Virus record (IMG/VR): IMGVR_UViG_3300046820_000634 | Coordinates: 1-38,420 of that record | Length of the DNA stretch: 38,420 bases | Source: a virus | Strand: one strand, 5' to 3' | Shown here: positions 1 to 38,420 of the stretch, piece by piece | How positions within the stretch are numbered: position 1 is the stretch's first letter | Layout: each line of letters starts with the position of its first letter | The notes under the pieces: model-generated | The model's input: the letters and a program-made list of their open reading frames with translations, nothing else | What the model was told of the DNA's origin: nothing | Database searches by the model: none | Position numbers and translations under genes: made by a program

Positions 1-2
1 TT

Positions 3-596
3 TGTGCATCACATCTACTAGGACCAACTGGAGCTAAGAATTGGAGAATGACTGCGTCTGGTGCAGATGCCTATGGAAGTACGGGGGAGAAATATTTTAA
101 CATTGGACGATATGCTATAGATATCTTGAGCCCTCAAGCAACAGCAACAGTAGCAAATGCTCCTGGTGCCGCTGATGTAAACATTAACGAAGACGACGTG
201 TTTACTTGGACAGCCAGATCCGGCGATAAAGCTCATTGGGCAATGGCAACTACAACATTTAAAAACGCTATGTTACAGGCCGCACGAGATTACAAACAAG
301 CAACTGGACGCAAAGTGGTGGTTAGCAGTACTGTACGAACACAAGAACAACAAACCAAGCTGTACGAAGGTTGGGTTGCTGCCGGAGGAAGATTGCCTGG
401 TAGACCTACAGTAAACGTACCAGGATACGGTAACGTAAGTAGACCGGTTCAGCGTGTTGGATTACACGGTGGCGGCTCAGCAATGGATACACCACAAGCC
501 GCTGAAATGGATAGCATGGGCATATTGGCCAAGTACGGACTCTGGAGATTTGATCCTGCAGGCGATCCTGTACATATACATCCTAAGAAAAACTAA
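3..596 (+). CDS. M15-type (VanY-like) peptidase domain of a virion or baseplate protein, 5' truncated
   Basis: The reading frame is open to the left edge, so this is the C-terminal part of a longer protein; the ATG at 48 is probably internal. The last ~110 residues look like a D,D-/L,D-carboxypeptidase (peptidase M15) fold: an SSTVRTQEQQTKLY segment matches the family's S-x-R-T-x-x-x-Q pattern. A zinc-ligand set is visible as His (codon 465) and Asp (codon 486) in HGGGSAMD, then His (573) in DPVHIH. Known M15 enzymes cleave peptidoglycan stem peptides. It lies immediately upstream of gene 25, where T4-like phages often carry the hub/lysozyme gene, so a tail-borne wall-cutting role during infection is inferred. 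There is no C-terminal extension after the domain. Confidence 0.7.
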   Translation, partial: CASHLLGPTGAKNWRMTASGADAYGSTGEKYFNIGRYAIDILSPQATATVANAPGAADVNINEDDVFTWTARSGDKAHWAMATTTFKNAMLQAARDYKQATGRKVVVSSTVRTQEQQTKLYEGWVAAGGRLPGRPTVNVPGYGNVSRPVQRVGLHGGGSAMDTPQAAEMDSMGILAKYGLWRFDPAGDPVHIHPKKN

Positions 597-597
597 G

Positions 598-606
598 GTT
601 AAATAC
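598..606 (+). promoter_or_regulatory. Putative late promoter box GTTAAATAC upstream of gene 25
   Basis: GTTAAATAC lies 5 bases before the gene 25 start codon. The same nine bases recur upstream of the giant structural gene (4411) and the second tail fibre (22307). It resembles the T4 late promoter core TATAAATA. The spacing to the ATG is very short, so transcription would have to start almost at the start codon. Confidence 0.3.
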
Positions 607-610
607 ATAT

Positions 611-991
611 ATGAGTACATACAGAGGCTTTAGCACAATAGACCGTTACAAAAAATTTAGAGTGACCGATTTTGACTTAATCAAACAAGATCTAATCAAT
701 CACTTTAACATTCGTAAAGGTGAAAAACTAATGAATCCAAATTTTGGAACAATTATTTGGAACACTCTGTTTGAGCCCTTAACGCAAGAAACTCGAGAAG
801 TTATAGCCGATGACGTTAAACGCATAGTTGGCTATGACCCACGCCTAAGTGTTGATGACATTACTATCACAGAAAAAGACTACGGTATTCAAATTGAAGT
901 CGATTTACGTTATGTTACTACCAACGAATCTAGTGCGTTAAAAATAAACTTTGATAAATCTAGTCAGACCATTTCCCGCGGTACAATATAA
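611..991 (+). CDS. 25: Baseplate wedge protein gp25
   Basis: A 126-residue protein of the GPW/gp25 family, close to the usual length (T4 gp25 is about 130 aa). The typical features are visible: an early DLIKQDLINHF helix, the conserved KGEKLMNPNFGTIIW segment, then LFEP and a helix with TREVIADDV, ending in beta-strands (IQIEVDLRYV). In T4, gp25 is part of the (gp6)2-gp7 wedge core and joins the sheath initiator to the baseplate. Gene 6 follows immediately, as in T4-like phages, which supports the call. A weak TAAGG lies about 12 bases before the ATG. Confidence 0.92.
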   Translation: MSTYRGFSTIDRYKKFRVTDFDLIKQDLINHFNIRKGEKLMNPNFGTIIWNTLFEPLTQETREVIADDVKRIVGYDPRLSVDDITITEKDYGIQIEVDLRYVTTNESSALKINFDKSSQTISRGTI

Positions 992-1013
992 TACTAGCCG
1001 TTTTTTACCTAAA

Positions 1014-1020
1014 ATAAATA
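1014..1020 (+). promoter_or_regulatory. Putative late promoter box ATAAATA upstream of gene 6
   Basis: AAATAAATA in the 48-base gap between genes 25 and 6 ends 19 bases before the gene 6 ATG. It matches six of the last seven bases or better of the T4 late promoter TATAAATA. A weak Shine-Dalgarno AGGT follows at about 1030. Confidence 0.4.
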
Positions 1021-1039
1021 CATTAAAACAGGTAAACCT

Positions 1040-4000
1040 ATGGCTATCACTACTCGTCAAACCAGCTTATTAGTTCAACAAGATTGGACTAAAATCTATC
1101 AAACATTCCGCGAAGCGGATTTCCAAAGCTACGACTTTGAAACATTACGCAAGACAATGATTGATTACTTGCGTACATATTATCCTGAAGATTTCAACGA
1201 CTTTGTTGAATCCAGCGAGTATATTGCTCTTATTGACCTTATTGCGTTCTTGGGCCAAAGTCTTGCGTTCCGTACAGACTTAAACGCTCGTGAAAATTTC
1301 ATCGATACTGCCGAACGTCGAGACAGTATTCTCAAGTTAGCAAGATTGATTAGCTATAATCCAAAAAGAAACGTATCGTCGTCTGGTTATTTAAAAATTG
1401 ACAGTATAAGTACCACTGAGTCAGTGATTGACAGCAACGGTATTGATCTTAGCAATTTAGTTATTAGTTGGAACGATACAACCAACGACAATTGGCAAGA
1501 ACAGTTTAATTCTATTCTTAACACAGCTTTAGTAAACAGCCAAGTGGTTGGCCGTCCTGGCAATAGTCAAACAGTTAACAACATAAAAATTGATGAATAT
1601 ACTTTAAGTATTGTTCCTGGTGTTGTTCCTGTTTACAAATTTGGTGCTATTGTCGAAGGCAACGAAACAGCATTCGAAGTAGTAAGTGGAACTACACAAA
1701 ATAAATCGTACGTGTATGAAGCAGAACCACGCCCACGTGGTCGTTTTAATATTCTATACCGCAATGACAACCTTGGTAACAGCAGTGCCAACACTGGATT
1801 TTTTGTATACTTTAAACAAGGTGCATTAAACAACATTGAATTTAATTTAGCAGAGAGTTTACCAAATCGTGTAGTCAACGTTAACTTTGATAATATCAAT
1901 AACACAGATACTTGGTTATATGGATTAAACAGTCAGGGAGTCAGCGACACAGTATGGAACAACGTTCCTGCTATTGCTGGTGTTAATATTGCCTATACAC
2001 AAACCAGCGACAGAAATTTATATCAAATCAATACTCGTAGCAACGACCAAATTGATCTATTGTTTGGCGACGGTTCTTTTGCTAACATACCACAAGGTCG
2101 TTACAGATTTTACTATCGTCAAAGTAATGGATTAACCTACAAGATCACTCCCGAAGAAATACAAAACATCAGCGTACCTATCAGCTACGTAAGTCGTAGC
2201 GGTCGTGTTGAAGTATTAACTTTGCGTGTTAGTTTATATTATACTGTGGCTAATGCTACAGCACGTGAGAGTTTGGAAGAAATTCGTACTAAGGCTCCGC
2301 AACAGTACTACACACAGAATCGTATGATTACAGGCGAGGATTACAACATCCTTCCTTACACAGCCTTTAGTACAGTATTAAAAGCCAAAGCAGTTAACCG
2401 TACCAGCTCTGGTATCAGCCGATTCTTGGACGTGCTGGACGTAACCGGCAAGTACTCAAGTACTAACATTTTTGCACAAGACGGTTTCTTATATCGCGAC
2501 GAGTTTATTCGTCAGATCAAGTTTAGTTTCCAAACAACCAATGAAATTTACAAAGCATTGTACAACCAAGTACGTCCATTGGTGTCAATGAAAAGCACAC
2601 AGCATTTCTTTTATGCAAATTCTAATAGATACTCTGTGGACAATATCACATGGAATCAGAGTAATTTATTCACCAATGCCAGCCAAGGTACGTTAATTGA
2701 CATAAACGGTATTGACCAACTAATTGGTGTTGGCGCCAGCAGTAATTTAAGATATGCTGTGGTGGGTGCGTTAATTAAATTTACAGCACCAACCGGCTAT
2801 TATTTCAATGGACAAGGATTAATTAGACCCGGTGTACCAAGATACGATGGCGACCGTCAATTTATATATGCTTGTGTCGATAGCATTAATACAACCACAA
2901 AACAAGTGATGCTAAGTCAGCAGGTGCCAACAGGGGCAATAGTTAGTGAAATTATTCCTGTGTTCGAAAATGATTTTTCAACTGCACTATTGCAGACTAT
3001 GTTGAGCCACATACAGGTGTACAAGAGTTTTGGTCTTCGCTACAGTACCGGATTAAATGGCGCTGGCGTACAAGAAACTCCCGGATGGCATGTAATTAAC
3101 AGTCAAAACTTAGGTAATAATACATTTGATCAATCCACAGCCGGCAACAACACCAACACAGGTGCTGACTCAAGTTGGTTAGTTAAGCTAGTATATGACG
3201 GCGACCAGTATGTGGTTAGTTATCGTGGCCTGGATTATATTTTTGAAAGTGAATTAGAAACTAAGTTTTACTTTGATGAAAAAGTAAAAGTCTTTGATAG
3301 TAAAACAGGACAAACACTAAACGATCAAATCAAACTGTTAAAAGTCAATACTAAACCAGACTCGTTTGAAGCACTTGGGCAAGATTTAACATGGTTTGTT
3401 TATAAGAACGTGGTCGAAGCAGACGGATATATTAACAACAACCGAGTACTGGTTACTTTCCCAGACAGCAACAACGATGGTATACCTGACAATCCAGATC
3501 TATTTGAATTAGTAGTAGCTCCTTCGGTTAACGCCAATGAAAAAATTGTGTTCTTTGGAACAGAATCAAATACCAACAGCTTTATTAGTTACCGTGCAAT
3601 TGGTAGTCAGAATACTGTAGTCACTGACTATACATCCAGAGATGAAATTTTATTGAATAGCGGAAACTATCTTGAAGGACAGATATTTTTTGCTACACTA
3701 GAAAAGAAGTTTTACAGACTTGAAACAATCCGCGGACAGTTTACTACAACTGAATTAACCGATTACATCTACAAAACAGGTCGCAGTGGCTTGAGCTTCC
3801 AGTATCGTCACAACAGTCCTAACCAGCGACGTATCGATCCAAGTCCAAACAATATCATGGATCTTTACATGCTGACCAAGCAATATGCCAACGATTACAT
3901 TGCGTGGATTCGTGACACAAGCAATACGCTGACACAGCCGAGTCCTCCTACCAACGAAGAACTAAAAACTGAATTCAGCGATCTTGACAATTACAAAGCC

Positions 4001-4429
4001 ATGAGTGATACAATTATCTACAATAGTGCTAAGTTTAAACCAATATTTGGTAGCAAGGCTGACAGTAGCCTACGTGCAAGATTTAAAGTTGTTAAGAATC
4101 CTAATATTATTATCAGTGACAACGATATTAAGACTAGTGTAGTGGCTGCAATTAACAGTTATTTTGACATTAACAATTGGGACTTTGGAGAAACATTTTA
4201 TTTTTCTGAATTAGGTGCTTACTTACACAATTCATTGAATCCAAACATTGCATCTGTGATCATTGTGCCTAACGATACTGCAATAAAGTTTGGTAACCTA
4301 TATCAAATTAATGCACAGCCCGACGAAATTATTGTCAGTGCCGCAACAGTAGATGATGTTGAAATTATCAGCGCCATTACTGCCGCACAAATCAACCAAA
4401 ATTTAGCTGGGTTAAATACTAATAACTAA
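1040..4429 (+). CDS. 6: Baseplate wedge protein gp6, enlarged
   Basis: This 1129-residue protein has the gp6-type N-terminus: residues 20-110 contain DFETLRKTMIDYLRTYYPED, then FLGQSLAFRTDLNARENF and RRDSILKLARLISYNPKR. The family is related to phage J baseplate proteins. In T4, two gp6 chains clamp each gp7 to form the wedge and, between wedges, the inner baseplate ring. T4 gp6 is about 660 aa; the extra ~450 residues here are mostly beta-rich segments in the middle (for example around LFGDGSFANIPQGRYRFYYR, typical of gp6/J proteins). The residues around TREDYN-like ITGEDYNILPYTAF also fit the family. The position after gene 25 agrees. The gene ends 17 bases before the giant gene. Confidence 0.88.
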   Translation: MAITTRQTSLLVQQDWTKIYQTFREADFQSYDFETLRKTMIDYLRTYYPEDFNDFVESSEYIALIDLIAFLGQSLAFRTDLNARENFIDTAERRDSILKLARLISYNPKRNVSSSGYLKIDSISTTESVIDSNGIDLSNLVISWNDTTNDNWQEQFNSILNTALVNSQVVGRPGNSQTVNNIKIDEYTLSIVPGVVPVYKFGAIVEGNETAFEVVSGTTQNKSYVYEAEPRPRGRFNILYRNDNLGNSSANTGFFVYFKQGALNNIEFNLAESLPNRVVNVNFDNINNTDTWLYGLNSQGVSDTVWNNVPAIAGVNIAYTQTSDRNLYQINTRSNDQIDLLFGDGSFANIPQGRYRFYYRQSNGLTYKITPEEIQNISVPISYVSRSGRVEVLTLRVSLYYTVANATARESLEEIRTKAPQQYYTQNRMITGEDYNILPYTAFSTVLKAKAVNRTSSGISRFLDVLDVTGKYSSTNIFAQDGFLYRDEFIRQIKFSFQTTNEIYKALYNQVRPLVSMKSTQHFFYANSNRYSVDNITWNQSNLFTNASQGTLIDINGIDQLIGVGASSNLRYAVVGALIKFTAPTGYYFNGQGLIRPGVPRYDGDRQFIYACVDSINTTTKQVMLSQQVPTGAIVSEIIPVFENDFSTALLQTMLSHIQVYKSFGLRYSTGLNGAGVQETPGWHVINSQNLGNNTFDQSTAGNNTNTGADSSWLVKLVYDGDQYVVSYRGLDYIFESELETKFYFDEKVKVFDSKTGQTLNDQIKLLKVNTKPDSFEALGQDLTWFVYKNVVEADGYINNNRVLVTFPDSNNDGIPDNPDLFELVVAPSVNANEKIVFFGTESNTNSFISYRAIGSQNTVVTDYTSRDEILLNSGNYLEGQIFFATLEKKFYRLETIRGQFTTTELTDYIYKTGRSGLSFQYRHNSPNQRRIDPSPNNIMDLYMLTKQYANDYIAWIRDTSNTLTQPSPPTNEELKTEFSDLDNYKAMSDTIIYNSAKFKPIFGSKADSSLRARFKVVKNPNIIISDNDIKTSVVAAINSYFDINNWDFGETFYFSELGAYLHNSLNPNIASVIIVPNDTAIKFGNLYQINAQPDEIIVSAATVDDVEIISAITAAQINQNLAGLNTNN
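4411..4425 (+). promoter_or_regulatory. Putative late promoter GTTAAATACTAATAA before the giant structural gene
   Basis: This 15-base string spans the end of gene 6 and is repeated exactly at 22307-22321 before another structural gene. The core TTAAATA resembles T4 late promoters. It lies about 22 bases upstream of the next ATG, with GGAAG (about 4432) as a possible ribosome site in between. Confidence 0.4.
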
Positions 4430-4446
4430 CTGGAAGTTAACAACGA

Positions 4447-7400
4447 ATGGCCGCCATTAAAACAATTAATTTATTACCAGCTGTTTTTCAGACTGATACC
4501 AATAGAAAATTTTTAAATGCAACTCTTGATCAATTAATCTCTGAGCCAAACTTTAAAAAAATCAACGGGTATGTTGGAAGAAAATTTGCTCCTACATTCA
4601 AAGCAGGTGACAATTATTTAATTGAACCCACTGGTGATAGACAGAACTATCAACTTGAGCCTAGCGTAGTAGTTGAAAATAAAAGTACTGACACAATTGA
4701 TCATTATAGCGGATACATAGATTTACTACAAAAGATCGATTACTACGGCGGTAACATAACCAATCATAGTCGTTTATTTGACAGCGAAAGCTACACCTAC
4801 AACGGTTTATTTGATTTTGATAAGTTTGTAAACTTCAACAATTACTATTGGTTGCCCGAAGGCCCTGATGCAGTGGATGTGTTTGCAGGAACAGTAGCAT
4901 CACAGGAAACCTACACTGTCAGCAGAAACGCGGCAGTTGGTTATAGTTTCTCAAATAACAATATAGAGTCTAATCCAGTTATTACATTGGCACGAGGTGG
5001 TGTTTACAGATTTAAAGTAAATCAACCGGGATCCAAGTTCTGGATTCAATCTGCACCGGGTGTCACTGGTGTGTTTGACAATCGTCCTAATGCCAGCACT
5101 AGAGATGTGTTTGGTGTTCAAAACAACGGAGCCGATACTGGTGAAGTTATTTTCCGTGTGCCGTTAACCACAGCACAGGACCGATATATTAGCATGCCTT
5201 TAGTGGACAATGTTGATATCAGCACAAGCATTGACTATACAAAATTACAAAATCGTTTATTAAGCGAATTTTTCGCAGAGTTCTCCAATGGCATAGACGG
5301 AGTTAAAACTAACTTAATAAACAAAAAACTTATTTTTGTTAACACAGGAATTGACAACGTAAATTGGACAAACCCTGATTTCCCAACGCCTCCTGCAGGC
5401 TTTAGCGCCAATGCCGGCTATGTTGTTCCTGAAGCAGATCGTACTTCAGTATGGAAAATTGATTTGGTGCCGCATGGCAGCGACTTTATTATCAAACTAA
5501 ACATTTATAAAACTGTTGCCCGTAGCGAAAAAGTTTTTGTTAAGACTGGTGTTATTGGTGCAACCAAAGAATACTTTGTAGATTTTAACAATGTGTATGC
5601 AGAAGTTCCTGCTATCACTGCAACATTAGACAGATTATTTTACCAAGACAGCGCCTCTCCGGGCCTAGTGGGACAAATTAAACTAGTGGACCCTGGCTCT
5701 TATACCATTGACGTAGAACAAGATATTCTAGGAAAATCAAGTTACATTAGCCCTAATAAAATAAAGTTTACTAACGGATTGAAAGTTTCTTTTGACAGTT
5801 CAGTAACCCCAGCAGAATATGCTGGTAACGAATATTATGTAGATGGTGTAGGAAGCTCAATTAGTTTAATTAAAGTCAGTGAGTTGATAACTCCCGAAAC
5901 CTGGGCTGAGAACGGAATTGAGACACCAGACTATATTACTATCAACAGAAATAGTCAAGACAGCAATCCATGGTCACGCAGTAACAGATGGTTTCATATT
6001 GATGTAATTACTGATACAGCGGCCTATAACAATACATCAACATTACCGAGTCAATCTCAACGAGCCGCAAGACCTATTATTGAATTTGAAAAAAATCTTC
6101 AATTGTTTAATTATGGTCGACTTGCAAAAGCTCCAGTTGATATTTTAGATCTAACAATAACAGATGCCTTTACAGATGTAGAAGGCAGTACGTCTTATAC
6201 CTTAAATGGTGTTGAATTAACAGAAGGCATGCGTGTGATATTTGCCGCTGAAACAGACCCTATTGTTAAAAATAAGATTTATCGAGTGACGTTCATTGAT
6301 GTTGACGGATTACCGGGCACACAAACACAAATTCATTTAATTGAAGCCAATGACAGCAATATTGTTGAAGGCAATACTTTAATCGTACTGCAAGGCAGTA
6401 ACAAGGGAATAAGCTATTGGTATAATGGCACCAACTGGATTGAAGGACAGGCTAAGTCTAGCATTAATCAAGCACCGTTGTTTGATGTATTTGATGCCAA
6501 TGGCAATAGCTTCTCTAACACCAACGTTTATCTAAATTCAAATTTTGACGGAACAGAAATTTTTAGTTACAAAAAAGGAACTGGCACCAACGATGTTGTG
6601 CTGGGATTTCCGTTAAGCTACAAAAACTTTAACAGCGTTGGAGATATCGAATTTGATAATAAATTTGACAGCATTGATGTTACGTATTTGTTGGGGCAGG
6701 ACACATTAAGTGTTCCGGTTAACAGCGGATTCTTAAGACAATACCAAGGGCTAGTTGAGTTTGAAAATCGCAACGTTTGGTCAAAGATTGCAGAAAAAAC
6801 CAAGCAGTATCAGATAATCAGCACCGTGCATACCGGAGAAACCAATTTCATTGAAATTGATATATTGCCTGAAACTGAAAAGGCTATTCCTTACATTAAA
6901 GTTTTTGTAAACAATGTACTGTTGAGCAGTAGCGAATACCAATTTAGAAAAGTTGGCGTCAAGCAAACGGTTGAGATTTTAAAATCATTGCAAATCAATG
7001 ATAAGATTGATATTTCTATCTACAGCTTAGACTCTAGCAATATTGGTTATTACGAAACACCAGACAACCTTGAGTTTAATCCACTGAATTTAAACTTTGA
7101 ATCATTGACACTAGGTCAATTGAGAAATCACGTAGATATTATCAAGCAGAATACCAAGTTAATTACTGATTATAGTGGTAACTTTACAAAACTACGAGAT
7201 ATTAATTATAAAACCACCGGCGGTAGTTTATTACAGCACGGCCATCCGCTGATATTTTCTAACATATTCTTAAATGATAAAAACATTAACTTTGTTGAAA
7301 GTTTAAACTTTGCGGCAAATGAATATGTTAAGTTTAAAAATAAATTCTTAGAGTTAGCAACTAAGTTAGACGAAGTTAGTGCCAACGACATTCGTGGCAG

Positions 7401-10400
7401 CGTTGACGCGATTCTAAAGAATATCAACTTGGTTAAAAATAAGAGCTTCCCGTGGTACTACAGTGATATGGTACCATACGGGGATAATACAACTATTCAT
7501 TCATATACTGTTATTAACCCACTGATTAAACAATACGAAATCAGCGGTGTATTCAACGACAAACTATTAAGCAACCGTGCAACACTAGTATATCTAAACG
7601 ATGTACAATTGGTTAAAGGTCGGGACTATTATTTCCCACAGGATCGTGCGGCAGTGATTATCAATGATTCTGTTGACCTTTCTGCAGATGATAAACTAAC
7701 GGTAGTTGAGTTTTTAGATACAGATGGTTCCTACATACCAGAAACACCAAGTAAACTTGGCTTATATCCAAACTATCAACCTGCGTTATATCTTGATGAT
7801 ACATATCAAGTTCCTGGTAATGTTATTAGAGGACATGACGGAAGTATTACTCCGGCCTTCAATGACTATAGAGATGATTTGTTATTGGAATTAGAAAAGC
7901 GTATCTATAACAATATTAAAATTGACTTTGAAACTAACATCCTTGAGCTATACGATTTTGTTCCTGGTAAGTTCCGCTCAACTGAGTATTCTTTACAAGA
8001 ATTTAATCGTGTACTTACAAAGAGTTTCTTAAAGTGGACAGGATTAAACCGTGTAAACTTTACTAACAACGACTACTTTGTTGAAAATAATGCCTGGACA
8101 TGGAATTATAAAAAATTACCAGACAGCATCAACGGAGCACCGTTGCCAGGTACATGGCGTGCCATTTACAGCTATTGGTTTGATACGGATCGTCCTCACA
8201 CACATCCATGGGAAATGTTGGGATTCTCTGAAGAGCCATTATGGTGGCAAGATCGTTACGGTGCGGCTCCATACACCGGCGGTAATACTTTATTGTGGGA
8301 AGATTTAAGTCGTGGTTACATACATGCTGGTCCAAGAGCCGGCATTGACAACAGATTCAAGCGTCCTCAGTTGTTAAATCACGTTCCAGTTGACGAATAT
8401 GGTGCATTAATTAGTCCTGAAAAATTTGCAGTAGGTAATTTTGACAGTCGTTCGCTAAATGCTAGTTTTGCAGTAGGAGACCAAGGGCCAGTTGAAACAG
8501 CATGGAGACGTAGCAGTGATTATCCTTACGCATTGCAACAAGCCATTGCGTTGTTAAAGCCGGCATTCTATTTTGGTGCATTAATTAACATCAGCGAATA
8601 TTTTAGAAATAGTACAATTGACCAATTGGTAAGATCAGATACCAAGCAGAGAATCACACCAACTACTGTGTGCATTAACGGTGAGCAGACAGCAACTGGC
8701 GAAATACAAAGATGTTCTGGATACTTAAACTGGATAACAGATTTTGTACACAGCAGAGGAATAACAGGTGCTAGTTTTGTGAGACAGGCTATAGACAATC
8801 TCGATGTTCGCTTATCTTATAAAGTTGCCGGATACACTGATCAAAAATATATTAAAGTTCTCGCAGAGCAATCGAGCCCTACCAGCACAAATAATAGTAT
8901 TATCATACCTGACGAAAACTATCGTGTACACCTACACAAGTCAAGTCAAGTAAAGAAAGCAACATATAGTGCGGTTATCATTGAACGCAGTGAAAACGGC
9001 TATACTGTAAGCGGATATGACATGAGTAATCCGTTCTTTACTATTGTTCCTAGTTTAGCAAACAACAATACTTACTCGATTAGTGCTGTAAATCAAAAGG
9101 CAGTAATCTACAAAGATTTCCAGAGTAGAAAAGTAACTATTCCTTATGGCTTTGAATTTAAAACAAGACAACAAGTAGTTGACTTTTTAGTTAGCTACGG
9201 TCGTTATTTAACAGGTCTTGGCTATCGATTTGACGAAACAGACGAAGCATTAAAATCACAAAGAGACTGGGTACTAAGTGCTAAAGAGTTTTTAACCTGG
9301 AGTCAGCAGGGATGGACTGCAGGTAGTTTAATTATATTAAGTCCTATATACAACAGCGTTAAGTTTATTTCAAATGCTGGTGTGGTTGACTTTGTAGAAA
9401 ATGCTAGCTTTGGATCTAAGATTCTTGATCACAACTTTAGCATTATTAAAAACAATCAATTTAGTGTAGTCAGAGATGGCAATCAATTTGGTTTAACAGC
9501 AATTAACAATCAAACAATCGGCTTGATTGAGTTGGATGTAGTGCAGTATGAACACGCATTGGTATTTGACAATACCACGGTGTTTAATGATGTTATCTAC
9601 AAGCCCGAGCTAGGAAATAGACAATACCGATTAAAGATCGTTGGAAACAAAACTGCCGACTGGACAGGAAACTTAAATCCTCCAGGATTTGTGTATAACA
9701 GCCCATCAGTGGACACATGGCAACCTGGCGTTGATTATCGTAAGGGTGCAATTGTTAATTTCAAAGAGCAATATTATACTGCTTTAGTTAATGTAATTGC
9801 ATCAGCAGAATTTGATCGACGCAATTGGCAAATGATTGACCGCTTGACAATTAAAACAGGTCTATTGCCTAACTTTGCTTACAATGCACAAAAGTTTGAG
9901 AACATTTATGACATTGATAATCAACCAGTTGATGGTGGCCTTGATGATTACAGTAACGGATTAATTGGATTCAGAAATAGAAGTTATCTAAGCGATTTTA
10001 GTTTAGATCAAATTAGTCAAGCCAAGTTCTACCAAGGATACATTAAGCAAAAAGGAACAGTAAACGCAATTACTGGTTTAACCAACGCTCAGTTTAACAA
10101 CATTACCAGCGACATTGATATCTACGAAGAATGGGCTATACGAGTAGGTGAGTACGGCGCATTAGAAAGCGACCAAAGCCTTGAGGTTGTGCTACACGAA
10201 GATTTATATACCAATGACCCAAGCGGAGTAATTTTTGCAGATACTGCTGATAGTATTTTTGAATCAGGATTTGTAACTATAAAAAATAAAGATTTATATC
10301 GTCGTCCTGAATACTATAAAAAGAATATATTCTTCAACAGAGATGAAAACAGTAACTATGCCAACGATTCTTTGACAGCAGGGTATGTTAACTTAAACGA

Positions 10401-13400
10401 CGTTGACGGAACGCTATACTATTTCTCATACTATGCAGATCTAGACGCGGTCATTAATAATTTAGGCAAGGGCTATAAGTTATGGGTAGCACGTAACTTT
10501 GACGATGTCTGGGACGTATATCGTGTTAACGAATCAAACCTATTGGTAGTAAGTTTAAGTCACGATCTTGATGGATTCATGACAGTGGAATTAAGTAATC
10601 CGCACGACCTAGAAGTAGGCAACGTGTTTGCATTTAAGAACTTTAATCCACAGTTTAACGGATTCTATCAAGTTGCTGAGATCACAGGAACCAAATCTGT
10701 TAGAGTGTTTATGCATAAGAATGAAGAAGTTCTTAGAAATTTACAAACAGTAAGCGGTCGTGGTGCATTCTTTACTCTTGAGAGTGTTCGCGTTGAAAAG
10801 CCAACTGACATTGTTGGTATAACTCCTGACCACGGTTGGATTGATGGTGACCGTGTTTGGATTGACAACTACAGTGATGGCAAGTGGGCAGTACTTGAAA
10901 AAACCAGTCCTTGGGAGTTAAAAGACTACGTAGCTCCGCAGATATCAGAATATGCAAATAATTTACATTTTGGTATTAGTTCAAAAATCAGTAGCACCAC
11001 TGACTTAATTGTTGTTGGTGCACCAGGCAAGAACGAAGTTAAAACTTTTACCAAGACAGCATCAAACGAGTTTATTCAGACCAACACTCTTAGATCTCAA
11101 AACGAATTAATACAGGGATTTGGATCTACTATCGATGTAAGCGATTATATTGTGGCAGTTGGAGCACCAGAAAGTTTTGACAATCAAGGTGTAGTTTACG
11201 TGTTTAGCGTTGGACCAACTGGCGGCTTTACAGGACAGATTATAGTAGATTATTTACACGGCAGTCCCGATGCTAAATTTGGGTCGGCGCTTGCACTTAG
11301 CCAAGACAACCAATGGTTATATGTTGGTTGCTCCGGCGACAGTTGTGTGTATGCATATAGATTAGTAACCGATCTAGACATCAAGCGAGAAGAACTATTA
11401 GCAAACGGCACAGATACAGAATTTACTTTATCTTTTACGCCAATCAGCACATCTAGCATTACTATAAGCACAAATAATAAACGATATATTCCAGAGTTAG
11501 AATATAAAGTTGTTGGTGATGTTATTTCTTTCTATGACGGCGATGGCATGACTCCGTTGGCACCTGTAGCAGATACGCTGGTGGTTTCCCAGTCTCCTTA
11601 TTACAACTTCAATAGAAAAATTGAAGCCAGCGATGCAGAAGTAGGCGACTTATTTGGCGCCTCAGTGGCCACAAACTATGACGGATCAGAAGTTTACATT
11701 GGTGCACCAGAACAAACCATTGACGGAAAAATACGAGCCGGCTCAGTGTATGTTTATGCTCGCAGAAGTCAAAGTTTCCGTACGGTTGCTGGCATCAATA
11801 CTTTCATAACACACGAGCCTTCAAATGATGATACCGTGGTTATGTTAAACAACACGGTGCAGATTCCGGGAGTTGATTATCAGGTCATTGACTCGTATAT
11901 ACGATTCTATGATGCACCAGAATCTGGTAGAATAGTTACAATAACACAATCAAGTCTTGATTTTGTGCAGAAACTAACACAAGATACTCCAACGCAAAAT
12001 AGCAAGTTTGGTACAACAATAGCAGTTGATTCTACTAGCTCTAGTTTGTTTATTGGAGCTCCGTTATACAGTGAACCAAATTATCAAAACGGCGTGGTCT
12101 ATAGATTTACAGACCCAGCAAAAATAACAGGGTATGCAGTTGGTAAAACATCTAATCCAACAGTAACAGTCGGTAATGCAATTTACATCAACGGATTTAG
12201 AGTTCAGTTTTTAGGAACAACAGTTGCTGATGTAGTAAATGATATTAATAATGCAAACTTGCCAGGAGTGTCGGCAATGGCCGTTAACGGTAAATTGTCA
12301 ATTACCAGCAACAATAAGTCGTCAACTGTCAAATTGACATTTAGAGATTTTGGCAATACTTCATTGGCTGAATTAGGACTAGAGCCTTACCAACTAAGTC
12401 AACTTATCAAACATCCTGATTTTGGTAAGGGAGAAAATTTTGGTCAGCGTGTTGCAGTTAACGACACAGGAACAACATTGTTGGTGGCTAGCGAAAAAGC
12501 CAGTACCTTCAAGCCAACCACTATAGATAACAATACTACAACTTTTGACAAGGTTTCAACTTTCTTTGTAGATCAAGTCAAGAACAGTGGTGCAGTATAT
12601 CAATACGAACTATTGAAGAATACTGTCGAAAGTGTTGCAGATGTAGGCGATTTCGTCTACGCACAGCAGTTAATGAGTGCAAAAATCAACGGATACGACA
12701 ACTACGGCGCATCAATTGATATTGGAAAAACTTTTAGTATTGTTGGCGCTCCTCTCAATGATGAGTATACAACCAACGGCGGTATTGTTCACCTATTCGA
12801 AAATGTAACTGATACCACATCTTGGAAACTTATTAGACAACAACAGGCTAAAGTAGACATTGATAGTGTAAACAGATTGTTTGTTTACGATAAGTCTAAA
12901 AATACAATTATCAACAACTTGGATTATATTGATCCAGTTAAAGGTAAAATCCTTGGTATTGCCGAACAAGATATAGATTATAAAACAACATTTGATCCTG
13001 CCACTTACAACACAGTCGCTGGCTGGGCTGATCAACAGAGTACGTATAATTCTAATTATTATTGGGGCAATCAACAAGTTGGATCAATTTGGTGGGATCT
13101 AAGTACTATACGTTATGTTGAATACGAGCAAGATAGTTTAACATACAGACAAAAAAATTGGGGGTCGTTATTCCCTGGTAGTAGCGTTGATGTGTACGAA
13201 TGGGTCGAAAGCGATGTATTACCTAGCCTATACCAAGAACAAGGTGGCGACGGTGTACCACTGTGGCAAGACAACGAAGCATATAGCATAGTAACCAATG
13301 TTGATGCATCGTCTGGTGTGATTACAACTAAGTATTATTTCTGGGTAAAGAACAAAAAGAATACTGCACCTAAAGGAAAGAACAACAGCACTTCAAGTAT

Positions 13401-16221
13401 TGCAAACATTATTGAAAATCCGCAACTACAAGGCGTACCTTATGCAACTGTATTGGCATCAAACGCTATTGGCTTAGTTGGCGTTAAAGACCTGTTAAGA
13501 AGTTCTGACATAGTATTGCATATTGATTATGCCAATATTAGAAATAGTAATACTATCCACAGTGAATTTGAATTGATCAGCGACAATACCAATGTATTGC
13601 CAGAAAAGATCATTGACAAGCTAATAGACAGTTTAGCTGGGTTGGATAGACTAGGACAAGTTGTTCCTGACAACACATTAAGTGAAGTTGACAGACTAGG
13701 TATTGGTATTCGCCCAAGACAGACTATGGTAGCCAATCGCGCCGCGGCACTTGAGAACTTTGTAAGATATGCCAATGGTATATTTGCAAAGCATCCTATA
13801 TCTGTATTGTATAATCTAAACAACATGTATGCCGAAGAATCATTGCCCGACAACATAGCCGGCGACCAATGGGATACTGTAGCGGCAACTGCTGAAGAGT
13901 TGTCTTATATTGATACAAGCTCTCTTGACGTTGGGTATAAAGTTTTAGTTGAATCAGATTCAATGCATAGTAATCTTTGGACAATTTACACATTAACTGA
14001 AGCAGGATTTACATTAAGTAGAATTCAAAGTTATAAAACAGATTTGTACTGGAAAAAAGTGAATTGGTATGCTAGCGACTATGATCCTAGCACAAAGATT
14101 AATTATCTAGTTGATGAATTCAAAGACATTGCTAAGATTAAATTAGTTGCTGGAACAACTGTTAAAGTTCGCTACGGTAGCACTGGCCAATTTGAGATTT
14201 ATCGTGTTAATGGAGATTTGACATTAACGTTAGTTGGCTTAGAAAACGGTACTATACAGTTACTGGACATTATCTACAACCTATCCAAGGGTAAGATGAG
14301 CTATGACCAGGACAACTACGATAATATTCGTTACGACCAAACTCCAAGTTTAGAAATACGACAAATTATTAACGCAATTAAAAATGATATATTTGTTGGA
14401 GAACTTAAAGGAGAATTTAACAAATTATTCTTTATTGTTATTGATTATATACTAGCAGAGCAAAAGAACGTGGACTGGATATTCAAGACCAGTTTTATTA
14501 ACGTAGTTCATAAACTTCGTAAGCTAGAACAGTTCCCAAGCTTCATCAAGGATAACCAAAATTATTATCTTGAGTATATCAACGAAGTCAAGCCTTACAG
14601 AACACAAATCAGAGAGTATCTACTGAACTATAGCGGCGACGACTTCTATTACGGAGATGTCACCGACTTCGACTTACCTAGCTACTATGACACAGCGACT
14701 AGAACATATCGTAGTCCAAACGGTGAGCGAGCTGGCGATTCTGTGAGATTAAATCAAAGCAAGTATAGCAACTGGAAAACAGGACACACTTATAGCGTTG
14801 ACAGCATTGCTGTTGATGCTCCTGGCACTGGGTTTATAACAACTCCAGAAATTAAAATAATTGGCGGTGGCGGTACAGGAGCCACAGCAGAAGCATACAT
14901 TAACTTTGCAACTGGAGAAATTGACAGTATAGAAGTTACAAATCCTGGGGCCGGATATACAAGTACACCTACTGTTACTATCAATGGCACAGGCACTGGT
15001 GCCAAGGCTTACGCACGATTAATTAACAACAAAACAAGAAAAGTTAGCAGTACTCTAAAGTTTGATAGAACTACTTATAGTTCATCTGTTGTTACATGGC
15101 AACCAAACTTAACATTCACTACCAATACTGTTGTAAGTTTTGACGGAGTGGCCTGGAGAGCAAATGCTAATATTGCTAGCCTTGATTATTTTGATTATAC
15201 AAACTTTGTTAAAGTAACAGGCGACTATTTTGATAATGCCGCTGATAGAATTACAGCTTATTACAAGCCAACGGTTGGATCAGTTGCTGCCGACTTGCCA
15301 CAGTTACTAAAAGGTATTGAATATCCGGGAGTTAAAGTACAAGGATTGAGATTTAGCTCAAACGTAGATTTTGCGGCCAACGCGGCATTGATTGATACTT
15401 ACATTCAAAGTACCTACACTGATGCAAACTTAGGTATTCGTGCTGAGGACATTAACGTTGATGGCGGCGCATACGTTGATACCTATAGCAGTCACGCACC
15501 AGAAGAACTAGTACCTGGTATTATATTTGATAGCTTAAACCTACAAGTATACACAAGAGAAATTGACGCAAATGCTAACGTAATTCCTGGTGGCACAACA
15601 TTAGGATTGCGTGTAGTACACGGAATGTTGCATGACACTAGTTATTATAGAATTCCTGGATCTAATGTAACAACTCTAAGCTCAAATCTATCAGTTACCG
15701 ACAATTTTATTCAGGTCGCTGATGCAACAGTATTACCAAATCCTGGATTTGAACTGTCAGAATCTGGCACTTGGTTAATTATTCCTGGTGTTGTGTTTAT
15801 CAACGGTGAAAAGATTAACTACTATAAGAACTACAGTTTTACTCAACCGTGGACAGCTAATTTAGCAGTTGATACAGGATCAGAAGTTGCCTACAACGGA
15901 AATGTATATGTTACACAAGGTAATGTCTACGACGCAGGCGGTACTTTTGCAAACATTAGTTCTAATGTGTCTTTATTAACTACTACCAACACACTAGGAC
16001 AAATTCGTCGAGCAGTTGACGGAACCGGTGCACCAGCAGTACATTTGGCTAACGTAGCAGTGGTAGATTCAAGTAAAGCACAGGAAATCTACTTTGGAAA
16101 AGATTCATGGGTTAACCCATGGAGCTCAGGTAATACAACAGTTGGGAACACTAGTGCTACATTTACTAGCATCGGTGCTGTTACTAATTTCTTGATGGAA
16201 AACCCCAGTCTTACGCCCTGA
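4447..16221 (+). CDS. Giant baseplate- or tail-associated structural protein (3924 aa) with an FG-GAP beta-propeller
   Basis: One uninterrupted frame of 11.8 kb follows gene 6, where T4 has gene 7. The N-terminus (INLLPAVFQTDTNRKFLNAT to about residue 140) resembles a conserved opening of large structural proteins in marine T4-like phages. Later modules, by residue: a cupredoxin-like beta domain at about 176-250 (PVITLARGGVYRFKVN... and VQNNGADTGEVIFRVP); seven FG-GAP blades at about 2173, 2225, 2277, 2402, 2520, 2664 and 2752, each a [HKLN][FY]G start followed by a (V/I)GAP-type strand, with insertions between blades; three short W-x(n)-G-x-x-V-x-Y chitin-binding-like motifs at about 1756, 3549 and 3798; and two tandem GTG(F/Y)-rich repeats at about 3453-3526. 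It has no signal peptide. A baseplate-wedge or peripheral fibre-network role is inferred from position and beta-rich composition. It may replace gp7 and other wedge proteins, but I see no clear gp7 similarity. Confidence 0.8.
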   Translation: MAAIKTINLLPAVFQTDTNRKFLNATLDQLISEPNFKKINGYVGRKFAPTFKAGDNYLIEPTGDRQNYQLEPSVVVENKSTDTIDHYSGYIDLLQKIDYYGGNITNHSRLFDSESYTYNGLFDFDKFVNFNNYYWLPEGPDAVDVFAGTVASQETYTVSRNAAVGYSFSNNNIESNPVITLARGGVYRFKVNQPGSKFWIQSAPGVTGVFDNRPNASTRDVFGVQNNGADTGEVIFRVPLTTAQDRYISMPLVDNVDISTSIDYTKLQNRLLSEFFAEFSNGIDGVKTNLINKKLIFVNTGIDNVNWTNPDFPTPPAGFSANAGYVVPEADRTSVWKIDLVPHGSDFIIKLNIYKTVARSEKVFVKTGVIGATKEYFVDFNNVYAEVPAITATLDRLFYQDSASPGLVGQIKLVDPGSYTIDVEQDILGKSSYISPNKIKFTNGLKVSFDSSVTPAEYAGNEYYVDGVGSSISLIKVSELITPETWAENGIETPDYITINRNSQDSNPWSRSNRWFHIDVITDTAAYNNTSTLPSQSQRAARPIIEFEKNLQLFNYGRLAKAPVDILDLTITDAFTDVEGSTSYTLNGVELTEGMRVIFAAETDPIVKNKIYRVTFIDVDGLPGTQTQIHLIEANDSNIVEGNTLIVLQGSNKGISYWYNGTNWIEGQAKSSINQAPLFDVFDANGNSFSNTNVYLNSNFDGTEIFSYKKGTGTNDVVLGFPLSYKNFNSVGDIEFDNKFDSIDVTYLLGQDTLSVPVNSGFLRQYQGLVEFENRNVWSKIAEKTKQYQIISTVHTGETNFIEIDILPETEKAIPYIKVFVNNVLLSSSEYQFRKVGVKQTVEILKSLQINDKIDISIYSLDSSNIGYYETPDNLEFNPLNLNFESLTLGQLRNHVDIIKQNTKLITDYSGNFTKLRDINYKTTGGSLLQHGHPLIFSNIFLNDKNINFVESLNFAANEYVKFKNKFLELATKLDEVSANDIRGSVDAILKNINLVKNKSFPWYYSDMVPYGDNTTIHSYTVINPLIKQYEISGVFNDKLLSNRATLVYLNDVQLVKGRDYYFPQDRAAVIINDSVDLSADDKLTVVEFLDTDGSYIPETPSKLGLYPNYQPALYLDDTYQVPGNVIRGHDGSITPAFNDYRDDLLLELEKRIYNNIKIDFETNILELYDFVPGKFRSTEYSLQEFNRVLTKSFLKWTGLNRVNFTNNDYFVENNAWTWNYKKLPDSINGAPLPGTWRAIYSYWFDTDRPHTHPWEMLGFSEEPLWWQDRYGAAPYTGGNTLLWEDLSRGYIHAGPRAGIDNRFKRPQLLNHVPVDEYGALISPEKFAVGNFDSRSLNASFAVGDQGPVETAWRRSSDYPYALQQAIALLKPAFYFGALINISEYFRNSTIDQLVRSDTKQRITPTTVCINGEQTATGEIQRCSGYLNWITDFVHSRGITGASFVRQAIDNLDVRLSYKVAGYTDQKYIKVLAEQSSPTSTNNSIIIPDENYRVHLHKSSQVKKATYSAVIIERSENGYTVSGYDMSNPFFTIVPSLANNNTYSISAVNQKAVIYKDFQSRKVTIPYGFEFKTRQQVVDFLVSYGRYLTGLGYRFDETDEALKSQRDWVLSAKEFLTWSQQGWTAGSLIILSPIYNSVKFISNAGVVDFVENASFGSKILDHNFSIIKNNQFSVVRDGNQFGLTAINNQTIGLIELDVVQYEHALVFDNTTVFNDVIYKPELGNRQYRLKIVGNKTADWTGNLNPPGFVYNSPSVDTWQPGVDYRKGAIVNFKEQYYTALVNVIASAEFDRRNWQMIDRLTIKTGLLPNFAYNAQKFENIYDIDNQPVDGGLDDYSNGLIGFRNRSYLSDFSLDQISQAKFYQGYIKQKGTVNAITGLTNAQFNNITSDIDIYEEWAIRVGEYGALESDQSLEVVLHEDLYTNDPSGVIFADTADSIFESGFVTIKNKDLYRRPEYYKKNIFFNRDENSNYANDSLTAGYVNLNDVDGTLYYFSYYADLDAVINNLGKGYKLWVARNFDDVWDVYRVNESNLLVVSLSHDLDGFMTVELSNPHDLEVGNVFAFKNFNPQFNGFYQVAEITGTKSVRVFMHKNEEVLRNLQTVSGRGAFFTLESVRVEKPTDIVGITPDHGWIDGDRVWIDNYSDGKWAVLEKTSPWELKDYVAPQISEYANNLHFGISSKISSTTDLIVVGAPGKNEVKTFTKTASNEFIQTNTLRSQNELIQGFGSTIDVSDYIVAVGAPESFDNQGVVYVFSVGPTGGFTGQIIVDYLHGSPDAKFGSALALSQDNQWLYVGCSGDSCVYAYRLVTDLDIKREELLANGTDTEFTLSFTPISTSSITISTNNKRYIPELEYKVVGDVISFYDGDGMTPLAPVADTLVVSQSPYYNFNRKIEASDAEVGDLFGASVATNYDGSEVYIGAPEQTIDGKIRAGSVYVYARRSQSFRTVAGINTFITHEPSNDDTVVMLNNTVQIPGVDYQVIDSYIRFYDAPESGRIVTITQSSLDFVQKLTQDTPTQNSKFGTTIAVDSTSSSLFIGAPLYSEPNYQNGVVYRFTDPAKITGYAVGKTSNPTVTVGNAIYINGFRVQFLGTTVADVVNDINNANLPGVSAMAVNGKLSITSNNKSSTVKLTFRDFGNTSLAELGLEPYQLSQLIKHPDFGKGENFGQRVAVNDTGTTLLVASEKASTFKPTTIDNNTTTFDKVSTFFVDQVKNSGAVYQYELLKNTVESVADVGDFVYAQQLMSAKINGYDNYGASIDIGKTFSIVGAPLNDEYTTNGGIVHLFENVTDTTSWKLIRQQQAKVDIDSVNRLFVYDKSKNTIINNLDYIDPVKGKILGIAEQDIDYKTTFDPATYNTVAGWADQQSTYNSNYYWGNQQVGSIWWDLSTIRYVEYEQDSLTYRQKNWGSLFPGSSVDVYEWVESDVLPSLYQEQGGDGVPLWQDNEAYSIVTNVDASSGVITTKYYFWVKNKKNTAPKGKNNSTSSIANIIENPQLQGVPYATVLASNAIGLVGVKDLLRSSDIVLHIDYANIRNSNTIHSEFELISDNTNVLPEKIIDKLIDSLAGLDRLGQVVPDNTLSEVDRLGIGIRPRQTMVANRAAALENFVRYANGIFAKHPISVLYNLNNMYAEESLPDNIAGDQWDTVAATAEELSYIDTSSLDVGYKVLVESDSMHSNLWTIYTLTEAGFTLSRIQSYKTDLYWKKVNWYASDYDPSTKINYLVDEFKDIAKIKLVAGTTVKVRYGSTGQFEIYRVNGDLTLTLVGLENGTIQLLDIIYNLSKGKMSYDQDNYDNIRYDQTPSLEIRQIINAIKNDIFVGELKGEFNKLFFIVIDYILAEQKNVDWIFKTSFINVVHKLRKLEQFPSFIKDNQNYYLEYINEVKPYRTQIREYLLNYSGDDFYYGDVTDFDLPSYYDTATRTYRSPNGERAGDSVRLNQSKYSNWKTGHTYSVDSIAVDAPGTGFITTPEIKIIGGGGTGATAEAYINFATGEIDSIEVTNPGAGYTSTPTVTINGTGTGAKAYARLINNKTRKVSSTLKFDRTTYSSSVVTWQPNLTFTTNTVVSFDGVAWRANANIASLDYFDYTNFVKVTGDYFDNAADRITAYYKPTVGSVAADLPQLLKGIEYPGVKVQGLRFSSNVDFAANAALIDTYIQSTYTDANLGIRAEDINVDGGAYVDTYSSHAPEELVPGIIFDSLNLQVYTREIDANANVIPGGTTLGLRVVHGMLHDTSYYRIPGSNVTTLSSNLSVTDNFIQVADATVLPNPGFELSESGTWLIIPGVVFINGEKINYYKNYSFTQPWTANLAVDTGSEVAYNGNVYVTQGNVYDAGGTFANISSNVSLLTTTNTLGQIRRAVDGTGAPAVHLANVAVVDSSKAQEIYFGKDSWVNPWSSGNTTVGNTSATFTSIGAVTNFLMENPSLTP
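10964..12803 (+). other. FG-GAP (integrin-alpha-like) seven-bladed beta-propeller segment inside the giant protein
   Basis: Seven repeats each begin with a Phe/Tyr-Gly pair (HFGISS, GFGSTI, KFGSAL, LFGASV, KFGTTI, NFGQRV, NYGASI). Each is followed some 10 residues later by a strand ending GAP or a degenerate form (VVGAP, AVGAP, YVGCS, YIGAP, FIGAP, LVASE, IVGAP) and a V(Y/H)xF/Y strand. Blades 3-4 and 4-5 are separated by inserted beta modules that contain similar LNN...PGVDY(Q/K)V and FYDG/FYDAP segments. Seven repeats fit a closed propeller. FG-GAP propellers elsewhere mediate protein or ligand binding. Confidence 0.7.
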
Positions 16222-16227
16222 TAAATA
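16221..16227 (+). promoter_or_regulatory. Putative late promoter box ATAAATA
   Basis: ATAAATA starts at the last base of the giant gene's stop codon, 7 bases before the ATG at 16235. It matches the T4 late promoter core. No clear Shine-Dalgarno lies between, so if used it would give a near-leaderless mRNA. Confidence 0.35.
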
Positions 16228-16234
16228 AGAAATA

Positions 16235-16915
16235 ATGGATACTAAAATGCAAGAAAATACTCAAAATACCGTAGAAACACCTGTTAAGCGTCCTGACGAA
16301 ACGTCTGGCGTTCATGTGCAAGGGCATATTAAAATATTTGACCCAGAAACCAAGGAGGTGTTTGTGGATAAACGTAATGCAATCCACTACGAAAACATTT
16401 CTGAAGCTATTGCCTATTGCTTGGCAAACAAAGGCCGAAGCTTTGTGTACGAAATGCACTTTGGTAACGGCGGAACTACAGTAGACCCAACAGGCGTTAT
16501 TAGTTATCTACCAGCTAATACTGGTAGCCAGAACAGCAACCTGTATAATCCAACGTATGCTAAAATTGTTGACGATACCAGTAGCGACAATTCAGATCCG
16601 TTGCGTAATAAGATGGAAGTTCGACATGTTCCGGGAACAGTTTATACAGACATTTTAGTTACCTGTTTATTGGACTACGGCGAGCCAGCAGATCAAGTGG
16701 CATTTGACAACAGTCAGAGTTTAGACGGCGAATATGTATTTGACGAGCTAGGATTAAAAGCTCGTAGTACTGATGGTACCAGCGGACTAGATACCACTGG
16801 TAAATTGTTAACACACGTGGTTTTCCACCCTGTACAAAAATCTTTAAACAGACTTATTCAAATTGACTACACAGTGCGTATACAAACATTAACTAATTTA
16901 AGTTCAATAGGATAA
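16235..16915 (+). CDS. Conserved T4-like phage structural protein (226 aa)
   Basis: A 226-residue protein without a named function. It has an HVQGHIKIFDPETKEVFVDKRNAIHYEN opening, a central HFGNGGTTVDPTGVISYLP loop, the LYNPTYAKIVDD segment, FDELGL, and a C-terminal LTHVVFHPVQKSLNRLIQIDYTVRI strand pair. From memory, this pattern is shared by structural proteins beside the baseplate genes of many marine T4-like phages; it is not gp8, with which I see no similarity. Placed between the giant protein and the first tail fibre, it is probably a baseplate-to-fibre connector (inference). The ATG at 16247 is an alternative start; neither has a good ribosome site. Confidence 0.7.
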   Translation: MDTKMQENTQNTVETPVKRPDETSGVHVQGHIKIFDPETKEVFVDKRNAIHYENISEAIAYCLANKGRSFVYEMHFGNGGTTVDPTGVISYLPANTGSQNSNLYNPTYAKIVDDTSSDNSDPLRNKMEVRHVPGTVYTDILVTCLLDYGEPADQVAFDNSQSLDGEYVFDELGLKARSTDGTSGLDTTGKLLTHVVFHPVQKSLNRLIQIDYTVRIQTLTNLSSIG

Positions 16916-16921
16916 TACGCT

Positions 16922-18754
16922 ATGTCATATACAATTAATAAAACTAACAGCGAAATACTGCTAACATTGTTAGATGGCACCACCGAATCGGCTGGTGGCT
17001 TAACGTTTATCGGTAAAAACTACATCAGCTATGGTGAAGTTCAAAACGAAAACTTTGTTAGACTATTGGAGAATTTTTCAGATTCAGTTTCACCAATTGA
17101 TCCGTTAAAAGGTCAACTATGGTATGACGCATCTACAACTCCAGGCATTTTAAAAGTATACGACGGAGTTAGATTTAAATCGGTTACTGGCAAAGTGGCC
17201 AGCGGTGTTGCTCCTTCTGCGGGCCTAGTAGCAGGCGATGCCTGGTGGGACACAACTAACGATCAATATAAAGTCTACAGCGGTACCGATTGGGTAGTTG
17301 TTGGTCCAGACTTTAGTAAAGTAGATGGGAAAAGTGGCGCCATAGTCGAAGCTGTTTATGATACCGGCGGAAACAAGCACATGGTTGTTAGCATGTACAG
17401 CAACAATAATCGTAGTGCTATTGTAAGTTACGATCCTACGTTTACACCTAATGTGTCTATCGCTGGCTTTGCTACTATCAGTCCTGGTGTAAATTTAAGC
17501 ACAGCAGTATCAAATAATTTAATTCACGGTACAAGCAAGAACTCACAGCAATTAGGAAACGTAGTTGCCGCAAGTTATGCTCGAAAAGACCAAAATGAAA
17601 CCTTTGCGGCAGGCGTTACTGTACTAGGAAATATTAATCTTGGTGCAAACGTAAACGTACAGATGGCGGTTGTTAATAATCGATTGACAATTAATAACTC
17701 TGCGTCTGGTATTGTATTGCAAACACAACCAGGCGGAACAACAGTTAACAGTTTGTCTATTGATGGTGTTACTGGTAACGTAAGCGTTCGTGGAAAACCG
17801 ACTACACCACTGGGTGTAGCCACAAAGAGCTATGTTGATGATACACAGACAATTATTAATCAAACAATTGAAGCTAATGTATTAACAATAAACACAGCAA
17901 TCAACAGTAATGTTAGTCTTATCAACAGCCAGTTTGCTAACGTTAACGCAGTACTAGATGAGCATGAGCAAGATTTAATTGATCTTAATATCATAGCATC
18001 GTTTAAAGCACCTAACGATAGCCCAGACTTTACCGGTATTCCACAAGCAGACACAGCGCCAATGAATACCAGCACAAGACAAATTGCTAGCACAGAATAT
18101 GTAATGATTGAGTCAAACTCGATTAAAGCTAACATTGCAACTGCTGGTTATGCTAAAGAAGCCTGGGTTAAAACGCAGGGCTACTTTATGGCCAACGGAT
18201 ATACCAAGTTTGACGGAACAACATTCCAAGCAAACGCAGGCAGTATCTCTGGTTACGGTGCAGTAAGTATCAAAGGTAGCCAAGGCGGATACGCAGGTAT
18301 TAATTTTGTTGACAGCGGAAACGCACAATGTAACAGTTTCTTAACAAATTCAACAGGTGCAGGCGGTATCTATAATAGAAACAGTAACGGTTGGGTATTA
18401 CAATGGAACAACAGCGGTGATATTACAGCCACAGGCGATATTACTGCATTCAGTGATGCAAAACTAAAAACAAACATCAATACCATCAAAAACAGTTTAG
18501 CAATTACCGCTAACCTAAGAGGTGTGACATTCGATAAAGATGGCAAGCCGGGACTTGGTGTTATTGCACAAGAGTTGCTTCCGCATTTACCAATGTTAGT
18601 TCATGCCAACCCAGATGGTACATTAAGTGTAGCATACGGAAACATGGCAGGCTTATTCATTGAAAATGATAAAGCGTTGCACCAGCAACTGCAAGCCCTA
18701 CAAAAAGAAGTAGAGGATCTAAAAGCTATCGTAACAAAACTACTGGAAAAATAA
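16922..18754 (+). CDS. Tail fibre 1 with C-terminal S74 intramolecular chaperone/autoprotease
   Basis: This 610-residue fibre has a ~225-aa N-terminal domain shared with the genes at 22334 and 23863 (GQLWYD, GDAWWDT..., YSGTDWVVVGPDFS and TPNVSIAGFATISPG signatures), taken to be the virion-attachment region. A TTPLGVATKSYVD motif (about 297) leads into a coiled-coil stretch (about 305-355) and a TGIPQADTAPMNTSTRQIAS fibre repeat. The C-terminal ~100 residues are a peptidase S74 chaperone: the Ser511-Asp-Ala-Lys-Leu-Lys516 dyad motif, then GVIAQELLPHLP and a terminal heptad helix. In the family, this domain guides trimerisation and then cuts itself off before the Ser. A Shine-Dalgarno AGGA lies 9 bases before the ATG. 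Confidence 0.88.
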   Translation: MSYTINKTNSEILLTLLDGTTESAGGLTFIGKNYISYGEVQNENFVRLLENFSDSVSPIDPLKGQLWYDASTTPGILKVYDGVRFKSVTGKVASGVAPSAGLVAGDAWWDTTNDQYKVYSGTDWVVVGPDFSKVDGKSGAIVEAVYDTGGNKHMVVSMYSNNNRSAIVSYDPTFTPNVSIAGFATISPGVNLSTAVSNNLIHGTSKNSQQLGNVVAASYARKDQNETFAAGVTVLGNINLGANVNVQMAVVNNRLTINNSASGIVLQTQPGGTTVNSLSIDGVTGNVSVRGKPTTPLGVATKSYVDDTQTIINQTIEANVLTINTAINSNVSLINSQFANVNAVLDEHEQDLIDLNIIASFKAPNDSPDFTGIPQADTAPMNTSTRQIASTEYVMIESNSIKANIATAGYAKEAWVKTQGYFMANGYTKFDGTTFQANAGSISGYGAVSIKGSQGGYAGINFVDSGNAQCNSFLTNSTGAGGIYNRNSNGWVLQWNNSGDITATGDITAFSDAKLKTNINTIKNSLAITANLRGVTFDKDGKPGLGVIAQELLPHLPMLVHANPDGTLSVAYGNMAGLFIENDKALHQQLQALQKEVEDLKAIVTKLLEK

Positions 18755-18755
18755 A

Positions 18756-20123
18756 ATGGCATTACCAATTTCTGGCAACATTTCGATGTCTCAGATTAGA
18801 GACGAGTTTGCAACTGAAGCCAGCCCAGGAGTTGGTCCCGGTAGTATCAGTTCCTATTATAGAAACAAAGTATTTGGTGGCACACCTGGGGTTATCTATC
18901 CTGGGCTAGGTGCAACCACAGTCCCGTTTAGCGGACCGATTAGCTATAGTCAGTTCTTTGAACAGCAACAACAATTAGCAAATAGAGCGCCAATGGCGTT
19001 TCAAGCAGTTGAAGGTGCTAACCCAGCACGTCGTTGGGCGTACCAGGACACCGTTGCTTATTACTACTCCGGTGGATTGTCAACCGAATTATTTAATTTG
19101 CGTACAGCCAGTTCAACCAATGGGCCAGTGTTTAATGCCCCGGCCAATGGAAGATATTGCGAATTCTTAAACAACTACGGAGTATGGCAAGACAGTTCGG
19201 GTGCAACTTACTTTGATAGATCTTACACAGTAAACTTCCCAAGAACAGCAAACTATTCATTTACTGGTAGCGTCGACAATTACGGAACCGTATTTGTAGA
19301 CAGTAATGCTGTATTAGATATTAATGCCGGAGATGCTGGTGGATATCAGCGTACTCACACAACAACTCGACGAATCACAGCCGGTACACATACTATACGA
19401 GTGTATGGTGTTAACACAGGTGGCCCTGGATCTTTTGCGTTATCTATTTCCTCTGCACAGTCATTTAGTGAAGGCATACAGGAATTTGATTTTCAAAATG
19501 CTAGATTTATTAAAATTGAAGTATGGGGTGCTCAAGGATCTACCAATGGCGGCTACGGCGGGTATGCATCAGGTTATTACGCAGGCAGCGGTAAACTATA
19601 CATAGTATGCGGAAACGTGGGTATATGGAGTGAAGCAGGTGCCGGCGGCTTTAACGGCGGCGGTCGTGGTGGTGTTGGTGGTAACGGAGCCCGCGGTGGC
19701 GGCGGCGGAGCAACTGACGTAAGGACAGGAGAGAGTCTTGCTAGCAGAATTATTGTTGCTGGCGGCGGCGGCGCTGGATTATACTGGAGAGGAATGACCT
19801 GGCGCGGTGCAGGTGGCGGCGGACTAAACGGAGATACTGGTATTAATGCCAATGGCGAAAATGGCCAAGGCAGCGGTGGTACACAAAGCTCTGGTGGTAG
19901 CGGGATTTATAACCAAAATTCAGGATTTGGTCAAGGTGGTGAATCTGTTGGTTACAGTAACGGATATAACACTATCTCTGGCGGAGGTGGTGGCTGGTAC
20001 GGTGGAGCCGCAGGTAACTCTGCTGGTGGCGGATCGGGATACGTTGGCGGAGTCCTAGATGGCGCAATGGCCAATGATGTAAACCCTAACGCAGGGCGAG
20101 CTTTAATTACAATTTACGGATAA
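18756..20123 (+). CDS. Glycine-rich tail adhesin with PA14-like domain
   Basis: A 455-residue protein in three parts. The N-terminus (GNISMSQIRDEF...SISSYYRNKVFGGTPG) is typical of phage tail and fibre proteins. Residues ~165-232 (YSFTGSVDNYGTVFVDSNAVLD...AGTHTIRVYGVN) look like a PA14/GLEYA-type carbohydrate-binding beta-sandwich. Residues ~248-455 form a glycine-rich module with GGGGGATDVRTGE and SRIIVAGGGGAG, matching the Gly-rich domain of ALK/LTK-type proteins, and GGG clusters that could pack as polyglycine helices like the gp38 adhesins of T-even relatives. A receptor-binding role at the fibre tip is inferred. It begins 1 base after the stop of tail fibre 1, suggesting translational coupling. 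Confidence 0.75.
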   Translation: MALPISGNISMSQIRDEFATEASPGVGPGSISSYYRNKVFGGTPGVIYPGLGATTVPFSGPISYSQFFEQQQQLANRAPMAFQAVEGANPARRWAYQDTVAYYYSGGLSTELFNLRTASSTNGPVFNAPANGRYCEFLNNYGVWQDSSGATYFDRSYTVNFPRTANYSFTGSVDNYGTVFVDSNAVLDINAGDAGGYQRTHTTTRRITAGTHTIRVYGVNTGGPGSFALSISSAQSFSEGIQEFDFQNARFIKIEVWGAQGSTNGGYGGYASGYYAGSGKLYIVCGNVGIWSEAGAGGFNGGGRGGVGGNGARGGGGGATDVRTGESLASRIIVAGGGGAGLYWRGMTWRGAGGGGLNGDTGINANGENGQGSGGTQSSGGSGIYNQNSGFGQGGESVGYSNGYNTISGGGGGWYGGAAGNSAGGGSGYVGGVLDGAMANDVNPNAGRALITIYG

Positions 20124-20128
20124 CAAAT

Positions 20129-20632
20129 ATGAATTTCATAGACAGAACAACTAATCAATATCCCTTAACTAGACATGAAGTAATACCACGAAATTTAACT
20201 GCTGGGTTAAAAAATAACTGGGGACCGGAAGAGCTAGAGTTATTAAATGTATGGCCAGTCTATACAACTACTACAGATTTGGTTCCGGCAGTAAATCAAA
20301 AGGTAGTTGAATCGACTCCTTTATACAACACAGCTGATAATAAGTATTATCAAACTTGGGTGCTTGTAGAGCTAACTCCCGAAGAGCTAGAGCAAAAAAT
20401 AGCAGATCGATGGGCATACGTTAGAAAATCCAGGAATCAAATGCTAGCACATGCAGATGCAATGGTATTGCCTGACTTGTGGGAAAAGTACACACCTGAG
20501 CAAAAACAAATTTGGTCAGACTATAGACAAGCACTACGTGATATACCAACAGATAATGTAGATCCGTTCGCAATAGTATGGCCAGAACACCCGGTATTTA
20601 AACCAGGTCAAATGAATGGCTCGGGCGTATAA
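20129..20632 (+). CDS. Tail-fibre assembly chaperone (Phage_tail_APC type)
   Basis: A 167-aa protein whose C-terminal half fits the phage tail assembly chaperone family: a W-x-x-V-R-x-x-R-N-x-x-L-A-x-x-D pattern (WAYVRKSRNQMLAHADAMVLPD), then QIWSDYRQALRDIP and a final WPEHPVF. Such proteins assist folding or joining of distal fibres and are usually encoded just beside the adhesin they serve, as here between two glycine-rich tail proteins. The N-terminal half (TTDLVPAVNQKV... YYQTWVLVELTPEELEQK) is the usual variable part. It is probably not a virion component (family knowledge). It starts 5 bases after the adhesin gene. Confidence 0.82.
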   Translation: MNFIDRTTNQYPLTRHEVIPRNLTAGLKNNWGPEELELLNVWPVYTTTTDLVPAVNQKVVESTPLYNTADNKYYQTWVLVELTPEELEQKIADRWAYVRKSRNQMLAHADAMVLPDLWEKYTPEQKQIWSDYRQALRDIPTDNVDPFAIVWPEHPVFKPGQMNGSGV

Positions 20633-20635
20633 AAT

Positions 20636-22141
20636 ATGGCAACAACACCAATCGTAACAACTCTTTACTATACAGGCACTCGCAGAGTACTAACAATGCC
20701 TAACGGCTTTAGTAGCCAAGTAACTGTGCATCTTTGGGGAGCCGGTGGTGCTGGTGGCGGAACTGATAGCTACGGTGGCGGAGCTGGCACTGGCGGACAG
20801 TACTATACAGGTACATTTACAGTTAATCCAGGTGATACAATTGAGATTGATGTAGGTGGCGGCGGCGAACGCGGTTACCAGGGCGGCGGCGTTAGAGGAG
20901 GTAACGGTGGAGCCAGTAGATTAAATTTAGGACCGTACAATAGTTTTAGCGGAGGCACTGGTGGAGCATCGGGTGGCTCTGGCGGATCTGGCTCAGGCGG
21001 TGGTGGCGGTGGAGCAACGCTTTTTGTTATAAACGGATCTTTAGCAGGAGTTGCCGGCGGTGGTGGAGCCGGTGGTGGTGGTGGACAATATGGCGGTGGC
21101 GGTAACGGATCCACTAGTGTAGTTGGTTCGGGTACAGCCGGATCAAACGGTGCGGGACACTCGGGCGACGGTGGTGCAGGTGGTGCAGGTGGTGGCGGAT
21201 TACCCGGTGGTGATGGTGGATCGGGTGCCGCAGGTGATGGTGGCGGAACTGGTGGATACGTAGGTGGCGGCGGATCTGGCGCAGGGGTAACTGCGCCAGG
21301 TGGTACAGGATCTCCTTATTGGGTTAGTCCGTATGGATACGGCAACGGAAACTCGGCTAGCGGATACGACGGGCTAGCAGTTATTATATTCACTCCACTG
21401 GCATTGGGATCAGTTAAGATTGCAAACGCATACAAAGATATACGTGCAGGATGGATTAGACATGCTGGTGCATGGAGAACAATTACTAACGTTTGGACTA
21501 AGGTTAACGGGGAATGGAGAGAATTAACAAACTCAACTTTACCATCTTTTAGTTTTTTAAGTATCTCAGATAATTTTGGTATAGCAGGTCGAGCCGCAAC
21601 AGGATCGACTGGATACGGCGGTGTAAGCGGTGGCGGCAAGATTATTTGTACCAAGCTGTACGAACTGGGGTTCTTACCTAAAGATATTTACGAAGCTGAC
21701 CAAGCATTTGGTGCTAAGTTAATACAAGAATACCCAGACATATATAACGGATATCGTGCCTGGGCAGAGATTGTGGTTGACTGGATGGAAGCTAAAGGTC
21801 CTAACATTATGCCTTGGATACGCAACAACGAATATAGAATGCATCGTCAAGTTAAATGGTCAACAGAATGGGCTAAAGAAATTGCTGAGCCTTGGGCAGA
21901 AGAAATGGCCTACCGCATGGGTAAAAGAGCACACGGAAATAATATCGGCAAAGCATTAATGGCAATAGGAGTTCCATTAAGTAAAGCAGTTGGTGTATGG
22001 AATAGACTAGTTGGACCTAGCAAAAAACCGGCTGGATCAATCAAAGGCTTTGCGTTGGTTGCAATATTTTGCTTGCTAAGAAGTATTGTGCTAGTTGGAA
22101 ATACATTACAAAAACAATATGTTAAGGAGCAATCTGTATGA
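20636..22141 (+). CDS. Glycine-rich tail protein with a separate alpha-helical C-terminal domain
   Basis: A 501-residue mosaic. After a short beta start, residues ~30-245 are extremely Gly-rich (GAGGGGGQYGGGGNG-type runs), compatible with a polyglycine or beta-sandwich adhesin. A linker at ~272-298 has two W-rich repeats (WIRHAGAWRTITNVWTKVNGEWREL), common in phage fibre proteins. Residues ~335-500 are helical (KIICTKLYELGFLPKDIY, ADQAFG, NGYRAWAEIVVDWM, AKEIAEPWAEEMAYRMG), a domain I associate with tail proteins of other phages but cannot name. It ends with a hydrophobic FALVAIFCLLRSIVLVG stretch at ~473-489 that could be a membrane segment. The stop overlaps the next ATG (ATGA). Confidence 0.7.
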   Translation: MATTPIVTTLYYTGTRRVLTMPNGFSSQVTVHLWGAGGAGGGTDSYGGGAGTGGQYYTGTFTVNPGDTIEIDVGGGGERGYQGGGVRGGNGGASRLNLGPYNSFSGGTGGASGGSGGSGSGGGGGGATLFVINGSLAGVAGGGGAGGGGGQYGGGGNGSTSVVGSGTAGSNGAGHSGDGGAGGAGGGGLPGGDGGSGAAGDGGGTGGYVGGGGSGAGVTAPGGTGSPYWVSPYGYGNGNSASGYDGLAVIIFTPLALGSVKIANAYKDIRAGWIRHAGAWRTITNVWTKVNGEWRELTNSTLPSFSFLSISDNFGIAGRAATGSTGYGGVSGGGKIICTKLYELGFLPKDIYEADQAFGAKLIQEYPDIYNGYRAWAEIVVDWMEAKGPNIMPWIRNNEYRMHRQVKWSTEWAKEIAEPWAEEMAYRMGKRAHGNNIGKALMAIGVPLSKAVGVWNRLVGPSKKPAGSIKGFALVAIFCLLRSIVLVGNTLQKQYVKEQSV

Positions 22142-22311
22142 TTACTGGTGAACAAATAGAAAAGAATTTTGAGAAGTTAACAGAAGCAGAACAGCAACAG
22201 TTGTATCAATGGTTAACACCCGAAATTGCTGTTTTAATTAATAAAATAATACCCGGAGTACCGTTTTTACAGCAGGTGGCCGCGAATATTAGTAATAGTA
22301 AAAAGAGTTAA
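22138..22311 (+). CDS. Small 57-aa protein, unknown function
   Basis: A short gene overlapping the previous stop by ATGA and preceded by the best ribosome site in the region (AAGGAG at 22124-22129, 8 bases upstream). The product begins MITGEQIEKNFEKLTEAEQQ, contains LYQWLTPEIAVLINKIIPG and ends ISNSKKS: an amphipathic, charged two-helix protein with no signal peptide or transmembrane segment. Coupling to the glycine-rich protein, whose own C-terminus is helical and hydrophobic, suggests a partner or chaperone, but this is inference. I do not recognise a family. The late-promoter-like GTTAAATAC overlaps its stop codon. Confidence 0.65.
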   Translation: MITGEQIEKNFEKLTEAEQQQLYQWLTPEIAVLINKIIPGVPFLQQVAANISNSKKS

Positions 22312-22321
22312 ATACTAATAA
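22307..22321 (+). promoter_or_regulatory. Putative late promoter GTTAAATACTAATAA before tail fibre 2
   Basis: An exact 15-base copy of the element at 4411-4425. The TTAAATA core lies 20 bases before the ATG at 22334. A Shine-Dalgarno AAGGA (22320-22324) directly follows the element, which would leave it on the 5' end of the transcript. Confidence 0.45.
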
Positions 22322-22333
22322 GGACAGGCAAAA

Positions 22334-23821
22334 ATGGCATACACAGTTAACTTAACGAACGGGAATGTACTAGTAAACATCGAGGATGGTACACTAGATA
22401 ACACCACACAACTATTATTACCGGGACGCAATAGATCCGGCTACGGCGAAATACTAAACGAAAACTTAGTTCGTTTAATGGAACATTTTGCTAATAATTT
22501 AGAACCTCGCGGCAGCTTAGAAGGGCAAATTTGGTACGACACCACAGATCAAGCCATTAAAGTAAAGCGAAATGGCAGTTTCCGAAAAATCTCTATTACT
22601 ACAGAAAGTTTTGTAGAACCTGATGCGTCAGACCTTGGAGACTTGTGGTTTGACCAAGACAACGATCAATTAAAAATTTACAATGGCGCCGATTGGGTAA
22701 CAGTTGGGCCAGACTTTAGTAAGAAGCAAGGCTACAGTGGAGCAAAGACTTTAGTTATAAATGATACAATTGCTAACTTACATACTTGCGTTGGTTTGTA
22801 TGCTAACGGTCATTTGTATGCTATTATCAGTGAAGATTCAACATTTACGCCAAATCCATCAATTGTGGGATTTGCAACAGTTAAGCCAGGCTATAACATA
22901 ACACTAAGTCAAGTTGGTTATCACAAGTACTACGGTACTGCTAGTAACGCTGACAATTTAGACGGGCTAGCACCAGCAACATACTTAAGAACAGACAAAG
23001 ACAACACCATTTCTGCAAATCTAACCGCAGGAACAGATGGTAATTTAACACTAGACGGCGGTATCTATCAGGGTGGTGTGTTTGCTATTGAGTCCAGCAC
23101 TTACAATACAATTATTACCAACACAGATCGTAGCGGTAATGTAATATTCTACGGTAATATTGGCGACACAGTAATGGGAGTGCCTATTACTAGCCCAATT
23201 ATGACGATTCGCAATGACATTGCTGAAGTAGCAGTTAGAGCAAATCCTACTACACATTTAGGAGTAGTAACAAAACAGTATGCAGATAGTGCAACAGCTA
23301 ACTTGTTTACAGCGTTATCAGCAAACGTAACAACAATTAATGCCAACGTTGGATTGAATATTAATTCAATGGTAGCTAACGTAACAGCGGCCAACATTGA
23401 AATTGGTCGTTTAAGAGCAAATATCACAGCGTCTAATGCCGCTATTGTTACTGCTAACACAGCAGTAGTTAACTATGTTAATACCCTAAATTCTGCAATG
23501 ATAGCAAACGTAACAGCGGCTAATGCCGCTATTGTTACTGCTAATACTGCATTAAAGAACTACTTAGATGACAGGGACAGCACTTTAACCAGTGCAATTA
23601 ACCTAAGAGCTAATATTGCTAGTCCAGCGTTAACAGGAACACCAACTGCACCCACAGCATCAGCTGGCACAAACAGTACACAAATAGCTACTACAGGATT
23701 TGTACGCACAGAAATTCAAGGTACAAACACATTCTGGCAAGGTAGTAGAAAATACGTAAGCACAGTTGACCCAGATTCTGGTACAGGATCTGACGGTGAT
23801 TTTTGGTTCAAATACCAGTAA
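22334..23821 (+). CDS. Tail fibre 2 (paralogue with coiled-coil repeats)
   Basis: A 495-residue fibre whose first ~225 residues parallel tail fibres 1 and 3: GQIWYDTTD, GDLWFDQDNDQLKIYNGADWVTVGPDFSKKQG, TPNPSIVGFATVKPG and a YYGTASNADNLDGLAPATYLR link. PTTHLGVVTKQYAD (about 308) starts a long helical stalk with near-perfect 29-aa-spaced ANVTAANAAIVTAN repeats. A TGTPTAPTASAGTNSTQIAT fibre motif follows, and a short end GSDGDFWFKYQ with no chaperone or adhesin domain. In related phages such fibres end in an adhesin supplied by another gene, so the distal tip could be one of the neighbouring glycine-rich proteins (inference). Good ribosome site AAGGA, 9 bases upstream. Confidence 0.82.
   Translation: MAYTVNLTNGNVLVNIEDGTLDNTTQLLLPGRNRSGYGEILNENLVRLMEHFANNLEPRGSLEGQIWYDTTDQAIKVKRNGSFRKISITTESFVEPDASDLGDLWFDQDNDQLKIYNGADWVTVGPDFSKKQGYSGAKTLVINDTIANLHTCVGLYANGHLYAIISEDSTFTPNPSIVGFATVKPGYNITLSQVGYHKYYGTASNADNLDGLAPATYLRTDKDNTISANLTAGTDGNLTLDGGIYQGGVFAIESSTYNTIITNTDRSGNVIFYGNIGDTVMGVPITSPIMTIRNDIAEVAVRANPTTHLGVVTKQYADSATANLFTALSANVTTINANVGLNINSMVANVTAANIEIGRLRANITASNAAIVTANTAVVNYVNTLNSAMIANVTAANAAIVTANTALKNYLDDRDSTLTSAINLRANIASPALTGTPTAPTASAGTNSTQIATTGFVRTEIQGTNTFWQGSRKYVSTVDPDSGTGSDGDFWFKYQ
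23433..23544 (+). repeat. Direct repeat of 25 bases, 87-base period, in tail fibre 2
   Basis: The sequence beginning CTAATGCCGCTATTGTTACT at 23433-23457 recurs identically at 23520-23544. It encodes the stalk repeat AANAAIVTAN-type helix. The near identity at DNA level indicates recent duplication, and such repeats allow stalk-length change by slippage or recombination. Confidence 0.85.
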
Positions 23822-23829
23822 TTAAATAG

Positions 23830-23836
23830 ATAAATA
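23830..23836 (+). promoter_or_regulatory. Putative late promoter box ATAAATA before tail fibre 3
   Basis: GATAAATAAAG in the 41-base gap between tail fibres 2 and 3 matches the T4 late promoter core. It ends 26 bases upstream of the ATG at 23863. A weak CGGAG at about 23848 may serve as ribosome site. Confidence 0.45.
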
Positions 23837-23862
23837 AAGAAAAGACCGGAGTTCTATAGAAA

Positions 23863-25479
23863 ATGGCATATACAATTACAAAAACTGACGGAAGTACACT
23901 TGCAACCATTCAAGACGGTACAACCAATACTACTTCCACCAGTTTAACTCTTGTTGGTAAAAACTTTCCGGGCTACGGTGTTTTCCTAAATCAAAACTTT
24001 GTTAAGTTATTGGAGAATTTCAGCAAAACCACAAGCCCAGAAAATCCAATTCAAGGGCAACTATGGTGGGACGTAAGCAACAAATTATTAAAAGTTTACC
24101 AAGGTAGTATTTGGAAAGTTATTTCCAGCGCCATGGCTAGTGCTGGTAGTCCAAGTCAACCTGTTGTGGGCGACTTATGGTGGGACACAGTTAACAGCCA
24201 GTTAAAAGTATATTCGGGAACAACTTGGGTTACCATTGGCCCGGCGTTTACGGCTACAGCCGGTCAGTCTGGTGCGGTAGCTGACGTTATTGCGGACAGT
24301 AGTGCTAGCCCTCACGTTGTAGTTAAGATTTATGTAAGTAATGCGTTGGTTGCTATTGTTAGTAAAGATGCCGCGTTTGCCCCACTAGTAGCTAATACAG
24401 CTCCTGGTTTCACTACAGTTAAGCCTGGCTTTAACCTAAGTAGCGATATTTCGGGCCTAAAGTACTGGGGTGCGTCTGACAATGCAGAAAACTTAGGCGG
24501 TATTTCGGCAGCAACTTACGCCAGACTAAATGGCACAAATCCATTTACTACAGCACAAACAATTTCAAACAACAGTGGTTTAACAATTGGTGCCAGCAAC
24601 GATTTGCAGTTAACTTCTACAACTGGTAGTACAAACATTACCAGCTCGGTTAACGGTAACGACATGAACTTCTGGGTTAAAGTTAATAACGTAAACACTA
24701 AAGTTCTAACACTATCTGGCTCAAACGGTAATATTATTCTTAGTGCTGACCCAACAACTGGTTTGGGCGTTGCGACAAAACAATATGTTGACGCCGCAAA
24801 CACATTTAGTGTAAACTATACTGTCAGTTCAAACAGCAGTATGAAAACATACGTTGATACAATTGATACAGCATCAAACAGCAGTATGAAGACATACGTC
24901 GACAATCAGTTAGTTGCAACAACAACATCTGGTGCCGCACTACGTCGTGACGGAAATAACGCTGTTATTGGTAATATTGCACCATTGGTTAGCAACGTTT
25001 ACACATTCGGTAATACTACCAACAGATTTAGTGCAGTTTGGAGCCGTGACTTTTTTGGTAACGTAACTGGTACATCAAGTCAAGCATTATACGCTGACTT
25101 GGCAGAACGTTTTGAAATTGACAGTCCGTGCCCGCCCGGAACAGTGGTTGAGCTAGGCGGATTAAAAGAAATCACCAAAGTAGCTGAAGAATTAAGCGAA
25201 AATGTGTTTGGCGTCATAAGTACTAATGCAGCCTACTTAATGAATGCAGGTGCTGGCTCAAATCAAACACATCCACCGGTTGCAGTTAGCGGTCGTGTCC
25301 CAGTTAATGTAATTGGTACAGTTAAAAAAGGTGATCGCTTGGTAAGTGCCGGCAACGGATTAGCTAGAGCCGCATCTCGCGATGAAATTTCATCGTGGAA
25401 TGTGATAGGTAGAGCGTTAACAAATAAAACAAGCAGTGGCGTAGGTGTAATTGAAGCCATTGTTAAATTGAATTCATAA
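23863..25479 (+). CDS. Tail fibre 3 with a YADLAE-type C-terminal domain
   Basis: A 538-residue fibre. Its N-terminal ~225 residues match tail fibres 1 and 2 (GQLWWDVSNKLLKVYQGSIW, GDLWWDTVNSQLKVYSGTTWVTIGP, APGFTTVKPGFNLSSD). A TTGLGVATKQYVD motif (about 302) leads into a short repeated SNSSMKTYVD helix. The C-terminal ~130 residues (about 409-538) form a conserved beta domain: LYADLAERFEIDSPCPPGTVVELGG, VFGVISTNAAYLMNAG, PVAVSGRVPVNVIGTVKKGD and ending VGVIEAIVKLNS. I recall this arrangement from fibres of other T4-like phages, where it stands in the place of S74-type chaperones. Cleavage activity cannot be judged here. Confidence 0.83.
   Translation: MAYTITKTDGSTLATIQDGTTNTTSTSLTLVGKNFPGYGVFLNQNFVKLLENFSKTTSPENPIQGQLWWDVSNKLLKVYQGSIWKVISSAMASAGSPSQPVVGDLWWDTVNSQLKVYSGTTWVTIGPAFTATAGQSGAVADVIADSSASPHVVVKIYVSNALVAIVSKDAAFAPLVANTAPGFTTVKPGFNLSSDISGLKYWGASDNAENLGGISAATYARLNGTNPFTTAQTISNNSGLTIGASNDLQLTSTTGSTNITSSVNGNDMNFWVKVNNVNTKVLTLSGSNGNIILSADPTTGLGVATKQYVDAANTFSVNYTVSSNSSMKTYVDTIDTASNSSMKTYVDNQLVATTTSGAALRRDGNNAVIGNIAPLVSNVYTFGNTTNRFSAVWSRDFFGNVTGTSSQALYADLAERFEIDSPCPPGTVVELGGLKEITKVAEELSENVFGVISTNAAYLMNAGAGSNQTHPPVAVSGRVPVNVIGTVKKGDRLVSAGNGLARAASRDEISSWNVIGRALTNKTSSGVGVIEAIVKLNS
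24829..24902 (+). repeat. Tandem near-identical repeat (45-base period) in tail fibre 3
   Basis: Two copies of a 29-base unit (24829-24857 and 24874-24902) differ only at two synonymous positions. They encode SNSSMKTYVD twice. The repeat lies in the helical stalk just after the VATKQYVD motif. Confidence 0.8.
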
Positions 25480-25491
25480 TAGGAAAAGAGT

Positions 25492-26532
25492 ATGTCATAT
25501 TCATCAGGTGGCTTAATTGAAGCGGTAGACTACAATACGTTTGCCCAAGGCGGAGCAAGCGTCGACCACGGTACTGCTAACATTAATACTATTTGGGGCA
25601 ACGGCACAGGTGACAAAGGATACGGCCAAAGTACAACATTAAGTACAGTGTCTGGGTCAAGCACACAATCCGTTACAGCCACTCAGTGGGCAACTTTGTT
25701 AACTCGATTGAACAGTATTTTAACTCATCAGCGAGGCACCGGGTCAGGTGTTACATTGCCGACAACAGGCGCAACTATTTCCTACTTGTCAACACTAAGT
25801 TCTAATATCAGTACAGCATTCAGCAATCGTTTAACATTCAATAGCAGTGGCAGTGATTACAACGGAACCGGTTGGACTAGTAACTGGAACGTTAACAGTC
25901 TAAACGCACAGCCAACTACTTTTCAAATTGTACGCACAGCAACTTTTGCTAGTGCAGACCAGGCTCGTTATTTCTTTAATTCGGGCGGTCAGTTAGTTCT
26001 TACAATGAGCGGTTCAAACCTACGTGGTGGCTCAAAGGGCGATGACTGGGTCGGATTAATTGGATCCAAATTGGCTAGCCATAGATTTGGTCCTAACTTT
26101 AATGCTCGTGGCGGTAGCGGTGGAACAGTAACCGCCAGTAACACTAGTCTTGGTTACTGGGGATTAACAACTACTAACCAAACAATGTTAACATTAACTA
26201 GTGCATCCGGAACAGCAGACTACGGCGGCAACCTTATAACGCTTAGTGTTAGAGCAGGTCACGTGTCAATTCCTCAAGGATTGTATGGTGATAAAGGATT
26301 CGTGGTTGTATTTACAATAGACTTCAACGATACAGCCGCAGATACTAATACAGCAGTTACCTGGACCACAGGTGGTTACAACGGTAACGGTAACGGTGCG
26401 GTTAGTGCAGTGAGTCCAGTACAAGGCGATTTTAACGATACATTGAACCTAAACATCACAACCAATATCACAGTACGTCCACCAGAAGAAACTAACCTAA
26501 GCAACAGCTGGGGCACAGTTTCCATCAGTTAA
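25492..26532 (+). CDS. Virion structural protein at the end of the tail module (346 aa)
   Basis: A 346-residue Ser/Thr/Gly/Asn-rich protein. The N-terminus (YSSGGLIEAVDYNTFAQG...NTIWGNGTGDKGYGQ) matches a structural protein type found beside tail genes of marine T4-like phages (from memory). Residues ~60-130 are helical with TATQWATLLTRLNSILTHQRG. The rest alternates beta-strands, including ADQARYFFNSGGQLVLTMSG, a segment seen in several phage tail proteins. There is no catalytic motif or signal peptide. It has a good ribosome site (AGGA, 25481-25484) and is followed at once by the intrinsic terminator, marking the end of the late transcript. Baseplate or fibre component is inferred. Confidence 0.72.
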   Translation: MSYSSGGLIEAVDYNTFAQGGASVDHGTANINTIWGNGTGDKGYGQSTTLSTVSGSSTQSVTATQWATLLTRLNSILTHQRGTGSGVTLPTTGATISYLSTLSSNISTAFSNRLTFNSSGSDYNGTGWTSNWNVNSLNAQPTTFQIVRTATFASADQARYFFNSGGQLVLTMSGSNLRGGSKGDDWVGLIGSKLASHRFGPNFNARGGSGGTVTASNTSLGYWGLTTTNQTMLTLTSASGTADYGGNLITLSVRAGHVSIPQGLYGDKGFVVVFTIDFNDTAADTNTAVTWTTGGYNGNGNGAVSAVSPVQGDFNDTLNLNITTNITVRPPEETNLSNSWGTVSIS

Positions 26533-26548
26533 TTTTACCAAACTGAAC

Positions 26549-26574
26549 AAAAAGCCCGCTAGACGGGCTTTTTT
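26549..26574 (+). terminator. Rho-independent terminator closing the virion module
   Basis: Inverted repeat AAAAAGCCCG (26549-26558), loop CTAGA, CGGGCTTTTT (26564-26573), with the T-run forming the 3' arm. It lies 17 bases after the stop of the last structural gene, with its T-tract on the + strand. The A-rich 5' arm also gives a weaker bidirectional potential. Confidence 0.88.
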
Positions 26575-26591
26575 AATTTCTATTTTTCTGT

Positions 26592-26597
26592 TATACT
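26592..26597 (+). promoter_or_regulatory. Possible -10 element (TATACT) for the accessory operon
   Basis: TTATACTAT directly follows the terminator and lies only 7 bases before the ATG at 26604. No -35 is recognisable in the T-rich sequence upstream. If it is used, the first mRNA would be nearly leaderless, in keeping with the lack of a Shine-Dalgarno there. Confidence 0.3.
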
Positions 26598-26603
26598 ATC
26601 ACA

Positions 26604-26921
26604 ATGAGTGAACTAAATCAATTAGTAGACCAAATTCGTTTGGCCACAGATTACCAAACCAACAAACAGATACTGCGTGAAAAGATTCAAACGGAACTTC
26701 ACATGCCTTATAACGGTGGCTTGTTTAAAATAACACCGGAGTTGCTGGCATTTGTGGCTACCTGGCCTGTGGAATGGATGTTCTTAGAAGATGTTTATCA
26801 AAACCCAATTAGCATTGACAACACAAAAGTATTTCTAGTAAAAGCACAACAACACTATTCGGCTGTTATGAATGACTGGAATGAACAGCATGCAGAACTA
26901 CGTAAAATCCGCAAAGCCTAG
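26604..26921 (+). CDS. Unknown small protein, first gene of the accessory operon
   Basis: A 105-residue protein I cannot assign. It is mostly helical: residues 1-32 are a charged helix (MSELNQLVDQIRLATDYQTN), followed by an HMPYNGGLFKITPELLAFVATWP segment with exposed aromatics and a long C-terminal helix (FLVKAQQHYSAVMNDWNEQHAEL) ending in a basic tail. No signal peptide, membrane segment or cysteine is present. It is the first gene after the terminator, and its end overlaps the next gene by about 32 to 50 bases depending on which start that gene uses. A structural or regulatory helper for the following enzymes is possible but unsupported. Confidence 0.75.
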   Translation: MSELNQLVDQIRLATDYQTNKQILREKIQTELHMPYNGGLFKITPELLAFVATWPVEWMFLEDVYQNPISIDNTKVFLVKAQQHYSAVMNDWNEQHAELRKIRKA

Positions 26922-27672
26922 TCGCGGTGTGGTGATGTTTGCCACAAATACCAAAGAAACTGACTACATCAGCATAGCTGAACAAAATGCCAGACTGGTA
27001 GAAAAATTTCTTGGACTACCGACTACTATTGTTACTACACAACAAAATTCAGTTAACCGTAGACTAAGTTCAGACACCGGCACATTTGTTGAGTGGAAAA
27101 ATTTGGGCCGGCACGAGGCCTATGCGGCCAGCCCCTATGACGAAACTATTTTATTAGACTCGGACTATTTGATATTTGACAACAGTCTGTTAAAGTTATT
27201 TAAAACTGAATTTGACTATTTGTTGTTTAATAAAAATCAATATGTAAACAAGCCTAATGTACCTTGGGTAATGGGCCCTCACAGTTTGCCATATGTATGG
27301 GCCACAGCGGTACTGTTTCGTAAAAGCACTCGAAGCCAAATGTTTTTTGATCTAGTGGGCAAAATACAACGCAACTACGGATACTACAAGTTATTGTACA
27401 ATATTCAAGAAAGTAATTACCGCAATGATTATGCCTTTGCAATTGCACACTACATTATAAACGGATATAGTTTGTCGTTGGATACTTTTGCACCTTGGCC
27501 AATTACCACCTTTGCTGGCCCGATAGCTGACATCAAATACAATACTCATGTTGTAGTTAAAGATGATACCAAGGCCTATGTTTTGCCCAAGCAAAATTTA
27601 CACATACTAAGCAAAGAGTTTTTAATCAGCAGTAAGTTTAAACAATTAGTGGATCAAGCAGTTAATGAATAA
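26890..27672 (+). CDS. Nucleotide-sugar-transferase-like protein A (GT-A-like fold)
   Basis: About 260 residues. The core starts at RGVVMFATNTKETDYISIAEQNARL and contains RHEAYAASPYDETILLDSDYLIFDN, a PY-(D)-E-T-hydrophobic-D-S-D pattern typical of GT-A-like transferases in which the DxD (Asp90/Asp92 from this start) binds the metal-sugar nucleotide. It aligns with the next gene (G-(F/V)-V-x-F-A-x-N-T near the start; R...PY.ET....SD), so the two are paralogues. The start is uncertain: ATGs at 26872, 26881 and 26890 are in frame; 26890 has GGA 9 bases upstream and best matches the paralogue. Its sugar donor and acceptor are unknown. A role in glycan synthesis is family-level inference. Confidence 0.65.
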   Translation: MQNYVKSAKPSRGVVMFATNTKETDYISIAEQNARLVEKFLGLPTTIVTTQQNSVNRRLSSDTGTFVEWKNLGRHEAYAASPYDETILLDSDYLIFDNSLLKLFKTEFDYLLFNKNQYVNKPNVPWVMGPHSLPYVWATAVLFRKSTRSQMFFDLVGKIQRNYGYYKLLYNIQESNYRNDYAFAIAHYIINGYSLSLDTFAPWPITTFAGPIADIKYNTHVVVKDDTKAYVLPKQNLHILSKEFLISSKFKQLVDQAVNE

Positions 27673-28525
27673 ACAAGGACAAGGATTTGTAACATTTGCG
27701 ATCAACACAGATGATGTTGATTACTTACGACTAGCTTACCTGCAGGCGCTAAATATTAAAACAACACAACCTAACGCAAGCGTTTCGGTTATTGTTGATC
27801 CAGCAACACGGGAGAAAGTAAATGCTAGGCATACTGATGTGTTCAGCCATATTATTACTTGCGATAGCGGCGGTGTTAGTGATCGCGAAACTAACTTCAG
27901 ACGAGAATCACAAGTATTCCGACTTACCCCTTATAAAGAAACGATAAAGGTAGAGTCGGACTTATTATTCACTCGTGACACCAGTCATTGGTGGACTGCA
28001 CTACGTTTAAAAAATCTAGCTTTAAGCACAGGTTGTAAAAATTATTGGCAATTACCTAGTTCTGTGCGTAAGTATCGCAGAGTCTTCGACGACAATCAAT
28101 TGCCAGATGTATACAACGGACTGATGTATTTTAGATACAGTCAAGAAGCCAGTCGATTCTTTAGCCTAGCAGAACATATATTTGAAAATTGGGACACAGT
28201 TCAAACAACGTTAAAAAATTGTAGAGATACAGTAATCAGTACAGATTTAGTATATGCGATAACAGCACACATACTAGGTCGCGAAGAATATACAATTCCC
28301 AGTTTAGATTTCTTTAACTTTGTGCATATGAAATCCGGCATACAAGGGTGGTCTGATGAAAACCCCTGGACCAATTATGCAGTTAGCGAAGTTGACAACA
28401 ACATGATCCGCATAAACAATTTAAATCAATACAGTCCTGTGCATTACTACCATAAAGAGTTTGCCACAGATGAGTTAATCGAATACTATGAGCAAAGAAT
28501 TAGAACAAGCAATACGCGAGTTTAA
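27665..28525 (+). CDS. Nucleotide-sugar-transferase-like protein B, paralogue of the upstream gene
   Basis: A 286-residue protein beginning QGFVTFAINTDDVDYLRLAYLQALNI, parallel to the upstream protein, with the same FRRESQVFRLTPYKETIKVESDLLF block. The metal-binding DxD is altered to Glu97-Ser-Asp99, which may change metal use or indicate a non-catalytic partner. The middle (DTSHWWTALRLKNLALSTGC) and C-terminal part (GRVP-free, SLDFFNFVHMKSGIQGW...NQYSPVHYYHKEF) are again shared in style with phage-encoded transferase-like proteins. It overlaps the upstream gene by 8 bases and the downstream one by 38, implying translational coupling. A heteromeric pair with its paralogue is possible. Confidence 0.65.
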   Translation: MNKQGQGFVTFAINTDDVDYLRLAYLQALNIKTTQPNASVSVIVDPATREKVNARHTDVFSHIITCDSGGVSDRETNFRRESQVFRLTPYKETIKVESDLLFTRDTSHWWTALRLKNLALSTGCKNYWQLPSSVRKYRRVFDDNQLPDVYNGLMYFRYSQEASRFFSLAEHIFENWDTVQTTLKNCRDTVISTDLVYAITAHILGREEYTIPSLDFFNFVHMKSGIQGWSDENPWTNYAVSEVDNNMIRINNLNQYSPVHYYHKEFATDELIEYYEQRIRTSNTRV

Positions 28526-28832
28526 GGCGCCGCTACCAGTGGTATTAGAATACCGTTTGTATTACGATACAAATGGAAAACCCGTATCTATGAGCAGCCA
28601 CAACCACCCAACCGGAGATTATATTGTTATTCCAAAAGATATATATGATCGTGCCAACTACAACTACCGGGTGGTAAATGGTAAGTTGGAATCACTTGAC
28701 CAATCCACTACATTTCGTGTACAATTACGTAAGAGTACATCTGGTATGCCGGTAGTAGCAGGGCATGCCAGTTTGCCCATTGAGCCCAACGAAGAATATA
28801 CCAACATAGAGTACTATGACAGAAATAATTGA
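28488..28832 (+). CDS. Unknown 114-aa protein in the transferase block
   Basis: A compact, probably beta-rich protein: VVLEYRLYYDTNGKPVSMSSHNHPTGDYIVIPKDIYDRANYNYRVVNGKLESLD and a C-terminal strand set VQLRKSTSGMPVVAGHASLPIEP. A similar EYRLYYDE-G-P...YIV sequence is, from memory, frequent next to phage glycosyltransferase genes, but I know no assigned function. No cysteine, signal peptide or membrane segment. The 38-base overlap with the gene before and 17-base overlap with the glycosyltransferase after it place it firmly in the operon. A carrier or binding accessory protein is a guess. Confidence 0.7.
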   Translation: MSKELEQAIREFKAPLPVVLEYRLYYDTNGKPVSMSSHNHPTGDYIVIPKDIYDRANYNYRVVNGKLESLDQSTTFRVQLRKSTSGMPVVAGHASLPIEPNEEYTNIEYYDRNN

Positions 28833-29715
28833 CATAGCAGATTTAGACTGCATCTTTTTAACCTACGACGAACCTAAGAAAGAAGAGTTTTGGATTCATA
28901 TTCAAAACATGGTTCCGTGGGCTAAACGTGTAGACGGAGTAAAAGGATCAGATGCGGCACATAAAGCCGCTGCCGATGCCAGCGACACTGATCGCTTTGT
29001 TCTTATTGATGGGGATAATATACCCGATCCTGAATTTTTCAACATACAACTTGAACTAGACGACACAAATCGTAATTGCGTGTTTCGTTGGAAGGCACGT
29101 AATGTTGTCAATGGTCTTATGTATGGTAATGGAGGCTTGAGCTGTTGGACCAAAGAGTTTGTCAATACCATGCGTACACATGAAGCCACAGATGGCACAG
29201 CAGAGAATGATGTAGAATTTTGTTTTTATCCCAATTACTGGTCAATGAACGACTGCTACTCAACTACATATCCTAATGCCACAGCTTTTCAAGCATGGCG
29301 TGCCGGATTCCGTGAAGGTGTCAAGATGTGTTTGGACCGCGGTAGTCGTCCGTCACTTACTGACTTCGAACAACGTGTGCATAATCGCAACTATGATCAT
29401 TTGTGCATTTGGCAAAGCGTAGGATCGGATGTTGACAATGGATTCTGGGCTATGTATGGTGCTAGACTCGGAACATACTTAACCATGTTAGAAAATTGGG
29501 ATTATAAGCAAGTGCAAAATTTTGATAGTCTTGCAGATCTTTGGCAACAATACAACAGCGATGATTTGTCGTTGGACCATTGCAAATCTATAGGCGAAAT
29601 ACTAAAAACAAGATTGGATTTACCTATTGTAGATATGGATCCTGAACAAAGCAAATTCTTTAAGCATCACTACAAAAGTCAATTTAAGAATAAAGGAGCA
29701 ATGGTAAGAGAATGA
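28816..29715 (+). CDS. GT-A-like glycosyltransferase
   Basis: A 299-residue protein. The N-terminal half has a Rossmann-like start (LDCIFLTYDEPKKEEFW), the PWAKRVDGVKGSDAAHKAAADAS segment and FVLIDGDNIPDPEFF, in which Asp65-Gly-Asp67-Asn68 is the DxD-type metal and sugar-nucleotide site of GT2-like enzymes. Residues ~100-135 (VVNGLMYGNGGLSCWTKEF, ending near the ENDVEF segment) fit the acceptor side, with the acidic ENDVEF as candidate base. Such proteins transfer a sugar from a nucleotide donor; acceptor unknown. No membrane segment, so it would work in the cytoplasm. The final stop overlaps the amidinotransferase start by ATGA. Confidence 0.72.
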   Translation: MTEIIDIADLDCIFLTYDEPKKEEFWIHIQNMVPWAKRVDGVKGSDAAHKAAADASDTDRFVLIDGDNIPDPEFFNIQLELDDTNRNCVFRWKARNVVNGLMYGNGGLSCWTKEFVNTMRTHEATDGTAENDVEFCFYPNYWSMNDCYSTTYPNATAFQAWRAGFREGVKMCLDRGSRPSLTDFEQRVHNRNYDHLCIWQSVGSDVDNGFWAMYGARLGTYLTMLENWDYKQVQNFDSLADLWQQYNSDDLSLDHCKSIGEILKTRLDLPIVDMDPEQSKFFKHHYKSQFKNKGAMVRE

Positions 29716-30752
29716 GTATAGTTAATAGTCATTGCGGATTTCAACCACTAGAAGAAGTTTGGCTGGGCGATGTTTACCCTGCTAGCTACTACGATCACAT
29801 GCCCTCGGCAGTTAAAGATGCATTTCATACAATCACAGAATGGACTAAAGATGATCTTAGCAAGATTGAAAAGAAATTACAAGAGCTTGGAGTTAACGTT
29901 GTACGTCCTGTGTATAACAGCATTGACGACTGCATCGACAGTAATGGTAATCTCCTCAAACCTGTTGTGGCCTCTCGCGATGATACCCTTGCGTTAGGCA
30001 ATACCTTATATCACTTACGAAATAAGTTTCGGGTAGATCCTTGGCGTAATGCACTGGATCGTTACAAGGCTAGCGGTAGCACAGTGCATGAGATCAGCGA
30101 CGGCCCCTGGTCAACCATTAGTCCGCCTTGTATGGTGCGTATGGGCCAGGACATTTACTTTGACTATATCTACCATGAGCATGTGTTTGGTATCGCTTGT
30201 GAACCACTGGTAGAACTAGCTAAGGACTATCGCTTACACATCAGTATGATTGATGGTCATAGTGATTGTGTATTCTGCCCTGTGCAGGAAGGCTTGATAC
30301 TTACAACACACTACAAGAACAGCTATAACAAAACATTTCCGGGTTGGGAAATTTACAGCCTAACAGATCCTAGCCACAAGAAGCCACTTAACATGGGCAC
30401 AGGATTTCATCAATGGCATATTCCTGATACCAAGATTGGTGCCAACAAAGAGTTTGCCACACATATTCAAACCAAAGCACAAGATTGGGTTGGTAGTTTT
30501 AAAGAAACAGTATTTGATGTTAATTTACTAATTGTTGACGAAAAGAATATTCTCAGTGTAGGTGAAGATCAAGAATTGTTTGAGTTTCTAGCCAAGCGTG
30601 GTATTACTGTTCATGCCTTTAACTTCCGTTGCCGTAACTTCTGGGATGGCGGCATGCATTGTTTAACTAACGATATTCGCAGACGTGGTACTCGTCCTGA
30701 CTTCTTCCCTAATCGTGGCGGTCCAAAACTAGACTGGTTACTAGATGATTAA
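29712..30752 (+). CDS. Amidinotransferase-superfamily enzyme (glycine amidinotransferase-like)
   Basis: A 346-residue protein of the guanidino-group-modifying superfamily. The catalytic set is intact: Asp147 in MGQDIYF (equivalent to the GRDIF Asp of arginine:glycine amidinotransferase), His183-Ser-Asp185 in IDGHSDCVF (the His-x-Asp pair), and Cys317 in DGGMHCLTNDIRR (the GGxxHCxT nucleophile loop). These enzymes form a Cys-amidino intermediate from arginine and pass the amidino group to an amine, or hydrolyse it. Transferase versus deiminase activity cannot be decided from sequence; the GGMHCLTNDIRR loop favours transferase. Lying between two glycosyltransferase-like genes, it might amidinate an amino sugar or amino acid used by them, as in streptidine-type pathways (inference). 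Confidence 0.85.
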   Translation: MSIVNSHCGFQPLEEVWLGDVYPASYYDHMPSAVKDAFHTITEWTKDDLSKIEKKLQELGVNVVRPVYNSIDDCIDSNGNLLKPVVASRDDTLALGNTLYHLRNKFRVDPWRNALDRYKASGSTVHEISDGPWSTISPPCMVRMGQDIYFDYIYHEHVFGIACEPLVELAKDYRLHISMIDGHSDCVFCPVQEGLILTTHYKNSYNKTFPGWEIYSLTDPSHKKPLNMGTGFHQWHIPDTKIGANKEFATHIQTKAQDWVGSFKETVFDVNLLIVDEKNILSVGEDQELFEFLAKRGITVHAFNFRCRNFWDGGMHCLTNDIRRRGTRPDFFPNRGGPKLDWLLDD

Positions 30753-31707
30753 ACTAGAAACTTCTGATGGATTGGTATGGAACTATGATGATCGCATTGT
30801 TGATCTAATCATCGAAGCCAGCCAGCAACAGCAAGTTACCATTGATTTAAATGGGGAAGGTCCTTGTTTAGCAAGTTTAAACTTAATTCCCAAATTAGAA
30901 CGTTTGTGTCGGGTGTTTAGCTGGCCCAAGGAAAAGTTTCATATTAGAACTTGTAATGTCCTAGAAGATACCAGTCAATGGCCAATGACCGTTGATGTAA
31001 ATGGTCTAGTAGAAATACGCCAAGGGCAACAGTTAAAGTATATAGCCAACAAAACCATTGAAAAACATTTTGGCATTTTTATTGGTCGCAGTAACAGTTT
31101 TAGATTGTGGCTAACCAGTTTGCTTTACAATGATCACCGAGATCGTAGTACAATTACATTTCACTATGATTATCGTAGTGACTTTCATCGTGACAACTTA
31201 GGCATTGATAGATTGTTACCTGAGCTAGACAATATCGGTCGTCTTGATGAAATAGCCAATTTAGTTAAAGCTAGCCCAATTGGTAATAATACGACCTACC
31301 CTATATTGTGTCCTCAGAACTTCGATGTTATAAAACAATACGACAAAATATTCCTAGACGTAGCTTGCGAAACTTATTTCACAGGACAAACATTTTTCCC
31401 AACAGAAAAAACCTGGAGATCTATTATTAGTTGTACTCCTTTTGTAGTACAAGGACCTATAGGATATTTGAAAAATCTAAAGCGTCTAGGATTTAAAACA
31501 TTTGATCAATATTGGTCAGAAGAGTACGATGCCGCAGGCGGAGCATTAAGATTGTACGAACTTAAAAATGTTATAGACTATATTGGCAGTAAAACTGTAA
31601 ACGAAATCAATGCTATGTACCAAGACATGCAACCCGTATTACAACACAATCAACAGGTATTTAAAGAGTTAACTTTTAAAAAGATTAAAGAAGAATTCAA
31701 TGTCTAA
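30745..31707 (+). CDS. Glycosyltransferase-like protein (GT-B / GT10-like C-terminus)
   Basis: A 320-residue protein with a conserved C-terminal half: IFLDVACETYFTGQTFFPTEKTWRSIISCTPFVVQGPIGYLKNLKRLGFKTFDQYWSEEYD. Glu209 and Glu221 in E-x11-E spacing, the TEK motif and the GF-x-TF loop resemble the nucleotide-sugar side of GT-B enzymes such as fucosyltransferase-like families, and I have seen the same pattern in many phage proteins called hypothetical. The N-terminal ~130 residues (LVWNYDDRIVDLIIEAS, GIFIGRSNSFRLWLTSLLY) are the probable acceptor part. Neighbours are an amidinotransferase and the first radical SAM gene, with 8-base overlaps on both sides. Activity is inferred. Confidence 0.6.
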   Translation: MIKLETSDGLVWNYDDRIVDLIIEASQQQQVTIDLNGEGPCLASLNLIPKLERLCRVFSWPKEKFHIRTCNVLEDTSQWPMTVDVNGLVEIRQGQQLKYIANKTIEKHFGIFIGRSNSFRLWLTSLLYNDHRDRSTITFHYDYRSDFHRDNLGIDRLLPELDNIGRLDEIANLVKASPIGNNTTYPILCPQNFDVIKQYDKIFLDVACETYFTGQTFFPTEKTWRSIISCTPFVVQGPIGYLKNLKRLGFKTFDQYWSEEYDAAGGALRLYELKNVIDYIGSKTVNEINAMYQDMQPVLQHNQQVFKELTFKKIKEEFNV

Positions 31708-33082
31708 AAGCGTATTCATGTCATCTGCAGAAGAAATGAAGGACAAGTTAGGTCCTGCACTCTGTTTGGCCAAATGGCAGCAGGTTAGTTTACACCTGCC
31801 CACAGGATTAACCAACAGTTGTTATCATCCACCGTTGCACTATATTGATCCAGAACCACTAAGTGATAATCCTGGTGCACTACATAACACAGCATACAAG
31901 AAACAACAGCGTGTTATCATGCTTAAAAATGAAAAGCCCGGCGAGTGTAGTTATTGTTGGAACATAGAAAAACACGGACAGTTAAGCGATCGTCATTATC
32001 GCTCAGGTGAGCCGTGGGCCGCAGAACATTTTGATACCATTGTAAACAGCACAGGAGAAGAGGATGTTATCCCTAGTTATGTCGAAGTTAATTTTAATCA
32101 CGCTTGTAATCTTAGTTGTTCTTACTGTAGTCCACAATTTAGTAGCACTTGGCAAGCGGAAGTGGAAAAGTTTGGAGGATACCCAACATCGACTGTTCAT
32201 AACGATCCTGTATACTTTACTGGTCGCAAACAGCCTATTCCTCATAGCCATACTAATCCATATGTTGAAGCTTTTTGGCAATGGTGGCCTGACCTTTACC
32301 CTAAGCTAAAACATTTTCGTATGACTGGTGGCGAGCCACTAATGGATAAGAATACCTATAAGGTGTTTGACTATGTGCTGGCATTGCCCAAGCCCGATTT
32401 ACACTTAAATGTAACCAGTAACTTCAGCGTAGAACAAAGTTTATTTGACAAGTATTTAGGATATGTGCAGGCTTTGTGCAACACACAAATTGAACATTTT
32501 ATGCAGTATGTAAGTGTTGATACAGGCGTAGATTCCCATGCAGAGTATATTCGTGCTGGGTTAAACTATAAACGCATGACCAATAACGTCAATAGATATT
32601 TGCACGAAGCTCCGCATAGAAACAGTTTAACTTTTATTATTACTATGAACAACCTTAGTGTTATTGGACTGCAAAACTTATTGGAATGGATACTGGGCCT
32701 TAGAGAAACACATAGCAAAACATATCAACGAGTTTGGTTTGACACTCCATTGTTACGCACACCTAGTTGGCAGAGTTTACAAATACTTCCACCTGTGTAT
32801 GCAGATAGATTAGAGCATATTGCTGATTGGATGGAACTGCATTTAGAAACGCCCGACAAGCCATTTCAAGGATTTAAGGATTACGAAGTACAAAGACTAC
32901 GTCGTGATATAGCATGGATGCGTGAAGGACAAAACTTAGATCCTTTGTACATTAAACAACAACGTGCTGATTTCTTTAGATTCTTTAACGAATACGATAA
33001 ACGACATCAAAAACAGTTTGAAGTTGTTTTCCCTAGCATGGTCGAATTCTGGAAGGAATGTAGATATCATGCCCAACGATAA
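31700..33082 (+). CDS. Radical SAM protein 1 (class I: Cys-His-Pro N-terminal auxiliary domain)
   Basis: A 460-residue radical SAM enzyme. The SAM-binding cluster is Cys136, Cys140, Cys143 (CNLSCSYC), followed by TGGEP at 209-213 that contacts the SAM amino group. Before the core, residues 22-90 hold Cys22, Cys41 (NSCYHPP), Cys83 and Cys86 (CSYCWNIE), enough for one auxiliary [4Fe-4S] cluster, like a twitch domain placed N-terminally. After the barrel there is a charged tail: DFFRFFNEYDKRHQKQFEVVFP. An equivalent tail is found in the other four complete copies. Known relatives act on peptides or sugars; the substrate here is unknown. Its Cys-pattern and LHNT..KK..R segment match radical SAM protein 3, so they form one subfamily. 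Confidence 0.88.
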   Translation: MSKSVFMSSAEEMKDKLGPALCLAKWQQVSLHLPTGLTNSCYHPPLHYIDPEPLSDNPGALHNTAYKKQQRVIMLKNEKPGECSYCWNIEKHGQLSDRHYRSGEPWAAEHFDTIVNSTGEEDVIPSYVEVNFNHACNLSCSYCSPQFSSTWQAEVEKFGGYPTSTVHNDPVYFTGRKQPIPHSHTNPYVEAFWQWWPDLYPKLKHFRMTGGEPLMDKNTYKVFDYVLALPKPDLHLNVTSNFSVEQSLFDKYLGYVQALCNTQIEHFMQYVSVDTGVDSHAEYIRAGLNYKRMTNNVNRYLHEAPHRNSLTFIITMNNLSVIGLQNLLEWILGLRETHSKTYQRVWFDTPLLRTPSWQSLQILPPVYADRLEHIADWMELHLETPDKPFQGFKDYEVQRLRRDIAWMREGQNLDPLYIKQQRADFFRFFNEYDKRHQKQFEVVFPSMVEFWKECRYHAQR

Positions 33083-34211
33083 ATTCTGTGTTAGACCTTT
33101 TGTGCATAGTCTAGTAGAGACCAACGGCAAGTTTAGACTCTGTTGTCGTGCAGTACCTGAGTCAAACTTTACTGGTCGCACAGAATATAATATCAATCAA
33201 GACACTGTCGAGGATTGGTGGCAAAGTCCGTACATGAACTACTTACGTCTTAACATGCTAGCCGGCAATACACTAACTGAGTGTGAACGCTGTGATAGAC
33301 AAGAGTCTATGGGTGCAACAAGTTTTAGGCGGCATAGCAATAAACAATTTGGAATAGTCACACAAGCAGATGCTGTGCCACGTGATTGGGAATTTCAGAT
33401 CACCAACTTGTGCAATTTAAAATGCATGATGTGTAGTAGTCAAAACAGTAGTCAATTACTCAACGAGAATGTAGTATTGTTTGGTATACCCGATACACAA
33501 CAGCAATATCAGTGGAATGAGCACAGCCATGCTACTATAACTAAATTGTTTGAAACATTGGACAGTGCAGTACTACGTGGTGGAGAACCATTTATGGTCC
33601 CTTGGATTAAAGATTTATTAGCGAACATACCCAAATCTCGTGCCCAAGAAATCACATTGTTGTTTAATACAAACTTAACTAAAGTTACTCCTGAGATCAT
33701 GCAAGTGCTGGCCAAGTTTAAACACATCAAGTTTAGTTGTAGTATAGATGCTGTTGACCAATTAAACCATTACATACGTTTTCCTAGTAATTGGGAAGAT
33801 ATTGAACGTGCATTGGCGTTAGCCAAAACATTGCCAAACGCAAATGTATTTTTGAATACTTGTGTTCAAAATTTGAATGTACTGCATTTAGATAAACTAT
33901 TGGAATGGGCCAATCAACGCAAACTGTTTGTGTTGCTGGACGTATTAACTGAACCAAAAATATTTGAAGCTACTAATTTACCAAATGATTTGGTACTAAC
34001 AGCAATGGCTAGACTCAATGCAGTTAAAAATAAAATAGATTATAATATGGTTTCCGGACTTGACGGATTAATCAAAACATTGTATAATAGTAGATACTCT
34101 AATGATCAATGGATGGAAATGATTTCTGTTGTTAATCTAAGAGACCAACATAGAGGTGTTAGCGTACTAGACGTTAACCCAGAATTTAAAGATTATTGGT
34201 ATGCCACGTAA
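33069..34211 (+). CDS. Radical SAM protein 2 (class II: CxxPF...CC N-terminal auxiliary domain)
   Basis: A 380-residue enzyme. I start it at ATG 33069 (MPNDKFCVRPF), because this aligns exactly with radical SAM protein 5 (MPNANICMLPW) and overlaps the previous stop by only 14 bases, although the frame is open further upstream. Auxiliary cysteines: Cys7, Cys25-Cys26, Cys72, Cys75 (ECERCDRQE). SAM cluster: Cys115, Cys119, Cys122 (CNLKCMMC). RGGEP at 170-174 replaces the usual TGGEP. The barrel continues with FSCSIDAVDQLNHYIRFPSNW, the (S/A)-x-D....YIR pattern shared by the cluster. C-terminal tail: LRDQHRGVSVLDVNPEF. Reaction unknown. Confidence 0.86.
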   Translation: MPNDKFCVRPFVHSLVETNGKFRLCCRAVPESNFTGRTEYNINQDTVEDWWQSPYMNYLRLNMLAGNTLTECERCDRQESMGATSFRRHSNKQFGIVTQADAVPRDWEFQITNLCNLKCMMCSSQNSSQLLNENVVLFGIPDTQQQYQWNEHSHATITKLFETLDSAVLRGGEPFMVPWIKDLLANIPKSRAQEITLLFNTNLTKVTPEIMQVLAKFKHIKFSCSIDAVDQLNHYIRFPSNWEDIERALALAKTLPNANVFLNTCVQNLNVLHLDKLLEWANQRKLFVLLDVLTEPKIFEATNLPNDLVLTAMARLNAVKNKIDYNMVSGLDGLIKTLYNSRYSNDQWMEMISVVNLRDQHRGVSVLDVNPEFKDYWYAT

Positions 34212-35550
34212 AGATAACGAAACAGACTTAGAATATAAACGCAGAGTAATTGATATCAAGTCAGCGAGCTTTTGTGGGGCAAAATGGTACAATGCTACTA
34301 TTTGGCTAGGCTCTGGTATGACCACAAGTTGCCATCACCCTCTACCGCACAAAGTAGACGTAGATGTTGTCACAGCTAATCCCAAGGCATTACATAATAC
34401 ACCTCAAAAGAAAATTGAGCGTGTTATGATGCGAGAAGGTAGTCGTCCATCTGGTTGTGAATACTGCTGGAAAATTGAAGATATTGGTCGCGAAAACATT
34501 AGTGATCGTGTTTATAAAACTGTAATTTATAGTGATGAGGATTTAGATCATGCATTCAATCTTGGTAACAATGAGGATGTTAACCTCCAAACGTTGGAAA
34601 TTGCTTTTGATAGGACTTGCCAGTTTGCTTGTAGTTATTGCAATCCTGCTTTTTCGACTACTTGGGTCAATGACATTAAACGCAACGGACCTTACACTGG
34701 CCTCAACAGTGACGGCCGTGGTCATTTCACTCACGCTCACGATAGTGCTCAGTTGTATCGTTTTGGCGATACGAATCCTTATGTGGATGCCTTCCATGCC
34801 TGGTGGGAGTCAGACCTACACAGAACTCTTAAAGAGCTTAGAATCACGGGAGGAGAACCTCTCATGTCAGGAGAAACCTGGAAGTTGCTTAACTGGTTCA
34901 AACAAAACCAAGGAAGAAGCCAAACTAGATTAGCCATTAACAGTAACTTAGGTACACAGGTCGATATTGATCGTTTGTTAGATGCAGTAGAGGGCGTGAC
35001 AGTTGATTTGTATACCAGTAATGAATCAATGGGTGTACAATCTGAATATATTCGTGATGGTATTGTATTTTCTGATTGGGTTAATAATGTCGAACGTTTA
35101 TTGGTTAGTAAAAAGTTTCGAGGACTTCATGTTATGTGTACAATCAACGCATTATGCTTAGATAGCCTAACACAGTTCCTTACTCAAGTACACAACTGGA
35201 AAACTGTATACGGCAAAGACAGTATTAACTTTTCGCTAAATATTTTAAGGTTCCCGAGTTTTCAATCACCGCTGGTATTGCCAGACGGATTACGAACCAT
35301 TTACAAAAATAGATTACAAGCCTGGCACGAATCGCACAGCACAAGTGAGTTCGTCCACGAGTACGAGTTAAATCAATTACAGCGATTGATTGACTATCTT
35401 GATATTGTCAAGACTCCACATGCTGGTGCCGCAGAACAATCTTTGTTACAAAGAGACTTTAAACAGTTTTACACACAGTACGATCAACGCCGCGGTAAAA
35501 ACTTTACAGAAACATTTCCTGCTATAGCAGACTGGTACACACAATTATGA
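34201..35550 (+). CDS. Radical SAM protein 3 (class I, paralogue of protein 1)
   Basis: A 449-residue enzyme. N-terminal cysteines Cys25, Cys44 (SCHHPL), Cys86 and Cys89 (CEYCWKIEDIG) sit in the same order as in radical SAM protein 1, with the shared ALHNTPQKKIERVMM segment between. SAM cluster Cys140, Cys144, Cys147 (CQFACSYC); TGGEP at 216-220. The tail DFKQFYTQYDQRRGKNFTETFP is the clearest version of the cluster's C-terminal motif. Duplication followed by divergence from protein 1 is evident; the two are separated by a class II gene, suggesting block duplication. The start overlaps the previous stop by 11 bases. Confidence 0.88.
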   Translation: MPRKDNETDLEYKRRVIDIKSASFCGAKWYNATIWLGSGMTTSCHHPLPHKVDVDVVTANPKALHNTPQKKIERVMMREGSRPSGCEYCWKIEDIGRENISDRVYKTVIYSDEDLDHAFNLGNNEDVNLQTLEIAFDRTCQFACSYCNPAFSTTWVNDIKRNGPYTGLNSDGRGHFTHAHDSAQLYRFGDTNPYVDAFHAWWESDLHRTLKELRITGGEPLMSGETWKLLNWFKQNQGRSQTRLAINSNLGTQVDIDRLLDAVEGVTVDLYTSNESMGVQSEYIRDGIVFSDWVNNVERLLVSKKFRGLHVMCTINALCLDSLTQFLTQVHNWKTVYGKDSINFSLNILRFPSFQSPLVLPDGLRTIYKNRLQAWHESHSTSEFVHEYELNQLQRLIDYLDIVKTPHAGAAEQSLLQRDFKQFYTQYDQRRGKNFTETFPAIADWYTQL

Positions 35551-36863
35551 CAGACAAATTAGAAAACTATTACGAAAATTACAATTACGGACAACGCAAG
35601 CCAGTCTATATTAAAGAAAGCGAATTGCGTGAGGATCAAGCAGATCGCTTGATTAAAAGCGACAACTTCTGCATGATTCCTTGGATACACATGCATGCCT
35701 TTCCTGATGGTCGTGCTTATCCCTGTTGCTTGAGCGAGCCAGACTATCCAATTGGCAATCTACGTAATCAGACCATGCGAGAAGTATGGAACGAGGCTCC
35801 TTACAAAAACATGCGTGTGCGTATGTTAGCAGATAAAGATTGTAAAGAGTGCACCAAATGTTACGAACAAGAACGCAGTGGCCTGTTTAGTATGCGTAAC
35901 AGCGCCAACAAAAACTTTGGACATTTGATTGGACTAGTAGATGACACAAAAGAAGACGGAACCTACGAAGATTTTAAGTTACGGTATTATGATATACGTT
36001 TTAGTAATATTTGTAATTTTGCTTGCCGTACATGTGGTAGCATCTTTAGCTCAAGTTGGCACCGTGATGAAGTAGCCGCTGGTTGGGATCCAAAACACCC
36101 GGTGTTTATGTATGCAGGCAAGGACAAACATGACATGTGGGATCAAATGCAAGAACACATTCCGCATCTTGAACAGATTTACTGGGCAGGTGGAGAACCA
36201 CTTATTATGGAAGAGCACTACAAAGTTCTACGTGAACTTGTGGACCGTGAAATGTTTCATGTACGTTTAATTTACAACACAAACTTCAGCGAAATGAAGT
36301 TTAAAGGCCAAGACGTAATGGAACTGTGGAAACTGTTTGATTGCGTTAGTGTCGGTGCTAGTCTTGATGCTAGTTATGCACGTGGCGAGTATATTCGCAA
36401 AGGACAGGACTGGAAGCAAACAGTTGAGAATCGTGAACGTATGCTTAAGATTTGCCCCAACGTAGACTTTTATGTTAGTAGCACAGTAAGCATGACTAAC
36501 GTACTGCATCTGCCAGACTTCCACCGTGAGTGGGTTGACATGGGCCTAGTGCGTCCAATGGACTGGAACATCAATATGCTACAGCATCCATTGAGATATC
36601 GTGTGGACGTGTTACCATTTGGATTAAAACACAAGGCCAAACAAAAACTTGAAGAGCATATCGCTTGGTTGGAACCATTGGATACATTAACCCGTGCCAC
36701 CAATGGCTATAAAGGTATTATTAACTTTATGATGCAGAATGACAGCAGTCATTTGTTGGGCGAATTTTTTGAAGTTAATAACTTAATTGACCGTGTACGT
36801 AGCGAAGACTTCTTTGCAGTATTCCCTGAATTACAAGACTTGGAGCCATATGCCAAACGCTAA
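35547..36863 (+). CDS. Radical SAM protein 4 (class II, with 38-aa N-terminal extension)
   Basis: A 438-residue enzyme. A Tyr/Asn-rich, charged extension (MTDKLENYYENYNYGQRKPV) precedes the auxiliary domain: Cys42 (NFCMIPW), Cys60-Cys61 (GRAYPCCLSEPDYPIGN), Cys102 and Cys105 (CTKCYEQE), plus an extra Cys99. SAM cluster Cys156, Cys160, Cys163 (CNFACRTC); AGGEP at 214-218. The ASLDASYARGEYIRKGQDW segment is the common D....R.EYIR.G..W pattern. It ends with DFFAVFPELQDLEPYAKR. The PCC...IGN...WN pattern is that of the twitch/SPASM-like region of known phage-encoded radical SAM proteins. ATGA overlap with the preceding gene. Confidence 0.87.
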   Translation: MTDKLENYYENYNYGQRKPVYIKESELREDQADRLIKSDNFCMIPWIHMHAFPDGRAYPCCLSEPDYPIGNLRNQTMREVWNEAPYKNMRVRMLADKDCKECTKCYEQERSGLFSMRNSANKNFGHLIGLVDDTKEDGTYEDFKLRYYDIRFSNICNFACRTCGSIFSSSWHRDEVAAGWDPKHPVFMYAGKDKHDMWDQMQEHIPHLEQIYWAGGEPLIMEEHYKVLRELVDREMFHVRLIYNTNFSEMKFKGQDVMELWKLFDCVSVGASLDASYARGEYIRKGQDWKQTVENRERMLKICPNVDFYVSSTVSMTNVLHLPDFHREWVDMGLVRPMDWNINMLQHPLRYRVDVLPFGLKHKAKQKLEEHIAWLEPLDTLTRATNGYKGIINFMMQNDSSHLLGEFFEVNNLIDRVRSEDFFAVFPELQDLEPYAKR

Positions 36864-38049
36864 TATCTGTATGCTTCCTTGGGTTAGTGTAGAAACTAGC
36901 CCAGTGGGTTCGGCTCGTCCTTGCTGTTTGGCACTAGGTCATATTACCAAACCAGATGGTACAGAGTATAACCTAAACACAGACACACTGGAAGAAATAT
37001 ACAACAGTGATTACATGCGTGACATGCGCCAAGAGTTTATTGATGGTAAAAAGCCTGAGGCATGTCAACGTTGTTGGGACGAAGAAGCCGCTGGACGTCA
37101 AAGTAAGCGTATCAACAGTATCAAGAAAATGAAACCCTTGATACCCCTAATTGACTTTACTAGTGCCGAGCCTAGTGGTATGATGTATGTGGACTTAAAG
37201 CTAGGTAACATTTGTAACATTAAATGCCGTACTTGCGGATCCTGGTCCAGCAGTAAATGGGCCACAGAAGATTTACAAAACGTTCCCTACGAACAGCGTA
37301 AGACACATATTGCCAAGGTGTTTATGCAACAAGGTGAATGGCCACGTAAGAGTCCTGTGTTTTGGGATAACATGCGTAAGCAGTTACCTAGTATTCGTTA
37401 CTTTGATTTCACAGGTGGCGAGCCTTTTATGATTCAAGAACACTTTGATTTGTTGCAGTATAGTGCTGAACAAGGTTATTCAAAGCATCAACAGATACAC
37501 TACAACACCAACGGCACACAATGGCCCGAAGATGCAGAGCAACTATGGCGGCAATTTGAATTAGTAGAAATTGCTTTTAGTATTGACAACGTAGGTGATC
37601 GTTTTGAATTGGAACGCTCGGGTGCTAAGTGGGATGAAGTAAATGCCAACATACAAAAGTTCCGTGAAATGCGTGAGCGTAACAGCAACATTACTCTACA
37701 AGTATGCTTGACTATTAATACACAAAATGTCTATTACTTAGAAGAACTGTGTGCATGGATCGCAGAACAAAACTTCAACTATGATTACTTTAACATGCTA
37801 CATGACCCAAGGCATTTTAACATTGGCGAAATGACAGCAGAAGCAAAACAATTGGTTATTGATAAACTACGTGCAGGTAAGTTTATTCCTCGCCATCAAA
37901 TTGAAATTGATCGTATTATCAAGTTTATTGAAAACGGTCCTACCAGCGATGGTAAAAAGTTTGTACGAGAAATGAAACGCCTGGATCAAAGACGAAAAGA
38001 AAACTTTGCCAACACTCATCCGGAAATTGCACAAGCTATGGGATATTAA
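36850..38049 (+). CDS. Radical SAM protein 5 (class II)
   Basis: A 399-residue enzyme. The chosen start (ATG 36850, MPNANICMLPW) gives the same cysteine spacing as radical SAM protein 2: Cys7, Cys25-Cys26, Cys72, Cys75 (CQRCWDEEAAG). A longer frame to 36787 would add residues overlapping the previous gene without homology. SAM cluster Cys122, Cys126, Cys129 (CNIKCRTC); TGGEP at 188-192. The barrel includes FSIDNVGDRFELERSGAKW. The tail REMKRLDQRRKENFANTHPEI keeps the D-x-R-R-x3-F-x4-P motif. The 14-base overlap with the upstream stop has nearly the same sequence as the overlap at 33069. The substrate is unknown. Confidence 0.87.
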   Translation: MPNANICMLPWVSVETSPVGSARPCCLALGHITKPDGTEYNLNTDTLEEIYNSDYMRDMRQEFIDGKKPEACQRCWDEEAAGRQSKRINSIKKMKPLIPLIDFTSAEPSGMMYVDLKLGNICNIKCRTCGSWSSSKWATEDLQNVPYEQRKTHIAKVFMQQGEWPRKSPVFWDNMRKQLPSIRYFDFTGGEPFMIQEHFDLLQYSAEQGYSKHQQIHYNTNGTQWPEDAEQLWRQFELVEIAFSIDNVGDRFELERSGAKWDEVNANIQKFREMRERNSNITLQVCLTINTQNVYYLEELCAWIAEQNFNYDYFNMLHDPRHFNIGEMTAEAKQLVIDKLRAGKFIPRHQIEIDRIIKFIENGPTSDGKKFVREMKRLDQRRKENFANTHPEIAQAMGY

Positions 38050-38261
38050 TGAAAGCCTGGAAAAGTCGAAGATATCTTGATGTGCAAATACGAAAAAGGC
38101 CCTGGAAGGAATGGTACGCCTGGCGCCCTGTTAAAGACATACATGGCAAATGGCATTGGCTCAATATTGTTTATCGCAAACTAGGCAATGATTATGTAGA
38201 CCACGATGACTTTAGTTGGTATTTCTATGGTACACTATTTGACGTATTAGAAAATGAATAA
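38049..38261 (+). CDS. Small Trp-rich basic protein (70 aa) within the radical SAM array
   Basis: A 70-residue protein with six or more Trp and many Tyr/Arg/Lys: MKAWKSRRYLDVQIRKRPWK, then EWYAWRPVKDIHGKWHWL and VYRKLGNDYVDHDDFSWY. The start uses TAATG, one base of overlap with the upstream stop, and the end overlaps the next radical SAM gene by 8 bases, so it is translated with them. Similar W-x-W-x-AW-x-P small proteins occur in many T4-like phages (from memory) with no known role. Its size, location and aromatic content make it a possible partner or substrate of the radical SAM enzymes, but there is no Cys or leader-core arrangement to support a RiPP precursor. Confidence 0.72.
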   Translation: MKAWKSRRYLDVQIRKRPWKEWYAWRPVKDIHGKWHWLNIVYRKLGNDYVDHDDFSWYFYGTLFDVLENE

Positions 38262-38420
38262 ACCCGATACACTTTGTATGGCACCATGGACTCACACTTA
38301 TTTGAGTCCGCAAACTGAACGACGCATGTGTTGTGCGTCACGGGAGTCTGCACAAAACTTTCAACAGTATATTGACACCAGTTCCGGCACTGGCAAGTAT
38401 ATACCTATCACTTTGGACGA
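38254..38420 (+). CDS. Radical SAM protein 6, N-terminal part only (class II, cut by window edge)
   Basis: The frame from ATG 38254 is open to the right edge (55 codons). The product starts MNKPDTLCMAPWTHTYLSPQ and continues TERRMCCASRESAQNF, matching the C-x-x-P-W ... C-C opening of the class II radical SAM proteins: Cys8, Cys26, Cys27, almost the same spacing as proteins 2 and 5. The CxxxCxxC core would lie beyond the edge, so the radical SAM assignment rests on the N-terminal pattern and the neighbours. The start overlaps the 70-aa gene's stop by 8 bases. Confidence 0.75.
   Translation, partial: MNKPDTLCMAPWTHTYLSPQTERRMCCASRESAQNFQQYIDTSSGTGKYIPITLD

Follow-up and report, generated by a model that had tools for sequence, protein, structure and literature searches.

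Gene content of the window

The stretch of DNA analysed here (the window) is the entire virus record IMGVR_UViG_3300046820_000634, 38,420 bases long, in which T4-like baseplate and tail-fibre genes lie upstream of an array of radical SAM genes. The phage is a giant, water-dwelling one, and the 1,129-aa wedge protein encoded in the window's left part has its best cultured-phage matches in the giants Atu_ph07, XaC1 and CBB (35–37% identity). The baseplate genes are followed by a structural gene of 3,924 aa, which we infer to be the equivalent of VrlC, then by the fibres and the cassette with the array. An island with tail fibres and glycosyltransferases is therefore located past a large baseplate-region gene, as in the host recognition cluster of the pelagimyophage type. 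The window's right end falls inside the array, and in related phages the island continues to DegT, an epimerase and more genes.

The conserved cassette starts on its left edge with a gene for a tail-fibre-like protein possessing a Peptidase_G2 autoproteolytic domain (23863..25479, found at 86 loci); this gene and all those described below are on the + strand. Next is h346 (25492..26532, 103 loci), encoding a conserved Gly/Ser/Thr-rich protein that gave no family match in profile searches and is probably structural, judging from its place and composition. The conserved small protein s105 (26604..26921, 108 loci) is followed by GTa (26872..27672, 112 loci), a putative glycosyltransferase-like protein assigned by eye only, for which the database search returned no match, and by GTb (27665..28525, 113 loci), a putative GT8-like glycosyltransferase with a weak profile match to glycogenin (E 3e-3). 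A second conserved small protein, s114 (28488..28832, 106 loci), separates GTb from the cassette core gene GTc (28816..29715, 115 loci), which encodes a GT-A-fold glycosyltransferase-like protein. The AF2 model of GTc (pLDDT 88.7) matches GT-A glycosyltransferases with Z up to 9.7.

Between GTc and the array is a variable slot. In the window it holds an amidinotransferase-like protein (29712..30752; phrog_25854), with a PDB sequence match to L-arginine:glycine amidinotransferase (E 2e-9), and, directly before the array, a glycosyltransferase-like protein of the 'TEKT..' type (30745..31707), which has a motif in common with slot families 17, 18 and 19; since Pfam gave no match, its glycosyltransferase label is a putative one. 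Among the slot and downstream genes are those encoding carbamoyltransferase, APS kinase, DegT aminotransferase, epimerase, GDSL-type and amidinotransferase-like proteins, and the slots also hold other radical SAM genes, two B12-binding families included. Many of these sugar-enzyme labels are weak because Pfam directly names few slot proteins, and several glycosyltransferase labels (GTa, GTb, the slot 'TEKT' proteins and two fusions) come from weak or by-eye similarity.

Radical SAM genes of the array

Radical SAM enzymes carry out chemistry beyond that of ordinary enzymes and make heavy demands on iron, SAM and electron supply. Five complete radical SAM genes, each encoding a protein with CxxxCxxC and GGEP, occupy positions 31700–38049 of the window, and a sixth begins at 38254 and runs to the end. 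When compared with the NCBIfam model NF033640 (N_Twi_rSAM), all five complete proteins scored 278–399 bits, over the curated whole-protein cut-off of 170 bits, and the partial sixth was assigned through orthology with the R10 family. The Pfam Radical_SAM cut-off was reached by three of the five, the other two being sub-threshold (E 1.5e-5 and 4e-4). All five fell far under the NCBIfam cut-offs of QueE, MoaA, viperin and other named radical SAM families, so the QueE label given in some Vibrio phage records was rejected for the window genes.

The N-terminal-twitch radical SAM protein A1 (31700..33082, 460 aa, 299.9 bits), the first core member, has seven conserved cysteines and forms a clade (99*) in the tree, and its closest paralogue is C3 (31% identity). 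B2 (33069..34211, 380 aa, 282.6 bits) is an optional enzyme of the same type placed in the variable slot after A1, and its family has only 9 members among ~120 loci. Core members 2, 3 and 4 are C3 (34201..35550, 449 aa, 278.2 bits), D4 (35547..36863, 438 aa, 398.8 bits) and E5 (36850..38049, 399 aa from ATG, 349.4 bits), all three again of the N-terminal-twitch type; D4 and E5 are fused in some relatives (family 36). The fifth core member, R10, is represented by its N-terminus of 55 codons (38254..38420), ended by the contig edge. Over these 55 aa the identity to R10 proteins of related phages is 94.5%, so the sixth gene is a real one; the visible part covers the N-terminal twitch only and shows no CxxxCxxC. 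Taken together, the open reading frames, the NF033640 scores and the R10 match confirm the five complete proteins and sixth N-terminus that the sequence-only reading had recognised.

Neighbouring genes of the array overlap by 1–14 bases in every pair, and from the sequence they look like one translationally coupled run. The E5–R10 interval carries a 70-aa ORF (38049..38261), the sole occurrence among the compared loci, for which family searches gave no match. The genes had been described as lying side by side; they do form one overlapping run, but this small ORF separates the fifth from the sixth.

Domain structure, cysteines and predicted fold

In all members examined, an N-terminal twitch is followed by the radical SAM core. 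The CxxxCxxC and GGEP-type motifs are present in all five window proteins and in 99–100% of their orthologues, and seven cysteines, three of the cluster and four N-terminal ones (C, C, CxxC), are conserved in 91–100% of each group's members. The sole significant PDB match of the twitch profile is BtrN (E 1.2e-4), with the four cluster cysteines aligned. BtrN performs a two-electron oxidation of an aminocyclitol alcohol, and four cysteines serve as ligands to its auxiliary cluster (PMC9012708). The four N-terminal cysteines of the phage proteins are expected to be auxiliary-cluster ligands of this BtrN type.

The AF2 model of D4 (pLDDT 94.5) has the radical SAM partial barrel fold by structure comparison, with Z 12–12.6 over 209–234 residues against anSME, SuiB, BlsE and DesII; the radical SAM assignment of the other four window proteins comes from the sequence profile. 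Reading the substrate from the structural neighbours of D4 fails, because peptide- or protein-acting enzymes (SuiB, anSME, CteB and SkfB) tie with sugar-acting ones (BlsE and DesII) among its nearest solved structures. Function in this subfamily has been described as hard to infer from sequence in the paper on SkfB (PMC6231123).

Conservation of the array in related viruses

Scans of IMG/VR with D4 and A1 as queries yielded 40 and 80 loci, respectively, and the genes of these relatives were called as mechanical ORFs. Gene clustering gave the cassette order fibre, h346, s105, GTa, GTb, s114, GTc, a slot and A1, continuing from A1 with a slot, C3, D4, E5, a slot, R10 and families 11, 13, 14 and 15. 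Family 11, which has neither a PDB nor a Pfam match, almost always comes after R10. Among the 81 A1-anchored loci (window counted), 62 span A1 to family 11, and all 62 carry the five core enzymes in the fixed order A1-C3-D4-E5-R10, as separate genes in 59 and with D4 and E5 joined (~840 aa) in 3. These 62 loci should not be read as 62 independent lineages, since some contigs are near-copies (e.g. L103–L106) and the loci were chosen by A1 similarity. The order was kept in 982 of 983 adjacent core-gene pairs, and the core genes share one strand without exception (1064/1064). In the marine phage contigs L128–L130, which had been binned into MAGs, the five core enzymes recur, slot genes are few or absent, and R10 precedes E5.

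By the family profile, long contigs carry 5–16 copies each, so the one or two radical SAM genes that the sequence-only reading allowed to phages are too few for this group. Optional N_Twi copies are found in the slots after A1 and E5 (31 and 7 slot genes, respectively). KVP40-like Vibrio phages mostly have one match to the profile, the exceptions being K566, with six, and K567, and these two phages gave the only cultured-phage matches of D4 and A1. When a cultured carrier of the cassette was sought, GTc had no match among 50,697 phage records. It had been considered that such arrays might prove standard and already characterised in T4-like phages. They are standard within the present phage group and have been noticed elsewhere, but the KVP40-like phages mostly have a single match and the function is uncharacterised.

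The window paralogues had also been called divergent, and a phylogeny had been proposed. Mutual identity among the five is 20–31%, and across the loci the median identities are 53–73% for orthologues and 22–32% for paralogues. When 173 sequences, bacterial and viral copies included, were placed in a maximum-likelihood tree, the array members fell into separate groups, each with its own orthologues from other phages. A1, C3, E5, R10, R21 and R29 each occupied one side of a branch with SH-aLRT >=95, while D4 did not, its sequences being intermingled with bacterial copies and one divergent copy from a phage (L040). Each of the five core groups had a median dN/dS within 0.05–0.11, and many of the pairs had a high dS. 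The identities, the tree and dN/dS together indicate that the array consists of distinct enzymes that diverged long ago and are kept by purifying selection, and recent tandem duplication is ruled out by the tree and the identities.

Bacterial relatives

A single array on a Bacteriovoracaceae chromosome (L136), with obg, rpmA and rplU in its flanks, was found to encode orthologues of all five core enzymes and three additional copies, and these sequences cluster with the phage groups in the tree. The 20 kb upstream of this array and the sequence up to the contig end lack fibre, h346 and GT cassette genes, but contain, ~11 kb upstream, a carbamoyltransferase related to family 15. A relative of GTc was not found in this genome (G032), which has all five core enzymes.

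Across 114 Bdellovibrionota genomes, N_Twi_rSAM exceeded the cut-off in 34, and a GTc relative occurred in 8, all of them among the 34 (Fisher p 3e-5, for genomes that are related and not fully independent). In 7 of these 8 the GTc relative and N_Twi_rSAM are at most about 4 kb apart. Sugar enzymes are a minority of N_Twi neighbours in bacteria, and in Elusimicrobia some N_Twi copies are fused to TPR repeats rather than to sugar enzymes. Matches numbered 64 in one Elusimicrobia genome and 31 in one Bdellovibrionia genome. Among cultured bacteria, Beijerinckia mobilis bears a clear member of the family.

A possible glycan-tailoring pathway

Fusions and neighbourhoods connect the N_Twi enzymes with sugar enzymes. 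Fused to N_Twi_rSAM were a glycosyltransferase-like half (L040:7630-10008) and a GT2-like half (L152), both recognised by eye, and a carbamoyltransferase (L154) recognised by Pfam, and the cultured Vibrio phage K566, whose phage background differs, has an alternating series of N_Twi and GT8 genes. Together with the GTc fold, the linkage in Bdellovibrionota and the gene content of cassette and slots, these are partly independent lines for a glycan link, and the genomic context points to sugars as the substrate class. A BtrN-like oxidation of cyclitol or sugar alcohols by the N_Twi enzymes is suggested by analogy only.

What the data show directly is which genes are present and in what order, how well they and their cysteines are conserved, which of them are orthologous, the predicted fold, and the linkage and fusions; that the enzymes are active, that a glycan is their substrate, in which order the steps run and what biological purpose they serve is what we infer. 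On this footing we give roughly even odds (about 0.5) that the array is a fixed multi-step pathway tailoring a surface glycan and not a random pile of genes. Five non-interchangeable N-terminal-twitch enzymes, A1, C3, D4, E5 and R10, would act in succession, with optional extras added, and the radical SAM set would work with GTa, GTb, GTc and the slot genes to build and tailor, in the host-recognition region, a glycan of an unusual kind. In each enzyme, SAM bound at the CxxxCxxC [4Fe-4S] cluster would give a 5'-deoxyadenosyl radical that takes a hydrogen from a substrate carbon, and the N-terminal domain may take a second electron, leading to a BtrN-type oxidation (alcohol to ketone) or related changes. 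Neighbouring genes may add or remove carbamoyl, sulfo, amino, amidino or acyl groups, and the finished glycan might decorate the virion fibres or change the host surface during infection.

The sequence-only reading had offered stepwise or combinatorial chemistry, or selection for variety of substrates. The fixed set and order, the low dN/dS and the unit shared with bacteria favour a stepwise pathway, to which the 62/62 order, the D4-E5 fusion and the bacterial set all conform. That the copies instead form a diversifying pool serving substrate variety appears improbable. The optional N_Twi copies in the slots, the 5–16 copies per long contig and the 64 and 31 matches in the Elusimicrobia and Bdellovibrionia genomes would suit such a pool, but the core copies show one-to-one orthology, a fixed order, ancient divergence and low dN/dS, and the combinatorial reading is already weakened for the core enzymes. 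Selection for variety may thus apply to optional slot copies such as B2 only, as the core is non-interchangeable and under strong purifying selection.

It is also conceivable, if rather unlikely, that the array directly modifies a phage protein, such as h346 or a fibre encoded just upstream, in the style of RiPP maturases or sulfatase-maturing enzymes. Such a modification would harden or diversify the receptor-binding apparatus, and the glycosyltransferases would then act on the same protein. The module is invariably downstream of the fibre-like, h346 and s105 genes, and twitch/SPASM enzymes often have peptides as substrates. SuiB, anSME, CteB and SkfB are among the nearest structures of D4, and the best Foldseek match of GTc is SunS, a peptide S-glycosyltransferase. 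Against this, genes for h346, s105 or a fibre are missing from the surroundings of the bacterial array of L136, so those proteins cannot be the general substrate. Moreover, the first auxiliary cysteine of E5 and B2 is residue 7, which leaves no space for an N-terminal leader-binding domain of the SkfB type, and no RiPP precursor-peptide gene was recognised among the short ORFs, which were screened in part. Production of a small molecule or cofactor in auxiliary metabolism, with no surface role, seems equally hard to credit as a diversifying pool: the entire set does occur on a bacterial chromosome without phage genes, and the slots hold further radical SAM genes including the two B12-binding families, yet the phage arrays are constantly linked to fibre and glycosyltransferase genes, and N_Twi is linked to GTc in bacteria.

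Returning to the glycan-tailoring pathway, we put forward only tentatively, at less than even odds, its fuller form, in which an obligatory, complete five-step radical SAM pathway is common to giant phages and predatory-type bacteria, makes a novel glycan or glycoconjugate and is used at the phage-host surface. That five constrained members are co-inherited on ~100 phage contigs speaks for a genuine multi-step pathway, and the glycosyltransferase link and the BtrN-like auxiliary domain provide the first strong functional lead for the N_Twi family, of which Vibrio phage K566 and Beijerinckia mobilis are cultured carriers. If the proposal is true, phages run a natural-product-like tailoring line on surface glycans, with relevance to host recognition or the exclusion of rivals.

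Comparison with known systems

Radical SAM arrays in phages are not new, given two earlier reports. In one comparison of pelagimyophages, radical SAM cassettes were placed in the host recognition cluster with fibres and glycosyltransferases, and the freshwater fonsimyophages of the same study were without radical SAM genes (PMC7029224, 2020). The pelagimyophages resemble the window phage in being T4-like and in having, past the baseplate genes, a region of tail fibres and glycosyltransferases to which radical SAM cassettes are added, but the cassettes are mentioned there briefly, without family, count, order or function (PMC7029224). The second report concerns Aeromonas phage 332-Vera, whose structural cluster contains eight radical SAM genes that its authors called "highly unusual", with no function given (PMC12390700, 2025). 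It is likewise a cultured giant phage with many radical SAM genes among structural genes, but it belongs to the Chimalliviridae (PMC12390700). The radical SAM gene of KVP40-like Vibrio phages is a distant relative of B2 (22–28% identity) and mostly single. The conserved five-enzyme unit, its order, the bacterial counterpart, the fusions and the GTc link were not found in the open-licence literature searched.

Regarding the enzymes themselves, BtrN of butirosin biosynthesis resembles the N_Twi proteins in its twitch, which matches their N-terminal domain with all four cluster cysteines aligned. The domain order is reversed: the twitch of the N_Twi proteins precedes the radical SAM core, and the BtrN arrangement, with the twitch C-terminal to the core, was not found in the members examined. 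A close known counterpart is the NF033640 model, with its N-terminal twitch followed by the radical SAM core, whose cut-off the five window proteins pass by a wide margin. That model describes a subfamily without an assigned function, to which the five-member set, its order, the fusions and the bacterial counterpart are added here.

Gene fusions and accessory genes of the radical SAM cassette

Within the fixed order of the five core N-terminal-twitch radical SAM enzymes of the phage cassette (A1, C3, D4, E5 and R10), D4 and E5 were joined in a single protein of ~840 aa in a few phages (L020:10001-12529, L024:10013-12526 and L047:14634-17159), which suggests that the two enzymes act together. 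An N-terminal-twitch radical SAM protein joined to a carbamoyltransferase (934 aa, minus strand) was found in Bacteriovoracaceae (L154:1057-3861), and the phage cassette includes a stand-alone carbamoyltransferase (family 15).

At its left edge the cassette encodes a fibre-like protein (window:23863-25479) in which a Peptidase_G2 domain, of the intramolecular chaperone type, is present. Immediately downstream of R10 lies the conserved ~360-aa family 11 protein (e.g. L062:16535-17620), for which no match was found among Pfam or PDB sequences. A DUF59-type iron-sulfur assembly protein is encoded immediately upstream of A1 in some cassettes (L103-L106, about 9671-9973). B12-binding-type radical SAM proteins were present inside or close to the arrays (L040:11148-13403; families 81 and 154 at variable positions). 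Judged from its sequence, the gene at window:29712-30752 is amidinotransferase-like (AGAT family), with a possible role involving a guanidino group; such a gene is unusual for a phage.

Occurrence in bacteria and a cultured phage

The genome of Elusimicrobia bin-0981 (L137; G045) alone held 64 matches to the N_Twi_rSAM family (NF033640), several copies being in tandem and joined to long TPR repeats. Chromosomal islands of Bdellovibrionota (L211-L214), carried by predatory-type bacteria, combine N_Twi_rSAM genes with relatives of the conserved glycosyltransferase-like protein GTc and with members of further radical SAM families (f38). In Vibrio phage K566, a cultured phage, N_Twi_rSAM genes are interspersed with GT8- and GT4-like genes (L006:21543-31010 and 37861-40191), and NAD-salvage genes adjoin this region.
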